Shown one piece after another: positions 1-64,000 of a stretch of DNA of 64,000 bases. Position 1 is the stretch's first letter. Every line of letters starts with the position of its first letter. The notes beneath the pieces were generated by a model. The model did no database searches. It saw only the letters and a list, made by a program, of their open reading frames with translations, and was not told where the DNA came from. Source of the DNA: Alistipes sp. (GTDB lineage Bacteria; Bacteroidota; Bacteroidia; Bacteroidales; Rikenellaceae); contig JAFQHI010000009.1 of the NCBI GenBank assembly GCA_017398045.1, forward strand, positions 62,001 to 126,000, read 5' to 3'. Position numbers and translations under genes: made by a program.

Positions 1-1180
1 CATCGACCAAATCAATCGCCTTGTCGGGCAGAAAGCGCGAGGTAATGTAGCGGGTCGAAAGCTCCACGGCCGCCACAATCGCCTCATCCTTAATGCGGAC
101 GCGGTGATGGTTTTCGTATCGCTCCTTCAATCCGCGCAGAATCGAGACGGCATCTTCAACCGACGGTTCCTCGACCATCACCTTCTGGAAGCGACGCTCC
201 AGGGCCTTGTCCTGCTCGAAATATTTCTGGAACTCATCGAGGGTCGTGGCACCGATGGTGCGCAACTCGCCACGTGCCAAGGCGGGCTTCAGGATGTTGG
301 CGGCATCCATCGCGCCCGACGACTTACCGGCTCCGACGAGCGTATGAATCTCGTCGATGAAGAGCAGAATCTCCCCCTCGGAGGCAATCACCTCCTGCAC
401 CACGGCCTTCAGTCGCTCCTCAAACTCGCCCTGATACTTCGCACCCGCAATGAGCGCACCCATATCAAGCGAATAAATCGACTTCGAGCGGATATTTTCA
501 GGCACATCCCCGTCGATGATACGGCGGGCTATTCCCTCGGCAATGGCCGTCTTACCGACACCCGCCTCACCCACCAGGATGGGGTTGTTCTTCGTGCGAC
601 GCGAGAGAATCTGCAAGACGCGACGAATCTCCTCATCACGCCCGATAACGGGGTCGAGTTTGCCCTGTCGTGCCTGCTCATTGAGGTTGATGGCATACTT
701 GCCGAGCGCATCCCACTCCTGCGAGGCAGTCGCGGAATCGACCGTCGCACCCTTGCGGAAGGTGCGGATAGCCTCCATCAACTCCTTCTCGCTCGCACCT
801 TGGCCTTTGAGCAGTTCGGCAGCCGTACCACGCTCTGCGACAAGGGCCAGCAAGAGGTGTTCGACCGAGGCATATTTATCGCCAAAAGGCTTCGTAAAAT
901 CGACCGCACGCTGAATCGTGCGCGTGAGGTCGGGCGCAAAATAGGGTTCGCCACCCGACACCTTCGGCAGATGCTCCAGGGCCTTCGCAACCTCCTCCTG
1001 AAGGCTCTTTAGATGCACCCCTACACGTCCCAGAAGAAAGCCCGTGAGCGAATTCTGCTCGCGGCTCAATACAGCCAACAGATGGAGCGGCTCGACCGCC
1101 TGCTGCGAATGGTTTTGCGCCTCGGAGACGGCACCCTGCAACGCCTCCTGCGCCTTAATCGTAAGTGCGTTAATATTCAT
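1..1180 (-). CDS. clpB: ClpB disaggregase, N-terminal part (cut by window edge)
   Basis: ATP-dependent AAA+ disaggregase that rescues aggregated proteins together with DnaK in the cytoplasm. Translating leftward from the ATG at 1180 gives an opening [14 protein letters not shown], a double Clp_N repeat, then the first AAA+ module with Walker A GEAGVGKT, Walker B LFIDEIH and the arginine-bearing ALERRFQ segment. About 393 codons lie in the window; the middle domain and second ATPase are off the left edge. The frame is open to the boundary. It is divergent from a tiny membrane-protein gene, and the shared intergenic region carries paired TGTCA motifs. Identity as ClpB rather than ClpA/ClpC rests on the N-terminal and NBD1 sequence and is very likely. 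Confidence 0.93.
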
Positions 1181-1295
1181 GGTCTATCTTGTTTGGTTCT
1201 TTTTTCGTTTGCTTGCATTGACCTCTTCAGCAAAAGATTTGCCAACCGCCTGCCGAATGACTTTTTGTCCGAAAATGCGACAAAATTGTCCTTTT

Positions 1296-1383
1296 TGACA
1301 GCTTTCGGTCTGACAAAGGGTGACTAAATGGCAAAAAACGCAAAAAATATAGGCCTTTCACAGCTTTGTGTCAAAAACTGTCA
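1296..1383. promoter_or_regulatory. Divergent control region with paired TGTCA motifs
   Basis: Between clpB and the divergent small gene, TGTCA occurs twice reading toward clpB (minus strand, 1315-1311 and 1300-1296) and twice reading toward the small gene (plus strand, 1369-1373 and 1379-1383). No CIRCE element is visible. I infer a shared stress-response operator or alternative sigma element; the factor is unknown. Confidence 0.35.
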
Positions 1384-1434
1384 CTTTGGCGGCGTTTCTT
1401 TGCGATAAGAAAATACCCTTAAATACCGATAGTT

Positions 1435-1575
1435 ATGTTTGGAGTACTCTTTTACTTTGCCGTGCTTTATTCATTCATCAAAAGCATTCCGCGCGTTTTG
1501 CGGGCCATTGATCACCTGACCACCTCTTGTGACCGACATCGCGCCAACAAGCGTCGGGCTACTCACGTTAAATAG
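1435..1575 (+). CDS. Small hypothetical membrane protein (46 aa)
   Basis: ATG at 1435 to TAG at 1573-1575 encodes 46 residues beginning MFGVLFYFAVLYSFIKSIPR. The first ~15 residues are hydrophobic and could form one membrane segment; the tail is basic (RHRANKRRATHVK). It is divergent from clpB, preceded by an A/T-rich leader, and followed about 40 bp later by a strong hairpin terminator. I recognise no family. The tidy promoter-gene-terminator arrangement beside a heat-shock gene is the main support; it could still be a chance frame. Confidence 0.45.
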   Translation: MFGVLFYFAVLYSFIKSIPRVLRAIDHLTTSCDRHRANKRRATHVK

Positions 1576-1617
1576 GGGAAATTTATGGATTGGTGATGAT
1601 TTCCCTTGTAGCGCAAG

Positions 1618-1647
1618 AGAGGGTGTCCCAATAGTAGGACACCCTCT
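1618..1647. terminator. Bidirectional hairpin terminator
   Basis: An 11-bp perfect stem (AGAGGGTGTCC with its complement) around an 8-nt loop lies between the small plus-strand gene and the convergent GH43 gene. The same GAGGGTGTCC stem is reused in the terminator at 56035-56068. Confidence 0.7.
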
Positions 1648-1651
1648 GCTC

Positions 1652-1704
1652 ATTTCTAATTTCTAATTTCTACATTTTACATTCTAAATTCTAAATTCTA
1701 AATT
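1652..1704. repeat. AT-rich TTCTAAATT-type short tandem repeat
   Basis: Repeated TTCTAATTTC and TTCTAAATT units lie directly downstream of the terminator. Related units (TAGAATTTAGAATT) occur at 8860-8893 and 25602-25656, always in gaps between genes. Confidence 0.6.
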
Positions 1705-1711
1705 TGAATGT

Positions 1712-3217
1712 CTACTCCAACGAGCGATACGTAAAGTTCTTGAACGTGGCATAACCCTCGCCGGCGCAGAAGACACCGGGCAGCACGCTCTGGAACTCGT
1801 AGAGCGTATTGTGGTCGTAGCCGTTAATCATCATGCCCCACGTTTCACGCTCCCAATTTTCGCCATCGAAGCTGTACTCGCCCGTGACGATGTGGTTGTC
1901 ATTTCGCAGGCGCAGCCACATCTTCTCGGCCGACTTGCCACGACCCGACTCGCCACCCTTGCGGTAGCGCATACGACGTTCCTTATTGAAGCCCGTACCC
2001 TGGAAGAAGTCGCTGTTATAGACCAGCAGCAGACCGGCCGTCACATCGCCGTGCAGCTCAATCTCGGCCTCGATTTCGTAGGCGTGTTCACCTGCTACGA
2101 ACATCATGGGCGACGAATCGGCAGCCCGCGTACCCTTGCCTTGCAGCGTCAGCACGCCATCCTCGACCTTCACGCGCTCGGGGTTGAACGACTTGTAGAA
2201 TTTCCACTCATAGCCCAGACGGAACTCACCGATGCGAGCCTTTCTATCGACTTTGTCGTTGAGCGGCAGGGGAACGGCAATAGGCTGTGCCACATCCTCC
2301 ACAACGGGGTGGAACCAACCATCTTCGTCCAGCATGACCGGCTCCATGAGGGTCTGACGACCGAGGTTCGTAAAGCCGTTCTCGTAGGCATGATAGACAA
2401 TCCACCAATCGCCATCGGGGGTATCAATCAGCGAGCCGTGGCCCTTCGACCACCAACGCTCGGCGGCATCGTAGGTATGCACCAGGGGGTTGAAGGGCGA
2501 ATCTTCCCACGGGCCGTGAATCGACTTGGAGCGGGCCACGACCACCATGTGGCTCGTCGGAGGACCTGCCGTGCCACCCTCGGCATTGAGGTAGTAGTAG
2601 TACTCGCCAATCTTGCGGAGCTTCGGGCCCTCGAGGCACATGCCCTCGGTGAGCCACTCCTCGGGGTACTGCCAACCGGGATAGACCGTCTCCATCGTCT
2701 CGGGCAGAATCGCCAGACCGTCGTCCGTGAGGCGCACACGCTTACCGGCCGACATGAACAACCAGCGCGAGCCATCCTCACCCACCACGTGGCAGGGGTC
2801 GATGTTGCCCACCTTCAAATCAATCGGGTCGCTCCACGGGCCGTAGGGCGACTCGGCCCAAGTCACGAAGTTCATTCTACCCTTCGGGTGAGCCACCGTA
2901 AAGTAGATGTAATATTTATCCTCGTATTTGCAGATATCGGGGGCCCAAATCGAACCCAGGTAGGTCTTCAGGGCGTAGCTGATAGGCTCCCAATTCACCA
3001 GGTCGGTCGAGTGGAAGACCGTCAGGCCGGGTTGGTAGTCGAAGGCCGAGTGGGTCATGTAGTAGTCGTTGCCCTCGCGCATAATGGTCGGGTCGGGATA
3101 GTCACCGCCCAAAATCGGGTTGGTGTAGGTGGCTTCGGGGGTCGAAGGCGCACCCGCACAGCCCACCAGCATCATGGCCACCAGGGCCGTCAGAAAAGTG
3201 TAAAGTTGTTTCATCAT
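1712..3217 (-). CDS. GH43 family glycosidase lipoprotein
   Basis: Predicted exo-acting arabinofuranosidase or xylosidase on the cell surface or in the periplasm. A lipoprotein signal (lipobox LVGC, Cys about residue 20) precedes a five-bladed GH43 propeller: YPDPT near residue 42 carries the general base Asp, a middle DPCHV the modulating Asp, and LEGPKL the acid Glu. The C-terminal ~190 residues resemble the concanavalin-like sandwich of GH43 xylosidases. An in-frame ATG at 3235 lies at the predicted transcription start, so 3217 (or 3214) is the better start. It sits downstream of another GH43 gene in the same direction but has its own promoter. Exact substrate cannot be told from sequence. 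Confidence 0.88.
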   Translation of the reverse strand: MMKQLYTFLTALVAMMLVGCAGAPSTPEATYTNPILGGDYPDPTIMREGNDYYMTHSAFDYQPGLTVFHSTDLVNWEPISYALKTYLGSIWAPDICKYEDKYYIYFTVAHPKGRMNFVTWAESPYGPWSDPIDLKVGNIDPCHVVGEDGSRWLFMSAGKRVRLTDDGLAILPETMETVYPGWQYPEEWLTEGMCLEGPKLRKIGEYYYYLNAEGGTAGPPTSHMVVVARSKSIHGPWEDSPFNPLVHTYDAAERWWSKGHGSLIDTPDGDWWIVYHAYENGFTNLGRQTLMEPVMLDEDGWFHPVVEDVAQPIAVPLPLNDKVDRKARIGEFRLGYEWKFYKSFNPERVKVEDGVLTLQGKGTRAADSSPMMFVAGEHAYEIEAEIELHGDVTAGLLLVYNSDFFQGTGFNKERRMRYRKGGESGRGKSAEKMWLRLRNDNHIVTGEYSFDGENWERETWGMMINGYDHNTLYEFQSVLPGVFCAGEGYATFKNFTYRSLE

Positions 3218-3241
3218 AGTTTGTGTTAGGTTCATTCCCTA

Positions 3242-3272
3242 CAAAGATAACGATTCCGAGGAAAAAATCAAA
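3242..3272 (-). promoter_or_regulatory. Promoter of the GH43 lipoprotein gene
   Basis: On the minus strand, TTTG (3272-3269), 19 bp, then TATCTTTG (3249-3242): an exact match to the Bacteroidota primary sigma consensus. It puts the transcript start near 3236 and so argues against the upstream in-frame ATG at 3235. Confidence 0.8.
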
Positions 3273-3289
3273 CGCGACACGCCGGAATT

Positions 3290-5818
<2,529 letters not shown>

Positions 5819-5844
5819 TTACCTGATTTGTTGCACGCGACCGA

Positions 5845-5881
5845 AAAAAAGAAAAAAGCGACACTCCGCGAAGAGTGTCGC
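5845..5881 (-). terminator. Rho-independent terminator of rnpB
   Basis: A 9-bp perfect stem (GCGACACTC and complement, 5858-5866/5873-5881) with a 6-nt loop is followed on the minus strand by a run of Ts, directly after the RNase P RNA 3' end. Confidence 0.85.
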
Positions 5882-5888
5882 CAACTTT

Positions 5889-6298
5889 GCAGGCCCTATA
5901 AGCCGGGTTCTGTCACCGCTACTCGGGCCACAGCGACCAAACGTCGCCATAACCCTTCGCGGCCCCCTGTCATTTATCTACGACGATGCTCTCACACCGC
6001 CTCCAGCAACCTACCCCCCGACATCGGGCGAGCAACCCTTCATTGTCGGTATACATGGTCTTGCAACCCACGGGATGTACGGACCGAGTGACATTGCTGC
6101 CCTCGCGGTAGGCTCTTACCCCACCTTTTCACCCTTACCTCGTCGCAGATGATTCTATGAATCTCCCAACGGGGCGGTTCTTTTCTGTTACACTTGCCAT
6201 AAGCTCACGCCCATCAGGCCGTTAACCTGCGTGGTGCTCTGTGTTGCCCGGACTTTCCTCCCCCGATCGAAGATCGGCAGCGACAAGGCGGACCTGCC
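5889..6298 (-). ncRNA. rnpB: RNase P RNA (M1 RNA)
   Basis: Catalytic RNA of RNase P, which matures tRNA 5' ends. Near the 5' end the minus strand reads GGAGGAAAGTCCGGGC and ACAGAGCACCACGCAGG; the 3' end carries GACAGAACCCGGCTTA, all universally conserved type A landmarks. The ends were set by pairing GCAGGTCC (5') with GGGCCTGC (3') to form stem P1, giving about 410 nt. A consensus promoter lies 5 nt upstream and an intrinsic terminator immediately downstream. Confidence 0.95.
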
Positions 6299-6302
6299 GT
6301 TG

Positions 6303-6335
6303 CAAAGATAGTGAAAGCCGAGCGCACTGCCAAAA
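6303..6335 (-). promoter_or_regulatory. rnpB promoter
   Basis: Minus strand TTTTG (6335-6331), 20 bp, TATCTTTG (6310-6303); the RNA 5' end at about 6298 falls where transcription should start. Confidence 0.8.
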
Positions 6336-6648
6336 GAATCGGCCGAAAAGCACGATAAGAACCGCGACACCCCCAATGGCGTTGTGCTGGTTTTAGCCTT
6401 TCGTTTGCCGAAGGCAATAAGCAAGGAGGTGTGTAATCTCGAGCATCAAGCTCGCTTGTGCCACGAGATTACACACCTCCTTGTCCCTCCTACGGAGGGG
6501 CCGAAAGGCTAAAACGGACAGCGAAAAGCTCCCCAAAACTAAATAAAAACGAATAGACAATCCCTCCAAACCTCCCTTTGATAAGGGAGGCTTGGTCGCT
6601 ACGCTCCTTGGGTGGAGCGAACGACCGTGAGTGCTTTTCGGCCGATTC
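6336..6648. repeat. Triple nested inverted-repeat region
   Basis: Three perfect inverted repeats are nested around one centre: outer 18-bp arms 6336-6353/6631-6648, middle 14-bp arms 6390-6403/6502-6515, inner 20-bp arms 6422-6441/6464-6483, with a further CGAGC/GCTCG hairpin in the inner loop and CCTCC/GGAGG at 6487-6499. Inside the right half, 6566-6607 matches the CTTGGTCGCTTCGCTCC repeat seen at 12750-13000. No open frame of coding character lies in this 528-bp gap. Confidence 0.75.
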
Positions 6649-6777
6649 AGACGCAGTGCCGAGGCGCATCCTATCTAAACCGAGCGGCGCGGGTCGGAAG
6701 ACTCCGCAGAGCGAAGGTAAAGATAGTGAAAGCCTCTAAAACCAAAAAAAACCGAAACAAAGCCAACTAAAGGCGAT

Positions 6778-6824
6778 AAGGGCGATAAGGATGAACTCAA
6801 CTCCTTTCCACCTTTCTCGCCCTT
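6778..6824 (-). terminator. Possible terminator of the bat operon
   Basis: AAGGGCGATAAGG and CCTTTCTCGCCCTT form an imperfect stem just after the batB stop codon. The arms belong to the same CGCCCTT low-complexity family as 16592-16644, so this may be a repeat rather than a selected terminator. Confidence 0.4.
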
Positions 6825-6826
6825 TT

Positions 6827-7861
6827 CTATTTCAGGCGAAAGATATTCAGGTGCGCCAACAACGGATTTCGGCGGTCAAGCAGGAGTAATTCGACGAGGA
6901 GCAATACCAGGGCAATGGCCACCAGGAGGGGGTATTGCTCGTTGTACTCCTCGAAACGGACAGTCGAAAGAGAGGTCTTCTCCATCGCCTCGATGCTTTC
7001 GACAATCTCCTCAAGACCAATGGATTGAAGCGTAGAGCGCACATAAAGGCCACCGGTCATATCGGCCAACTGTTGGAGCATCTCCTCGTTGAGTTTCGAA
7101 ACGACCATCTCGCCCTGCTCGTCGCGGATAAAGTCGCCCCCGATGCTGATGGGTGCGCCCTCCGGTGTACCGATACCAATCGTATAGATGCGGATGCCCA
7201 TCTCGGCAGCACGCTCGGCTACGGCAATGGCATCGTCCTCGTGGTTCTCGCCATCGGTGATAAGGATAATGACACGGCTGTGGGGATGCTCCGCATCGAC
7301 GGTCTCGCCCGAGAAGGAGAGCAAGGCCTGCTCCAGGGCCTTCCCGACGGCCGTACCCTGCACACTCACCAGCGAGGGGTCAATCTTGCGGGCAAAGGCC
7401 TTGGCCATGCGGTAATCGGAGGTGATGGGGAGCTGCACTTTCGGCTCACCGGCAAAGACCACCAAACCCACGCGGTCCTGCTTCATCCCCTCGAAGAGTT
7501 TATTGATGGCATATTTGGTGCGCTCGAGGCGGTTCGGGGCAAAGTCCTCGGCCAGCATCGAGTTCGAGACATCGACCACAAGCATCATCTCGACACCCTC
7601 CGACTTCTCCTCCAAAAGTTTCGAGCCGAACTGCGGACGGGCCGCGGCCAGAATCAGGAAGAAGAGCGATGAGAGAAAAAGCAGAAATTTCAAGACAACA
7701 CGTCCGTTCGAGACATCGGGCATCAACTCCTCCAGCGTGGAGAGGGTGCCGAAGCGGGCCAAACGGCGACGACGCAACTGCATGGCTACCATAAAAAGCA
7801 CCACCAGAAGGGGCAAAAGGGCGAGCAACCACAACAGCTCGGGATGGGCAAATCGGAACAT
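6827..7861 (-). CDS. batB: BatB-like VWA membrane protein
   Basis: A 344-residue inner-membrane protein of the Bacteroidota Bat (aerotolerance) system. Two N-terminal membrane segments (about 8-28 and 57-76) are followed by a von Willebrand A domain with MIDAS motif DVSNS (about residue 97), a conserved TDGENHED loop, and a C-terminal membrane segment near 310-330. It starts 4 bp after the batA stop, so the two are likely translated as a unit. It ends the operon; rnpB follows beyond the repeat region. The molecular role of Bat proteins is not firmly known; they are thought to form envelope complexes linked to stress tolerance. Confidence 0.87.
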   Translation of the reverse strand: MFRFAHPELLWLLALLPLLVVLFMVAMQLRRRRLARFGTLSTLEELMPDVSNGRVVLKFLLFLSSLFFLILAAARPQFGSKLLEEKSEGVEMMLVVDVSNSMLAEDFAPNRLERTKYAINKLFEGMKQDRVGLVVFAGEPKVQLPITSDYRMAKAFARKIDPSLVSVQGTAVGKALEQALLSFSGETVDAEHPHSRVIILITDGENHEDDAIAVAERAAEMGIRIYTIGIGTPEGAPISIGGDFIRDEQGEMVVSKLNEEMLQQLADMTGGLYVRSTLQSIGLEEIVESIEAMEKTSLSTVRFEEYNEQYPLLVAIALVLLLVELLLLDRRNPLLAHLNIFRLK

Positions 7862-7865
7862 AGCG

Positions 7866-8852
7866 TTACGGGATTCGTTTCAAAATAAGGGTGGAGAGTA
7901 AAAATTCCACGACAAGCAGAGCCAATGCACCCAGCACCCAGCCGAGGAACAGTTCGTGGTAGATGACTCGCTCCGAGATTTCGACCTTCGACTTCTCCAG
8001 CTGGTTGATTTCGTCGTAGATGGCCTTCAGTTTGGCCTTGTCCGTGGCACGGAAATAGCGACCTCCGGTCTGCGTGGCGATGGCCGAGAGGGTCTTTTCG
8101 TCGATTTCGACCTTCTGCTGTACGAAGGTCATCTGGCCGAACATATCGAGTGCCGGATAGGGGGCCATTCCCTCCGTACCGATACCAATCGTATAGACAC
8201 GGATACCCTGTGCCTTGGCAATCTCGGCCGCCGTCATGGGGGCAATCTCACCGCGGTTATTCACACCATCGGTCAAGAGGATGATGACCTTCGATTTGGC
8301 CTCGCTCTCGCGCAGGCGGTTGATGGCCGTGGCCAAGCCGTTACCGATGGCCGTACCATCCTCAATCAGACCGCTGCGGATACGGCTCAAGAGGGTTTGC
8401 AGCGTTCCCTGGTCGGTCGTCAGGGGTGATTGGGTGAAGGCCTCACCGGCAAAGGCCACCAGACCGATGCGGTCGCCATAACGGTCCGCAACGAATGCTC
8501 CGGCTACCTCTTTGGCTGCCGACAGGCGGTCGGGCTTAAAGTCACGCGCCAACATCGAGCCGCTGACATCAATCGAGAGCATGATATCGATACCCTCCGT
8601 ATCGGTGTGCGACAGCCGCTCCACATCCTGCGGGCGAGCCAACGCCACCACCAGCAATGCAAAGGCCAGCGCACGCAACACAAAGGGCAGGTGGCGCAGG
8701 TAATAACGCCACGTGCGGGGAGCCTTCACAAGGCCCTTCACGCTCGAAAACTGAATCGCAGCCCCACCCTGTATCGTGCGCCACACGTAGTAGCCTACAA
8801 TCGGCACAAGCAAAAGCAGTAGCCAGAGATAGTATGGAGAATGAAAATGCAT
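7866..8852 (-). CDS. batA: BatA-like VWA membrane protein
   Basis: A 328-residue protein with N-terminal membrane segments (about 8-25 and 54-72), a VWA domain with complete MIDAS DVSGSM followed by the TDGVNNRG loop, and a C-terminal membrane helix near 302-322. It pairs with batB 4 bp downstream. Only a TTG codon lies upstream in frame at 8858, so the ATG at 8852 (MHFHSPYYLW) is the start. A 212-bp gap with its own consensus promoter separates it from batC, so batAB can be transcribed apart from the rest of the operon. Confidence 0.87.
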   Translation of the reverse strand: MHFHSPYYLWLLLLLVPIVGYYVWRTIQGGAAIQFSSVKGLVKAPRTWRYYLRHLPFVLRALAFALLVVALARPQDVERLSHTDTEGIDIMLSIDVSGSMLARDFKPDRLSAAKEVAGAFVADRYGDRIGLVAFAGEAFTQSPLTTDQGTLQTLLSRIRSGLIEDGTAIGNGLATAINRLRESEAKSKVIILLTDGVNNRGEIAPMTAAEIAKAQGIRVYTIGIGTEGMAPYPALDMFGQMTFVQQKVEIDEKTLSAIATQTGGRYFRATDKAKLKAIYDEINQLEKSKVEISERVIYHELFLGWVLGALALLVVEFLLSTLILKRIP

Positions 8853-8859
8853 TATCAAA

Positions 8860-8893
8860 TGTAGAATTTAGAATTTAGAATTCAAAATTATTA
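8860..8893. repeat. TAGAATTTAGAATT short repeat
   Basis: Tandem TAGAATT-type units in the batA leader, of the same family as 1652-1704 and 25602-25656. Confidence 0.55.
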
Positions 8894-9001
8894 TCGTGAA
8901 CAACCGCAGTAGGCTCTGTAGCCCCGGCAATTCCTCCTGTTTTTTGATTTTAGGCGAGCAGATTTTGGGCTTTCGAGGTCGGGCGAATTGGGAGCATACG
9001 C

Positions 9002-9031
9002 AAAGGTATGTGACCAATTTCGCACGGCAAG
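9002..9031 (-). promoter_or_regulatory. Internal promoter for batA-batB
   Basis: Minus strand TTG (9031-9029), 19 bp, TACCTTTG (9009-9002). The transcript would start near 8996, giving a leader of about 145 nt before batA. Confidence 0.65.
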
Positions 9032-9064
9032 AAAGTGCAAAAGGTGCCGCATAAAATCGAAAAA

Positions 9065-9811
9065 CTACCAGTTTTTGGTCCCGCGCACAATTACACCCTG
9101 CTTCTCCTTCAACTTCTCCTGCGTGCGATCCTCCTGGGCTTGGATGGCATCGAGAATTTGCTGCTGTTCCTGCTCGGAGATACCTTGCTGGGGTTGTTGG
9201 GGCTGCTGGGACTGGGGCTGTTGCTGTTCGGGATTTTGTTGCTGGTTCCGGTCTTGGTTTTGCTGTTGGTCCTGGTTTTGCTGGTCGTTTTGGTTCTGCT
9301 GTTGTTGGTCCTGGTTTTGGTCTTGATTCTGGTCCTGATTTTGGTCGTTATCGCCACCGCCACCCTGCTGTTGCTGGTCATCGAGCAGCTTCTTCGTGTA
9401 GGCGTAGTTGTATTTGGCCTCCATATCCGAAGGGTTCAAAAGGAGCGAATTTTTGTAACTCTGCAACGCCTCTTTGAGCTTCTGCTGCTTAAACTGCGCA
9501 TTGCCCAGGTTATAGAAGGCCATGGCACGCTCCTCGTCCGTGCGCAACGAATCGGCTGCTGCACGCCATAGGGTCTGCTCCGAGGCCTCGTAACGCTCCA
9601 TTTTATACTCGGCATTACCGAGGTTGTAGCGGGCCTCAAAATTGAGCGAATCGGCCGTGAGGGCATTGCGATACCGCTCCGCGCCCTGCTCATAGTTGCC
9701 CTTGTTGAATTGGCGATTTCCGCGACGCACCTCCCCGCGTTCGGGCATCTGCTGGGCCATCAGCGGCAAAGCCACCAACAACAATAGTATGGTTAAAAGG
9801 CTCTTTTTCAT
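9065..9811 (-). CDS. batC: BatC-like TPR protein with Q/N/D-rich tail
   Basis: A 248-residue secreted or periplasmic protein: signal peptide MKKSLLTILLLLVALPLMAQ, three tetratricopeptide-like repeats (about 28-135; GNRQFNKGNYEQGAERYRNAL and two later units), then a tract of nearly 70 residues made almost wholly of Gln, Asn and Asp (about 150-215), and a charged helical end. TPR plus Q/N-rich tail is typical of BatC. It starts 5 bp after the preceding gene. In the usual Bat order it lies after batA and batB; here it lies before them. Confidence 0.82.
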   Translation of the reverse strand: MKKSLLTILLLLVALPLMAQQMPERGEVRRGNRQFNKGNYEQGAERYRNALTADSLNFEARYNLGNAEYKMERYEASEQTLWRAAADSLRTDEERAMAFYNLGNAQFKQQKLKEALQSYKNSLLLNPSDMEAKYNYAYTKKLLDDQQQQGGGGDNDQNQDQNQDQNQDQQQQNQNDQQNQDQQQNQDRNQQQNPEQQQPQSQQPQQPQQGISEQEQQQILDAIQAQEDRTQEKLKEKQGVIVRGTKNW

Positions 9812-9816
9812 CTTCT

Positions 9817-10782
9817 TTACTCGTTTTCCTCCGTGACGGGCAAAACCTCAACGGGTTTCGTCTCCTCAACAAAGTAATAGACCTTCGTGTAATCCGACTC
9901 GTTCTGCTCGGCTTCGGGGGTAAATTTGGCAAACTTCACCAAATCGGCATCCATCACAACCGACGTAAGGTCCATGCGGGCCTTTTCGGGCAGCTCCACC
10001 TCGCGCATGGCGGCGATAATCTCGTCCGAGGTCATCTCCATCGCGCCCACCCCCCAGCGACCGGCAATGTAGGTGCGCAGGATATCCGTCAGGGTCGAAT
10101 AATAGAGCTTATGTTTGTTGTTCTGCCACAGTTTTTGGTGGTGCAGTGCCTCCAACGCCTTAATGGCCACCACATGAGGCGGCTCGGGGGGCGCGGGTTT
10201 GAAGAGGTCCTTCAGATGACGACCTCGCGCCTCCAAATAGCGGTGCAGCCCATAGAGGGCCAAGGCAATGAGGGCGGCCAAGAGCAAGCCCCACATCAGG
10301 TAGCCGCGAATCTCGGCCAATTTGAACGGGAGCGTAAGCTGCGGTTTGAGGTCGTAGATGGATTGCGAGGTGGAGTCAATCTGGAAGGTGGCCACCTTCA
10401 GCACCAACGAATCGGTCGTGTAGAGGGTATCGACAATGTTCTTGTCGGCATACAGCACACCGGGCTTCCCCATATTTATCAGCCCCTCCTGAAAGGCGGC
10501 CAGACGATAGCGTTGGGCAATCTTCAGGCGACGGCCGTCGCGCTCCAGCGTATCGATGGGCATCACCTCAACCAGCTCGATGAGGCTCTCTCCCTGGGGT
10601 GTAAACTCCGGGAAGAGGGTCGTCTGCACCAAATCCTTCTCCACCTCGATGATGAAGTCGAATTGGTCACCGATAAAGATGCTGTCCGGCTCGATGCGGG
10701 CCTTCACGGTCGGGGTATCGCTCTGCGCCACGGCCACCAGGCTCACGAGGAGCAACAGGGGGATAAAGAGTACTCTTTTCAT
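9817..10782 (-). CDS. Bat-operon membrane protein (BatD-like N-terminus, DUF4381-like)
   Basis: A 321-residue protein: signal peptide MKRVLFIPLLLLVSLVAVAQ, an Ig-like region (about 25-155) with spacing like BatD N-terminal domains, one membrane helix (about 180-200), and a cytoplasmic helical region (about 205-305) containing LTDILRTYIAGRWGVGAMEMTSDEII, as in DUF4381-type proteins. It overlaps the DUF58 gene by 4 nt (ATGA), so it is translationally coupled. Its place between DUF58 and the Bat genes suggests a scaffold of the MoxR/VWA complex. Assignment to BatD proper is uncertain; it is shorter than typical BatD. Confidence 0.7.
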   Translation of the reverse strand: MKRVLFIPLLLLVSLVAVAQSDTPTVKARIEPDSIFIGDQFDFIIEVEKDLVQTTLFPEFTPQGESLIELVEVMPIDTLERDGRRLKIAQRYRLAAFQEGLINMGKPGVLYADKNIVDTLYTTDSLVLKVATFQIDSTSQSIYDLKPQLTLPFKLAEIRGYLMWGLLLAALIALALYGLHRYLEARGRHLKDLFKPAPPEPPHVVAIKALEALHHQKLWQNNKHKLYYSTLTDILRTYIAGRWGVGAMEMTSDEIIAAMREVELPEKARMDLTSVVMDADLVKFAKFTPEAEQNESDYTKVYYFVEETKPVEVLPVTEENE

Positions 10783-11663
10783 CGTTGCTTGAAAAGTTTA
10801 ATGAGTTCGGCCACATAATCCTCGTCGGTGGAGATTTCGGCCGTGTCGATACGGTTGTGTTTCAGCGTCTGGAGAATCTCTTCACTGCGCTTACGCCACG
10901 CCTCGGCATAGTGTTCCCGCACCTTGCGTGACGAGGTATCGACCCACACCTTGCGGTCGGTCTCGGCATCGCGCAGCTCGACAATACCCACATCGGGCAG
11001 CTCCTTTTCGCGCGGGTCGATGATACGGATACCCACCAAATCGTGCTTGCCACGGGCAATTTTGAGGGCATCGTCCAGCGGCTCGGCATCACGCGAGGAG
11101 TCCAAGAAGTCCGAGAGGATGAAGGTCGTGCAGCGTTTCTTATTGACATTCGTCAGGAAACGAATCGGCTCCGAAAGGCAGGTGCGACGCGATTCGGGTT
11201 CGAACCCAATCAATTCGCGGATGATGGTCAGGATGTGGCTGCGCCCCTTCTTCGGAGGGATGAACTTTTCGACCTTGTCCGAGAAGAAGATGCACCCCAC
11301 CTTGTCGTTGTTCTGCGCAGCCGAGAAGGCCAAGACGGCGGCAATCTCGGTCATAATGCTGCGCTTGAGTCTGTCGGTCGAACCGAACTCGCCCGATGCC
11401 GACACATCAAGCAGGAGCATCATCGTCAGCTCGCGCTCCTCCTCATAGACCTTGATATGGGGCTTCGTCGAGCGGGCCGTGACATTCCAGTCGATATCGC
11501 GCACATCGTCACCGGCACGGTACTCCCTCACCTCGGAAAACGACATACCGCGTCCGCGGAAAGCCGTGTGGTACTTTCCGGCGAAGATTTCGTTCGACAG
11601 ACCGCGAGTTTTAATCTCAATCTTGCGAACGCGCTTCAGGATATCGTTCTCGTTGTCGCGCAT
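10779..11663 (-). CDS. DUF58 (VWA-like) protein of the MoxR operon
   Basis: A 294-residue cytoplasmic protein with the DUF58 signature at about 38-62 (SFSEVREYRAGDDVRDIDWN) and a degenerate VWA fold whose MIDAS reads DVSASG (about 84-89). DUF58 proteins pair with MoxR ATPases and VWA proteins. Its start codon shares one base with the moxR stop (TAATG), and its end overlaps the next gene by 4 nt, a tightly coupled chain of three genes. Confidence 0.88.
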   Translation of the reverse strand: MRDNENDILKRVRKIEIKTRGLSNEIFAGKYHTAFRGRGMSFSEVREYRAGDDVRDIDWNVTARSTKPHIKVYEEERELTMMLLLDVSASGEFGSTDRLKRSIMTEIAAVLAFSAAQNNDKVGCIFFSDKVEKFIPPKKGRSHILTIIRELIGFEPESRRTCLSEPIRFLTNVNKKRCTTFILSDFLDSSRDAEPLDDALKIARGKHDLVGIRIIDPREKELPDVGIVELRDAETDRKVWVDTSSRKVREHYAEAWRKRSEEILQTLKHNRIDTAEISTDEDYVAELIKLFKQR

Positions 11664-12661
11664 TAGGGAACAATTACGTTGTTCAAAATATCGGTGATAA
11701 TCTCCTCCGAGGTGATGTTCTCGGCCTCGGCCTCATACGTCAGGCCGATGCGGTGACGCAAGACATCGTGGCAGACGGCACGCACATCCTCCGGAATCAC
11801 ATAACCGCGACGACGGATGAAGGCATAGGCGCGAGCAGCCTTTGCCAGCGAAATCGATGCACGGGGCGAACCACCGTAAGCGATGAGCGACTGCAAACGG
11901 TCGAGGTTGTACTCCTTCGGTTCGCGCGTAGCGAAGATGATATCGACGATGTACTTCTCAATCTTCTCGTCCATATAGACATCCTCCACCACCTTGCGGG
12001 CCTTAACGATATCCTCGGGCGTAATCACCTTCTCGACCTCCGGCATACCGGCACCCGAGAGGTTCATGCGCACAATATCGCGCTCCTCCTGCTTCTTGGG
12101 ATAGGAGATTTTGGCCTTGAGCATAAAACGGTCCACCTGTGCCTCGGGCAGCGGATAGGTACCCTCCTGCTCCAAGGGATTCTGCGTAGCCAGCACCAGG
12201 AAGGGCTGGGGCAGCGGGTAGGTCTCGTCGCCGATGGTCACCTGACGCTCCTGCATCGCCTCCAGAAGGGCCGACTGCACCTTGGCCGGTGAGCGGTTAA
12301 TCTCATCCGCCAGGACAAAGTTGGCAAATACGGGACCCTTCTTCACGATGAAGTCCTCCGACTTCTGCGAATAAATCAGCGTACCCAGCAAATCGGCCGG
12401 CAAGAGGTCGGGGGTAAACTGGATGCGCGAGAAGTTGGCATCCACGGCCTTCGCCAAGGTCGTGATGGCGAGCGTTTTGGCCAGACCCGGCACACCCTCT
12501 AAAAGGATGTGACCATTCGACAAGAGGCCGATTAAGAGCGTATCGACAAGGTGCTGCTGACCGACGATGACCTTTCCCATCTCCTGACGCAGGGTATCGA
12601 CAAAGACCGATTCGCGCTCGATTCGCTCGTTAAGTTCCTTGATGTTAATGACTTCAGCCAT
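11663..12661 (-). CDS. MoxR-family AAA+ ATPase
   Basis: A 332-residue AAA+ ATPase, first gene of the Bat operon. Walker A is EGVPGLAKT (about 54-62), Walker B/sensor segment LADEINRSPAKVQSALLEAM (about 115-134), arginine finger in VDRFMLK; the lid domain follows. MoxR ATPases act as chaperone-like remodelers of VWA proteins encoded next to them, as here. The ATG at 12661 gives the standard MAEVINIKELNER start. Upstream on the minus strand is A/T-rich without a clear consensus promoter, then the tandem repeat. Confidence 0.92.
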   Translation of the reverse strand: MAEVINIKELNERIERESVFVDTLRQEMGKVIVGQQHLVDTLLIGLLSNGHILLEGVPGLAKTLAITTLAKAVDANFSRIQFTPDLLPADLLGTLIYSQKSEDFIVKKGPVFANFVLADEINRSPAKVQSALLEAMQERQVTIGDETYPLPQPFLVLATQNPLEQEGTYPLPEAQVDRFMLKAKISYPKKQEERDIVRMNLSGAGMPEVEKVITPEDIVKARKVVEDVYMDEKIEKYIVDIIFATREPKEYNLDRLQSLIAYGGSPRASISLAKAARAYAFIRRRGYVIPEDVRAVCHDVLRHRIGLTYEAEAENITSEEIITDILNNVIVP

Positions 12662-12715
12662 AGTAATTCTAATTTTTGTTATCTTTTGTTTATCGTTATT
12701 TTTCTACTTTACGTT

Positions 12716-13091
12716 TCCTCGTCGCCTTGGCGACGTTTGCAGATTTTACCCACCCCCAAACCCCCGCCTTGGGCAGGGGCTTGGTCGCTTCGCTCCCCGT
12801 GGGACGCTGCGCACCGAGATTTTTCCGTGACATTAAAAAAATAGTTCACAGGCAATCTGCTCCTTCTATGTCTCCTCGTCGCCTTTGGCGACGTTTGCAG
12901 ATTTTACCCACCCCTTCGTTGATTGCAAACTCAACACAAACGCGGTTTTTAAACCGCCCCGCCTTGGGCAGGGGCTTGGTCGCTTCGCTCCCCGTGGGAC
13001 GCTGCGCACCGAGATTTTTCCGTGACATCAAAAAAAACAGTTCACAGGCAATCTGCTCCTTCTACGTCTCCTCGTCGCCTCCGGCGACACC
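12716..13091. repeat. Tandem direct repeat (units of 157 and 196 bp plus a partial)
   Basis: Each unit begins TCCTCGTCGCC at 12716, 12873 and 13069. Units 1 and 2 share GACGTTTGCAG, a CTTGGTCGCTTCGCTCC block, TGCGCACCGAG and GGCAATCTGCTCC almost base for base; unit 2 carries an extra ~39 bp around 12914-12955, and unit 3 stops after ~20 bp. It fills most of the 616-bp gap between the divergent moxR and uvrD genes. Frames through it have no coding character. Confidence 0.85.
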
Positions 13092-13247
13092 TTCGGTGAA
13101 ACGTATGAATTTGCAAATTTATTGTAAAAATCAGAGAAAATCAAAAATTTATTCGGCCACGCCCCCTGCACCCCCTTTTCATCGCCCTTTCTGCCGTCAT
13201 CGACTAATTTTTAATTTTCAATCCTTAATTTTTAATCGGGAAAAGCG

Positions 13248-13255
13248 TATCTTTG
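13248..13255 (+). promoter_or_regulatory. -7 element of uvrD promoter
   Basis: TATCTTTG, 22 bp before the ATG; no good TTG at the expected upstream distance, so only the -7 element is called. Confidence 0.55.
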
Positions 13256-13277
13256 TTTCCCAAACGAAACGAAACGT

Positions 13278-15803
13278 ATGCAATCCGAGATATTAAAAGG
13301 TTTGAGCGAGGCGCAACGTGCTGCTGTTGTGAACTTTGAGCATCCGTCACTCATCATTGCCGGTGCCGGTTCGGGCAAGACACGTGTGCTGACTTCGCGC
13401 ATTGCCTACATGATTGAACAAGGCGTGAAGCCGTGGCAAATTCTTGCCCTCACGTTTACGAACAAGGCGGCTGCCGAGATGCGCGAGCGTATCGAACGGA
13501 TGGTGGGCGACGGGAGTCGCTATATCCGCATGGGTACGTTCCACTCCGTCTTTTCGCGCATCCTGCGTGAAAATGCCGAGCGCATCGGCTACCCCACCTC
13601 GTTTACCATCTACGAGCCGAACGACGTAAAGAGCCTGCTGAAGACCATCATCAAGGAGATGCAGCTCCCGGACGACAAGTACAAACCCAACGTCATCGCT
13701 TCGCGTATCTCGATGGCCAAAAATGCCCTCATCACCCCGGGTGCTTACCTGGCCAAAACTATCTACGCCACCGAGGACCGACAGGCACAAATCCCCGAGT
13801 TTGGCCACATCTACAACGAGTATTGCCGTCGTTGCAAGCACAACGGTGCGATGGATTTCGACGATTTGTTGTTGCAGACCAATATCCTGCTGAAGGATTG
13901 CCCCGATGTGCTGGCCAAATACCAGGAGCAGTTCCAATACATCCTCGTGGATGAGTACCAGGACACGAACTATGCCCAATACATCATCATCCGCCGCCTC
14001 TCGCAGCTCCACGGTCGGGTCTGTGTCGTAGGCGACGATGCGCAGTCGATTTACTCGTTCCGCGGAGCCAAAATCGAGAACATCCTCTCGTTCCGCAACG
14101 ACTACCCCGCGGCACAGGTCTTCAAGCTCGAACAGAACTACCGCTCGACCCGCACCATTGTCAATGCGGCCAACTCGATTATCAAGAAGAATGCGCGTCA
14201 GTTGGAGAAGACCTGCTTTTCGCAGGGTGACGAGGGCGAGAAGATTCGCATCCTGAAGGCCTACACCGACCGCGAGGAGGCCGAAATGGTGGTGGGCGAT
14301 TTGCGGGACAAGCTACGCGAGACGGGCGACCGATGGTCCGAGGCGGTGATTCTCTACCGCACGAACAACCAATCGGCCGTCCTGGAGGATAACCTCCGTC
14401 GCCGTGGTATTCCTTACCGCATCTACAAGGGTTCGTCGTTCTACGACCACAAGGAGATTCGCGACCTGATGGGTTACATCCGCCTGGTGATTAACCCGCG
14501 CGACGACGAGGCCTTCAAACGCATCGTGAACTACCCCGCCCGTGGCATCGGTGACACGACCGTCGAGCGCATCGCCCAGCTTGCCGCTGCGCGTCAAACC
14601 TCGATGTGGGAGGCGGTGGACCAACTCATCGAAGAGCCGGCCGAAGATGCCGTTACCCGCGCCATTGTCCGCAAGGTCAAGGAGTTCGTCGGTTTGATAC
14701 GCTCCCTCTCGCTGGCACGTACCACGATGGGACTCTACGACTTCGGTCTGGAGATTGCCAACAAATCGGGCATCCTGCCCCTCTATCGCCAAGACAACTC
14801 GCCCGAGAACGCCTCGGCCCTTTCGAACATCGAGGAGCTGTTGAACTCGATGCAGGAGTTCAAAGAGCGTGTCGATGCCGAGATTCGTGGCGGTGAACGC
14901 GAAGCGGAGGAGGAGGCGACCATCGAGGAGTGGTTGCAGGGGGTGATGCTGATGACCGACATGGATTCCGACGACCCCGACGACCAAAACAAGGTGACAC
15001 TCATGACCGTCCATTCGGCCAAGGGGTTGGAGTATAAATATGTCTATATCGTGGGGTTGGAGGAGAACCTCTTCCCGTCGATGCGTGCAGCCGAGTCGGC
15101 CGAGGGCATCGAGGAGGAGCGACGCCTCTTCTACGTAGCCCTGACACGCGCCAAATGTGCCGCCACCATCTCCTATGCCGAGATGCGCTTTAAGTGGGGC
15201 AACATGGAGTTCTCGCGTCCGAGCTGTTTCCTGCGCGAAATGGACCCCGCGTATATCGAATCGGAGGTCGATTTCCGGGCCGAGCGGCAACGCCCCGCGC
15301 CAAGCGAAGAGGGGGTACAGGCCATCGACGAGTTGCGTCGTCGCTTCGACTACCGTTTCCAGCAAAAACGGCAGGAGGGGGCGTCGGCAGGCAGTTACGG
15401 ACAGCGCACCGGCTATGGCTCTACATACCCTTCGCGCCCTTCGGATGGCGAATCGGGACGTGTGCAACGCTTCACGCGCCAAAACGACCCCTACCGCAAA
15501 CAAGGCTCTACGAGCTACCCCAACACCCGTACCCAATTCGACGGGCAGGTAAAAAGTGCCATCGATACGCTCAAAGGCGAGCCGCGTCGCCTGGTACGCA
15601 CCGCTTCTGCCCCCACGCCAAGTGCAACCCCTTCGTCGTGTGCGTTTCATGCCGGTGACCGCGTGGAGCATCCCACCTTCGGACGGGGTGAGATTATGCG
15701 CATCGAGCAGGCCAATGGCGATTGGAAACTGGTGGTCGAATTCCCCAACGTGGGGCAGCAGAAGACGCTGCTGGCTAAATTTGCAAAACTCAGAAAATTA
15801 TAG
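13278..15803 (+). CDS. uvrD: UvrD/PcrA-type superfamily 1 DNA helicase
   Basis: An 841-residue 3'-5' helicase of repair and replication-fork clearance. Motifs in order: Q-motif GLSEAQRAAV, Walker A AGAGSGKT (about 29-36), motif Ia LTFTNKAAAEM, motif II VDEYQDTN (about 228-235), motif III GDDAQSIYSFRGA, motif IV NYRSTRTI, motif V VMTVHSAKGLEY (reads LMTVHSAKGLE), motif VI LFYVALTRAK. The last ~50 residues (HPTFGRGEIMRIE) form the PcrA-type C-terminal tudor domain, so PcrA is an equally valid name. It is followed 2 bp later by nth. Confidence 0.96.
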   Translation: MQSEILKGLSEAQRAAVVNFEHPSLIIAGAGSGKTRVLTSRIAYMIEQGVKPWQILALTFTNKAAAEMRERIERMVGDGSRYIRMGTFHSVFSRILRENAERIGYPTSFTIYEPNDVKSLLKTIIKEMQLPDDKYKPNVIASRISMAKNALITPGAYLAKTIYATEDRQAQIPEFGHIYNEYCRRCKHNGAMDFDDLLLQTNILLKDCPDVLAKYQEQFQYILVDEYQDTNYAQYIIIRRLSQLHGRVCVVGDDAQSIYSFRGAKIENILSFRNDYPAAQVFKLEQNYRSTRTIVNAANSIIKKNARQLEKTCFSQGDEGEKIRILKAYTDREEAEMVVGDLRDKLRETGDRWSEAVILYRTNNQSAVLEDNLRRRGIPYRIYKGSSFYDHKEIRDLMGYIRLVINPRDDEAFKRIVNYPARGIGDTTVERIAQLAAARQTSMWEAVDQLIEEPAEDAVTRAIVRKVKEFVGLIRSLSLARTTMGLYDFGLEIANKSGILPLYRQDNSPENASALSNIEELLNSMQEFKERVDAEIRGGEREAEEEATIEEWLQGVMLMTDMDSDDPDDQNKVTLMTVHSAKGLEYKYVYIVGLEENLFPSMRAAESAEGIEEERRLFYVALTRAKCAATISYAEMRFKWGNMEFSRPSCFLREMDPAYIESEVDFRAERQRPAPSEEGVQAIDELRRRFDYRFQQKRQEGASAGSYGQRTGYGSTYPSRPSDGESGRVQRFTRQNDPYRKQGSTSYPNTRTQFDGQVKSAIDTLKGEPRRLVRTASAPTPSATPSSCAFHAGDRVEHPTFGRGEIMRIEQANGDWKLVVEFPNVGQQKTLLAKFAKLRKL

Positions 15804-15805
15804 CT

Positions 15806-16462
15806 ATGACCCTTCAAGAACGATACGCCGGCATCATCGCCTACTTTCAGCGCGAGATGCCCTCGGCCGAGAGTGAGCTGCACTTCGAAAATCCCTGGCA
15901 GTTGCTGGTGGCTGTGGTGCTTTCGGCCCAATGCACCGACAAGCGAGTCAATATGACCACCCCCGCCCTCTTTGAGGCCTTCCCGACGCCCGAAAAGATG
16001 GCGATGGCGACCGCCGAGGAGATTTTCCCCTACATCCGCTCCATCTCCTACCCCAACAACAAGGCCAAGCACCTGGCTGCCGCCGCGCGTATGCTTGTCG
16101 AGGAGTTCGGGGGCGAGGTCCCCGACGATTTGGAGCAGTTGCAACGCCTGCCGGGCGTAGGGCGCAAAACGGCCAACGTGTTGGGTGCCGTGCTGTGGCA
16201 ACGGGAGGTGATGCCGGTCGATACACACGTCTTCCGCGTAGCGGAGCGCATCGGCCTCACGTACCACTCGAAGACCCCGCTTCAGACCGAAAAGACCCTC
16301 TCGAAACACATCCCGGGCCACCTGCTTCCCGTGGCGCACCATTGGCTCATCCTGCATGGTCGATACACCTGCATCGCCCGCAACCCCAGATGCGAAAAGT
16401 GCGGCATCACACCGTGGTGCAGAGCGTTTGAGAAGAGGAAAGAGGAGAGAGGAGAGAGATAA
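15806..16462 (+). CDS. nth: Endonuclease III
   Basis: A 218-residue DNA glycosylase/AP lyase for oxidised pyrimidines. The helix-hairpin-helix LPGVGRKTANVL (about 114-125) holds the catalytic Lys, VDTHVFRV the catalytic Asp, and the C-terminus the four-cysteine iron-sulphur loop with spacing C-X6-C-X2-C-X5-C. It follows uvrD by 2 bp, a DNA-repair pair. The last ~10 residues (EKRKEERGER) are encoded by GAGGAAAGAGGAGAG-type repeat DNA and go beyond the usual end, so a downstream repeat cassette seems to supply the stop codon. Confidence 0.95.
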   Translation: MTLQERYAGIIAYFQREMPSAESELHFENPWQLLVAVVLSAQCTDKRVNMTTPALFEAFPTPEKMAMATAEEIFPYIRSISYPNNKAKHLAAAARMLVEEFGGEVPDDLEQLQRLPGVGRKTANVLGAVLWQREVMPVDTHVFRVAERIGLTYHSKTPLQTEKTLSKHIPGHLLPVAHHWLILHGRYTCIARNPRCEKCGITPWCRAFEKRKEERGER

Positions 16463-16735
16463 CTTTGCGATTAAGGCGAGCGCACACGCTTGCGTGATGC
16501 CGAGCCGGAGCAAAGTCAAGCCACCGAAGGTGGGTTAAAGAGAGTTGAGAGTTGAGAGTTGAAAGTTGAAAGTTGAAAGTTAAAAAGTTCCTTTTCCGCC
16601 CTTACCGCCCTTACCGCCTTTCTCGCCTTTCTCGCCTTTTCCGCCCTTAAGTACCCTTAAGCTCCCTTAAGTTCCCTTAAGTACCCTTAAGCTCCCTTAA
16701 GCTCCCTTAAGCCCCCTTAAGGCACCTTTTCGCCA
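16430..16735. repeat. Composite low-complexity cassette, copy 1
   Basis: Four blocks in order: purine-rich GAGGAAAGAGGAGAG (16430-16461, overlapping the nth 3' end), GAGTTGAGAGTTGAAAGTTG (16541-16588), CCGCCCTTA/TCTCGCCTT (16592-16644) and eight CCCTTAAG palindromes at a 10-bp period (16643-16723). This fills the 371-bp gap between nth and nrnA up to a consensus promoter. Copies 2 and 3 are at 33165-33291 and 39104-39276. Confidence 0.85.
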
Positions 16736-16795
16736 TTCTCGCCCCGCCTGCCGCCCGCCTGCCGCCCGCCCGCTCACCCTTTTTTGCCCCGAATT

Positions 16796-16825
16796 TTGAA
16801 TTTTCAATTATCATTACTACTTTTG
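16796..16825 (+). promoter_or_regulatory. nrnA promoter
   Basis: TTTTG ending at 16798, 19 bp, TACTTTTG at 16818-16825; the ATG lies 8 bp downstream, so the leader would be very short or absent. Confidence 0.7.
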
Positions 16826-16833
16826 TAAGGGTT

Positions 16834-17862
16834 ATGGAGTTCCAACGCGCACATATCGAACAGCTCAAAACGTGGCTCGGAGAGCGACCGATGAAGATTG
16901 TCACCGTGTCGCACACCAACCCCGATGGTGACGCCATCGGCTCGTCGTTGGCGTGGGCCGAGCTATTACGCGGTATGGGGCATACCGTCACGTCGATTGT
17001 TCCGAATCGCCATCCCTACTTCCTGAATTGGATGCCCCACATCAAGGAGATGGTGATTTTCAAATTCGACACCGAGCGTGCGCTGGAGGCGATTCGTGAG
17101 GCCGATATGATTTTCTGTCTCGACTTCAACGCCCTTTCGCGCCTGGAGATTCTGACCGATGCCCTTTCAGAGAACAACCACGCCCGTCGCGTGCTGATTG
17201 ACCACCACCTTTCGCCCGAGGAGGGTTTCGATTTGCTCTTCTCCTTCCCCGAAGCATCAAGCACCTGCTTTTTGGTCTATGAAATCATCGAGGCGATGGT
17301 CGGTGTGGAGCAAATCACCAAAGAGATGGCCGAACTGCTCTATGTCGGCATGATGACCGACACGGGCAACTTCGCCTTCTCGACCCTCACCCCCGAACTC
17401 TTCCGTGCCGTGGCCGTCTTGTTGGAGCGCGGCATCGCCATTCCCGAAATTCACAACAAGGTCTATAACTCCTACACAGCAGGACGCGCCCGTCTCTTCG
17501 GCTATGTCATCAACCGCAAGATGGAGCTGATTCACGGAGGTCGCGTGGCCTATATGTCGCTCAACGAGCAGGAGATGCGCCGCTTCGGTTTTCAGCAGGG
17601 CGACTCCGAGGGATTTGTCAATTACCCGCTGACAATCAAAAAGATGAAGATGTCGGCCATGTTTATCGAGCAGAACGGATTTATCCGCATCTCGTTGCGT
17701 TCGCGCGGCAAGGTCGATGTCAATCTCTTCGCCCGCAAATACTTCAACGGCGGTGGCCACAAGAATGCCGCAGGCGGCAAATCGTTCGACTCGATGGAGG
17801 TAACGCTCCGTCGCTACGAAGAGGCGGTCGAGGAGTTCGCCGCCGAGGGCGGTTTAGGATAA
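16834..17862 (+). CDS. nrnA: NrnA-like DHH phosphoesterase (oligoribonuclease/pAp phosphatase)
   Basis: A 342-residue cytoplasmic enzyme that degrades nanoRNAs and often dephosphorylates pAp. The DHH domain shows SHTNPDGDAIGSS (about 26-38), a metal-binding DFNALSR, the eponymous DHH in LIDHHLSP, and MMTDTGNF; the C-terminal DHHA1 domain ends with the substrate-binding GGGHKNAAGG (about 306-315). Length and motif order fit NrnA. It has its own promoter after the repeat cassette and a strong terminator 9 bp after its stop. Confidence 0.9.
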   Translation: MEFQRAHIEQLKTWLGERPMKIVTVSHTNPDGDAIGSSLAWAELLRGMGHTVTSIVPNRHPYFLNWMPHIKEMVIFKFDTERALEAIREADMIFCLDFNALSRLEILTDALSENNHARRVLIDHHLSPEEGFDLLFSFPEASSTCFLVYEIIEAMVGVEQITKEMAELLYVGMMTDTGNFAFSTLTPELFRAVAVLLERGIAIPEIHNKVYNSYTAGRARLFGYVINRKMELIHGGRVAYMSLNEQEMRRFGFQQGDSEGFVNYPLTIKKMKMSAMFIEQNGFIRISLRSRGKVDVNLFARKYFNGGGHKNAAGGKSFDSMEVTLRRYEEAVEEFAAEGGLG

Positions 17863-17870
17863 AAATAAAA

Positions 17871-17898
17871 AAGAGAGCCACGCAGCTCTCTTTTTTTA
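17871..17898. terminator. Bidirectional terminator between nrnA and the barrel gene
   Basis: AAGAGAGC (17871-17878) pairs with GCTCTCTT (17885-17892), flanked by A-run and T-run, serving two convergent genes. Confidence 0.85.
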
Positions 17899-17923
17899 TT
17901 GCATCGAAATCCGTGTTTAATGC

Positions 17924-18676
17924 CTAAAAGCGGAAACCGAAGTAGAAACGGAAGCCCTCAGTCTTCATCTTCAGCTTGTCGGACGACGTATATTCGATAT
18001 CCTCCTCATACTCGCCTTCTTCACTCTCGATAACGAAGTTCTTATATTTGGCCTTGCCGGTACGGTACTCGCAACCGAACGAAAGGAGCTTCCACGAGAC
18101 CGAAACACCCGGATTAAGCATCGCGGCAAAACCGCCATAGAACTCCTCGTTGCAGTAGATGGCCGAATAGGAGGGGGTTACGCGGAAATAGGCCGAAATC
18201 TTGAGTTTGCCCGTGGGGTTGATGGTAATCGAGGGACCTACCTGCATACCGATTTCGAATTGGTAGGTATCCTTTGCCCAGCTCGGCATATCATCCTCGT
18301 CCTCATAGTACTCATCGTCGTAGCCGTAATCACCACCCTCGAACGTATCGTAGCCGGCAATGTTCACATCGGCCCACGACCAATCCAGACCAAATTTCAC
18401 CACACCACCAATCGGCTTCTTGTGCAGGTAGAAGGTCTTACCCGAGCTAATCGAGAAACCCCAATTGCTCTTAAACTTTGCATCGGGGACATCGGCGAAG
18501 TTCAGCTCCTGATTCACATAACCCAGATTGAGGTAGGTGCGCCTCTTCTTCCAGATGCTGTCGTAATCCTTTTCGATGGTAATGGTCGGCTCGGCCGAAA
18601 CCGGAGCCGGCTGCTCCTGTGCAAAGAGCGAAGTGCTTACTCCGAGGGCAAGCAGTGTAATGACTAATTTTTTCAT
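17924..18676 (-). CDS. Predicted outer-membrane beta-barrel protein
   Basis: A 250-residue protein with signal peptide MKKLVITLLALGVSTSLFAQ, alternating amphipathic strands, and a terminal strand ending in Phe (GFRFYFGFRF), typical of outer-membrane barrels. Two acidic loops (around 118-134, rich in Asp/Glu/Tyr, and around 222-232) may face outward or bind cations. No family recognised and no functional neighbours. It is flanked by terminators on both sides, so it is monocistronic, with a TATATTTG element upstream. Confidence 0.7.
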   Translation of the reverse strand: MKKLVITLLALGVSTSLFAQEQPAPVSAEPTITIEKDYDSIWKKRRTYLNLGYVNQELNFADVPDAKFKSNWGFSISSGKTFYLHKKPIGGVVKFGLDWSWADVNIAGYDTFEGGDYGYDDEYYEDEDDMPSWAKDTYQFEIGMQVGPSITINPTGKLKISAYFRVTPSYSAIYCNEEFYGGFAAMLNPGVSVSWKLLSFGCEYRTGKAKYKNFVIESEEGEYEEDIEYTSSDKLKMKTEGFRFYFGFRF

Positions 18677-18711
18677 AGTTATTTGTTCATGAGATTTGTT
18701 GAATTATAGAA

Positions 18712-18719
18712 CAAATATA
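18712..18719 (-). promoter_or_regulatory. -7 element of the barrel gene
   Basis: TATATTTG on the minus strand, 36 bp before the ATG; the upstream TTG position is poorly matched. Confidence 0.5.
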
Positions 18720-18782
18720 CTATTTTTTTACCAAAACTCACCACAAAAAGGGCTTTTTTTGTCCGAAAAGCATATTCAATCA

Positions 18783-18812
18783 CAAAAAAAAGGGAAGCCA
18801 CTGCTCCCCTTT
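18783..18812 (-). terminator. Terminator of the GH28-cyclophilin transcript
   Basis: Minus strand AAAGGGGAGC-AGTG-GCTTCCCTT followed by a run of eight Ts. Confidence 0.75.
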
Positions 18813-18845
18813 TCATTCCGTGTCGGAACTTTGCATTCTGCTCGG

Positions 18846-20420
18846 TTAGAAGGCAAAGTTGCAATTCTCCAGTCTGAGGTGCTGATTCTGCTCACCCGAA
18901 AGCTCGGTTTTCAACACTCCGCCATCGACCGTAAGGTGGAAATTCTCCAGCGTCAGGTTGCGCACATCGGTCACGCGGAACTCCTCTTTATTGGTAATAA
19001 CCTTGAAGTTACGCAATGTCACCCCATCGGCATCGACCATATCCACCACATAGGGCTTCGGCTGGGGTTTGTAATGGCCGTAAGCCGATTGCGACTCATC
19101 GCGACGCGTATCGGCCTGCACGTTCTCAATCAGGATATGCTTGGCGGGGCTTTCGGGAATACCCTGCACATAGAGGAGCATACGGCAACCCTCCACCTCG
19201 ATATCGCGAATCGTCACACCGCGGAACGAGGGGGTGAGGTGCGTCAGGGGCGGTGCGGGCAGGCGCGAGGCCAGACCGCCCACAAAATTCGACGTGCCGA
19301 GCATCTCCCAGGCCATCGCCTCGGCCTCGGTCTTGAGGCGCACACGCTCGAAGTAGAGGTTCTCGCCACCGCCACCGCGCGGACGACGGGTCTTGAGACG
19401 AAGACCTACGCGCGTACCCTCGCACACGCAGTCGTGGGCATAGACATTACGGCACCAGCCGCCCGTCTCCGAGCCGACCGTAAGGCCACCCATACCACGC
19501 AGAGCCAAGCAGTTACGCACCACGATATGCTCCGAGGGGCGACCCACGCGATAGCCGAATTCGTTGCGACCGCCTTTGACGGCAATGTTATCATCACCGC
19601 AGTCCGTAGTCACATACTCCACCAGCACATAGCGGCAGCAGGTGATATCCACCCCATCGCCACAAGGCTGACCGAACGACGAAATGCTGATACCGCGAAT
19701 GATGACATTTTCGCAATAGACCGGGGCTACGTTCCAGAAGGCCGTCTGCTCGAACGAGACCCCCTCAAGATAGACATTTTTGCAATTGATAGGCCCGAAG
19801 AAGGTCGGGAGCTGAATCATACGGCCCTCTTTGCCGTCGAAAATACGCTCCTCGACCGGCGTATCGGGGTCAATTTCACCATCGTTTTGCGGACGACCCT
19901 GACGAATCGAACCCCCTTGAGCGGGGCCAATCAGGCGACCTTTACCCGTGAGGGCGATATTCTCCGCACCGTTGGCGTAGATGCAGGCACCGAGCGAATA
20001 GAGTTCCACCCCCGCATTGGTCGTAAAGACCACCGGCAGGAAGTCCTTCACCTCACCGCTGAAACGCACCGTCACACCCTCCTCGGTATGGAGTTCGACG
20101 TTGCTTTTCAGCGTGATACGGCCCGTTAGATATTCACCTTTGGTCAGCGTTACGCGACCTCCGCCCGCCTTCGAAAGGCGGTCGATAGCCTTCTGAATCT
20201 CGCGGGTCTGCATCCGCCCATCCGGAGCGGGTTGCAGCTTCACCTCGCGGTTGGGGAAGGTCGGTTTTTGCAGTTGGGGCATATAGAACGGGGCCTCAAT
20301 CGGGGCAATCGTTGCGGGCAGCGCGGCGGCACCCACCTCACCGGCCGTCGGGATATGCACCCCGCCGGCCGTCGCGCTCCACGCGATCAGGCTCAAAGCG
20401 ATACCAAGCAGTCGTTTCAT
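18846..20420 (-). CDS. GH28 polygalacturonase-like protein
   Basis: A 524-residue secreted right-handed beta-helix protein, signal peptide MKRLLGIALSLIAWSATA. GH28 enzymes hydrolyse galacturonic-acid linkages in pectin. A conserved TTDCGDDNIAVKGG (about 273-286) supplies the Asp cluster, and VGSETGG matches the region after the family's GHG motif. Where GH28 members usually have a Gly-His-Gly-Gly segment the sequence reads GMGG, so the conserved His is Met; activity may be altered. It lies 12 bp after the cyclophilin gene in one transcript. Pectin context is consistent with PL1 at 61536 and the downstream RG-II-like operon. Confidence 0.85.
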   Translation of the reverse strand: MKRLLGIALSLIAWSATAGGVHIPTAGEVGAAALPATIAPIEAPFYMPQLQKPTFPNREVKLQPAPDGRMQTREIQKAIDRLSKAGGGRVTLTKGEYLTGRITLKSNVELHTEEGVTVRFSGEVKDFLPVVFTTNAGVELYSLGACIYANGAENIALTGKGRLIGPAQGGSIRQGRPQNDGEIDPDTPVEERIFDGKEGRMIQLPTFFGPINCKNVYLEGVSFEQTAFWNVAPVYCENVIIRGISISSFGQPCGDGVDITCCRYVLVEYVTTDCGDDNIAVKGGRNEFGYRVGRPSEHIVVRNCLALRGMGGLTVGSETGGWCRNVYAHDCVCEGTRVGLRLKTRRPRGGGGENLYFERVRLKTEAEAMAWEMLGTSNFVGGLASRLPAPPLTHLTPSFRGVTIRDIEVEGCRMLLYVQGIPESPAKHILIENVQADTRRDESQSAYGHYKPQPKPYVVDMVDADGVTLRNFKVITNKEEFRVTDVRNLTLENFHLTVDGGVLKTELSGEQNQHLRLENCNFAF

Positions 20421-20432
20421 GGCTGCACGCGC

Positions 20433-21005
20433 TTATTGTTCGATGATGCGAATCGAGAGAATCTTATCGCCCGGACGGATATCGTCAATCACATCCACCC
20501 CTTCGACGACCTTACCGAAGCAGGTGTGGCGGCCGTCCAGATGCTGCGTATTTTGGCGGTTGTGGCAGATGAAGAACTGCGAGCCACCCGTATCCTTACC
20601 GGCATGAGCCATCGACAGCACACCGCGGTCGTGGTATTGACGCGGAGCCGACGTCTCGCACTTGATGCGGTAGCCCGGGCCACCCGTACCGTCGCCCTTC
20701 GGGCAGCCGCCCTGAATCACGAAGTCGGGAATCACGCGGTGGAACGTAAGGCCGTCGTAGAAGTTGTGGTTGGCCAAATCGACAAAGTTCTGCACCGTGC
20801 CGGGGGTCTCGGCCGTGTAGAGTTCGGCCTTCATCGTACCCTTCTCGGTCTCGATGACGGCATACTGAATTTTTTGTGTCATAGTCGTAGTGTGTTGGAT
20901 TTGTTCGTTCAAAGCGGCCTCTTTGCGACCCAACGAGGTCCACAAAAGGAGAATCGTAGCGGCCAAAACGGCCAGCAACAGGAGAAATTTTACCGATGTT
21001 CGCAT
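20433..21005 (-). CDS. Cyclophilin-type peptidyl-prolyl isomerase, membrane anchored
   Basis: A 190-residue proline isomerase. N-terminal hydrophobic segment (about 7-23, [17 protein letters not shown]) acts as signal anchor, then the cyclophilin fold from about 46: [32 protein letters not shown] and [15 protein letters not shown]. An internal ATG ([15 protein letters not shown], about residue 42) exactly begins the fold, so a soluble form could also be made. It is first in a two-gene unit with GH28; the functional link is unclear. Confidence 0.9.
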
Positions 21006-21025
21006 AGCTGAAGCTTACTTTTTAG

Positions 21026-21033
21026 CAAAGATA
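21026..21033 (-). promoter_or_regulatory. -7 element of the cyclophilin-GH28 unit
   Basis: TATCTTTG on the minus strand 21 bp before the ATG at 21005. Confidence 0.6.
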
Positions 21034-21132
21034 CGCGCTTTTTGGCACAAAGCGAAACGCAATCCCGATTTTTTTGTGTATCTTGCCATAGATTTCGAAT
21101 CACCACATTGACCAAACACACAATTAACCAAG

Positions 21133-23622
21133 ATGAAGATAGCAAAACTCCTGATTTGTGCGGCTCTCTGTATCGCGTGCGCGCACACGGCACAAGCGCA
21201 CCAGCGCGTAGAGGCGGGTCGTTTGAAGCTCTGGTACAAGCAGCCGGCCTCGAATTGGAACGAGGCACTGCCCGTGGGCAACGGCCGACTGGGTGCCATG
21301 ATTTTCGGCACGGCCGATGACGAGCTGCTGCAACTGAACGAAAACACGCTCTACAGCGGTGACCCCGAGAGCCGTTGGGACGAGTTGGATATCACCGCGA
21401 CCTACCCCGAGATGGTCGCGCTGCTCGAAAGCGGCAAATACCTCGAGGCGGCCGAGCTGCTCAAGCAGTGGACGGGTCGCCTGCACGAGTGTTACCAGCC
21501 CCTGGGCGATTGGCACATCCACGACTACCGCGGCGGCAAGGCCAAGAGCTACCGTCGTTACCTCGACCTGGAGCGTTCGGTGGCCACCGTGCAGTTCGAG
21601 CGCGACAACTACAAATTCCGTCGCGAGATTTTCGCCTCGCACCCCGATAAGGTGATTGTCATGCGCCTGACGACCGACTGCCCGGTAGGTTGGGACATCG
21701 CGCTGCGCCTCTCGTCGCCCCATCCCGTGAAGAGCAAGATTGATGCCCGCAAGGGAATACTCTCGATGGGCGGACAGGCTCCGGGGCGCGTGGACCGTCG
21801 CAACTATTCGGACTTTGAGGCGTGGGGACATGAGGCACGCCACCCCTACCTCTTCAACGAGGATGGCTCGCGCACGGGTAAGCCCCGCGTGCTGTATGGC
21901 GAGGATATCGACCACCGCGGTATGTTCTTCGAGGGTCGTCTCGAGGTGCGCGTTTCGAATCCCAAATCGATGACCGATATGGGTGGCCAGCTCCGTATTC
22001 GGGGCGAGAAGGAGATTCTGCTGATTTTCTCGGCCGCCACGAGCTATAACGGCCCCTTCCGCAGCCCCTCGACCGATGGCGTGGATGCCGTAAAAAAGGC
22101 CGAAGAGCCGCTCAAGGCCCTCCGCACGAAGAGCTACGAAAAGATGCTCGCAGACCATGTGGCCGATTACCAGTCGCTCTTCAACCGCCTCTCGCTGACC
22201 CTGCCGTCGGATGCCGAAGCCGAGCTGTTGCCGACCGACCAGCGCATCCAGCGTTTTGCCCGCCAATTCCGTGCAACGGGCGCACCGACCGACCAGGAGT
22301 TGGTGACGCTCCTCTTCCAATATGGCCGTTATCTGATGATTAGCGGCTCGCGCGAGGGCGGACAGCCCCTCAACCTGCAAGGCATCTGGAACAAAGACCT
22401 CATCCCCTCGTGGAATTCGGGCTACACGGCCAACATCAACATCGAGATGAACTATTGGCCTTCGGAGGTGGCCAACCTCTCGGAGTGCCACCGTCCCTTC
22501 CTCGAGATGATTAAGGAGTGTGCCGAGACGGGACGCGAGACGGCTCGCAAGATGTACCATCGTCGCGGCTGGGTGGGTCACCACAACTGCTCGATTTGGC
22601 GCGAAACATTCCCCAACGATGGCGGTGCCGCCACGGTCTTCTGGCCGATGATGGGTGCCTGGTTCTCGTCGCACCTCTGGGAACACTACGCCTACACGGG
22701 CGACAAGGAGTTCCTCACGAAGGAGGCCTATCCCGTCATGAAAGGGGCTTCGGAGTTCTTCCTCGATTGGCTCATTCAGGACAAGGATGGCTATTGGATT
22801 ACCCCCGTCAGCACCTCACCCGAGAATCTCTTCCTGGTGCCGGGTACGGACCAGGCCTGCGGTGTTTCGCAAGGCTCGACGGGCGATATGTCGATGATTC
22901 GTGACCTCTTCACGCACACGCTCCGCGCGGCCGAGATTGCCGACGTGGATGCACCGCTACGCGACACGTTGCAGATGCGCCTACAGCAGTTGCTCCCCTT
23001 CCGCGTGGGAGCCTTCGGCCGTCTGCAAGAGTGGAACAAGGATTTCATGGACCAGGATATCCACCACCGCCACGTGACGCACCTCGTTTCGCTCTATCCC
23101 TTCGACCAAATCACCCCTGCAACGCCCGACCTCTTTGCGGCTGCCCGCCAGACGCTCGAGATTCGCGGTGACGAGGCCACGGGCTGGTCGAGCGGCTGGA
23201 AAATCAACCTCTGGGCGCGTCTGCTGGATGGGGAGCGCGCCTATAAACTCATCGGCACGCTGTTGCGCCCCGTGGGCTTTGGCCCCCAGGTGGAGCAGTC
23301 GTCGGGTGGCGGCGTCTATATGAACCTCTTCGACGCCCATCCCCCTTTCCAAATCGACGGCAACTTCGGTCTGACGGCCGGTGTCTGCGAGATGCTGATG
23401 CAGAGCCATGAGGGGGCTATCCACCTCATGCCTGCCGTACCGGCAGCCTGGCGCACGGGTTCGATTCGCGGTCTGAAGGCACGTGGCGGCTACACGATTG
23501 ACATGACGTGGTGTGACGGCACGGTGACCGAGCTGAAGATTCACTCCCAAACGGGCAAGCGGTGCGAGGTGCGCTCCTCGTGGAGACTGCCCGAAGGGGA
23601 TTACTTTGTCAATTGTCAATAA
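21133..23622 (+). CDS. GH95 alpha-L-fucosidase/alpha-L-galactosidase
   Basis: An 829-residue secreted enzyme (signal MKIAKLLICAALCIACAHTAQA), full length for GH95: N-terminal beta-sandwich from WYKQPASNWNEALPVGNGRLGAM, linker, (alpha/alpha)6 barrel with NLQGIWN and NINIEMNYWPSE (about 414-452; the Asn pair that activates water), the acid-Glu segment TSPENLF (about 560), and DAHPPFQIDGNFG near 735-747. Family members cleave terminal alpha-L-fucose or, in some pectin loci, alpha-L-galactose. First gene of the 12-kb operon; next gene 33 bp away. Neighbours favour a rhamnogalacturonan-II role. Confidence 0.92.
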   Translation: MKIAKLLICAALCIACAHTAQAHQRVEAGRLKLWYKQPASNWNEALPVGNGRLGAMIFGTADDELLQLNENTLYSGDPESRWDELDITATYPEMVALLESGKYLEAAELLKQWTGRLHECYQPLGDWHIHDYRGGKAKSYRRYLDLERSVATVQFERDNYKFRREIFASHPDKVIVMRLTTDCPVGWDIALRLSSPHPVKSKIDARKGILSMGGQAPGRVDRRNYSDFEAWGHEARHPYLFNEDGSRTGKPRVLYGEDIDHRGMFFEGRLEVRVSNPKSMTDMGGQLRIRGEKEILLIFSAATSYNGPFRSPSTDGVDAVKKAEEPLKALRTKSYEKMLADHVADYQSLFNRLSLTLPSDAEAELLPTDQRIQRFARQFRATGAPTDQELVTLLFQYGRYLMISGSREGGQPLNLQGIWNKDLIPSWNSGYTANINIEMNYWPSEVANLSECHRPFLEMIKECAETGRETARKMYHRRGWVGHHNCSIWRETFPNDGGAATVFWPMMGAWFSSHLWEHYAYTGDKEFLTKEAYPVMKGASEFFLDWLIQDKDGYWITPVSTSPENLFLVPGTDQACGVSQGSTGDMSMIRDLFTHTLRAAEIADVDAPLRDTLQMRLQQLLPFRVGAFGRLQEWNKDFMDQDIHHRHVTHLVSLYPFDQITPATPDLFAAARQTLEIRGDEATGWSSGWKINLWARLLDGERAYKLIGTLLRPVGFGPQVEQSSGGGVYMNLFDAHPPFQIDGNFGLTAGVCEMLMQSHEGAIHLMPAVPAAWRTGSIRGLKARGGYTIDMTWCDGTVTELKIHSQTGKRCEVRSSWRLPEGDYFVNCQ

Positions 23623-23655
23623 GCGAAATAACAATCAACTAAAAACCACTATACC

Positions 23656-25596
23656 ATGAAAAAACAACTCCTTTTGGGTGCTTTGCTGCTCGGCGGTCTG
23701 CTGTGGACGCCGCGCGTAGAGGCACAACAGGTTATCGAGGCAACGCCCGAGACCTTCAACGAGGCCGTAGCGGCATTGCGCAAGGCGGTCAAAAAGCAAA
23801 AAGAGGATGTCGAGCTTCGCCTGCATGGCGGTACCTACTTCCTGCAGGAGCCGCTTCTGATTGACGAGACGCTGGGCGGCAAGAACGGCAAGAGCGTAAA
23901 GTTCGCCTCGGTGAAGGGCGAAGAGGCCATCTTGAGCGGTGGCGTCGAGATTACGGCCTGGGAGCAGGTGCAGGGCAACCTTTACAAGGCCCCCTTCAAA
24001 CACGACAAGAAGCTCCGCACCCTCATCGTGGGTGGCAAACGCGCCCGCATGGCCGGTATGAACGAACCGGTGAAGGCACTCGGCAGCTATGGCGAAATCG
24101 AGATTACGGGCAACGAGGCCTGGGCCTTCGGTGCCGGTAAGACCCCCAAAGGCATCCGCTTCGAGCAGAGTGCCGAGGTGATGCCCTATCGCAACCCCGA
24201 AGATGTGGAGCTGATTCAAAACAACGTCTGGACCGAGAAGATTCTCTGCGCTGCCGACGTGCAGAAATGGGGCAAGGAGATTGCCATCGAGTTGCAGCAG
24301 CCCTACTCGGCCATCCTGAACTCGCTGGCATGGGCCGGTAAGACGAAGTTCGAGGGTTCGTTCCTCATTCGCAACGCCTTCGAGCTGCTCGATGAGCCGG
24401 GTGAGTTCTACTTCGACCGCGCCGAGCAGACGATTTACTACATGAGCCATGGCGAGCATCCGGCCGACGTGAAGGTCATCGCCCCGATGACCGAGGGTCT
24501 TATTCGCATTCAGGGTTCGAGCTGCTCGTCGAACGTGGAGAACGTCACCATTGAAAACCTCACCTTCTCCTACGATGCCTGGAATCTGGTCGATATCGAG
24601 GGTTCGCACGGCTTTGGCGGCATCCAGACGCTGGGCCTGGCGATGAAGTACATCCCCGACGGCAACTGGCACCCCACGAAATACAACAGCGTCGATGTTC
24701 CCGACGGCACGATTCAGGTCGAGAATGCCACGGGCATCCGCATCATCCGCAACCGCTTCCTGCACCTGGGTTCGGCCGTGGCCGTGAATATGGCCAACGA
24801 TGTGACTCATTCGGAGGTGGTGGGCAACCTCTTCAACGACTGCCTGGGTAATGCCGTGGCCGTGGGTCACCCCCAGCACTACGAAATCGGCGATGGCGAG
24901 AAGGGTGCCGTCTATGCACCGGGTATCGAGGGGCTGTGCCAGCATATCGATATCTCGAACAACCTGATTCGCAACGTCTCGCTCGACTTCCGCCAGGTGG
25001 AGGCCATCGTAGGTTTCTTCTGCAAGAACGTGAAGATTGACCACAACGACATCTATGGCACCCCCTACGGCGCGATTGCGCTGGGTTGGTGGTGGGGCAA
25101 CGCCCGCATCCCCGAGTCGAAGAATGCCGGTGAGAACTCCATCAGCTACAACCGTTGCGGCCATACGCACACGATGCTGACCGATGGCGGTATCATCTAT
25201 ATGCTCGGCCGTCAGCCGGGTTCGGTGGCACGTCGCAACTACCTCTTCGATGGTCCGCGCTGCATCTATCCCGATGACGGTTCGTCGGGTTGGCTCATCG
25301 AGGAGAATTTCGTTGTGAGCCTCTACCAACTCTGGTTGCACATCGACTCGGACCGCAACTACGAAATCACGATGCGCAACAACCACGTCAAGGATAACCG
25401 CCTCTGCAACAGCGGCAACGGCACCATCATCGAGGGTACGAAGGTCTATCGCAACATCCCCTTCGGCGACGAGGCTCTGGCCATTCAGGACGGTTCGGGC
25501 TTAAGCCACGAGTATCACGACCTGATGCCCGAGAAGGAGTATGAACCGATTATGGTGATTCCGACCGTGGGCGCAAAGCGCAAAGCGGTGTTCTAA
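23656..25596 (+). CDS. Secreted right-handed beta-helix protein, GH141-like
   Basis: A 646-residue secreted protein (signal MKKQLLLGALLLGGLLWTPRVEAQ). N-terminus LRLHGGTYFLQEPLLID followed by an insert domain, then parallel beta-helix coils from about 290 (NVTIENLTFSYDAW, IRIIRNRFLHLG, HIDISNNLIRNVS, VKIDHNDIYGTPYGAI). The layout resembles GH141, the family of the B. thetaiotaomicron rhamnogalacturonan-II fucosidase BT1002; other beta-helix hydrolase families cannot be ruled out by eye. No lipobox. It lies between GH95 and a propeller enzyme in the same operon, supporting a glycan-cleaving role. Confidence 0.7.
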   Translation: MKKQLLLGALLLGGLLWTPRVEAQQVIEATPETFNEAVAALRKAVKKQKEDVELRLHGGTYFLQEPLLIDETLGGKNGKSVKFASVKGEEAILSGGVEITAWEQVQGNLYKAPFKHDKKLRTLIVGGKRARMAGMNEPVKALGSYGEIEITGNEAWAFGAGKTPKGIRFEQSAEVMPYRNPEDVELIQNNVWTEKILCAADVQKWGKEIAIELQQPYSAILNSLAWAGKTKFEGSFLIRNAFELLDEPGEFYFDRAEQTIYYMSHGEHPADVKVIAPMTEGLIRIQGSSCSSNVENVTIENLTFSYDAWNLVDIEGSHGFGGIQTLGLAMKYIPDGNWHPTKYNSVDVPDGTIQVENATGIRIIRNRFLHLGSAVAVNMANDVTHSEVVGNLFNDCLGNAVAVGHPQHYEIGDGEKGAVYAPGIEGLCQHIDISNNLIRNVSLDFRQVEAIVGFFCKNVKIDHNDIYGTPYGAIALGWWWGNARIPESKNAGENSISYNRCGHTHTMLTDGGIIYMLGRQPGSVARRNYLFDGPRCIYPDDGSSGWLIEENFVVSLYQLWLHIDSDRNYEITMRNNHVKDNRLCNSGNGTIIEGTKVYRNIPFGDEALAIQDGSGLSHEYHDLMPEKEYEPIMVIPTVGAKRKAVF

Positions 25597-25601
25597 ACGA
25601 A

Positions 25602-25656
25602 TGTAGAATTTAGCATGTAGAATTCAAAATTAGATTCCAAAATTAGTATTTAGCAT
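25602..25656. repeat. TAGAATT-type short repeat inside the operon
   Basis: Degenerate TAGAATTTAGCATG/TAGAATTCAAAATTA units fill most of the 67-bp gap between two operon genes; same family as 1652-1704 and 8860-8893. Confidence 0.6.
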
Positions 25657-25663
25657 TATCACT

Positions 25664-27307
25664 ATGAAGGTTTTACGATATATGGCCGTGGCTCTTTTGG
25701 CCATGTGCGCCCTCACGGCAACGGCATCGAGCCACTATAAGACAGCCCCTTACAGCGTAGTAAAGGGCGGTAAGTCGTTCACCACCGACCACTATGTAAA
25801 CCCCTTTGCAGGCTCAAAGCGCAGCGTGTTGGATTTGGCCGTCGAGCTGGAAGGGATGCAGGGTTTCCGCCTTGCAGTCAATGAAAAGGGTGCGATGCAG
25901 CCCGCCACCATCGAGCTGCAACTCCGCCGCTCGGGTAACCTGCTTGTAGCCGCCACCTCGCGCAAGGCCATCGAGGCCGTGGCTTGGGGCAAAGGCAAGC
26001 TCAACGCCACCCCCGCACTGAAACAGGCCCTGCGCATCACCGAGCTGCCCGCGATGGACATCTACGCCATCCGCTATGGAGCCGGCAAGCAGAGCTTCAC
26101 CATTCCCGAGGGGATGCAGGGTCAGGTAGCCGTAGTCGGTTTCACCTCCGTCAGCACCTTTACGGGCCGTGATGCGGAGCTGGCCACGGGCGAGAAGTAT
26201 CCCGCCTTTGTCATCGAGGGTTTCTCGGAGCTGCCTGCGTTGTTTGACATCATCGGTGGTCAGGACGACCCCGTGGTGAACGAGGGTATGCCCGGTACGG
26301 AGGGCATCCAAGGCGGTTTCGAGGGTGGCCAGATGATTAAGCTGGGCGACACCTACCATATGTTCCCCACCGAGCGTGCCGGTGAAATTGGCGAGCCGGC
26401 CCGTTTCGACCGCATCAAGACCCGCATCGGCCACTGGACGAGTAAGGATGCCATCCATTGGGAGCGTCAATCGACCCTCTATCAGTCGAGCGGTACGTAT
26501 GCCATCTCGCACTACGACCACCCGATGAACGACCGTCGTGCCGCCATCTGGAGCTATATGCCGATTTTCAACAAGGAGAAGAATCGCTGGCAGGGTCACT
26601 ACCTGGCCTATACGTGCGACTTCGACGTAGCTCCCAACCACTCGTTTGGCCGCATCTGGCGTTGCGAGTCGGTCGTAGAGGGCATCGAGGGCATCGGTGG
26701 TCCCTACCGCGACTGCGGCATCGTCATCGAGCCGGGTCTTGACAGTGAGCTGTGGGAGGGTCGCCAGGGCGTCGCCTCGTTCTTCCCCTACCAGGTGGGT
26801 GACAAGTGGTACGGCTTTATCAGCGGTGCCTACCCCTACAAGACCAAGGAGGATTACCCCTTTGGCGGCAAGCCGACCCATTGGTATGTCGGTCTGGCCG
26901 AGTCGGACAATTTGGAGGGTCCCTTCACGCGCATGAAGGAGCTGAACCCCATCACCTCGATTCACCCCCGCTTTGTGGAGAACCCCATCGTTTCGCAACT
27001 GCCCAACGGTCTCTATATCGCCGTCTTCGACGGTGGTCCGGAGTGGCTCAACCTGCCGAACATGATTGCCTACACCCTCTCGAAGGATGGCATCAACTGG
27101 AGCGAAGCACACTACCTGCCGATTGACACGAAGGTGAAGAAGTGGTGGCACACGATGCGCACGCCGCTAGGTCTGATTCCCGAGGGCGATGACATCTACA
27201 CGATTGTCTATGCCGCCATCAACAACGATATGCGCTTCCACCCGATGGGTATGGTGCAGGTGAAACTCAACCGCGAGGTGTTGGAGGAGATTACGAAGAA
27301 ACTCTAA
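25664..27307 (+). CDS. Secreted beta-propeller protein, possible glycoside hydrolase (GH143-like hypothesis)
   Basis: A 547-residue secreted protein (signal MKVLRYMAVALLAMCALTATA). An N-terminal beta-sandwich-like region (about 35-180) is followed by a region with five-bladed propeller traits of GH43/GH32-like enzymes: GGQDDPVVNEG (about 203-213), GHWTSKDAIHWERQST, HYLAYTCDFD, YGFISGAYPY, VGLAESDNLEGPF and IAYTLSKDGINWSEA. Candidate acidic catalytic residues are the Asp pair in QDDP and later Asp/Glu, not proven. I do not recognise the family with confidence. Position 16 bp before a sugar-acid aldolase and next to GH95/GH141-like genes suggests it frees the acid sugar the operon imports, possibly Dha as for GH143. 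Confidence 0.6.
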   Translation: MKVLRYMAVALLAMCALTATASSHYKTAPYSVVKGGKSFTTDHYVNPFAGSKRSVLDLAVELEGMQGFRLAVNEKGAMQPATIELQLRRSGNLLVAATSRKAIEAVAWGKGKLNATPALKQALRITELPAMDIYAIRYGAGKQSFTIPEGMQGQVAVVGFTSVSTFTGRDAELATGEKYPAFVIEGFSELPALFDIIGGQDDPVVNEGMPGTEGIQGGFEGGQMIKLGDTYHMFPTERAGEIGEPARFDRIKTRIGHWTSKDAIHWERQSTLYQSSGTYAISHYDHPMNDRRAAIWSYMPIFNKEKNRWQGHYLAYTCDFDVAPNHSFGRIWRCESVVEGIEGIGGPYRDCGIVIEPGLDSELWEGRQGVASFFPYQVGDKWYGFISGAYPYKTKEDYPFGGKPTHWYVGLAESDNLEGPFTRMKELNPITSIHPRFVENPIVSQLPNGLYIAVFDGGPEWLNLPNMIAYTLSKDGINWSEAHYLPIDTKVKKWWHTMRTPLGLIPEGDDIYTIVYAAINNDMRFHPMGMVQVKLNREVLEEITKKL

Positions 27308-27323
27308 AAAACGAAAATACAAA

Positions 27324-28226
27324 ATGAGTAAGCGCAAGTATGCAGGCGTGGTCGTGCCGATGGCCACCCCTGTCAAGGGCGGTTCAGTCGATTTGGAGGC
27401 CACCCGTAAGATTATTCGCTCGTTTGTCGAGGCGGGCGTTGATGCCCTCGTGATGGGAACCACGGGCGAGGGCAACCTCGTACCGCAGGCCGAGGGTATC
27501 GAGATGGTACGCGCAGCTGTGGAGGCAGCCGACCATCGCATCACGATTTATGCCGGTGTCACGGGACTTTGCCTGAAGGAGCAACTCAAACAAATCGAGG
27601 GCTTCAAAGAGGCCGGAGCCGATGTCGCGGTGGCCATTCTGCCGAGCTATTATGCCCTCACCGAGGAGCAGATGGTGGCCTACTACACCGCTCTGGCCGA
27701 GGAGTCGGTCCTGCCCGTCATGCTCTACAACATCCTCGCCACGACCCACCTCTCAATTCCCGTCGATGCGGTGCGTAAGCTGGCCGCCCACCCCAACATC
27801 GTGGGTCTGAAGGATTCGGAGCGCGACCTGGAGCGCATGGCACAGTGCATTGCCGTAAGAAACGAGGCCGACGATTTCGCCTACTTCTGCGGCTGGGCTG
27901 CCCAATCGGCCCACTCGCTCGAGCTGGGTGCCGACGGCATCGTCCCCTCGACGGGTAACTTCGTGCCGAAGCACTTCCAAAAGCTCTATGAGGCCGCCGT
28001 TGCGGGCAACATGGAGGAGGCAAACCGCCTGCAGCAGCTCACCGACGAGATGGCCAAGGTCTATCAGCAGGGCCGTCCCCTGGGCAAGCAGCTGGCTGCC
28101 CTGAAGTGCATCATGCAGGGTCTCGAGCTTTGCACGACGGAGATGTTCGCCCCCCTGACGGAGCTTTCCGAGGAGGAGTATCAGACCATCCGCGAGCAGA
28201 TTGCCCAATTCGACCTCACTATTTAA
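27324..28226 (+). CDS. DapA/NAL-superfamily aldolase or dehydratase
   Basis: A 300-residue class I (Schiff-base) TIM-barrel enzyme. Seen: GTTGEG (about 46-51) carboxylate-binding loop, MLYNI (catalytic Tyr, about 135-139), and GLKDSERD (Schiff-base Lys, about 164-171). Superfamily members act on 2-oxo acids: N-acetylneuraminate lyase, KDG aldolase, dihydrodipicolinate synthase. The operon lacks lysine-biosynthesis genes and contains a transporter, dehydrogenase and acid-sugar kinase, so a catabolic 2-keto-3-deoxy sugar-acid aldolase is the best reading; 2-keto-3-deoxyaldonate dehydratase is the alternative. Released pyruvate plus an aldehyde would feed the next enzymes. Confidence 0.85.
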   Translation: MSKRKYAGVVVPMATPVKGGSVDLEATRKIIRSFVEAGVDALVMGTTGEGNLVPQAEGIEMVRAAVEAADHRITIYAGVTGLCLKEQLKQIEGFKEAGADVAVAILPSYYALTEEQMVAYYTALAEESVLPVMLYNILATTHLSIPVDAVRKLAAHPNIVGLKDSERDLERMAQCIAVRNEADDFAYFCGWAAQSAHSLELGADGIVPSTGNFVPKHFQKLYEAAVAGNMEEANRLQQLTDEMAKVYQQGRPLGKQLAALKCIMQGLELCTTEMFAPLTELSEEEYQTIREQIAQFDLTI

Positions 28227-28259
28227 CCCCCTAAAAACCCGACTTGTTAAGAAACCACT

Positions 28260-29807
28260 ATGCATTGGATAGATATTACGCTGGTCATTGCCAGCATCGT
28301 GTTTGTGATGCTCTTCGGTCTGAAGTTCGCCCACAAGCAGGACTCGACCAATAGTTATTTTGCCGCAGGCGGCTCGGTGCCGGCCTGGGCAATCGGTATG
28401 TCGATTTTCGCCACGCTGATTTCATCGGTTACCTTCCTTGCCTACCCGGGTGCCGCCTATGGTGGCAGCTGGATTCTCTTGGTGCAGGGTCTGATGGTGC
28501 CGATTGTCCTAGTGGGTATGATTTGGTTTATCGTACCCCTCTTTAGAAAGGCCATCAAACTCTCGACCTATGAGTATTTCGAGCGTCGCTTCGGCTTCGG
28601 AGCGCGTCTCTACGGCTCGATTGCCTTCCTTTTGACCCACTTCTCGAAGCTCGGCACGGTCTTCTTCCTCGTGTCGCTTGCCATTTCGCAGTTCATGGGC
28701 TGGGATATCTACATGGTCATTATCGTCATCGGTATTGCCGTGACCTTTATCACCCTCATTGGTGGTATGGAGGCCGTGATTTGGATGGATGTAATTCAGG
28801 GCTTCATCCTTATCGTGGGTGGCATCATCTGTGCAGCCCTGCTGCTCTTCACGCCCGAAGGCGGCCCGTCGGCCGTATGGGAGGTGGCCATGCGCGACAA
28901 CATGATTAACGTGGGCGAGTTCCACTGGAGCTTCGTCGAGCTTACCTTCTGGGTCATGGCCATCAACGGTGTCTTCTACGCCATCCAGAAGTACGGCACG
29001 GACCAGACCATCGTGCAGCGTTACCTCACGGCCAAGGATGACCGCTCGGCCAAGCGTGCCGCCTACATCGGTGTACTGACCAGCGTGCCGGTTTGGACGC
29101 TCTTCATGTTCATCGGTACGTGCCTCTACGCCTACTACCAGATTGAGGGTGCCGAGGTTGTTGCCGGCATGAAGGCCGACGAGGTGTTCCCCTACTTCAT
29201 CGCCCATGAGTTGCCGATTGGCGTGAAGGGTCTGATTATCTCGGCCCTCGTAGCGGGTGCCATCTCGTCGCTCGATTCGGACCTGAACTGCTTTGCCGCC
29301 ATCGGTGTGCAGGACTACTACGTGCGCTTCCGACCCGAAAGTTCGGATCGTCAGCGACTGGTGTTGGGTCGTTGGATTGTGGCTATTGCCGGTCTGGCCT
29401 CGATTGGTATCGCCTCGATTTACGCCTTCTGGGGTGGCGAGGGTATCCTCGGTGTATTGTTCGGTCTTTACGCCATCTTCTCGTCGGGTATCGTAGGTCT
29501 GTTCCTGCTGGGTCTTTTAATCAAGCGAGCCAACAAGCAGGGCTTGTGGGTCGGTCTTATTGCCTGCATCCTCTTCACGGCCTATGCCGTGCTGACCTCG
29601 TCGAAATTCACGATTGACGGTGAGAAGCAGATTCTTATGGACCTCGGCAGCTGGAATTTCACGCACCACAAGTATATGTTGGGTGTCTATAGCCACCTGA
29701 TTGTCTTCTTTGTCGGTTGGGCCGCATCGTACCTCTTCCCCGCACCGAAGGTGGACGACAGCCTGACGATTTATGGTTATTTGAAGGACCGCAAGGCCGC
29801 AAAATAA
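28260..29807 (+). CDS. Sodium:solute symporter (SSS family)
   Basis: A 515-residue inner-membrane protein with about 13 hydrophobic helices, starting MHWIDITLVIASIVFVMLFG. SSS signatures include YFAAGGSVPAWAIGMSIFATLISSVTFLAYPG (about 32-63, sodium-site helix 1), GGMEAVIWMDVIQG (about 169-182) and SALVAGAISSLDSDLN (about 330-345). This family brings in sugars, sialic acids and other solutes with Na+. Placed directly after the aldolase gene, it probably imports the acid sugar freed by the secreted enzymes; substrate is inferred. Confidence 0.92.
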   Translation: MHWIDITLVIASIVFVMLFGLKFAHKQDSTNSYFAAGGSVPAWAIGMSIFATLISSVTFLAYPGAAYGGSWILLVQGLMVPIVLVGMIWFIVPLFRKAIKLSTYEYFERRFGFGARLYGSIAFLLTHFSKLGTVFFLVSLAISQFMGWDIYMVIIVIGIAVTFITLIGGMEAVIWMDVIQGFILIVGGIICAALLLFTPEGGPSAVWEVAMRDNMINVGEFHWSFVELTFWVMAINGVFYAIQKYGTDQTIVQRYLTAKDDRSAKRAAYIGVLTSVPVWTLFMFIGTCLYAYYQIEGAEVVAGMKADEVFPYFIAHELPIGVKGLIISALVAGAISSLDSDLNCFAAIGVQDYYVRFRPESSDRQRLVLGRWIVAIAGLASIGIASIYAFWGGEGILGVLFGLYAIFSSGIVGLFLLGLLIKRANKQGLWVGLIACILFTAYAVLTSSKFTIDGEKQILMDLGSWNFTHHKYMLGVYSHLIVFFVGWAASYLFPAPKVDDSLTIYGYLKDRKAAK

Positions 29808-29816
29808 GAAGAAACG

Positions 29817-30965
29817 ATGAATTTAATCACTTTGCAACAACCCTCGCGCATCGTTCTGGGCGAGGGTGCCGCTGAGCGTTTTGCCGAAGAGTTTTTGGCA
29901 CACGGCTTTCAACGACTTTTTCTGCTCACTGCACCTCCGATTCGCCCCCTGATTGAGGGTATTCTCCAAAAAATCGAGGAGGCCGGAGCCACGATTCAAA
30001 TCTACGACCGCATCACAGCCGAGCCGGCCCTGGATGAGGTGGTGGGTATCATCGACGAGGCTCGCGCGTTCGGTGCCGACAGCATTGCCGGTATCGGTGG
30101 CGGTTCGGTACTCGACACGGCCAAGATTGTGGCCGCCTTCCTTAAGAGCAAGCAACAGGTTGCCGACTGCTTCGGCACGGGACTTATCAAGGAGCGCGGT
30201 GTTTGGTGCGCCTGCCTGCCGACCACCTCGGGTACGGGTAGCGAGGTTTCGCCCAACGCCATCCTGCTGGACCGCGCCGAGAAGCTCAAGAAGGGCATCG
30301 TAAGCCCCTACCTCTTGGCCGATGCCGCCTATATCGACCCGCTGCTGACGCTCACCGTGCCGGCCAAAATCACGGCCGAGACGGGTATGGATGCCCTCTC
30401 GCACTGCATCGAGAGCTTCACGAACCGCCATGCCCACCCCGTAGTGGATAGCTACGCACTGAAGGGCATTGAGCTGATTGCCAAAAATCTGGAGCGAGCC
30501 GTGAAAGATGGACAGGACCGTGAGGCACGTGCCGCCCTCTCGCTCGGCAGCTACTATGGAGGTCTGTGTCTGGCACCCGTCAATACGGCAGCCGTCCACG
30601 CCCTCTCCTATCCGCTCGGTGGTGAGTACCACATCTCGCACGGTTTGGCAAACGCCATCCTGCTGCCGCCCGTCATGCGCTTCAACCTGAACTCGAACCT
30701 CGAAAAGCACGCCGCCATCGCTCGCGTCATGGGGGTCGATTGCGAGGGTCTTTCGACGGAGGAGGCCGCGCTCAAGGGGGTTGAGTTTGTAGCCGAGTTG
30801 GCTACGCGCTGCGGTATTCCCGCAACCCTCACCGAACTGGGTATTCCGCAGGACAAGGTCGAAGAGTTGGCCGATGCCGCGATGAAGGTGACGCGCCTGC
30901 TGGTGAATAACCCCCGCGAGGTGACACGCGAAGATGCCATTGCCATTTACAACGAATTATATTAA
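29817..30965 (+). CDS. Iron-containing alcohol dehydrogenase (FucO-like family)
   Basis: A 382-residue NAD(P)-dependent group III alcohol dehydrogenase. Seen: GGGSVLDTAK (about 95-104, nucleotide binding), TSGTGSEVSPNAIL (about 138-151), metal-ligand positions in TGMDALSHCIES (about 194-205) and VHALSYPLGGEYHISHG (about 263-279). Length is standard. Starts 9 bp after the transporter and ends 6 bp before the PdxA gene, so surely co-transcribed. It could reduce the aldehyde left by the upstream aldolase; the related FucO reduces lactaldehyde, and 4-hydroxybutyrate-type dehydrogenases handle C4 semialdehydes. Confidence 0.9.
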   Translation: MNLITLQQPSRIVLGEGAAERFAEEFLAHGFQRLFLLTAPPIRPLIEGILQKIEEAGATIQIYDRITAEPALDEVVGIIDEARAFGADSIAGIGGGSVLDTAKIVAAFLKSKQQVADCFGTGLIKERGVWCACLPTTSGTGSEVSPNAILLDRAEKLKKGIVSPYLLADAAYIDPLLTLTVPAKITAETGMDALSHCIESFTNRHAHPVVDSYALKGIELIAKNLERAVKDGQDREARAALSLGSYYGGLCLAPVNTAAVHALSYPLGGEYHISHGLANAILLPPVMRFNLNSNLEKHAAIARVMGVDCEGLSTEEAALKGVEFVAELATRCGIPATLTELGIPQDKVEELADAAMKVTRLLVNNPREVTREDAIAIYNELY

Positions 30966-30971
30966 AAAGCT

Positions 30972-32006
30972 ATGAATAATTTACCGATTTTAGCCATTAC
31001 GATGGGCGACCCCGCGGGTGTAGGCCCCGAGATTATCGCCATGTCGCTCGCCCAGGAGTACCCCTATACGGTCTGCCGTCCGGTCGTCATTGGCGACGCC
31101 AAGATGATGGAAAAGGGCATCGCTTCGGCCAAGGTTGCATTGCAGGTGCGCCCCATCGAGCAGGTGTCGCAAGCACAATACGAGCGCGGTGTAATCGATG
31201 TCTTGGACCTCAACCTGATTGACCCGGCAACCTTCGCTTATGGCGAGGTGCAGGCCCAATGCGGTCATGCCGCTTTCGAGGCGGTACGCACGGCCATCGA
31301 GTTGGCCATGAAGGGTGAAGTGGATGGCACGGTGACGGCTCCGCTCAACAAGGAGGCCCTGCACGTAGCGGGCCACAACTTTGCCGGCCACACGGAGATT
31401 TATGCCCACTACACCGATACGAAGAAGTATGCCATGCTCTTGGCCGACGATAAGATGCGTGTGATTCACGTTTCGACCCACGTTTCGTTGCGCGAGGCGT
31501 GCGACCGAGCCAAGAAGGAGCGTGTGATTGCCGTCACGGAGCTGATTCGTGAGGCCTGCCTGAGCTTCGGCATCGAGGACCCGCGTATCGGTATTGCCGG
31601 TCTGAATCCCCATGCGGGCGAGGGCGGTCTGTTCGGTGATGAGGAGATTCGGGAGATTATCCCCGCCATCGAGGAGATGAAGCAGAAGGGTTGGAATGTG
31701 GATGGTCCCGTACCGCCCGATTCGCTCTTCTCGCGCGCACGCTCGGGTCAGTTCGATGGTTGCGTGGCCATGTACCACGACCAGGGCCACATCGCCTTCA
31801 AGGTGGGTGGTTTCGAGTGGGACCGCGAGACGCAACGCATGGTGGCCGTGAAGGGTGTGAACATCACCCTCGGACTGCCGATTATCCGCGTTTCGGTGGA
31901 CCATGGTACGGCCTTCGACGTAGCAGGTAAGGGCATCGCCAACCCCGATGCACTGCTCATGTCGATTGAGTATGCCGCCTTGATGGCCAAAAACCGCAAA
32001 AAGTAG
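30972..32006 (+). CDS. pdxA2: PdxA-family 4-phospho-acid dehydrogenase, catabolic PdxA2 type
   Basis: A 344-residue oxidative decarboxylase of the PdxA fold. Metal-binding His residues lie in FAGHTEIYAHYT (about 136-147), LNPHAGEGGLFGDEE (about 211-225) and MYHDQGHIAFK (about 266-276). Canonical PdxA makes vitamin B6 from 4-phosphohydroxythreonine; PdxA2 paralogues beside DUF1537 kinases oxidise 4-phospho-D-threonate or -erythronate to dihydroxyacetone phosphate and CO2. Here the kinase is 15 bp downstream and no other B6 gene is near, so the catabolic role is favoured. Confidence 0.88.
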   Translation: MNNLPILAITMGDPAGVGPEIIAMSLAQEYPYTVCRPVVIGDAKMMEKGIASAKVALQVRPIEQVSQAQYERGVIDVLDLNLIDPATFAYGEVQAQCGHAAFEAVRTAIELAMKGEVDGTVTAPLNKEALHVAGHNFAGHTEIYAHYTDTKKYAMLLADDKMRVIHVSTHVSLREACDRAKKERVIAVTELIREACLSFGIEDPRIGIAGLNPHAGEGGLFGDEEIREIIPAIEEMKQKGWNVDGPVPPDSLFSRARSGQFDGCVAMYHDQGHIAFKVGGFEWDRETQRMVAVKGVNITLGLPIIRVSVDHGTAFDVAGKGIANPDALLMSIEYAALMAKNRKK

Positions 32007-32021
32007 CCACGAAAGCAGACA

Positions 32022-33164
32022 ATGCGAACCTATGTAATTGCCGATGACCTGACGGGGGCTGCCGAAATTGCCGGTGTAGCCCACCGTTTGGGTTGTCGTG
32101 TGCGCCTCACCACGTCCGTGGATGGATTTCTGGCCGAAGACGAGGTGGTCGTATTGGCCACCGACACCCGCTCGATGAGCCGCGAGGAGGCCTTGCAGAC
32201 CACCCGCGAAGTGGTTCAAACATTCGCTTCGATGCCCGGACGCGAACGGGTCGAGCGACTCTTCAAAAAGACCGATTCGGTCTTGCGCGGCCACGTGGTG
32301 GCGGAGTTGGAGGCCCTGCAAGCAGCAGGCTACTCACGCGCCCTGCTCCTGCCGGCCAACCCCTCGAAAGGGCGACTGATTCGTCGTAAAAGCTACACCA
32401 TCGGCGGCCTTCCGCTCACACGTACCCTCTTTCGCCACGACCCCGAATTTCCGGCCCGAACCTCCAACGTGGTTCAACTGATGGGGGGTGGCATACCTTA
32501 TATTACTACACGCACGCGAAGAGTTCGCCTCAACGAGGGGGTCACGATGGGTGAAATCGGTTCGATGGAGGAGCTGCGCAGTCATGTGGCCCGCTTCGAT
32601 AGCGAGGAGGTCGTTTTAGCCGGCAGTGCCGACCTCTTTCAGTGTCTGATGGAGCAACACGGAAAAACAGCGACAAAGACCGACTCCTTTGCAGGATTTG
32701 GCAATCGCCGTTCGCTCATCGTCTTGGGAAGTACCGCCCGCCACAACCTCTTCGAGGAGCCTTTCTTTGTGCGTAACAAGGTAGCAATCAGCCCCATGCC
32801 AGACGATGTATTTGCAGGTGGCTCGCCCGCGGGTTGGATACAATCGGCCGAGCAACTTGCCCGCCAAGCCGACTCGCTGCTGTTGCGTATTCCGCAACAA
32901 ATCACCCACGAAGCGGGAAAAGCCCTGCAACTGCGCCACCAAATGGCCAAGACGGTCATGGCTCTTATCGCGCGATTGAAGCCCGAGGAGGTGGTTATCG
33001 AGGGTGGTGCTACGGCCTTCACGATTTTGCACGCGCTCAAATGGGGTGAGCTGACCATCGCCAACGAGATTGCCCCGGGTGTCGTGCGCCTGCATCACGC
33101 CCCAAGCAACACCTACCTCACCTTCAAACCGGGCAGTTACCCCTGGGGAGGGTGTTTTCGGTAG
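32022..33164 (+). CDS. DUF1537 four-carbon acid-sugar kinase (OtnK/DtnK family)
   Basis: A 380-residue kinase. N-terminal substrate domain opens YVIADDLTGAAEIAGVA (about 3-19) with FKKTDSVLRGHV (about 84-95); the C-terminal nucleotide domain has VVIEGGATAF (about 326-335) and FKPGSYPWGG near the end. DUF1537 enzymes phosphorylate D-threonate, D- or L-erythronate or related C4 acids at O4. Pairing with PdxA2 rather than LtnD/OtnI/OtnC genes matches the reported D-threonate route. Last gene of the operon; its stop codon touches a low-complexity repeat cassette. Confidence 0.88.
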   Translation: MRTYVIADDLTGAAEIAGVAHRLGCRVRLTTSVDGFLAEDEVVVLATDTRSMSREEALQTTREVVQTFASMPGRERVERLFKKTDSVLRGHVVAELEALQAAGYSRALLLPANPSKGRLIRRKSYTIGGLPLTRTLFRHDPEFPARTSNVVQLMGGGIPYITTRTRRVRLNEGVTMGEIGSMEELRSHVARFDSEEVVLAGSADLFQCLMEQHGKTATKTDSFAGFGNRRSLIVLGSTARHNLFEEPFFVRNKVAISPMPDDVFAGGSPAGWIQSAEQLARQADSLLLRIPQQITHEAGKALQLRHQMAKTVMALIARLKPEEVVIEGGATAFTILHALKWGELTIANEIAPGVVRLHHAPSNTYLTFKPGSYPWGGCFR

Positions 33165-33291
33165 AGGAAAGAGGAAAGAGGAGAGAGGAAAGAGAGTTGA
33201 AAGTTGAGAGTTGAAAGTTAAAAGTTACTTTCAGGTACTTTAAGCACCCTTAAGGCACCTTAAGGAACTTTACTCTCTTTGCTCTTTCCTC
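33165..33291. repeat. Composite low-complexity cassette, copy 2
   Basis: GAGGAAAGAG block (33165-33194), GTTGAAAGTTGAGAG block (33195-33225), three CTTAAG/TTTAAG sites at a 10-bp step (33238-33266), then CTCTTTCCTC (33271-33291). It runs exactly from the kinase stop to the stop of the convergent YpsA-like gene and is the whole gap. Confidence 0.8.
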
Positions 33292-33789
33292 TTATTCAAA
33301 CAATCTCGGGTCGGGCTGAATCGTGGGCGAAAGGTTGTGGAGCGCGAGGCCACGTTTCATGGCGCGGAGGAAGGTGTATTGCGTACCACCGCGCGTGCCG
33401 TTATACCAGGCCACCAGCGCGGCAGCATGGTCCACCAAGAAATCGTTGCGTCGCTGATAGCATCCTCGTTCATATTTATCGGCCAGGAGGATAACCTCAT
33501 CGGCCTCGGCCACTATCTGTCGGAAGCGGGCGCGGTCTGCACCCGAAAAGGAGGCCGACTGCGAAGCAAAGGGGATGACGGCCACCAACTGTATAGCCAG
33601 CCCCTCGTTGCGCAACGCCACAACCGCCTCGGCGGCCGCCAGGTCGAACCCCGCAGCCATCCCGCTCAAAAAGGTGGTATAACCCTCCTCGGCCAACCGA
33701 CGAATCAATTGACACAACAACGCTTGAGCCTCACCCGCATAGGTGCGGTGGCCCGTGAAAGCGACGGTATGTTGGCGTTGAATCGGCAT
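33292..33789 (-). CDS. YpsA/DUF1273-like SLOG-fold protein
   Basis: A 165-residue protein resembling the DUF1273/YpsA group of the SLOG nucleotide-binding superfamily: AFTGHRTY (about 10-17), FLSGMAAGFDLAAAEAV (about 40-56), ILLADKYERGCYQRRNDFLVDHAAALVAWYNG (about 99-130). Such proteins are thought to bind nucleotide-derived ligands; cellular role unclear. A TATTTTTG element sits about 10 bp before the start codon, implying a near-leaderless message. It converges on the kinase operon through a repeat cassette. Confidence 0.8.
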   Translation of the reverse strand: MPIQRQHTVAFTGHRTYAGEAQALLCQLIRRLAEEGYTTFLSGMAAGFDLAAAEAVVALRNEGLAIQLVAVIPFASQSASFSGADRARFRQIVAEADEVILLADKYERGCYQRRNDFLVDHAAALVAWYNGTRGGTQYTFLRAMKRGLALHNLSPTIQPDPRLFE

Positions 33790-33798
33790 ATTTCAATG

Positions 33799-33806
33799 CA
33801 AAAATA
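33799..33806 (-). promoter_or_regulatory. -7-like element of the YpsA-like gene
   Basis: TATTTTTG on the minus strand just before the ATG; no convincing upstream TTG. Confidence 0.35.
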
Positions 33807-33862
33807 GCAATTTTGGCGCGTAGTTTGCTCCTCGATGAGCTACACACTAAAAAAAAATCGCT

Positions 33863-34090
33863 ATGAAACACACCGGTATTTGTATGATTTCGCTCCTGGG
33901 TGGAATGGTTGTAGGGTCGGCTTTGGCCATGTTGCTCACTCCGCAGTCGGGTCCCGAACTGCGCGGCAAAATCAAAGATTGGGTCGAGGAGGAGGTCGAG
34001 AAGGCCAAAACCAAGGCCGAAAAGATGCAGGAGACGTTGAAGCAGCGACTCGACGAAGCGCGTTGCGGCTGTGAAACGAAAGAGGCGTGA
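33863..34090 (+). CDS. YtxH-like small membrane protein
   Basis: A 75-residue protein: one membrane helix (about 8-26, ISLLGGMVVGSALAMLLTP), the LLTPQSGPELRGKIKDW segment typical of YtxH proteins, and a charged helical tail that could coil. YtxH-type proteins are general-stress genes of unknown mechanism in Gram-positive bacteria and are common in Bacteroidota. It is followed 10 bp later by another small membrane protein, likely one transcript. Confidence 0.8.
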   Translation: MKHTGICMISLLGGMVVGSALAMLLTPQSGPELRGKIKDWVEEEVEKAKTKAEKMQETLKQRLDEARCGCETKEA

Positions 34091-34100
34091 GTGGTAAGCT

Positions 34101-34424
34101 ATGGAGCGCGCAACCAAGATGGGAGGACGACTCGTAACCGCACTCTTTATCTTTGCCGTCAGTCTCTTCTGCACGATTCTCACGGGTGTCGGAGCCTTGG
34201 TGCTTTGGTTAGCCTCCCGCATCGGCTCACTCATCACGGCCGCACTCATCGTCGCGCTCTTCTTTGCCGTCCTGGCATCGGTGAGCTATCTGCTCTCGAT
34301 ACGTGAGATGATTTCGCGTTTTCGAGAGGAGCTGGAGACGGTCTATCAGATGGCCGACCACTTCCGACGCGGCTACCGATGGCTCCACCGCCACATCGGC
34401 CGACTGATGGGGCTGAAGGAGTAA
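34101..34424 (+). CDS. Small two-helix membrane protein (DUF1469/holin-3-6-like)
   Basis: A 107-residue protein with two adjacent hydrophobic helices (about 10-36 and 40-66) then a charged amphipathic tail (MISRFREELETVYQMADHFRRGYRW). The pattern resembles the DUF1469 / phage-holin-superfamily-III proteins that often accompany YtxH genes; the family call is tentative. Followed by a hairpin terminator 40 bp after the stop. Confidence 0.65.
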   Translation: MERATKMGGRLVTALFIFAVSLFCTILTGVGALVLWLASRIGSLITAALIVALFFAVLASVSYLLSIREMISRFREELETVYQMADHFRRGYRWLHRHIGRLMGLKE

Positions 34425-34463
34425 AGCGGAGGATGCGAAGAGCGTCTGCACCAACCAAAAAAA

Positions 34464-34495
34464 GGGGTTGCCAACAAACTTTGTTGAGCAACCCC
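34464..34495. terminator. Hairpin terminator between small membrane genes and efp
   Basis: GGGGTTGC (34464-34471) pairs with GCAACCCC (34488-34495), with inner CAACAAA/TTTGTTG pairing and an A-run upstream that serves the minus strand. Confidence 0.8.
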
Positions 34496-34569
34496 ATTTT
34501 CGTAGAAGTTGTATAACGAGGTATTCCCTTGTCAGGCAACCTCTTTTTTCTCCTTCGTGAGCTATCCGA

Positions 34570-35142
34570 CTATTTGATGCGCTCGTAGTACTCGCGGGTG
34601 CGGGTATCGACGCGAATCTTGTCACCCGTGTTGATGAACAGGGGAACCTTAATCGTAGCACCCGTATTTACTACGGCAGGCTTGAGCGAGTTGGTCGAAG
34701 CGGTATCGCCCTTGATACCCGGCTCGGTGTAGGTCACCTCCATATCGACAATCGGGGGAAGCTCGGCCGAGAGAACCATCTCCTTCTCGGTGTGGAACAT
34801 CACCTCCACCACCTGGCCGTCGGCCATCAGGTCGTAGTTGTTGATGAGCGACTTCTCGATGTTAATCTCCTCGAAAGTCTCCGTGTGCATGAAGTGTGCG
34901 CCCAGGTCATCCTCATAGGTGAACTGGTAGGGGCGACGCTCAACGCGCACCTGCTCAATCTTGATACCTACCGACGAGAAGGTGTTCTCCAGAACGCGAC
35001 CATTCTCCAGATTCTTAAGCTTCGAACGAACGAAAGCGGGACCCTTACCGGGCTTGCAGTGCTGGAAATCGACTACAAGGAAGGTCTTGCCGTCCATCTC
35101 GATGCACATGCCGATTTTAATATCAGCAGCAGTAATTTGCAT
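34570..35142 (-). CDS. efp: Elongation factor P
   Basis: A 190-residue translation factor that relieves ribosome stalling at polyproline. KOW-like N-domain with the tip loop CKPGKGPAFV (Lys about 33 is the usual modification site), two OB domains, and the family C-terminus VPLFINTGDKIRVDTRTREYYERIK. The frame extends upstream to 35208, but the extra 22 residues precede the conserved MQITAADIKIG, so 35142 is the start. It has a consensus promoter and a short leader. It is followed by a terminator shared with the convergent small-membrane-protein pair. Confidence 0.97.
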   Translation of the reverse strand: MQITAADIKIGMCIEMDGKTFLVVDFQHCKPGKGPAFVRSKLKNLENGRVLENTFSSVGIKIEQVRVERRPYQFTYEDDLGAHFMHTETFEEINIEKSLINNYDLMADGQVVEVMFHTEKEMVLSAELPPIVDMEVTYTEPGIKGDTASTNSLKPAVVNTGATIKVPLFINTGDKIRVDTRTREYYERIK

Positions 35143-35178
35143 AATGTTATGTGTGTTTGTTAATAATTTTCGCGGGTG

Positions 35179-35208
35179 CAAATATACGACATCGGCACGG
35201 CAAAACAA
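35179..35208 (-). promoter_or_regulatory. efp promoter
   Basis: Minus strand TTTG with TTG at 35208-35206, 19 bp, TATATTTG (35186-35179). Confidence 0.75.
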
Positions 35209-35228
35209 AGTTTTTCGTAAAAAAAGTG

Positions 35229-35837
35229 CTATAACTCAATTGCTTTGCACTTTAAGCCCTTTTCGCGAATGGCCTCCAGCGTGCGGGGCAGGGCGTAGCG
35301 CATATTGCGAAAAGCCTTCTCGCTGTCGTGAAAAACGATGATGGTACCGGGGGTGAGGTACTTGACCACATTCCTCAGGCAGGTCTTGGGCGAGAGGTGT
35401 CGGTTGTAATCGCGCGAAACGACATCCCACATGATGAGTTTGTAGCGTTGCGCCAGGAAGCGGGCCTGCGAGGGCTTGATTTGGGCATAGGGCGGGCGGA
35501 ACAGCTCGCTATGGACCAAATCGTTCGCAAAATCAACATCCTCGGTATATCGCTCGAGGCTCATCTTCCACCCCTTTTGGTGCGAATAGGTGTGGTTGCC
35601 CACCTTGTGGCCGGCATCGAGAATCTTCTGGAAGAGGTCGGGATACATCTCCACGTTCTTGCCCAACACAAAGAAGGTGGCTTTGGCATCGTACTTGTCG
35701 AGCATCGATAGGACCCACTCCGTCACTCCGGGCGTAGGACCGTCGTCGAAGGTGAGGAAGATACCCTCCTTGTCCTCGATTTCCCAGATGAGGTCGGGCA
35801 TCAGCCGACGCAATATTTTGGGTGGTTTCAGCCGCAT
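35229..35837 (-). CDS. NodB-type polysaccharide deacetylase
   Basis: A 202-residue carbohydrate esterase family 4 domain. Catalytic motifs: LTFDDGPTP (about 28-36, Asp base and metal Asp), GNHTYSHQ (about 80-87, metal His pair), FRPPYAQ (about 112-118), MWDVVSRDY and IIVFHDS (about 162-168, acid His). No signal peptide is seen, so a cytoplasmic or non-classical location is implied, as for many short Bacteroidota members. Substrate (peptidoglycan, chitin-like or xylan) cannot be told. Divergent from the DUF4837 gene with overlapping promoters. Confidence 0.9.
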   Translation of the reverse strand: MRLKPPKILRRLMPDLIWEIEDKEGIFLTFDDGPTPGVTEWVLSMLDKYDAKATFFVLGKNVEMYPDLFQKILDAGHKVGNHTYSHQKGWKMSLERYTEDVDFANDLVHSELFRPPYAQIKPSQARFLAQRYKLIMWDVVSRDYNRHLSPKTCLRNVVKYLTPGTIIVFHDSEKAFRNMRYALPRTLEAIREKGLKCKAIEL

Positions 35838-35844
35838 ACGGGGA

Positions 35845-35872
35845 CAAATATAGGAATAATTTCTTATATTTG
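35845..35872. promoter_or_regulatory. Back-to-back divergent promoters
   Basis: TATATTTG lies on the minus strand at 35852-35845 (deacetylase) and on the plus strand at 35865-35872 (DUF4837), only 12 bp apart, so each promoter's -33 region overlaps the other's -7 element and transcription should be mutually exclusive. Confidence 0.6.
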
Positions 35873-35903
35873 CATCTACGAGTCCTTATAACCGCTTACG
35901 CCT

Positions 35904-36920
35904 ATGTTGAAAAATCTTCGTATGCTCCTCTTTACGTCGGCCGTTGCGCTGATGTTGGTCTCCTGCAAAGCGTTTCATACGCTTAGCGACAACCAAAAGA
36001 CCTCACAAGGCCGTCCCTACGAGTTGGTCGTTGTGGCCACACAGCCCGTATGGGTGGGTGAGCTGGGCGATTCGCTCCGCTCGCTGCTGGCCGCACCGAT
36101 TCCCTACCTGCCCCAGCAGGAGCCTGAATTTGATGTACTGCGCACGACGCCCGATGGCTTCAAAAACATCGTCGCCGAGCATCGAAACATCCTCAAAGTG
36201 CTGGTTGACGAGAAGGTACCGGAGGCATCCGTAGCCGTCGAGTACGATGTAACGGCCACCCCGCAGCTGGTGCTTACGTTGCAGGGACCTACCGAGCAGG
36301 CCCTCATCGACTACCTGGCCGAGCATGGCGACAAGCTGGTCTATGCCATCAAGATGGCCGAGCGTGACCGTGCCGTGGCCTATGCCAAGAAGTATGGCGT
36401 GGCGGGCATCGAGCAGGCTGTCAAGCAACATTTCGGCGTGGAGATACACGTACCGAAGGGCTATACGTTGGCTGCCGAGCAGCAGGATTTCATCTGGGCC
36501 CGCTACGAATACCCCGAGGCTAGCCAGGGATTTGTCATCTACGCCTACCCCTACACGAGCGAAAAGGAGCTTTCGGTCGAGGCCCTCGTCGAGGCACGCA
36601 ACCGCTTCGTAAAGCGTATTCCGGGTCCCTCGGATGGCTCCTACATGATTACCTCGCCCGTCTTTGAACCCGAGTTGCGCACCTTCCGTCTGGAGGGTCG
36701 TCCGTGGGTCGAGATGCGCGGCTTCTGGGATGTGGAGGGCGACTTCATGGGAGGTCCGTTCGTGAGCTACACGACCATCGACAACTCGACGGGCTATCTC
36801 TTCACGCTCGACTGCTACGTCTATGCTCCGAAACTCCCGCCCCACAAGCGCAACCTGATGCACGGGTTGGAACACCTGCTCTACACGCTCCGCTTCCCGA
36901 CCGACGCACCGGCCAAATAA
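35904..36920 (+). CDS. DUF4837 lipoprotein
   Basis: A 338-residue envelope lipoprotein (lipobox LVSC, Cys about 21). The body fits DUF4837: GRPYELVVVATQPVWVGELGDSLRSLLAAPIPYLPQQEPEFDV near the start and RGFWDVEGDFMGGPFVSYT near 273-291. Function of the family is unknown; it is widespread in Bacteroidota. It precedes the cardiolipin synthase gene by 12 bp, so a link with membrane lipid homeostasis is possible but only by context. Confidence 0.82.
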   Translation: MLKNLRMLLFTSAVALMLVSCKAFHTLSDNQKTSQGRPYELVVVATQPVWVGELGDSLRSLLAAPIPYLPQQEPEFDVLRTTPDGFKNIVAEHRNILKVLVDEKVPEASVAVEYDVTATPQLVLTLQGPTEQALIDYLAEHGDKLVYAIKMAERDRAVAYAKKYGVAGIEQAVKQHFGVEIHVPKGYTLAAEQQDFIWARYEYPEASQGFVIYAYPYTSEKELSVEALVEARNRFVKRIPGPSDGSYMITSPVFEPELRTFRLEGRPWVEMRGFWDVEGDFMGGPFVSYTTIDNSTGYLFTLDCYVYAPKLPPHKRNLMHGLEHLLYTLRFPTDAPAK

Positions 36921-36932
36921 TGCCGAAAGCCT

Positions 36933-38351
36933 ATGCCCGAATGGCTTACATACCTTCTGGCAACCCTCTACGGACTCTCGATTGTGGGCGTTGTGGTGGT
37001 GATTATCTCCGAGAACCGCAACCCGCTGAAGAGCCTGCCGTGGTTGGTTGTCCTGCTGCTGGCCCCGATTGTGGGGCTGGTCTGCTACTTCTTTTTCGGG
37101 CAGAACCTCTCGAAACGACGTGCCATCTCACGCCGCACACGCAAGCAGCTGGCCAACTACCTTGAGCAGAACGAGCAGGAGGACCACCCTGCCCTGCCCG
37201 GGCGATTCCTCCCCTTGAGCCATCTGTTGAGCCACAACGGACAGGCTGTGCCGCTCTATGGCACCCGCTACGAAATCTTCACGGCCGGTATGCAGAAGAT
37301 GGAGAGCCTGCTACGCGATATCAAGCAGGCCGAACACCATATCCACCTGCAATACTACATCATCGACAACGACCGCGCAGGAGCCATGCTGCGCGAGGCA
37401 CTTATCGAGCGGGCGCGGGCAGGGGTCGAAGTGCGTCTGCTGTATGACGATGTGGGTTCACGCGGAGTGCGTAAAAAGTTCTTCGACGAGCTGGTTGCGG
37501 CAGGTGGCGAGGTGCATTCCTTTCTGCACGTGCAGTTTCCGCGCTTTACGAGCAAGGTGAACTACCGCAACCACCGCAAAATGGTCATCATCGACGGCTG
37601 CGTGGGCTATATCGGCGGTATGAACATCGCCGACCGCTACCTCTACGGCTCGGAGCTGGGGCCGTGGCGCGACACCCATTTCCGCATCGAAGGGGGCGGT
37701 GTGCAGGGGTTGCAACACGCCTTTTTGAGCGACTGGTATGCCACTACACGCCAGCGAATCGAGGGGACGACCTACTTCCTTGCGCAAGCAATTTCCGAGG
37801 AGCAGAATGTCATACAGCTGCTTTCGGGCGGGCCGTTCGGTAAGTGGCGCGTGCTGTTGCAGGCCGTCTCGATGGCCGTGATGCGCGCCCGTCGTCGCAT
37901 CTGGATTGAAACGCCCTACTTCCTCCCCTCCGAAACGCTGAACAATGCCCTGCAAACGGCTGCCCTCGCCGGGGTCGATGTGCGACTGATTCTCCCCTTG
38001 CGCTCCGATTCAAAGGCGGTCGATTTGGCCATCCACTCCTACATCGACGATATGATGCGGGCGGGGGTGAAAATCTACTTTTATATGGCAGGATTCTTAC
38101 ACTCGAAGCTGCTCATCATCGACGACGAACTCGCGCTCTTCGGCTCGTCGAACATGGATTTCCGCAGCTTTGAGCATAATTTCGAAATCAACGCCTTCGC
38201 CTACGACCGACGTCTGGTCAATCGGCTCGAAACCATCATGGAGCAGGACCTCACGCGCTGCCACCGTTTGACCCACTCGGAGTGGTTCAACCGCTCTCCG
38301 ATTCGACGATTTGCCGAGTCGGTGATGCGCCTCTTCTCGCCCCTGCTGTAA
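36933..38351 (+). CDS. cls: Cardiolipin synthase (PLD family)
   Basis: A 472-residue membrane enzyme that condenses phosphatidylglycerol to cardiolipin. Two N-terminal helices (about 4-24 and 36-55; PLDc_N) precede two phospholipase-D domains, each with a complete HKD motif: HRKMVIIDG with GGMN (about 212-230) and HSKLLIIDD with GSSNMDFRS (about 389-412). Standard length. Co-transcribed with the DUF4837 lipoprotein gene and ended by a hairpin terminator. Confidence 0.94.
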   Translation: MPEWLTYLLATLYGLSIVGVVVVIISENRNPLKSLPWLVVLLLAPIVGLVCYFFFGQNLSKRRAISRRTRKQLANYLEQNEQEDHPALPGRFLPLSHLLSHNGQAVPLYGTRYEIFTAGMQKMESLLRDIKQAEHHIHLQYYIIDNDRAGAMLREALIERARAGVEVRLLYDDVGSRGVRKKFFDELVAAGGEVHSFLHVQFPRFTSKVNYRNHRKMVIIDGCVGYIGGMNIADRYLYGSELGPWRDTHFRIEGGGVQGLQHAFLSDWYATTRQRIEGTTYFLAQAISEEQNVIQLLSGGPFGKWRVLLQAVSMAVMRARRRIWIETPYFLPSETLNNALQTAALAGVDVRLILPLRSDSKAVDLAIHSYIDDMMRAGVKIYFYMAGFLHSKLLIIDDELALFGSSNMDFRSFEHNFEINAFAYDRRLVNRLETIMEQDLTRCHRLTHSEWFNRSPIRRFAESVMRLFSPLL

Positions 38352-38383
38352 GAGCGGGAGGGGCAAATAGAGCCATGGGGATA

Positions 38384-38422
38384 AAAAAGGGTCACCTGCC
38401 GAAATCGGACGGGTGACCTTTT
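38384..38422. terminator. Terminator between cls and rplS
   Basis: GGTCACC (38390-38396) pairs with GGTGACC (38412-38418), extended by A/T flanks; serves two convergent genes. Confidence 0.8.
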
Positions 38423-38439
38423 CAATGATAGGAGTTCGC

Positions 38440-38817
38440 CTATTTGTTGGTCGAAACCTTGCGAGCCTCCTTGATGCGGGCCTTCTTACCGGTGAGCTTA
38501 CGCAGGTAGAAGATACGAGCGCGGCGAACAACACCGATTTTGTTGACCTCGATTTTCTCGATGTGGGGCGAATAGAGGGGGAAGATACGCTCTACACCCA
38601 CGCCGTTCGACACCTTGCGGATGGTGAACATCTTCGTCTTGCCCGAGCCTTTGATCTGGATTACCACACCACGGAAGCTCTGCAAACGCTCCTTGTTACC
38701 CTCGACGATTTTGTAGGTTACGGTGATGGTATCACCGGCCTTGAACGAAGGCACGTCGGCATCCGTCTTCGCCCACATCTGCTCGTTTACGAGCTTGATG
38801 ATTGCATCTTTGTTCAT
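38440..38817 (-). CDS. rplS: 50S ribosomal protein L19
   Basis: A 125-residue ribosomal protein at the 30S-50S interface. Family signatures: [55 protein letters not shown] and [20 protein letters not shown]. The open frame continues upstream to 38853, but [10 protein letters not shown] at 38817 is the conserved start. Monocistronic, with a strong promoter about 180 bp upstream and hence a long leader. Confidence 0.97.
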
Positions 38818-38990
38818 TGTTGCAACAAATTTTAATGATTTCGCATCCAACATTCCCGCTGCGAGGAGCCTACCATACGAAGCACTTACCGCGTAATCCC
38901 GCCACGACGAAAGAGCGGCACAACGGCCCTCCCTACGCCCGACTTTCGACCCACTCGCCCAATGAAAGAGGTTGATCTACGCCCTGTTGG
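38818..38990 (-). promoter_or_regulatory. Long structured leader of rplS
   Basis: About 170 nt between the promoter and the L19 start codon, GC-rich and with several short self-complementary segments (for example GGGCGTAG repeated near 38970 and 38937). Ribosomal-protein mRNAs often carry autoregulatory leaders; that role here is inferred from length and position, not from a recognised motif. Confidence 0.4.
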
Positions 38991-38995
38991 GACGA

Positions 38996-39025
38996 CAAAG
39001 GTAGTGCAAGAGGCGGTGAAAACAA
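38996..39025 (-). promoter_or_regulatory. rplS promoter
   Basis: Minus strand TTTTG with TTG at 39025-39023, 19 bp, TACCTTTG (39003-38996). Confidence 0.75.
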
Positions 39026-39103
39026 AATTTATTTTGTAAAAAGTGCAAATAATTGGCACAAAAAGCATTTTCGAGGCCAAAAAGCGAGGGAGAGGGAAGG
39101 GAG

Positions 39104-39276
39104 TTTAAGGGGGCAATAAGGGTACTTAAGGGTGCTTAAGGTTTCTTAAGGTTTCTTAAGGGATTTTGCTCTTTTCAACTCTCAACTTTCAACTCTTAAC
39201 TCTCTTTCCTCTTTCCTCTTTCCTCTTTCCTCTGTCCTCATTCCTCTTTCCTCTTTCCTCATTCCTCTTTCCTCTT
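39104..39276. repeat. Composite low-complexity cassette, copy 3
   Basis: Four CTTAAG palindromes at an exact 10-bp step (39125-39160), an AACTCTCAACTTTCAACTC block (39177-39200), and about ten CTCTTTCCT units (39201-39276). With the rplS promoter this accounts for the 521-bp gap; I see no gene in it. Confidence 0.85.
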
Positions 39277-39338
39277 CGCTCAATCTTGCACGGTTCTTGT
39301 TGTAAGGGGTTTCGTTTACAAAATCAATTCGCACACGT

Positions 39339-40811
39339 ATGGAGACAAAACAAGCAACCCCGAGCAAGGGGTTTAAGCTCAGCGTGATGACGCTGGCCAT
39401 TATGAACGTGACGGCTGTGGTGAGTCTGCGCGGATTGGCTGCCGAGGCCGAATATGGTCTTTCGTCGGCCTTCTACTACCTCTTTGCAGCCATCGTATTT
39501 CTGATTCCGACGGCCATGGTGGCAGCCGAGCTGGCCGCCATGTTCGCCGACAAGCAGGGCGGAGTCTTCCGCTGGGTCGGGGAGGCCTTCGGCGCACGCG
39601 CCGGCTTTGTGGCCATCTTCCTGCAATGGATTCAATCGACCATCTGGTATCCCACGGTCCTCACCTTCGGGGCCGTCTCCATCGCCTTCATCGGGATGGA
39701 CCAAACGCACGACATGGCATTAGCCTCGAACAAGGTATTCACGCTCGTGGTTGTCATGGCCATCTACTGGGTCGCCACGTTTGTCGCCCTGAAGGGTCTT
39801 TCGTGGGTGGGTAAAATCTCGAAGTGGGGCGGTATGATTGGCACCATCATTCCGGCGGCCCTGCTCATCCTGCTCGGCATTATCTATCTGGCCACGGGCG
39901 GCAAAAACCAGATGGACCTCTCGACCGGCTTCTTCCCCAACCTCGAACACTTCGACAACCTGGTGTTGGCCAGCAGCATCTTCCTCTTCTATGCCGGTAT
40001 GGAGATGATGGGTATCCACGTCATGGAGGTCGAAAACCCCACGCGCAACTACCCCAAGGCCATCATCATCGGAGCCTTGATGACCGTCTCGATTTTCGTG
40101 CTGGGGACCTTCGCGTTGGGCCTCATTATTCCGACCAACGAAATCAACCTCACCCAATCGCTGCTCATCGGATTCGACCGCTACTTCGACTACATCCACC
40201 TCTCGTGGGCCAAGCCGGTGATTGCCGTCTGTCTGATGCTGGGTGTTCTGGCCGGTGTATTGACCTGGGTGGCAGGTCCTTCGCGCGGTATCTTTGCCGT
40301 GGGTAAGGCGGGCTACCTGCCCCCCTTCTTTCAGCGCACGAACAAGGCGGGCGTGCAGCGCAACATCCTCCTCGTACAGGGTGTCATCGTGAGCTGCCTT
40401 GCACTGCTCTTTGTCGTGATGCCCTCGGTGCAATCCTTCTACCAGATTCTCTCGCAGCTCACCGTGCTGCTGTACCTGATTATGTATATGTTGATGTTCT
40501 CGGCCGCCATTGTGTTGCGCTACAAGCTCAAAACGACCCCTCGTCCCTTCCGCCTCGGCAAGGGCAACGGATTGATGTGGTTCCTTGCCGCCCTCGGCTT
40601 TGCGGGTGCGATGTTGGCCTTCGTGTTGAGCTTCGTGCCGCCCTCGCAGATTGCCACCGGCTCGAAAACGGTCTGGTATGCCGTCCTTATCATTGGGTGT
40701 ATCGTGGTCGTAGCCACCCCCTTTGTCATCTACGCGATGCGTAAGCCCTCGTGGCGCGACGAAAAGGCGGCTGCCGATTTTGCCCCCTTCCATTGGGAGC
40801 AAAAGCGGTAA
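39339..40811 (+). CDS. APC-family amino-acid antiporter, GadC-like
   Basis: A 490-residue inner-membrane protein with about 12 helices, MTLAIMNVTAVVSLRGLAAEAEYGLSSAFYY at the start. The G-rich helix 1 and the EAEYGLSS segment, the EMMGIHVMEVENPTRNYPKAI motif (about 225-247) and a C-terminal tail (WRDEKAAADFAPFHWEQKR) fit the glutamate:GABA antiporter group that gives acid resistance by swapping external glutamate for GABA. No glutamate decarboxylase gene is in the window, so the substrate pair is uncertain. Monocistronic; converges on the SusD gene with a terminator between. Confidence 0.82.
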   Translation: METKQATPSKGFKLSVMTLAIMNVTAVVSLRGLAAEAEYGLSSAFYYLFAAIVFLIPTAMVAAELAAMFADKQGGVFRWVGEAFGARAGFVAIFLQWIQSTIWYPTVLTFGAVSIAFIGMDQTHDMALASNKVFTLVVVMAIYWVATFVALKGLSWVGKISKWGGMIGTIIPAALLILLGIIYLATGGKNQMDLSTGFFPNLEHFDNLVLASSIFLFYAGMEMMGIHVMEVENPTRNYPKAIIIGALMTVSIFVLGTFALGLIIPTNEINLTQSLLIGFDRYFDYIHLSWAKPVIAVCLMLGVLAGVLTWVAGPSRGIFAVGKAGYLPPFFQRTNKAGVQRNILLVQGVIVSCLALLFVVMPSVQSFYQILSQLTVLLYLIMYMLMFSAAIVLRYKLKTTPRPFRLGKGNGLMWFLAALGFAGAMLAFVLSFVPPSQIATGSKTVWYAVLIIGCIVVVATPFVIYAMRKPSWRDEKAAADFAPFHWEQKR

Positions 40812-40821
40812 CTACGGCTAC

Positions 40822-40852
40822 AAAAAAAGGGACGCACTTTCGAGTGCGTCCC
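40822..40852. terminator. Strong hairpin terminator with TTCG loop
   Basis: A 10-bp perfect stem GGGACGCACT (40829-40838) with TTCG tetraloop and its complement; the A-run at 40822-40828 gives a T-run on the minus strand, ending the SusD transcript, and the stem also serves the antiporter gene. Confidence 0.88.
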
Positions 40853-40921
40853 AATTGTGAAGGGGGGTTTCGGATGATGGGTTCTGAAACCCCCTTCTGT
40901 AATTTGATGTGGGTTTTCTCT

Positions 40922-43249
40922 TTACTCGGCCAGCGGGTCGAACGTACCATTAGCACCGCCGTGCAGAGCATCCTCCCAACCGATCGTTTGCGGCAGGGTC
41001 TCGTTCTTGTTCTGTGCGCTCGAATCAAAGCCCAGCAGATAGTAACGAGGCAGGAAGTTGATGTAGAGCAGGGCCTGAGTCGACGAGCGACCGTCACCCA
41101 ACGTCTCCTTGCGTACGAGGTAGTTTGCATAGAACTCAGCAAGCTTTTCCTGCTGACCCTCCAAGGGCTTACTCAGATCAATAGCGCACTCAGCACGTTT
41201 GTTGAAGAAGGTTGCATAACCCTCGGCCGAGTTAGCACCACCGATAAGCTCTACCAGCGGGTCGGGATGGCTCTGCCAGTTACCGGTCCAAGCACCATTG
41301 ATCCACTGACCGCCCTTGTTCTTCCACTCCTTGCCACCAAGGCCGTTGTTGTGCTGAGGTTGAACGCGATACTGAAGGCCTTCACGACGCTGACCATTGA
41401 AGGGAGTAAAGCCCAGCCACTCGCAAGTGTTACCGTTCCAACCTTCCAGAAGCCACGTCTGCGGGCAACCCTCGATCTCGTTGAACTTCGTACCACCGTC
41501 GAACAAGAGCCAACGACGCATATCGTCGAAACGCTTACCCTCGAACGCAAGCTCAATCTGACGCTCGTAGAGGATAGCCGACATCATTGTTTGCTGGTTC
41601 ATACCCTCGAGCAGACCATAGTTGTTCTCCTCCGTATAACCTACGCGAGCACGGATGCGCTTCAGGTTATTCTCGGCAACCGAAAGCTGATTGGCACCGC
41701 AAGCAAGCTCAGCGATGTTGAGCAGCACCTCGGCATAACGCAGTTCGATGTACGATGCATAGCTGAGTGAGAAGTTACGGCTCGTCTCGTGGTTGTAACG
41801 CGGGGTTTTATTTACTTCATAATCATCCGAACGCTTACGGATGTAGATACCCTTCGTACCACCCATCAGGTTGTCGGCACCATACGAATTACCCGAATCA
41901 ACCTTGTCGGCCTCCGTAGCATCGGCATACCATACATAGTTCCAAAGTACAAACTCATTACCCTTTGCATAGGGGTTGTTATTGATCGTACGCGTACCGT
42001 CATCCTTCGGCGTGTAGGTTACGTCAAAGTTTTTGTCGTACTGCCACATCACACCCGGGAAGGCAAAGGTGCGATAGAAACGCGGGTCGCGGTTCATAAA
42101 GGGGTGAACGATGTTGTAGTCGATATCCGATACGGGCAGGTTATAATACGTGCCACAAGCGGAGGGTTTCTTACCATCGGCCATCGGGAACATATCGAAG
42201 ATCATCGACGAAGGAGCGATACCATTGCTACCATAAGCATTCTTCGGACGGATAGCCTGCTCCCACGGGTTGTTGCGGTGGTAGTCGGGGGTCAGGCCCG
42301 ATACGCGGTCGTTGTAGAGCGTGAAGAGCAGAGCCTCCTTATTATTCGATACATCCGAGAACATCTTGGCCCAACCAGCTGCATTAACACCCGGGTTATC
42401 CTCATAAGCCAGACCATAACCACAAGCATCAATCGTCGGCAGATCCTTCACTGCCTCCTGATATGCAGCCTCCCAGCGAGCCGGATCATTCTTGCGGTTG
42501 AAAAGCGGCGAGCACCACATCAACATAACGCGCGTCTTGAAGCCTAATGCCGTACCAGCCGTTACGAAACCCAAATTCTCGGGCGACTCCCAGCCGCCAT
42601 TAGCCGTAAAGGGAGCCAGCAACTCTGCAGACTTATTCAGGTCGTCGATAATGAACTCATAGACCTCCTTCGCCGACGAGCGGGGAACTACCGACTCCGG
42701 AGCGGGCTCCATAACCTCGGTAATGATCGGAATACCACCGTACCACATAAACATACGGTAGTATGTCCAAGCACGCCAGAAATAAACCTGACCCAAAATT
42801 TTATCCTTATCGGCCTGCGACATCGAACCATTCGTTACACCAGCGATAATATCATTCGCCTGACGGATGTAACCCCACGGAGTCTCGTGGATCGAATTGT
42901 TCTGCTTCTGGAAATAGTCGGGAGGCGTACCCTTACCCGTTACAGTGTTCAGTTCCTTCTCGGGATTTACAAAGAGACCGAAACCGGTGTACTCCTCGGT
43001 ACACTTCGACCAATCGTCAGCCCAACCATAACTACCCGACTTGTGGCTCGGGTTTTGGGTATTAATTTCAGGCTGTACACGCGCCATCAACTCCGACAGA
43101 CGGCCTACTGCACCGCTGTAGTCATTATACAGCTCGACAGTTACCTTGTCGTAGTTCTTCATCTCCTGCAAGAAGTCGTCGCTGCAAGAGGTGATGCAGA
43201 GCGCAGCCAACGACAGCGCACCTGCCCATATGAAATTGATTTTTTTCAT
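40922..43249 (-). CDS. SusD-like glycan-binding lipoprotein (GATC-rich block)
   Basis: A 775-residue surface lipoprotein (lipobox LCITSC, Cys about 22) that caps the SusC barrel. RagB/SusD features: TPR-like helices, YFWRAWTYYRMFMWYGGIPIITE (about 168-190), PRSSAKEVYEFIIDDL, LRYAEVLLNIAE and YERQIELAFEGKRFDDMRRW. Longer than many SusDs. The frame offers a TTG at 43255; ATG at 43249 is the start. It is 11 bp after its SusC. Close paralogue of the SusD at 53789. GATC occurs about ten times in the gene, unlike nearly all other genes here. Confidence 0.93.
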   Translation of the reverse strand: MKKINFIWAGALSLAALCITSCSDDFLQEMKNYDKVTVELYNDYSGAVGRLSELMARVQPEINTQNPSHKSGSYGWADDWSKCTEEYTGFGLFVNPEKELNTVTGKGTPPDYFQKQNNSIHETPWGYIRQANDIIAGVTNGSMSQADKDKILGQVYFWRAWTYYRMFMWYGGIPIITEVMEPAPESVVPRSSAKEVYEFIIDDLNKSAELLAPFTANGGWESPENLGFVTAGTALGFKTRVMLMWCSPLFNRKNDPARWEAAYQEAVKDLPTIDACGYGLAYEDNPGVNAAGWAKMFSDVSNNKEALLFTLYNDRVSGLTPDYHRNNPWEQAIRPKNAYGSNGIAPSSMIFDMFPMADGKKPSACGTYYNLPVSDIDYNIVHPFMNRDPRFYRTFAFPGVMWQYDKNFDVTYTPKDDGTRTINNNPYAKGNEFVLWNYVWYADATEADKVDSGNSYGADNLMGGTKGIYIRKRSDDYEVNKTPRYNHETSRNFSLSYASYIELRYAEVLLNIAELACGANQLSVAENNLKRIRARVGYTEENNYGLLEGMNQQTMMSAILYERQIELAFEGKRFDDMRRWLLFDGGTKFNEIEGCPQTWLLEGWNGNTCEWLGFTPFNGQRREGLQYRVQPQHNNGLGGKEWKNKGGQWINGAWTGNWQSHPDPLVELIGGANSAEGYATFFNKRAECAIDLSKPLEGQQEKLAEFYANYLVRKETLGDGRSSTQALLYINFLPRYYLLGFDSSAQNKNETLPQTIGWEDALHGGANGTFDPLAE

Positions 43250-43260
43250 TGCCAAAACTA

Positions 43261-46200
43261 TTAGAAGGTTACATTAACACCGATCGTTACCGAACGCAGA
43301 TTCGGATACTTACCGTACGAGCCTGCCATCGGGTTCATAAACTTATCGGGGTAGGGATTGTAGAAATTCAAGAGGTTGGTACCCGTTACGTTGAAACGTA
43401 CGCTCGAGAGACCAATCTTGCTCGTATACTTCGACGGAATCGTGTAGGCCAACGTCAAACGACGCAACGTTACGCTTGCCGCACTTACGCGCCAGAACGA
43501 CGACTGATTGGTATTGATGCCATAAGCAAGGCTCGGATACTGACCATCGAGATTCTGCTCTACAACCAAATTGCCCGAACCATCATAGATGTCCTCATAG
43601 ACGAACATATTGTCGGGATTCCAGAACGAAGGCATCGAGTTGTATTCCAAATCATACTTGGGCTTGCGTGCATCAGCCGACACGAAGGTGTAACCACCCC
43701 ACGAAGCCTGAATCTGGGCTGCGATTGACAAGCCTTTCCACTCTGCCGAGAGGTTAGCCGTCAGGCCGTAGGGGTTCGAGCGATTCGACAGGCGCACGAG
43801 GTCAAGCTCGTTATCCACGACGCCATCCGGACCGGCATACGAAAGATCCTCCTGCTGAGGGCCGCGTACATCCTTGTAGATCAACATACCCGGGCGTACC
43901 TGATCCTTCGTCATACCCATATACGAGGTAATATTGTACTTGGCAAAGTACTCCTCGATATCTTGGAACGAACGGAACATACCGAGGCACTGCAGACCCC
44001 ACGAACCTTGATCCGTACGATCGCCCTTCTCGATCTGCATAAAGAGCTGATCCGTATCCCAGTCCATAAAGAGCACCTTGTTGTCGCTGTAACCCGTATT
44101 GAGGTTAATCTTATACTTGAAGTCCTTACCGATACGATCATTCCACGTAGCAGAGAACTCGACACCCCACGAATCCATCTCACCGACATTCATATTAGCC
44201 GAAGCGGTACCTACCGTACCCGGAACCGATGCTACATAGGGCATCAAGATCTCACGGTTCCACTCATAATAACCCTCGATCGTGAAACCAAGGCGGTTGT
44301 TCAGTATATTCCAGTCAATACCGAAGTTCGACTTATACGACTTGTCCCAGTGAGCATCGCGGTTTACGGCTGCCAACTCCTTCTTAATCGAAAGTCGGCT
44401 ACCTGCCAGACCATTTTCGGTCAAAATAGCACCCTTGTCGAGGTCGGTCGTATAGGTCTGCATCCACTGCCAAGCGGTCGTGTTATCGCGACCCGTCAAA
44501 CCGAATGAAGCACGAATCTTGAGGAAGTCAATCCACGAAACATTGTCAGCAAACCAATCCTCCTGCGAAACAACCCAACCGAGTGAAGCCGAAGGGAAGT
44601 AGCCCCAGTAATTCTCGGGAGCAAACTTTGTCGAGGCATCCGAACGGAACAAGAACTCGAATAGATACTTATCATCATAAGCATAGTTCAGACGACCCAG
44701 ATAAGAGAGCGTACCTGACTCCGAACGGCCGAACGAACCTGTTAATACCGAATTTTGGCCTACCGAGTTTGACTGACCCGTACCAAACGAATAGAGATCC
44801 GTTACCTGTGTTGCGTTATCCTCCGTCTCCGACTCCGAACGCTCGATCGAGAACAGTGCGCTTACCGAGTGCTTGCCGAAATCTCGAGCATAGTTGACCA
44901 CCCAGTTCAACTGATAGCTATCCGAACGTTTCATCGAGCGCGAGTGGTAACCCAGCTCGGGACCGTTATAGATCTCCTTCACAGTGAAATTCTCCGATGC
45001 TAGATAATCGATCGTACCATCCTCAATACCCGTCGGAGTGTAGAGGTGCTGCCCCGAACCGTAACGCTCTACCATTTGGTAGATGTTGAACGCCGAACCC
45101 TCCTGATTGGTCTTGCTGGTCGAGATATTTTTGCCGTAGCTCAAGCGAGTCTTCAAACCGCGCAACGGTTTAATCCAACCTAAATCCCACTCCAAGCTGG
45201 CGTTGATCGACATATTCTGCGTCATCGTATTGCCCATATCGCCTAACTCCTGCATCAATCCGAAGTTGTAGTCCTCACGGCCGCCGGCTTTACCCGTGTT
45301 GCTCGGACCATACACCGAAATAGGCTTGCCATCTACCGTCTCAGGAATGTAGCGCGGGTGTGAAAGCAACATATTATAGTCCTCCGAATTCGACGAACCT
45401 ACCTTCACCGTCGGCGAGGTCTTGTCGCTGTAATCACCCGAAATTTGCAAGCTCGCCTTTACCCAGTTACCGATCTTCATATCGGCACCAGCGCGATACG
45501 ACCACGAATTGTAATCGAGCTTACCAAGGTTACCACCCTGATCAAAGTATGAAATACCGGCGAAGTAGTTTGCCTTCTCCGTAGCACCGCTCAACGTTAC
45601 CGAATGACGCTGCTTCACTGCTGCTTCCCAATACTGGTCGAGCAGGTCGTAGTTCAAGTGCTTCATTGCCTCCAGCTCATCCTTCTGGAAGAGATCGAGC
45701 GTAGCATTTAAGTTGGTCTTCGTGGGGTCTGCACCCTGTACAGCATTCCACAACTTACCATACTGATATGCGTTCAACATCTTCGGACGCGAAATCTCAT
45801 CCGTGATACCGATCGAACCACTATACGAAATCTTCGGGGTACCGAGCGTACCGCGCTTTGTCTGCACGAGAACAACGCCGTTTGCAGCGCGAGCACCATA
45901 CACGGCAGCCGAAGCATCCTTCAGTACCGAAATCGAGGCAACCATTGAGGGATCGAGGTTGTTGAAGACGCTACTGCTTTGGATGAATCCATCGATCACG
46001 AAGAGCGGCTGACCACCCGACGAACCAATTGCATCGAGCGAGTTTACGTCACGAATCGAGATCGAAGCGTTCTCACCCGGACGAGCCTCACCACCTGATA
46101 CCGAGACACCGGGCATCATACCCTCCAGCGTAGCAGCCAAGCTACCCGAAGTAATATCCTTCACATCATCTACATTTACCGTAGCTACCGAACCCGTCAG

Positions 46201-46542
46201 GTGAGCCTTCTTCTGTGAGCCGTAACCCACAACGACTACCTCCTCAATGTTCTGACGGTCCTCCTTCAAAACGAACTGTGTTTTCGAGAAATCGGCGATA
46301 TTCTCGGTAATGTAACCCAAGAACGAGATCTGAATCTCACCCTTGGCCGGTACGGCAATTTGGAATCGACCATCCACACCCGTAGTCGTACCCTGCGTCG
46401 TACCCTTCACAATCACGGTTGCACCGATTACCGGCTGACCCGCTTCATCCACCACGGTACCCTTGACCGTCTGTTGCGCCATTGCCGACATCGACATCAG
46501 AATCGCTGCCAAGCAGAGGCAAAAACTATATAATTTCTTCAT
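43261..46542 (-). CDS. SusC-like TonB-dependent transporter (GATC-rich block)
   Basis: A 1093-residue outer-membrane importer: signal MKKLYSFCLCLAAILMSMSAMA, carboxypeptidase-regulatory-like domain (VKGTVVDEAGQPVIGATV, about 27-105), TonB-box/plug start EEVVVVGYGSQKKAHLTGSV (about 107), plug with SVLKDASAAVYGARAANGVVLV, then a 22-strand barrel ending in GVNVTF. An ATG 9 nt upstream (46551) is also possible. Middle gene of the leftward triplet. Paralogous to 50387-53776 over its length. About 24 GATC sites in 3.3 kb, above random expectation, against about one in its paralogue. Confidence 0.95.
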   Translation of the reverse strand: MKKLYSFCLCLAAILMSMSAMAQQTVKGTVVDEAGQPVIGATVIVKGTTQGTTTGVDGRFQIAVPAKGEIQISFLGYITENIADFSKTQFVLKEDRQNIEEVVVVGYGSQKKAHLTGSVATVNVDDVKDITSGSLAATLEGMMPGVSVSGGEARPGENASISIRDVNSLDAIGSSGGQPLFVIDGFIQSSSVFNNLDPSMVASISVLKDASAAVYGARAANGVVLVQTKRGTLGTPKISYSGSIGITDEISRPKMLNAYQYGKLWNAVQGADPTKTNLNATLDLFQKDELEAMKHLNYDLLDQYWEAAVKQRHSVTLSGATEKANYFAGISYFDQGGNLGKLDYNSWSYRAGADMKIGNWVKASLQISGDYSDKTSPTVKVGSSNSEDYNMLLSHPRYIPETVDGKPISVYGPSNTGKAGGREDYNFGLMQELGDMGNTMTQNMSINASLEWDLGWIKPLRGLKTRLSYGKNISTSKTNQEGSAFNIYQMVERYGSGQHLYTPTGIEDGTIDYLASENFTVKEIYNGPELGYHSRSMKRSDSYQLNWVVNYARDFGKHSVSALFSIERSESETEDNATQVTDLYSFGTGQSNSVGQNSVLTGSFGRSESGTLSYLGRLNYAYDDKYLFEFLFRSDASTKFAPENYWGYFPSASLGWVVSQEDWFADNVSWIDFLKIRASFGLTGRDNTTAWQWMQTYTTDLDKGAILTENGLAGSRLSIKKELAAVNRDAHWDKSYKSNFGIDWNILNNRLGFTIEGYYEWNREILMPYVASVPGTVGTASANMNVGEMDSWGVEFSATWNDRIGKDFKYKINLNTGYSDNKVLFMDWDTDQLFMQIEKGDRTDQGSWGLQCLGMFRSFQDIEEYFAKYNITSYMGMTKDQVRPGMLIYKDVRGPQQEDLSYAGPDGVVDNELDLVRLSNRSNPYGLTANLSAEWKGLSIAAQIQASWGGYTFVSADARKPKYDLEYNSMPSFWNPDNMFVYEDIYDGSGNLVVEQNLDGQYPSLAYGINTNQSSFWRVSAASVTLRRLTLAYTIPSKYTSKIGLSSVRFNVTGTNLLNFYNPYPDKFMNPMAGSYGKYPNLRSVTIGVNVTF

Positions 46543-46569
46543 AGCTGTCATTTTTACTGAAATGATAGA

Positions 46570-48099
46570 TTAGAACCAACGCGGGTCACCACGCTTACCG
46601 TCCACGCAAGGAGCAGAAGTCGGGCAGAGATTAACACCGCCATTCTCAACCGTGAGATCCAACTCAGCAATCGGGCCTACAAAACCCGGATTAACCGGAG
46701 CACCGCCGGCTGCAACCTCAGCATCGTAGCTTTGAGCACTACCCGAATCTTCAAATACGGTCGTGTTCGTATACTCGAAGTTTCCGTAGAGACGGTCGAG
46801 CTGCTGGATGTTGTAGAAAATCATATCGGTAAAGTAGTTCGTATGGCCCGAGTCAGCCTTCGTACGGTCGCAACGCTTACCGGTGAAGTAGAGCGTCGAA
46901 GCCTCGAAACGCCACGCCGAAGTCGATGCAGGCGAACCAAATACCTTCGGGCGGTTCTGGTTGCTCAAAGCAATGAAATAGAAGCCCTTGTTTGCCAAAT
47001 CGAATACCGTGGATTCCGAAATAGTCATATCCTTGATACCGGTGTTACCACCCTGCAACAAGATGAACTGCATGCCGCTTTCGTTTTTCATCTGAACAAT
47101 CGAACGAACGATGCGTAAATCCATTATACCGTAACCCTTCGACGAATAGACAAAGCTCTTGGGCATATTCTTGACCATAGCATCCTGCAACACGATGGGA
47201 TCCTCAATAATGTACGCACCTTTACCAGCACCGAGCTGCTTGTAGGTAGCCGTACCACCCTTGTAGAGCAGGTTGGCATCCATGATCGACTCATCAGGCG
47301 TCGAGCTAAGTTCGAAGAAAGCGTTCTGGGTCGATGCCGTGCAATCGAAATCTACGAATTTAACCTTCAGGCCGGCCTGAATTACAAAACCGCTGGTCTC
47401 ACCCATAATTACGCGCGCGTTATTCGTCTTGCTGTCCGTACGAATCGTCGTGGTAATCAGCCCCAGATCAATCTTATCGTTCATCGTGTACTCCTTGCCG
47501 GCCTCCAACTCGAAGGCAATCTCAAAGTTGGCATCTGCCTGATGGCTGGCGAGCAGCGATTCGGCATTGTCGGCCATATACTTGTTAATAAACTCGGCAA
47601 TGTCCGGATTCTCGGCGTGAAGAATCTTCTCGGCAGGAACAAGCGTCGAGTAAGCAAATACGCTGGCCTCGGCGGCCTCCTTGTTGTTCAACTTCTCGTT
47701 GCCGGCCGTGCGAACACGCACCTCATAGCTCGTGTCCTCGATCTTCTCGAAGACGATGCGGCATCCGTCGATATAGACGTCCTCACCTTCACCCTCGTGA
47801 GCTTGACCGCGCACGAAGAGATACTTTGGGTTGGCCGGATCATCGACAACGGCTACCGTTACATAGTAACCACCGGCACCATAGACCTGCGGCCACTCCA
47901 CTACGAGACTTTCCGAACCATCCGAGTTGGTCTGCGACGAAATCACAAACCCCTCGACGTCGGGAGAGGTCAGCTGTACATTGCTGACACCCGATGAGAA
48001 TGTCTCATCATCGACACCCTGCGCGCACGATACAGCAAACAATGCCATCGCTGCACAGCAAATGCCTCCGAAGAGCTTTTTCAAAGTCATCTTTTTCAT
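46570..48099 (-). CDS. Surface lipoprotein with beta-helix (DUF4957/DUF5123-like), first of the leftward triplet
   Basis: A 509-residue lipoprotein: signal MKKMTLKKLFGGICCAAMALFAVSC (Cys about 25), an Ig/FN3-like domain (about 35-150), then a right-handed beta-helix-like region (about 210-480) of the DUF4957/DUF5123 kind found in pectin utilisation loci, ending KRGDPRWF. Such proteins probably bind glycan at the surface; catalysis not evident. Its first ~28 residues are nearly identical to those of the divergent paralogue at 48864, while the bodies have drifted. It starts the leftward operon 27 bp before SusC. Confidence 0.82.
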   Translation of the reverse strand: MKKMTLKKLFGGICCAAMALFAVSCAQGVDDETFSSGVSNVQLTSPDVEGFVISSQTNSDGSESLVVEWPQVYGAGGYYVTVAVVDDPANPKYLFVRGQAHEGEGEDVYIDGCRIVFEKIEDTSYEVRVRTAGNEKLNNKEAAEASVFAYSTLVPAEKILHAENPDIAEFINKYMADNAESLLASHQADANFEIAFELEAGKEYTMNDKIDLGLITTTIRTDSKTNNARVIMGETSGFVIQAGLKVKFVDFDCTASTQNAFFELSSTPDESIMDANLLYKGGTATYKQLGAGKGAYIIEDPIVLQDAMVKNMPKSFVYSSKGYGIMDLRIVRSIVQMKNESGMQFILLQGGNTGIKDMTISESTVFDLANKGFYFIALSNQNRPKVFGSPASTSAWRFEASTLYFTGKRCDRTKADSGHTNYFTDMIFYNIQQLDRLYGNFEYTNTTVFEDSGSAQSYDAEVAAGGAPVNPGFVGPIAELDLTVENGGVNLCPTSAPCVDGKRGDPRWF

Positions 48100-48863
48100 A
48101 GGCTTTTTAGTTTAAAATTGGTTTGATGAATAAAAATTGATTTGGTTGTTTTAGTTCGCATTTCCAATTCATGCCACTTATAGCTAAAAAGATGATTTTA
48201 AGCCGTTTAATACTATCTATTTAGTTTTTAGATAGTCGAGAACATTCTGTGCATATTTGGTCTTTTGCGCTGTAAAAATCAAGACAGATGAAGGGGCGCG
48301 GATAAGGAGTCGATAGAGGAGGTAAAAATTACCAAAACTTTTCCTGTTGCTCGAAAAATTTAGTAGTCAAACGGTAACCGGTTCGGGGCGGTGTATTACG
48401 CAATGGGTGAGCCGAAAACGCCACAATTCGAACATTTTCGAATAACTAACAACGCCTCCGAAATCAAATCGTAAGGTGCGAAAAAGGGGCTGAAATCTCC
48501 TCTTTTATGTGCTTTTTGGGGGACCATTTATGCCACACATCCGCACCGAGGGAATTTTTCGAACACTTTTTTTCGCAAAAAAATTTTTTATGCAAAAAAG
48601 CTTGCTATCTTTGTATTTTGAAGGTGGGGTATTTTGCGCCCGTTTTTACGCTAAACACCCCGCTAATTACCACAGAACCAACCACTTAAAACGAAACTAA
48701 AACATACAGAACGAACCCAAGGATTAGCCCGATACGTTTGGGCGGATGTTACTTTTTAGCTATAAAAGCGACGGCTTTTGCGACCCTTAAGTGACACTAT
48801 CAGATGCTAATAATCAAATATTTACATAAACATTCAACCAACTTAATTTAAATTATTCAGCCT
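48100..48863. promoter_or_regulatory. Divergent control region of the two paralogous loci
   Basis: A 764-bp AT-rich gap with no credible gene. A 14-bp element CTTTTTAGCTATAA reads toward each operon: plus strand 48752-48765 (98 bp before the 48864 start) and minus strand 48191-48178 (78 bp before the 48099 start). A TATCTTTG -7 element at 48606-48613 probably drives the rightward operon, giving a leader near 245 nt. ACTATCTA/TAGATAGT (48212-48219/48229-48236) is an operator-like inverted repeat on the left side. No clear leftward promoter was found. Confidence 0.6.
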
Positions 48864-50354
48864 ATGAAAAAGATGACTTTGAAAAAGTTCTTCGGAGGCA
48901 TTTGCTGTGCAGCGATGGTATTGTTTGCCGTATCGTGCGCACAAGGTGCCGATGAGGAGGTCTTTTCGACCGGCGTAACCAACGTCCAGTTGGAATCGCC
49001 AACGATTGACGCGTCGTGTTTCGACATTGTCACGACCAACAATGGCGACATCGTGAAGTTCACCTGGCCTGTTGTCTATGGTGGTGACGGTTACGAGGTG
49101 AAGGTGGCCAGCCAGGAGACGGGCGAGATGCTTATCGACACCCTGATTGACGGTCAGAGCGTAACCTTCCCGATGGTCGAGGACAGCTACTTCGACATCA
49201 GCGTAAAGGTCTTCGGTAACGACCGCTACAACAACACGGATGCTGCCGAGGCTACGCAGTACACCTACAGCACGTGGGGTACGTTGCAGGTAATTCCTTC
49301 GGGTTCGGAAATCTCGAGCTGGATTACCGAGAACTACACGGCTCCCGAGAGTGCCTCGCTGGGTCTGGTTTACGAGCTGGAGGCCGGTGGTCAGTACACG
49401 CTGACGGCTCCTGCCGATTTCAACCTCGACAAGGTTTGCTTCCGTGGTGATGCCGACAACCGTCCGTTGATAGTTGTTTCGGGCGGTGGCGCACTCATGA
49501 CGCAGGCAGGTCTGAAGGTCATGAACATCAACTTCGATTGCACGGATGCCACGCATCGTGGTCTGATTCTGATGCACTCGACGCCCGATGAATCGATTTC
49601 GACCGAGTCGCTCGGCTACAAGGCCGATGGTGCCAACCAGAACTGCTACGTGATTGTGAAACCGGTTATCTTCGAGAGCTGCTGGGTGAAAAACCTGCCC
49701 AACGCCTTCCTCGACGACAACCAGCAGAAGTTCGCCCTGGCTGACCTGCGCATCAACGATGCCATTATTCAGCTTAAGAACAGCGGTTCGAACGGTTTCA
49801 TCAAGTTCGACAAGGGTGGCTATCTGATTCAGAAGATGAGCATCACCAACACGTCGATTTACAACTCGGTGCAGAACAATAATGGCACCTACTTCATCCG
49901 CTTCTCGAACTCGTCGAATGCCCAGCCCAAGAAGGTCTTCGGTAACTCGCGCAACTTCCTCGAGTACACGATTAAGGATTGTACGATTGCCCGCACCTTC
50001 CCCAAGAAGGACTTCGGTAACAACCTACCCAACACGCAGAACGGCCAGAAGCTGTGGTGCCACATTGAGAACACCCTCTTCTTCGACATCATGCGTCTTG
50101 AGAAGTTCATCCAGAGCCAGTGGTATATGACCACGCCGAACAACGTATTGTTCTGCTCGCCGAACGCTTCGTACAACAGCGGTGACGGTACGAAGAAGGA
50201 TAAGCTGGGTAACTTCTACTCGCTCAACGAAGACCCGGGCTTCACGGAGGCAACCTTCCCCGAGCTGGATTTGAATGCCGCCAACGGTGGTATCAACCTC
50301 AAGGCCACGTCCGGCACGCTGGCTCCCACGATTGGTGACCCGCGCTGGTTGTAA
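48864..50354 (+). CDS. Surface lipoprotein with beta-helix (DUF4957/DUF5123-like), first of the rightward triplet
   Basis: A 496-residue lipoprotein with signal MKKMTLKKFFGGICCAAMVLFAVSC, an Ig/FN3-like domain (about 35-140) and a beta-helix-like region (about 190-470; AGLKVMNINFDCTDATHRGLILMHSTPDESI), ending TIGDPRWL. Same family and layout as 46570-48099; both keep the TPDESI and GDPRW segments. Likely a surface glycan-binding protein of the rightward operon, followed by SusC 32 bp later. No GATC site was seen in the gene, in contrast to its paralogue. Confidence 0.82.
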   Translation: MKKMTLKKFFGGICCAAMVLFAVSCAQGADEEVFSTGVTNVQLESPTIDASCFDIVTTNNGDIVKFTWPVVYGGDGYEVKVASQETGEMLIDTLIDGQSVTFPMVEDSYFDISVKVFGNDRYNNTDAAEATQYTYSTWGTLQVIPSGSEISSWITENYTAPESASLGLVYELEAGGQYTLTAPADFNLDKVCFRGDADNRPLIVVSGGGALMTQAGLKVMNINFDCTDATHRGLILMHSTPDESISTESLGYKADGANQNCYVIVKPVIFESCWVKNLPNAFLDDNQQKFALADLRINDAIIQLKNSGSNGFIKFDKGGYLIQKMSITNTSIYNSVQNNNGTYFIRFSNSSNAQPKKVFGNSRNFLEYTIKDCTIARTFPKKDFGNNLPNTQNGQKLWCHIENTLFFDIMRLEKFIQSQWYMTTPNNVLFCSPNASYNSGDGTKKDKLGNFYSLNEDPGFTEATFPELDLNAANGGINLKATSGTLAPTIGDPRWL

Positions 50355-50386
50355 TCTCACACATATATAATATAATATAAGAAGAG

Positions 50387-53300
50387 ATGAAGAAAAATTT
50401 TATATATAGCTTTTGCCTCTGCCTGGTAGCGATGATGTTCTCGCTCACGGCAATGGCACAGACCATGGTCAAGGGTACCGTGGTGGATGAGGCCGGACAA
50501 CCCGTGATTGGTGCCACGGTCATCGTGAAGGGTACGACCATGGGTACGACGACGGGCCTCGACGGCCAGTTCAATGTCGCTGTTCCGCAGAATGGTGCTA
50601 TCGAGGTTTCGTTCCTGGGTTACATCACCGAGACGGTTTCGAACCTCAACAATCCGAAGGTGGTTCTGAAGGAGGACCGTCAGAACATCGAGGAGGTAGT
50701 CGTAGTAGGTTACGGTACGCAGAAGAAGGCGCACCTGACCGGTTCGGTGACCTCGGTCGATACGGAGGATATTCAGGATATCGTTTCGGGTGACCTCGGT
50801 ACGACGCTCCAGGGCCTGATGCCCGGTGTATCGGTATCGGGTGGTAACTCGACCCCGGGTGAGCGTTCGCAGATTTTCGTGCGTGGTGCCGGTGACCTGA
50901 GCGCGCTGAACACGGCCGGTGCCGGTGGTGCGCAGACCTTCGTGCAGGAGCCGCTCTATGTGATTGACGGTTACGCCTACCCGAACAGTATCGGTATCGG
51001 TAACAACAACAACGTGAACCTCGGTGCAGAGGCCTTCTCGAACCTCGACCCGACGATGATTGAGTCGATTTCGGTACTGAAGGATGCCTCGGCTGCCGTG
51101 TATGGTGCGCGTGCCGCCAACGGTGTTATCCTCGTGACGACGAAGCGCGGTAAGGAGGGTGCTCCCCAGATTTCGTATAGCGGTTCGGTGGGTATCTCGA
51201 ACCAGTCGCACGCCAAGATGTTGAACGCCTACCAGTATGGTCGCCTGTACAACATCATGCAGACGGCTGACCCCTACAAGACCAGTACGGACCTCAACAC
51301 CACGGCCGACCTCTTCCAGCTCGACGAGTTGAACGCCATGAAGAAGTTGGATTTCAATATGTTGGATGACCACTGGTCGGCTGCCATCAAGCAGAAGCAC
51401 TCGCTCAACATCACGGGTGCCACGGAGAAGGCCAACTACTTTGCCGGTATCGCATTCTTCGACCAGGATGGTAACATCGGTAACTTCATGGACCAGCGTT
51501 GGAACTACCGCGCAGGTGCTGATGTAAAGGTAACGAAGTGGCTGAAGGCCGGTCTCTCGATTACGGGTGACTACGGCAAGAAGACCTCGTCGGTTGTTAA
51601 GATTGGCGGTGCAAACCAGCGCAACGACTATAATATGCTTCTGATGCGTCCGCGCTACATTCCCGAGTATGTAAACGGTCTGCCGATTGCTGCTTACGGT
51701 GTAACGAACGAGGAGGTTGACGGCAACCAGCTCTACCACTACAACGAGCTTCAGAACAACGGTGACCGCTCGCGCAACATGACCTCGAACATGAGCATTC
51801 AGGGTAACCTGTCGGTAGATTTCGGTGAGATTTGGAAGCCCCTGCAGGGTCTGACCGCCCGCCTGAACTACGGTAAGTCGATTACGACCGACAAGACGAA
51901 CCAGATGACCTCGGAGTTCACGATTTACACGATGACCGAGCGTGCCGGTTCGGGTTCGCACCTCTACACCCCGATTCCGGGTCAGGAGGAGGCTTGGGAG
52001 GCTTTGATGGCACCCGAGAACTTCGTTGCCCTGAACCTCACGAACTCGAACGGTGGTGACTCGTCGGCCTTCATCTCGCGTGAGATGGCCCGCACGGACA
52101 ACTACCAGGTTAACTTCCAGGTAAACTACGGCCGCACGTTCGGCAAGCACACCGTCGGTGCGATGTTCAACATCGAGAAGTCGGAGTCGGAGTCGGAGTG
52201 GTCGTGGGCTACGATTGACGACCCCTATTCGTTCTCGACCGGTCAGTCGACCACCGCTACGGGTACGAAAGATTTGAAGTTCACCCGTTCGGAGGGTGCT
52301 TCGCTCGCCTACCTGGGGCGCGTAAACTACGCTTACGACGACAAGTATCTGTTGGAGGGTCTTGTACGTGTCGATTACTCGACCAAGTTTGCCCCGAAGA
52401 ACTACAAGGGTATCTTCCCGTCGGTTTCGGCCGGTTGGGTTGTTTCGAAGGAGGGTTGGTTCCAGGACAATGTTCGCTGGATTGACTTCCTGAAGCTCCG
52501 CGCCTCGTTCGGTTTGACGGGTCGTGATAACTGTACGCCGTGGCAGTGGATGCAGTCCTACTCGACCTCGGAGGGTACGAAGGGTGGTCCGGTATTCGGT
52601 ACGGGTATCTCGAACGAGACGCTGAACCACATTACGACCAACAAGAATATTGCCGCTGTGAACCCCGATGTACACTGGGATAAGTCGTACAAGATGAACA
52701 TCGGTTTGGATTGGAACCTCTTGCAGAACCGCCTCGGTTTCACCGTCGAGGGTTACAAGGAGTGGAACCGCGAGATGTTGATGATTCTGGCCCAGCAGGT
52801 TCCCAGCACCGTAGGTACCGCCTCGGCTGCCGTGAACATGGGTGAGATGGATTCGTGGGGTCTTGAGTTCTCGGTGAACTGGAGCGACCGCATCGGTAAG
52901 GATTTCAAGTATAAGATTAACATCAGCACCGGTTACTCGGACAACAAGGTGCTTGTTGCCGACTTCGAGACCGAGGGTGAGAAGTATTACAAGTCGATGC
53001 ATCAGGGCGGCCGCACGGATATCGGTTCGTGGGGTATGCAGTGCATCGGTATGTTCCGCTCGTTCCAGGACATCAACGAGTACGTAGAGAAGTACAACAT
53101 CACCTCGTATATGGGTATGCCGGTAGAGGATATCCGTCCGGGTATGTTGATGTACAAGGATGTTCGTGGCGCACAGTTCGACTCCGAGACCAAGACCTAC
53201 AGCGGTCCCGATGGTTCGGTGAGCGATGAGTACGACCAGGTACGTCTCTCGAACCGCTCGAACCCCTACGGTTTGACGGCTAACCTCTCGGCCGAGTGGA

Positions 53301-53776
53301 AGGGCATCTCGCTGAACGCCCAGATTTCGGCTTCGTGGGGTGGTTACTCGTTCGTGCCTAACCAGGCTATCCAGACCGACGACATCGAGGTATTCAATAT
53401 GCCTTCGTTCTGGAATCCCGACAACGTATATTCGTATCAGAACATCTACGACGTAAATGGCAATCTGCTTATCGCCGAGAACCGTGACGCCGGTATGCCG
53501 AACCCCGTATATTCGGATGTGAACGCTCGTCAGTCGTCGTTCTGGCGCGTGAGCGGTACGCGCGTGAACCTGCGCCGTCTGACGCTGGCCTACTCGCTGC
53601 CCAAGAAGTGGCTCACCCCGATTGGCATCTCGTCGGTACGTGTAAACGTAACGGGTACCAACCTGTTGAGCTTCTACAACCCCTATCCCGATAAGTTCAT
53701 GGATCCGCTGGCCGGCTCGTATGGTAACTACCCGAACCTGCGCAACTGGACGATTGGTCTTAATGTAAACTTCTAA
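50387..53776 (+). CDS. SusC-like TonB-dependent transporter, rightward triplet
   Basis: A 1129-residue outer-membrane importer: signal MKKNFIYSFCLCLVAMMFSLTAMA, regulatory-like domain MVKGTVVDEAGQPVIGATVIV, EEVVVVGYGTQKKAHLTGSV, plug segment SISVLKDASAAVYGARAANGVILV, and a barrel ending GLNVNF. It has insertions relative to its paralogue at 43261, for example around residues 165-200 of the plug, which may change ligand choice. Paired with SusD 12 bp downstream. Highly biased codons, third positions rich in C and G/T. Confidence 0.95.
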   Translation: MKKNFIYSFCLCLVAMMFSLTAMAQTMVKGTVVDEAGQPVIGATVIVKGTTMGTTTGLDGQFNVAVPQNGAIEVSFLGYITETVSNLNNPKVVLKEDRQNIEEVVVVGYGTQKKAHLTGSVTSVDTEDIQDIVSGDLGTTLQGLMPGVSVSGGNSTPGERSQIFVRGAGDLSALNTAGAGGAQTFVQEPLYVIDGYAYPNSIGIGNNNNVNLGAEAFSNLDPTMIESISVLKDASAAVYGARAANGVILVTTKRGKEGAPQISYSGSVGISNQSHAKMLNAYQYGRLYNIMQTADPYKTSTDLNTTADLFQLDELNAMKKLDFNMLDDHWSAAIKQKHSLNITGATEKANYFAGIAFFDQDGNIGNFMDQRWNYRAGADVKVTKWLKAGLSITGDYGKKTSSVVKIGGANQRNDYNMLLMRPRYIPEYVNGLPIAAYGVTNEEVDGNQLYHYNELQNNGDRSRNMTSNMSIQGNLSVDFGEIWKPLQGLTARLNYGKSITTDKTNQMTSEFTIYTMTERAGSGSHLYTPIPGQEEAWEALMAPENFVALNLTNSNGGDSSAFISREMARTDNYQVNFQVNYGRTFGKHTVGAMFNIEKSESESEWSWATIDDPYSFSTGQSTTATGTKDLKFTRSEGASLAYLGRVNYAYDDKYLLEGLVRVDYSTKFAPKNYKGIFPSVSAGWVVSKEGWFQDNVRWIDFLKLRASFGLTGRDNCTPWQWMQSYSTSEGTKGGPVFGTGISNETLNHITTNKNIAAVNPDVHWDKSYKMNIGLDWNLLQNRLGFTVEGYKEWNREMLMILAQQVPSTVGTASAAVNMGEMDSWGLEFSVNWSDRIGKDFKYKINISTGYSDNKVLVADFETEGEKYYKSMHQGGRTDIGSWGMQCIGMFRSFQDINEYVEKYNITSYMGMPVEDIRPGMLMYKDVRGAQFDSETKTYSGPDGSVSDEYDQVRLSNRSNPYGLTANLSAEWKGISLNAQISASWGGYSFVPNQAIQTDDIEVFNMPSFWNPDNVYSYQNIYDVNGNLLIAENRDAGMPNPVYSDVNARQSSFWRVSGTRVNLRRLTLAYSLPKKWLTPIGISSVRVNVTGTNLLSFYNPYPDKFMDPLAGSYGNYPNLRNWTIGLNVNF

Positions 53777-53788
53777 CAGCGTATTAAG

Positions 53789-56014
53789 ATGATGAAAAAG
53801 ATGATGAATATAAAGCTGGTTGCCCTCTGCGTGGCAGCCACGGCCGTAGGCTTCACGTCGTGTAGCGAGGCGTTTCTGGAGGAGAAGAAGGACCAGAACC
53901 TCGTCAGCTCGATTGTCTATGACGACTACATGGGTGCCAAGGGCCGCGTAAACGATATTTATGCCTGGTCGCTCAACGGAGCCTATTCGTTGGACGACAG
54001 ACGTGGCGGTCTGAACTACGGTGGTTCGGACGATATGACCAAATCGACCGAGGAGTATGCTGGTTTGAGCAAGTGGGTCAACCCGACCATCAATATGCAG
54101 ACGACCAACTATGTCGGTGAGAACTACAACTTCGACTACTTCCACGGTGGTGCCAACAACGTCCAGACGCAGGTTTGGGGTCGTATCCGCAACATCAACG
54201 ATGTGATTGCAGGTATCGAGGGCGGTAACATCAACCAGGAGGATAAGGACGAGTTGGTAGGTCAGGTTTACTTCTGGCGTGCTTGGGCTTACTACCAGCT
54301 CTTCAAGTGGTATGGTGGTGTGCCTATCATCACGGAGGTTCAGGCTCCCGTCGAGGGTCCCGGTACGCCCCGTTCGTCGGCTCGTGAGGTGTTCGAGTTC
54401 ATCTGCTCGGACCTGGACAAGGCCGCTACGTTGTTGGAGAAGGCCACCGCCAGCGGTGGTTGGGCTTCGCAGGAGGATTGGGGCCGCGTAACGGTGGCTT
54501 CGGCTCTCGCCCTGAAGGGTCGCGTGATGAACCTCTGGGCCAGCCCGATTTTCAACCGCAAGAACGACCCCGCACGTTGGGAGGCTGCCTACACCTTCAT
54601 GAAGGAGGCACAGCCCAAGATTGACGCTTGCGGCCACTCGCTCGTGGATGGTTCGGCACAGACGGCTGCCGGTTGGGCCGATATGTTTGCCCGTACGGAC
54701 CGCAACCCCGAGGCTATCCTCGTGCAGCTCTACAACACGCACGATAGAAATGCCGAGGCTACGGAGAACATCGGTCTGAACAACGGCTGGGAGCAGTCGA
54801 TTCGCCCGAAGAACACCTACGGTAACGGTGGTCAGCAGCCCTCGCAGATGATGATTGACCTCTTCCCGATGTCGGATGGTAAGGTGCCTTCGGTTGCTAC
54901 GAACTATACCTCGCTCGGCACGTCGGAGATTGAGTACGACGAGCTTTGCCCCTGGATGAACCGCGACCCGCGTTTCTACCGCACCTTCGCCTTCCCGGGC
55001 GTGCGTTGGACCTTCAGCGGTAACCCCTCGGCATCGAACTCGAACTACTGGCAGGATGGTGCCAACTACGAGTACTGGAGCTACGTATGGTATCTGAAGG
55101 ATGACGCTTCGAAGATTGGCGAGTTCCGCTCGTCGTCGAACCACGGTCCCGATGGTCTGAATGGTTCGGCCAAGGGCTTCCTGGTACGCAAGCGCACCTG
55201 CGACGGTGACGTTTCGGCCCCCAACTATGCTTGGAACAACACCTTCCGCGCTTCGGCCGCTCCCTTCATGGAGATTCGTTACGCCGAGGTATTGCTGAAC
55301 ATGGCCGAGGCTGCCGCTATGACGGGCAACACGACCGAGGCTGTGGGCTATCTGCGTCAGATTCGCCAGCGTGTAGGTTACACGGGCGACTGCGGTATTT
55401 CGGACGGTATGTCGCAGCAGGAGACGGTAGCTGCCGTTCTCTACGAGCGTATGATTGAGCTGGCTTACGAGGGTAAGCGTTTCGACGATATGCGTCGTTG
55501 GATGCTCTTCGACGGTGGCGCAACGCTGCCCGAGGGCGCACCTTCGACCTGGGCTGTTGATGGTTGGGGTGGCAACACCTGCAACTGGCTGGGCGTCGCT
55601 CCGCTCAACGGCAAGCGTCGCGAGAACTATGAGTTCTACATCACCTACGACGCCGGTATGGGTGCCGGTATCGGTGAGGACCTCAACGATGGTGACCCGC
55701 TGACCAACGTAGCAGGCATCGTTCGTCCGGCCGCTATCGACTACCGCAACGAGGGCGATGCGCTGACCGCCCAGATGGATGCCGTGAAGGAGTTCTACAC
55801 GCAGTACCTCGCCTGCAAGGTATTCTCGGGCGACAGCTATGATGGTGAGACGCAGCTCAACTACGTGATTACGTGGCGTCCTCACTACTACCTGCTGGGT
55901 CTTGTAGCCGGTGCGCAGAACAACAACAAGGCACTGCCGCAGACGATTGGCTGGGAGGATAACCAGACCAACTCGATGGGTACGTTCGACCCGCTGGCCG
56001 ACAACGCCGAGTAA
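53789..56014 (+). CDS. SusD-like glycan-binding lipoprotein, rightward triplet
   Basis: A 741-residue surface lipoprotein (lipobox GFTSC, Cys about 25). SusD hallmarks: QVYFWRAWAYYQLFKWYGGVPIITE (about 157-181), PRSSAREVFEFICSDL, MEIRYAEVLLNMAEAA, YERMIELAYEGKRFDDMRRW. Paralogous to 40922-43249. Third gene of the rightward operon, followed by a very strong terminator 20 bp after the stop. Confidence 0.93.
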   Translation: MMKKMMNIKLVALCVAATAVGFTSCSEAFLEEKKDQNLVSSIVYDDYMGAKGRVNDIYAWSLNGAYSLDDRRGGLNYGGSDDMTKSTEEYAGLSKWVNPTINMQTTNYVGENYNFDYFHGGANNVQTQVWGRIRNINDVIAGIEGGNINQEDKDELVGQVYFWRAWAYYQLFKWYGGVPIITEVQAPVEGPGTPRSSAREVFEFICSDLDKAATLLEKATASGGWASQEDWGRVTVASALALKGRVMNLWASPIFNRKNDPARWEAAYTFMKEAQPKIDACGHSLVDGSAQTAAGWADMFARTDRNPEAILVQLYNTHDRNAEATENIGLNNGWEQSIRPKNTYGNGGQQPSQMMIDLFPMSDGKVPSVATNYTSLGTSEIEYDELCPWMNRDPRFYRTFAFPGVRWTFSGNPSASNSNYWQDGANYEYWSYVWYLKDDASKIGEFRSSSNHGPDGLNGSAKGFLVRKRTCDGDVSAPNYAWNNTFRASAAPFMEIRYAEVLLNMAEAAAMTGNTTEAVGYLRQIRQRVGYTGDCGISDGMSQQETVAAVLYERMIELAYEGKRFDDMRRWMLFDGGATLPEGAPSTWAVDGWGGNTCNWLGVAPLNGKRRENYEFYITYDAGMGAGIGEDLNDGDPLTNVAGIVRPAAIDYRNEGDALTAQMDAVKEFYTQYLACKVFSGDSYDGETQLNYVITWRPHYYLLGLVAGAQNNNKALPQTIGWEDNQTNSMGTFDPLADNAE

Positions 56015-56034
56015 GGTCGATTGACAATTCACTC

Positions 56035-56068
56035 AAAGAGGGTGTCCAACGATTTGGACACCCTCTTT
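56035..56068 (+). terminator. 14-bp-stem terminator of the rightward triplet
   Basis: AAAGAGGGTGTCCA (56035-56048) pairs perfectly with 56055-56068; 6-nt loop. The core stem sequence is the same as at 1618-1647. Confidence 0.88.
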
Positions 56069-56174
56069 CATTTCCGGAATTCACATAAAATTCCTATTTT
56101 GGTCGAATAGTACGGAGGTTGAAATAAAACTTTTCGGAATTGGCAAAAACGTATAACATTTTATTTGCTAAAAA

Positions 56175-56205
56175 TTTGGATAAGAGGACAAAATGTCTAT
56201 CTTTG
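56175..56205 (+). promoter_or_regulatory. Promoter of the third SusC/SusD locus
   Basis: TTTG (56175-56178), 19 bp, TATCTTTG (56198-56205): an exact consensus match; the leader would be about 65 nt. Confidence 0.85.
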
Positions 56206-56278
56206 TATATTAGTTACGAAACTATTAGGAAAACCTTTTATTAACTCACACAATGTCTAACTACTAAACTACTAAAAC

Positions 56279-59200
56279 ATGAAAAACGTTTACAATCATG
56301 TGGCGGCGTTTGGCAAAAAGTTAACCTTCCTGGTTGCCTTTCTGTCTATCTCCGCATTTGCGTTCGCACAGCAACGCGTGACCGGTACGGTGACCGATGC
56401 CAATGGCGAGCCGGTAATCGGTGCAAGCGTGATCGTAGAGGGTACGACGACCGGTACGACAACCGGTATCGACGGTACCTATACGATTTCGGCCCCCGCA
56501 AAGGCAAATCTCGTGTTTGCCTTCCTTGGCTACAAGGAGCAGGTCGTAGCCGTTGCCGGCAAGACGACTATCGACGTAACGCTGACCGAGGATGTTGCCT
56601 CGCTCGACGAGGTGGTCGTTATCGGTTACGGTACGGTGAAGAAACGTGACCTGACGGGTGCCGTTTCGTCGGTAAAGAGCGAGGAGCTGACCGCATCGCC
56701 GGTAGCCAATGCCATCGAGGCCATGCAGGGCCGCGTAGCCGGTTTGGATATCACGCGCGACAGCGGTAAGGCAGGTTCGGGTACGAGCATCCTGCTGCGT
56801 GGTAACCGCTCGCTGACGGCCGGTCAGGAGCCGCTCTACATCATCGACGGTATCGCCGGTTCGATTGACAACCTCAACCCGAACGACATCGCCTCGATTG
56901 ACGTATTGAAGGATGCCTCTTCGACCGCCATCTACGGTTCGGCCGGTGCAAACGGTGTTATCATGATTACCACCAAGCAGGCCTCGGAGGGCAAGGTGCA
57001 GGTTGATTTCGACGCCTACTACGGTGTGAACGGCTTTGCCAAGTATCCCAAAACCCTCTCGGGCGACGCGTGGCTCAACTACCTCAACGAGGGTTACATT
57101 GCCACGAACGGTTCCGCTCCCGCATCGCAGGCCGAGCTGTTCACCGCCTGGGGTATGAACTACGACATGGTACAGCCCTACCTGAACGCCGGTAAGTGGA
57201 TTAACTGGGCCGACGAGACCCTCCACACGGGTACGCAGCAGAACTACTCGGTATCGGTACGCGGTGGTAACGAGACCGTGAAGGGTAACTTCTCGCTCGG
57301 TTACAACCAGACGAAGGGTATCTACAAGAACGATAAGGTGGATATGTACACGGCTCGTGCCGGTGTCGATGTGAAGATTGCCAAGTGGATTAAGGCCGGT
57401 ATTCAGATGGGTCTTACGTTCCGCGACAGCGACTCGCGCAGCAGCCGCCTGAACAAGTCGTTCTCGATGATTCCGCTGGGTGATGTTTATGACGAGAATG
57501 GCGACATCAACATCTACCCGATTGAGGGCTTGCAGGACTATGTCAGCCTGATTAACGACGACCGTCCGGGCGTTTACAGCTCGAACAACAAGTCGCTCCA
57601 CATCACGGCCAACCCCTATGTGGACATCACGATTCTTCCCGAGCTGACCTTCCGCTCGATTCTGGGTACCTCGCTGTCGAACTCGCGCTCGGGTTCGTTC
57701 CAGAGCGATGAGGACTACATGGCTTTGATGGGTTCGCGCACGGCTATCCGCAACGCAAACTACGGCACGTCGCTGGGTTACAACTACACGTGGGAGAACA
57801 TCCTGAACTACAACAAGACCTTCGCCGAGGACCACAACGTAGGCGCAACGCTCATTACCTCGTGGTCGAAGAGCCAGAGCGAGTCGTCGTCGGCTTACAA
57901 CGAGGGCTTCCTCTACAACGACTTCCTGTGGTTCTCGCTCCAGGCCGGTAACAACCCGTCGGTAAACTCGGGCTATCAGCACAAGAACAAGATGTCGTTG
58001 GCTGCCCGTGTAAACTACTCGTACAAGGGCAAGTACCTCTTCACCGCTTCGGTTCGTCGTGACGGTGTATCGCAGCTCTACAACCACTGGGATACCTTCC
58101 CCGCAGCCGCTATCGCATGGCGTATCTCGGACGAGGGCTTCATGAAGAATACGAAGGATTGGCTCGACAACCTGAAGCTCCGCGTGGGTTATGGTGTTTC
58201 GGGTAACCCCAACGTAGGTGCTTATGTATCGCGCACGGAGGTTACTTCGTCGGGTCTGGATGCCCTGAACTTCGGTTCGGGTCAGGTTCCCGTGAACGTA
58301 TTGACGCAGGCCGTGGGTAACGCCTCGATGGGCTGGGAGAAGTCGTACAACCTCAACGTAGGTTTGGACTTCGGTATGTTCAACGGTCGCATCGACGGTT
58401 CGATTGAGTTCTACGACACCGATACGAAGGATGTACTCTACTCGCGCAGCCTCCCCTCAACGGGTGGCCAGTTCAACGCCAAGAACCCCTATAAGATGGT
58501 GGCCAACATCGCCCGTATGCACAACCGCGGTGTCGAGCTGACGCTGAACACGCGCAACATCGTAACGAAGAACTTCACGTGGACCTCGACCCTTACGTTC
58601 GCCTACAACAAGGAGCAGGTGAAGTCGATTGACCTGGGTTCGAACACCTCGGTTGACGACCTCGTATCGCTGGGTCTGTTCATGGGCCACCCGAAGAGTA
58701 CGATCTACGGTCTGAAGAAGCTCGGTATCTGGCAGAAGAACGAGGCAGCTGATGCAGCCGTATTCGGTCTGGCTCCGGGTGATGTAAAGATTCAGTCGCG
58801 CCTCGAGAAGCAGTCGGAGGGCGTTTGGACGCTGACCGACGAGGATGGTACCGTGACGGAGTACACGGCCGAGAATCCTTATACGATTGGTGCTAAGGAC
58901 CGTATCATCTATGGTCAAGGCTCGCCGAAGACCACGTGGGGCTTCAACAACACCTTCGTATGGAAGAACTTCGACCTGAACATCTTTATCACGGCTCGTT
59001 GGGGTCATATGATTAACGGTGCGCTGCTGGGTAACTTCAAGTATGGCACGAAGAACATGCCGGCATTCTATAACTACTGGACCGAGGATAACCCGACCAA
59101 CGACTACCCGCGTCCTTACCTGTCGCGTTCGACCGATTACTCGGATCCGACGTCCAGCCTGAGCGTTGTTGATGGTTCGTACTGGAAGGTGAAGAACATC

Positions 59201-59395
59201 ACGCTGGGTTACACGCTGCCCAAGAAGCTCACGTCGAAAATCAACATGAGCCGCGCTCGTGTCTATGCTACGGTTCACAACCCCTTCATCTTCACGAAGA
59301 GCCACCTGTTGGAGGATGTTGACCCCGAGACGGGTGCCGATGACTCGTTCCCGATGTACAAGCAGATTGTATTCGGTGTGAATGTATCTTTCTAA
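56279..59395 (+). CDS. SusC-like TonB-dependent transporter, third locus
   Basis: A 1038-residue outer-membrane importer: signal KLTFLVAFLSISAFAFAQ, regulatory-like domain QRVTGTVTDANGEPVIGASV, DEVVVIGYGTVKKRDLTGAVSSV, plug segment IDVLKDASSTAIYGSAGANGVIMITTK, barrel ending GVNVSF. It belongs to a different SusC subgroup from the two paralogues to its left (GTVKKRDLTG rather than GTQKKAHLTG). It heads an operon with SusD 22 bp downstream; a terminator then separates a pectate lyase unit, which suggests pectic oligosaccharide as cargo. Confidence 0.95.
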   Translation: MKNVYNHVAAFGKKLTFLVAFLSISAFAFAQQRVTGTVTDANGEPVIGASVIVEGTTTGTTTGIDGTYTISAPAKANLVFAFLGYKEQVVAVAGKTTIDVTLTEDVASLDEVVVIGYGTVKKRDLTGAVSSVKSEELTASPVANAIEAMQGRVAGLDITRDSGKAGSGTSILLRGNRSLTAGQEPLYIIDGIAGSIDNLNPNDIASIDVLKDASSTAIYGSAGANGVIMITTKQASEGKVQVDFDAYYGVNGFAKYPKTLSGDAWLNYLNEGYIATNGSAPASQAELFTAWGMNYDMVQPYLNAGKWINWADETLHTGTQQNYSVSVRGGNETVKGNFSLGYNQTKGIYKNDKVDMYTARAGVDVKIAKWIKAGIQMGLTFRDSDSRSSRLNKSFSMIPLGDVYDENGDINIYPIEGLQDYVSLINDDRPGVYSSNNKSLHITANPYVDITILPELTFRSILGTSLSNSRSGSFQSDEDYMALMGSRTAIRNANYGTSLGYNYTWENILNYNKTFAEDHNVGATLITSWSKSQSESSSAYNEGFLYNDFLWFSLQAGNNPSVNSGYQHKNKMSLAARVNYSYKGKYLFTASVRRDGVSQLYNHWDTFPAAAIAWRISDEGFMKNTKDWLDNLKLRVGYGVSGNPNVGAYVSRTEVTSSGLDALNFGSGQVPVNVLTQAVGNASMGWEKSYNLNVGLDFGMFNGRIDGSIEFYDTDTKDVLYSRSLPSTGGQFNAKNPYKMVANIARMHNRGVELTLNTRNIVTKNFTWTSTLTFAYNKEQVKSIDLGSNTSVDDLVSLGLFMGHPKSTIYGLKKLGIWQKNEAADAAVFGLAPGDVKIQSRLEKQSEGVWTLTDEDGTVTEYTAENPYTIGAKDRIIYGQGSPKTTWGFNNTFVWKNFDLNIFITARWGHMINGALLGNFKYGTKNMPAFYNYWTEDNPTNDYPRPYLSRSTDYSDPTSSLSVVDGSYWKVKNITLGYTLPKKLTSKINMSRARVYATVHNPFIFTKSHLLEDVDPETGADDSFPMYKQIVFGVNVSF

Positions 59396-59417
59396 CCATT
59401 TAATGCGATTAAACACA

Positions 59418-61325
59418 ATGAAAAAGATAGTAAAAGCAGCATTTGCGGTTCTGCTGGCATCTGCGACGCTCACCTCGTGCGAGTTGGATGAGTGGAACCC
59501 CTCGACGGTCGATATGGAGACCGCCTACCAATATAAAGACGGTTTCGAGTCTTTGGTAAACTACTGCTACGACGGTCTCTACTATTTCTATGGTAAGATC
59601 GACGGTATCGGTGCCATGGAGATGGGTACCGACCTGTGGGATAGCGAAGGCAAGGAGGTTGGTTTCACGCGCTACGACAGCAACATGAACACCAATCTGG
59701 GAACGCTTAAGGTGTTGTGGAACGGTTTCTACGCCACGATTAACTACTGTAACACGGCTATCCACTATGCACCGACGGTGCAGGGCTACGGCTCGGAGGC
59801 CGAGCTGAACGCCAAGTTGGCCGAGGTTTACTTCCTGCGTGGTTGGTCGAACTGGCACATCGTGGAGCAGTTCGGTGGCGTGGTTCTGCGCACCGAGCCT
59901 TCGTCGGTGACCGGTCCGGACAACAACCCCGTTCGCAGCACGGAGGCCGAGTTCTATGACCTGATTATTGAGGACCTGAAGTTTGCCGCCGAGCATCTGC
60001 CTTTGAGCCAGGGTGCCGACCGCGGCCGTGTAACGAAGAAGGCCGCTTTGGCTATGTTGGCCAAGGCCTATTTGCAGCGTACGCGTCTGGGTGAGGCTAA
60101 CGCCAAGGAGTGGGCCAAGCTCGCACTGGAGACGGCACAGGAGCTGATTAACAACGCTTCGACGCACGGCGTAGCTCTCTGGGAGAGTACGGCCGAGAAG
60201 TCGGGTTACTCGCAGCTTTGGGATGGTCAGAACAACAAGACAAACAAGGAGTTCCTCTTCCTCGAGGCCAACGACCACGAGGGTTCGAAGAACCCCGACG
60301 GTGACAACCGCGGTCGTACGCGTCAGTACTACGAGATGGACCTCAAGACCGTAGGTGCCAACTGGGGTACGACGGAGAAGAACTGCGCTTGGTACGGCCG
60401 TGCCAATGACCGCGGTTTCCGCCCGACGAAGTACCAGCTGACGGAGATTTTCGAGCCGGTGAAGGACCCCGCCGACACCCGTTTCGAGGAGACCTTCTTC
60501 ACGCAGTACTATGCTTCGAAGAACTGGATTACGCCGCCTGATAAGGGTAAGACGATTAAGATTACCGAGGCTATGGTAACGACCTTCAAGAAGGACCCGA
60601 GCCTGATTGGCCACGAGATTCTCAGCTCGTACACCACGATGAAGGCCGTTCCGACCTACTTCACGGTGAACACTTCGGGTGCCTGCAACATGGTGGATGA
60701 AAACGGTGACGGTTGGGTGGATTGCCTCTCGGTTTACACGCCGAACTACAACATCCCCGCCTCGGAGAAGGCCTTCATGCCCTTCCTCTGCGTTGACCCG
60801 AGCGATATGTACGATGCCAACGGCAAGTGGGTAACGCCCGAGACGAGCGACATGGGTACCTATTATAAGGAGTGCTACCCCTCGATGCGCAAGTTCTCGT
60901 CGATTTATTGGATTAAGAACAACCAGAAGTGGCTGGGTGATGTGCCTATCATCCGTTTGGGTGAGATTTACCTGTTGGCTGCCGAGGCTGCTCTGCGTTA
61001 CAATGACGACAAGGCTACGGCTCTGAAGTATGTACAGCCGATTCGCAACCGCGCAGCCGTTACGGGCCGCCAGTCGGAGATGGCCGTTTCGCAGTCGGAT
61101 ATGACCCTCGACTTCATCCTGGCCGAGCAGGCTCGTGAGCTGTCGGGTGAGCAGACCCGCTGGTACGACCTGAAGCGTCACGGCAAGCTGACGAAGAGCT
61201 ACCTGGCACAGACCAACCCGAACATCCTGAACTTCGACGAGTCGAAGCACCCGGTACGTCCGATTCCGCAGTCGTATCTGGATGCCATTGCCAACCCCGG
61301 CGAGTTCGGTGCCAACGGCTATTAG
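59418..61325 (+). CDS. SusD-like glycan-binding lipoprotein, third locus
   Basis: A 635-residue surface lipoprotein: signal MKKIVKAAFAVLLASATLTSC (Cys 21). SusD features: AEVYFLRGWSNWHIVEQFGGVVLRTEP (about 135-161), RLGEIYLLAAEAALRYN (about 512-528) and a C-terminal LSGEQTRWYDLKRHGKLTKSYL. An upstream frame to 59382 overlaps SusC and lacks a signal, so ATG 59418 is the start. Partner of the SusC before it; ended by a strong terminator. Confidence 0.94.
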   Translation: MKKIVKAAFAVLLASATLTSCELDEWNPSTVDMETAYQYKDGFESLVNYCYDGLYYFYGKIDGIGAMEMGTDLWDSEGKEVGFTRYDSNMNTNLGTLKVLWNGFYATINYCNTAIHYAPTVQGYGSEAELNAKLAEVYFLRGWSNWHIVEQFGGVVLRTEPSSVTGPDNNPVRSTEAEFYDLIIEDLKFAAEHLPLSQGADRGRVTKKAALAMLAKAYLQRTRLGEANAKEWAKLALETAQELINNASTHGVALWESTAEKSGYSQLWDGQNNKTNKEFLFLEANDHEGSKNPDGDNRGRTRQYYEMDLKTVGANWGTTEKNCAWYGRANDRGFRPTKYQLTEIFEPVKDPADTRFEETFFTQYYASKNWITPPDKGKTIKITEAMVTTFKKDPSLIGHEILSSYTTMKAVPTYFTVNTSGACNMVDENGDGWVDCLSVYTPNYNIPASEKAFMPFLCVDPSDMYDANGKWVTPETSDMGTYYKECYPSMRKFSSIYWIKNNQKWLGDVPIIRLGEIYLLAAEAALRYNDDKATALKYVQPIRNRAAVTGRQSEMAVSQSDMTLDFILAEQARELSGEQTRWYDLKRHGKLTKSYLAQTNPNILNFDESKHPVRPIPQSYLDAIANPGEFGANGY

Positions 61326-61348
61326 TCGATACAAACGCTTAAAAGATG

Positions 61349-61383
61349 GGAGGCGACCTCGAAAGGGTCGCCTCCTTTTTTTC
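61349..61383 (+). terminator. Terminator of the third SusC/SusD operon
   Basis: GGAGGCGACC (61349-61358) pairs with GGTCGCCTCC (61366-61375), followed by eight Ts. Confidence 0.9.
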
Positions 61384-61491
61384 GCGCAACCCAAGTTTCA
61401 TTTTGCCGATTGCACCACCTCGTTTCAGCCGATTCACCGCGTCAAAATGGCGTTTCGCCCCGATATTTCATGGTCTTTCGGATAATTTGGC

Positions 61492-61499
61492 TATCTTTG
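61492..61499 (+). promoter_or_regulatory. -7 element of the pectate lyase unit
   Basis: TATCTTTG, 36 bp before the ATG; upstream TTG match weak. Confidence 0.6.
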
Positions 61500-61535
61500 T
61501 GAAAAATATAACAGCCAATTCTAACTAACAAGCCT

Positions 61536-63266
61536 ATGAAAAAACTGATTGTGCTGTGTTTAGCCTTGACTACCGCATTGACAGGCTTTGCACAGTATCC
61601 TTCGCTGACGCCCGAAGCCAGTGCCAAAGCGCGCAAAGTACTCGGTGCAGCGCGTAAAGCATCCGATGCCGCCTGGGAGAAGGCACTTCCGATTGTAAAA
61701 CAGGAGGCCCTCGAGGGTCGTCCCTATGTGCCTTGGGCAAGTCGTCCCTACGACCTGTTGCAGGCCGAGATTCCTGCCTTCCCGGGTGCCGAGGGTGGTG
61801 GTATGTACACCCAGGGTGGTCGCGGTGGCAAGGTGCTGACCGTAACGAACCTCAACGACAGCGGCGAGGGGTCGTTCCGTTGGGCCTGCGAGCAGGGCGG
61901 CGCACGCATCATTGTCTTTAACGTATCGGGTATCATCCGCCTCGAAACACCGATTGTGGTTCGCGCTCCCTACGTAACCATTGCCGGCCAGACGGCTCCG
62001 GGTGATGGTGTCTGCATCGCCGGCCAGACGTTCCAAATCGATACGCACGATGTAATTATCCGCCATATGCGTTTCCGTCGCGGTGAGACAATGTCGTGGC
62101 ACCGTGAGGATGCGTTTGGTGGCAACCCCGTGGGTAACATCATGATTGACCACTGCTCCTGCACGTGGGGTCTGGATGAGAATATCTCGTTCTATCGCCA
62201 TATGTACGACCCGAGCGAGGGCTATTACCAGGCGCGCAGCGAGAAGTTGCCGACCGTCAATGTCACGATTCAAAACACCATTTCGGCCAAGGCACTCGAC
62301 ACCTACAACCACTCGTTCGGTTCGACCCTCGGTGGCGAGAATGCCTCGTTCATGCGAAACCTCTGGTCGTCGAACATGGGCCGCAACCCCTCGGTGGGTT
62401 GGAACGGCGTCTTCAACTTCGTGAACAACGTCCTCTTCAACTGGCACCTGCGCACGGTGGATGGTGGCGATTACACGGCCATGTTCAACATGATTAACAA
62501 CTACTACAAGCCCGGTCCGGCCACGCCGAAAGGTACGCCCGTATCGCACCGCATCCTCAAGCCCGAGGCCGGTCGCTCGAAGCACCCCTACAAGCAGTAT
62601 GGTCGCGTCTTCGCCCAGGGCAACATCGTAGAGGGTTCGCCCAAGGTGACGGCCGACAACTGGAACGGTGGTATCCAGGTCGAGAACAAGCACAACACGG
62701 GCGACTATACGCAGCAGATGCGTGCCTACAAGCCCTTCCCGATGCCCTACGTAAAAATCATGTCGGCCAACGAGGCCTATGACTACGTGCTGAACAACGT
62801 AGGTGCCACGATTCCCTGCCGCGACAAGGTGGATGAGATTATCGTAAACGAGGTGCGCACGGGCGAGATTTACTACGAGAAGAAGCTCCCGAAAAAGAAT
62901 CCCTATGGCGACACGTGGGGGTTGGCCGAGAAGTCGCAGAACGAGGACGGCTCGTTCCGCCACCGTCGTATGGGCAACGATTCGTACAAGGTGGGTATCA
63001 TCACCGACCCCTGCCAGATGGGTGGCTACCCCGAGTATAAGGGTGAGCCTTATGTCGATACGGACAAGGACGGCATGCCCGACGATTGGGAGCATAAGAA
63101 CGGCCTGAATCCGAATGATGCGTCGGATGCAAACGGCGACCTGACGGGCGACGGATACACCAACATCGAGAAGTACATCAACGGCATCTCGACGAACCAC
63201 TACACCAATTGGCGCGATTTGTCGAACAACTACGACACGTTGGCCGCCAAGGGTAAGTTGATGTAA
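61536..63266 (+). CDS. PL1-family pectate lyase
   Basis: A 576-residue secreted lyase (signal MKKLIVLCLALTTALTGFAQ) that cleaves polygalacturonate by beta-elimination. A helical lead-in (about 25-70) precedes the parallel beta-helix: FPGAEGGGMYTQGGRGGKVLTVTNL (about 83-107), FNVSGIIRLETPIVVRAPYVTIAGQTAPG, VIIRHMRFRRGE and IMIDHCSCTWGLDENISFY (calcium and catalytic region, about 195-213). Near the end DTDKDGMPDDWEHKNGLNPNDASDANGDLTGDGYTN (positions about 508-545) forms dockerin-like calcium loops. No lipobox. Followed 23 bp later by the DUF3826 gene; next to a SusC/SusD pair. Confidence 0.92.
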   Translation: MKKLIVLCLALTTALTGFAQYPSLTPEASAKARKVLGAARKASDAAWEKALPIVKQEALEGRPYVPWASRPYDLLQAEIPAFPGAEGGGMYTQGGRGGKVLTVTNLNDSGEGSFRWACEQGGARIIVFNVSGIIRLETPIVVRAPYVTIAGQTAPGDGVCIAGQTFQIDTHDVIIRHMRFRRGETMSWHREDAFGGNPVGNIMIDHCSCTWGLDENISFYRHMYDPSEGYYQARSEKLPTVNVTIQNTISAKALDTYNHSFGSTLGGENASFMRNLWSSNMGRNPSVGWNGVFNFVNNVLFNWHLRTVDGGDYTAMFNMINNYYKPGPATPKGTPVSHRILKPEAGRSKHPYKQYGRVFAQGNIVEGSPKVTADNWNGGIQVENKHNTGDYTQQMRAYKPFPMPYVKIMSANEAYDYVLNNVGATIPCRDKVDEIIVNEVRTGEIYYEKKLPKKNPYGDTWGLAEKSQNEDGSFRHRRMGNDSYKVGIITDPCQMGGYPEYKGEPYVDTDKDGMPDDWEHKNGLNPNDASDANGDLTGDGYTNIEKYINGISTNHYTNWRDLSNNYDTLAAKGKLM

Positions 63267-63289
63267 ACCTCATCAAAACTACGATAAAG

Positions 63290-63982
63290 ATGAAAAAACT
63301 GATTTTCGCGCTGCTACTGGCAGTAACTACATTGAACGCTTCTGCCGTAGAGCTGAAGAGCGAGGGTCGCGATGCGGCCTACGTGGAGGCTATCGTAAAG
63401 CGTTCGCAGAAGATTGTCGATAAACTCGACCTGAAGGACAAGGCACAGGCCGAGGCCGTGCTGCACATCATCGCCAACCGCTACTTCGAGCTGAACGACA
63501 TCTACGAGGCACGCGATGCCCGCAAAGCGGAGTTCAAGGCGTGGAATCTGCCTGCCGAATACCAACAGTTGGCCGACGATTTTGTGCGCTATGAGTGTGA
63601 CTCGAAGCTCTATCGTTCGCACTTTGCCTTCCCCGCCACGCTGGGCATCTACCTTACGCCGGAGCAGGTGACGGCCGTCATCGACGGCATGACCTACGGT
63701 GTGGTGAAGGTGACCTACGATTCGCACCTGGATATGATTCCTTCGCTCACCGACGAGGAGAAGGCACAGATTGAGGCCTGGCTTATCGAGGCGCGTGAAT
63801 TTGCCGTCGATGCCGAGAACTCGAACAAGAAACATGGCGCGTTCGGTAAATACAAGGGGCGCATCAACAACTACCTCTCGAAACGCGGCTATGACCTGAA
63901 GGCCGAGCGTGAGGCGTGGTATAAGCGCATCGAGGAGCGCAAAGCCAAAGCGGAGAAGAAGAGCAAGAAGGAGCGCAAGTAA
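63290..63982 (+). CDS. DUF3826 secreted protein
   Basis: A 230-residue protein (signal MKKLIFALLLAVTTLNASA) with a helical body and the family segments LHIIANRYFELNDIYEARDAR (about 64-84), YLTPEQVTAVIDGMTYGVVKVTYDSHLDMIPSLTDEEKAQI (about 122-162) and KHGAFGKYKGRINNYLSKRGYDL (about 183-205), ending in a Lys/Glu-rich tail. DUF3826 genes are common neighbours of pectate lyases in Bacteroidota; the function is unknown. It is co-transcribed with PL1. The 18 bases after it reach the window edge, so further genes of the operon may lie outside. Confidence 0.85.
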   Translation: MKKLIFALLLAVTTLNASAVELKSEGRDAAYVEAIVKRSQKIVDKLDLKDKAQAEAVLHIIANRYFELNDIYEARDARKAEFKAWNLPAEYQQLADDFVRYECDSKLYRSHFAFPATLGIYLTPEQVTAVIDGMTYGVVKVTYDSHLDMIPSLTDEEKAQIEAWLIEAREFAVDAENSNKKHGAFGKYKGRINNYLSKRGYDLKAEREAWYKRIEERKAKAEKKSKKERK

Positions 63983-64000
63983 TTGCACCCTCCTGCCACA

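Follow-up and report, generated by a model that had tools for sequence, protein, structure and literature searches.

A five-gene block that travels with GH143 genes in Alistipes and its relatives as a probable pathway for catabolism of the rhamnogalacturonan-II sugar acid Dha

Rhamnogalacturonan-II (RG-II) is the most complex domain of pectin, and a human gut bacterium is known to possess enzymes that dismantle it. Of its two 3-deoxy-2-ulosonic acids, which lie in adjoining side chains, only Dha (3-deoxy-D-lyxo-heptulosaric acid) leaves a C4 acid when split by a retro-aldol reaction, the product from Kdo being D-arabinose. Kdo aldolase is classified as EC 4.1.2.23, and N-acetylneuraminate catabolism comprises the NanA aldolase and a symporter of the SSS family. 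In the D-threonate pathway, PdxA2 dehydrogenates and decarboxylates the phosphorylated C4 acid to dihydroxyacetone phosphate (DHAP), and a module of the DtnK/PdxA2 type suits a C4 sugar acid. This pathway of D-threonate kinase (DtnK) and PdxA2 (Zhang et al., 2016) is cited in an excerpt of PMC10971088. Excerpts of three further papers state that both Kdo and Dha occur in RG-II (PMC12282258), that Dha has the D-lyxo configuration and is known in plants only from RG-II (PMC12168206), and that Dha, termed a seven-carbon sialic acid analogue, is released by the Dha hydrolase activity of family GH143 (PMC6811678). The work described for RG-II loci with GH143 and GH142 (the BT_1020 type) in the last of these excerpts deals with Dha release, whereas the proposal made here deals with the fate of Dha afterwards; such loci share with those studied here genes for a GH143-type propeller, a GH142-like protein, apiosidase, GH28 and GH95. 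Within the open-licence literature, neither a published route for Dha after its release (as the initial annotation had also held) nor D-threuronate as a named intermediate was found.

The window, a stretch of 64,000 nucleotides from an Alistipes sp. genome, carries five + strand open reading frames between 27324 and 33164, each running from ATG to stop, that encode an aldolase, an SSS symporter, an iron alcohol dehydrogenase (Fe-ADH), a PdxA homologue and a DUF1537 kinase, with gaps of 33, 9, 6 and 15 bp in gene order. The five-gene operon with gaps of 6–33 bp that had been annotated at this place is therefore confirmed in its genes, strand and spacing; its interval is the end of a longer run of eight genes on the same strand that begins at 21133. 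The three additional upstream genes, followed by gaps of 33, 67 and 16 bp (the last preceding the aldolase), encode a GH95 glycoside hydrolase (21133..23622, 829 aa; PF22124, 570 bits), a GH141-like beta-helix protein (23656..25596, 646 aa; partial match to PF21231 GH141_M, 41 bits) and an uncharacterised putative glycosidase of propeller type (25664..27307, 547 aa). Homologues of the first (37–42% identity) are present in GH143 loci L166, L167 and L177, and the second shows 51% identity to a gene of GH143 locus L153. The third has an N-terminal domain that resembles the C-terminal domain of GH138 BPa0997 (E 3e-12) and an AlphaFold model with a GH117/GH43-propeller-like fold, the model being weak in the propeller. 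It is not a GH143 protein: it matches neither PF24067 nor any other Pfam family at E ≤ 10, and its profile did not find the BT_1020 structure among solved structures at E ≤ 1. GH143 was tracked throughout by Pfam PF24067, the BT_1020-like propeller, BT_1020 being presumably the founder of the family, and the genome's own GH143-type gene lies on another contig (G000:C31:22663-23367, PF24067 392 bits, in a frame of 1124 aa).

The five genes probably form a dedicated set for Dha breakdown to pyruvate, triose phosphate and CO2, a reading supported by gene families, intact catalytic residues, conservation of the block and coupling to GH143 (shared genomes, and adjacency in Bacteroidota and in a KSB1 metagenome-assembled genome, MAG); all substrates, and the direction in which each step runs, are our inference. 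The symporter would import Dha, and the aldolase would cleave it between C3 and C4. Since C4, C5 and C6 of Dha are D-lyxo, as checked by hand, this cleavage leaves D-threuronate beside pyruvate, and reduction of its aldehyde, here assigned to Fe-ADH, would give D-threonate; the stereochemical argument of the initial annotation from Dha to D-threonate is correct. The DUF1537 kinase would then phosphorylate D-threonate to D-threonate 4-phosphate, which the PdxA homologue would oxidise and decarboxylate to DHAP and CO2. The carbon sum balances (C7H10O8 = pyruvic acid C3H4O3 + triose C3H6O3 + CO2), so that the electrons spent in the reductase step are regained in the PdxA2-type step, and the net route would be redox-neutral, spending one ATP per Dha for two C3 units and CO2. 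Because the set is nearly always accompanied, among the relatives searched, by GH143, a family known to free Dha, it would likely fill a gap in pectin digestion. If so, five genes complete the flow of Dha carbon into pyruvate and triose phosphate, one clade each of kinases, aldolases and transporters from gut, rumen and environmental bacteria gains a function, and a genomic marker becomes available that separates users of Dha from mere releasers. The Dha reading is also a clean prediction with defined intermediates that can be tested quickly.

The aldolase (27324..28226, 300 aa; PF00701, 188 bits), a predicted Dha aldolase, belongs to the class I DHDPS/NAL family, with the Schiff-base lysine, catalytic tyrosine and threonine pair all present: K163, T46 and T47 are kept in 65/65 members of its clade and Y135 in 64. 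It falls short of the DapA equivalog model (173 bits against a cut-off of 206), and all 65 members carry T140 at the position of DapA's substrate arginine, presumably E. coli R138, which would bind the carboxylate of the aldehyde; the genome's own DapA-type protein has arginine there. Other DapA-type genes occur in the genome, and the aldolase is therefore not its only DapA candidate. R171 (64/65) and E166 (65/65) are specific to this clade, missing both from the genome's DapA-type protein and from a second aldolase clade, and are candidate binders of the C7 carboxylate. The symporter (28260..29807, 515 aa; SSF, 145 bits), the predicted Dha importer, has as its closest solved structure 5nv9 (254 bits, the next one scoring 157), which we take to be a sialic-acid symporter. 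The block resembles N-acetylneuraminate catabolism in its aldolase superfamily, in the predicted retro-aldol release of pyruvate and in its symporter, but besides pyruvate it would produce an acid aldehyde, destined for reductase, kinase and PdxA, with no amino-sugar route.

Fe-ADH (29817..30965, 382 aa; PF00465/PF25137, 134 + 194 bits), the predicted D-threuronate reductase, is a group III iron alcohol dehydrogenase in which D192, H196, H261 and H275 are invariant (75/75), their roles as metal ligands being assumed by comparison with FucO. The PdxA homologue (30972..32006, 344 aa; PF04166, 355 bits), a predicted decarboxylating D-threonate 4-phosphate dehydrogenase, is a member of the PdxA family in which H140, H214 and H269 are kept in all, or all but one, of 84 sequences; its nearest solved relatives include 6e85, named D-threonate 4-phosphate dehydrogenase. 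It scores 353 bits against the NCBIfam model of that enzyme (PdxA2; cut-off 583), and another PdxA model scores it higher, at 380 bits, likewise below its own cut-off. It is not the only PdxA of the genome, which has a second PdxA gene. The kinase (32022..33164, 380 aa), a predicted D-threonate kinase, has the DUF1537 domains (PF07005 SBD_N, 111 bits; partial PF17042 NBD_C, 31 bits) and fold: its model (pLDDT 91.6) matched eight structures in Foldseek at E ≤ 0.001, every one from the DUF1537 family and among them 3dqq, which is titled 'putative tRNA synthase' and belongs to the family by sequence. Against the NCBIfam DtnK model it scores 85.9 bits (cut-off 450), in the N-terminal part only. 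With kinase and PdxA homologue both far below the curated D-threonate cut-offs, the labels 'DUF1537' and 'PdxA2-type' given in the initial annotation stand at the level of the family only. The likeness to the DtnK + PdxA2 system is accordingly one of arrangement, a DUF1537-family kinase beside a PdxA homologue with predicted phosphorylation of a C4 acid; the window's kinase is divergent and shorter, and usually has at its side aldolase, reductase and transporter genes, whose products would turn a C7 acid into D-threonate.

Of 91 related loci, 62 contain the complete set of five, 57 of them in identical order, a recurrence that argues against a chance assembly. Seven further loci have the other four genes without Fe-ADH, and in 11 the Fe-ADH, PdxA and kinase genes stand alone. 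Thirty members of the kinase clade show 27–71% identity to the window's kinase. In the operon of a KSB1 MAG (L134), Fe-ADH, aldolase, PdxA and kinase genes are followed by a GntP permease (382 bits) and then by a GH143 gene (330 bits), and the permease appears from this gene order to replace the symporter as an importer swap, in which case it would import Dha there. It is likely that the block is an exchangeable module for a dedicated pathway via D-threuronate that brings all seven carbons of Dha into central metabolism, dispersed through the Bacteroidota and present too in KSB1 and Phycisphaerae MAGs, and with symporter and GntP permease as alternative importers.

This conservation bears on the alternative that the aldolase acts on Kdo while the remaining genes serve something else. 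Kdo and Dha have the same configuration at C4–C6 and the same loci would release both, so that the aldolase may take both, and as with Kdo aldolase a plant 3-deoxy-ulosonic acid would be cleaved to pyruvate. However, the other product of Kdo is D-arabinose, which is neutral and calls for no C4-acid kinase and no PdxA, and the block is intact in the 62 loci. The second aldolase clade, which occurs with a symporter in RG-II loci lacking kinase and PdxA and has a member at G000:C31:3820-4698, is a simpler candidate for Kdo, and the chance that Kdo is the block's substrate is slim.

Coupling of the predicted Dha set to GH143 was strong within the order. Among 393 genomes sampled there, the kinase clade was found in 12 and strong PF24067 in 20; all 12 kinase genomes carry PF24067, against 8 of the 381 genomes without the kinase (naive Fisher p 5e-18; this and the other Fisher values ignore phylogeny). 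These 12 span eight family labels, with same-family relatives that lack both genes in f1, f3, f43, f65 and f97. Matches of 43–45 bits over about 150 residues in G176 (order) and G674 (phylum) were left out of the kinase clade; counting G176, an ordinary DUF1537 protein among the 13 raw matches in the order, gives 13/13 (p 1e-19). Weak partial PF24067 matches (G008, G014, G195 and G291 in the order; G589, G605, G685 and G766 in the phylum) were not counted as strong, and with all 24 PF24067 matches of the order included p is 1e-16. The association is much weaker in the phylum-wide sample, where three of the five genomes with the kinase clade have GH143 (p 0.0016, or 0.016 once the window's own genome is removed). 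PF24067 is also present in 70 of 79 named kinase carriers, which are the best 80 of at least 493 kinase relatives with L070 left out, overlap the sampled genome sets and are biased by this choice toward close relatives of the window's kinase; the nine of this set without it are all MAGs by title. The overlap shows in L116, as long as the contig of G211, and in L122, as long as that of G647. Carriers of both the kinase block and GH143 that can be cultivated include Xylanibacter rarus (L101), Pleomorphovibrio marinus (L135) and Mucilaginibacter species (L138 and L140). The check proposed in the initial annotation, a search for the five-gene set next to GH143 genes elsewhere, was positive: in six loci a GH143-type gene lies within 10 kb of the block (L024, L028, L094, L134, L135 and L163), and in L135 this gene ends 82 bp ahead of the aldolase. 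Together with block conservation and stereochemistry, this coupling supports the earlier Dha reading of the operon, its substrates being predicted.

In the other direction, of the 20 genomes with GH143 in each sample, 8 in the order and 17 in the phylum lack the kinase, and the control Bacteroides ihuae has PF24067 and lacks PF07005. For 13 of the 24 kinase-less GH143 carriers the surroundings of the GH143 gene were inspected, and neither the block nor, by eye, a substitute set was recognised there; a 14th GH143 stretch inspected (L169) comes from a kinase carrier. The five-gene block is one Dha route and is not universal among GH143 carriers.

A link through GH143 could also arise if the set degraded a different part of RG-II, for instance apiose by way of apionate, with the set and GH143 both merely marking RG-II degraders. 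Apiosidase genes are present in GH143 loci, apiosidase PF13204 is over its cut-off in 77 genomes of the order, including all 20 PF24067 carriers and thus all 12 kinase genomes, and DUF1537-family kinases do act in apionate catabolism (models OiaK and OiaX). This explanation is nevertheless quite improbable: the kinase is found in none of the 57 apiosidase-positive genomes of the order without strong GH143 (p 3e-9), and the aldolase would have no use. D-apionate catabolism has its own likely counterpart in L173, where separate OiaK/OiaX-like genes lie beside GH143 with no adjacent aldolase or PdxA (its kinase scoring 409 bits on the OiaK model, below the 700-bit cut-off), whereas the model of OiaK, the 3-oxo-isoapionate kinase, is not among the matches of the window's kinase at E ≤ 1e-5. 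A general operon for C4 sugar acids (threonate or erythronate) or for 4-hydroxythreonine, with the aldolase acting elsewhere, is less probable still: the curated models that best name the kinase and PdxA homologue are those of D-threonate enzymes and DUF1537 + PdxA pairs without other block genes do occur (G176/L029 and L165), but the coupling to GH143 would then be without reason, the aldolase and symporter stay with the window's kinase clade, and the lone pairs belong to a different one (43–45 bits).

Five plus-strand open reading frames lie in the window exactly where the initial annotation had placed them: a DHDPS-family aldolase (27324–28226), a sodium:solute symporter (28260–29807), an iron alcohol dehydrogenase (Fe-ADH, 29817–30965), a PdxA homolog (30972–32006) and a DUF1537-family kinase (32022–33164), as assigned by Pfam and separated by gaps of 33, 9, 6 and 15 bp. 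The same-strand run starts upstream of this block with a GH95 gene (21133–23622), a gene for a GH141-like protein (23656–25596) and, directly before the block, one for a 547-aa protein (25664–27307), with gaps of 33, 67 and 16 bp. The closest named relatives of the locus are MAGs of Alistipes and other Rikenellaceae, from which the order is taken as Bacteroidales; the genome itself (2.36 Mb in 56 contigs, 92% complete) carries the window on contig C39.

Dha and Kdo are described as the acidic sugars of the two backbone-linked disaccharides of RG-II (PMC12282258). In the Fischer projection of Dha, checked by hand, the hydroxyls of C4, C5 and C6 lie left, left and right. Cleavage between C3 and C4 would yield pyruvate together with a four-carbon aldehyde acid whose C5 hydroxyl points left and whose C6 hydroxyl points right, and reduction of its aldehyde would give an acid with C2 left and C3 right when numbered from the carboxylate, which is D-threonate; this independent check bears out the stereochemistry initially proposed. 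Since Dha (C7H10O8) equals pyruvic acid plus a triose plus CO2, one reduction and one oxidation would cancel. PdxA2 reportedly converts D-threonate 4-phosphate to DHAP. A D-threonate kinase is described among the DUF1537 enzymes (PMC10971088). The window kinase and PdxA homolog score well below the curated D-threonate models, so exact membership of the D-threonate families is not claimed. Kdo was also considered as the substrate of the set, but its cleavage would give D-arabinose, for which neither the kinase nor PdxA is needed, and a second aldolase clade found in RG-II loci is a better Kdo candidate. This DHDPS-type clade, a candidate Kdo aldolase, comprises a gene of the window genome (G000, contig C31, 3799–4701; locus L031) and relatives in L143, L144, L146, L147 and L149–L153; its members sit inside RG-II loci or close to them (no more than about 13 kb from GH143 in L143, L144, L147 and L153), are paired with a symporter of their own in 8 of the 10 examined loci and are accompanied by neither kinase nor PdxA.

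In the aldolase, the Schiff-base lysine K163 and T46/T47 are present in 65/65 members, Y135 in 64/65, and T140 in 65/65, where the DapA-type protein of the window genome has arginine; the four predicted metal ligands of the Fe-ADH are kept in 75/75. The kinase, short at 380 aa, is nevertheless modelled confidently (pLDDT 91.6) and gave eight Foldseek matches at E ≤ 0.001, all of them DUF1537-family structures, and the structure nearest to the symporter is 5nv9 (254 bits; next 157), a sialic-acid symporter.

GH143 was followed with the profile PF24067, named by Pfam from the N-terminal propeller of BT_1020, presumably the Bacteroides thetaiotaomicron founding enzyme of the family, and matches above 280 bits were counted as strong. 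The founder is described as cleaving Dha from RG-II, with a second site that is a beta-L-arabinofuranosidase (PMC6811678). Among 393 genomes of the Bacteroidales, PF24067 matched 24 (20 strongly) and the window kinase matched 13, of which 12 form a clade; the other (G176, 43 bits) has an ordinary DUF1537 protein adjoining PdxA only and was left out. All 12 clade genomes carry a strong PF24067 match (naive Fisher p = 5e-18 over the 393 genomes, phylogeny ignored); they span eight family labels, and same-family relatives with neither gene occur in f1, f3, f43, f65 and f97. The apiosidase profile PF13204, taken as a control for the use of RG-II or pectin in general, exceeded its cut-off in 77 genomes of the order, all 20 GH143 genomes among them, and the kinase was found in 0/57 of those outside the 20 (p = 3e-9, phylogeny ignored), which argues against apiose as the substrate of the set, as do the OiaK/OiaX-like genes for apiose that adjoin GH143 in locus L173. 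There, at 1041–3700 (genome G755), an OiaK-like kinase and a RuBisCO-like decarboxylase similar to OiaX are encoded a few genes away from GH143 and may serve apiose-acid catabolism inside an RG-II locus.

A scan of 84,980 species genomes returned at least 493 relatives of the kinase; in two sets of named carriers from the best 80 of these, PF24067 was present in 35/39 and 35/40 and thus absent in 9/79. A phylum-wide sample of 345 genomes, overlapping with the order and named samples, holds the kinase clade in 5, strong GH143 in 20 and both in 3 (p = 0.0016, or 0.016 without the window's genome, phylogeny ignored). Its two kinase carriers without GH143 (G545 and G647) share one family label, and in G502, the third carrier under that label, GH143 lies about 9 kb from the block. 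The kinase is absent in 17/20 GH143 carriers of the phylum sample, nine of them under genus label g212, and in 8/20 of the order; GH143 neighbourhoods from 13 of the 24 different genomes that make up these kinase-less carriers revealed no block and no clear substitute, and the control genome Bacteroides ihuae has PF24067 and no PF07005. Because GH143 carriers without the kinase and kinase carriers without PF24067 exist, the block can be no more than one route for Dha; some bacteria possibly set Dha free and leave it unused.

In the order sample, PdxA adjoins the kinase in 11/11 clade loci besides the window, and symporter, aldolase and dehydrogenase are present unless the contig ends. When these 11 were joined with the best 80 of the at least 493 relatives, the full five-gene set was found in 62/91 loci, some of the 91 being cut by contig ends; 57 have the window's gene order and 5 run FeADH-ALD-PDXA-KIN-symporter. 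The recurring aldolase and symporter would be left unexplained by a generic C4-acid operon. Incomplete sets comprise 11 FeADH-PDXA-KIN, 7 without Fe-ADH, 2 without symporter, 4 with PdxA and kinase only, 2 with the kinase alone and 3 other partial sets; in those without Fe-ADH (L071, L081, L106, L112, L117, L119 and L123), the aldehyde reductase would need to be encoded elsewhere. Among the record titles of these loci are Prevotella, Bacteroides, Mucilaginibacter, Pleomorphovibrio and Melioribacter, along with a Phycisphaerae MAG that has all five genes and two KSB1 MAGs, one of which (L126) has PdxA and kinase only. The label of a Paenibacillus MAG (L078) is probably wrong, because its aldolase, symporter, dehydrogenase and PdxA are 61–65% identical to those of the window, as in Prevotella loci. 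At 8515–10427 of L030 (contig C15 of the window genome), a 468-aa DUF1537-type protein adjoins a small protein that by eye resembles a NUDIX hydrolase, and a small gene after the kinase in L087 (11089–11664) is similar to that neighbour.

The block was expected beside GH143 genes in other genomes, and a GH143-type gene does lie within 10 kb of it in six loci (L024, L028, L094, L134, L135 and L163); in G064 the two share a contig at a distance of about 15 kb. In both L024 and L028, two separate genes immediately ahead of the aldolase encode the propeller and a partner that we take, from its Pfam fold name, to be GH142-like (with an extra small ORF called in between in L024), and the propeller gene of L135 (Pleomorphovibrio) stops 82 bp upstream of the aldolase. 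L134, from a KSB1 MAG, has the order FeADH-ALD-PDXA-KIN followed by a GntP permease and GH143, an importer swap beside the Dha hydrolase such as a Dha uptake operon would predict. The operons of L024 (15501–17441) and L028 (15904–17892) also encode a BNR/sialidase-like propeller fused to a xylose-isomerase-like TIM barrel. Homologs of the window GH95 (L166, L167, L177) and GH141-like protein (L153) occur in GH143 loci as well. Independent comparative evidence supports the Dha interpretation, and the block is a well-supported predicted route of Dha catabolism. The open-licence PMC literature yielded no description of bacterial Dha catabolism and no occurrence of "threuronate" or "threuronic acid"; novelty of the route is provisional, as judged within the open-licence papers that the search covered.

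The protein at 25664–27307 was considered as the GH143 Dha hydrolase and rejected: it has no match in a Pfam search, and a profile of 20 sequences, compared with solved structures, relates its N-terminal domain to the C-terminal domain of the GH138 RG-II enzyme BPa0997 (E = 3e-12), with just two marginal matches beyond. Its AlphaFold model has weak parts and is similar in fold to propellers of the GH117/GH43 type. The protein belongs to an uncharacterised family that also occurs in Flavobacterium and Bacteroides, with a BPa0997-like N-terminal domain and a beta-propeller, and is possibly a new RG-II glycosidase. The window genome has its GH143-type gene on another contig, C31, where an apiosidase gene lies about 10 kb away.
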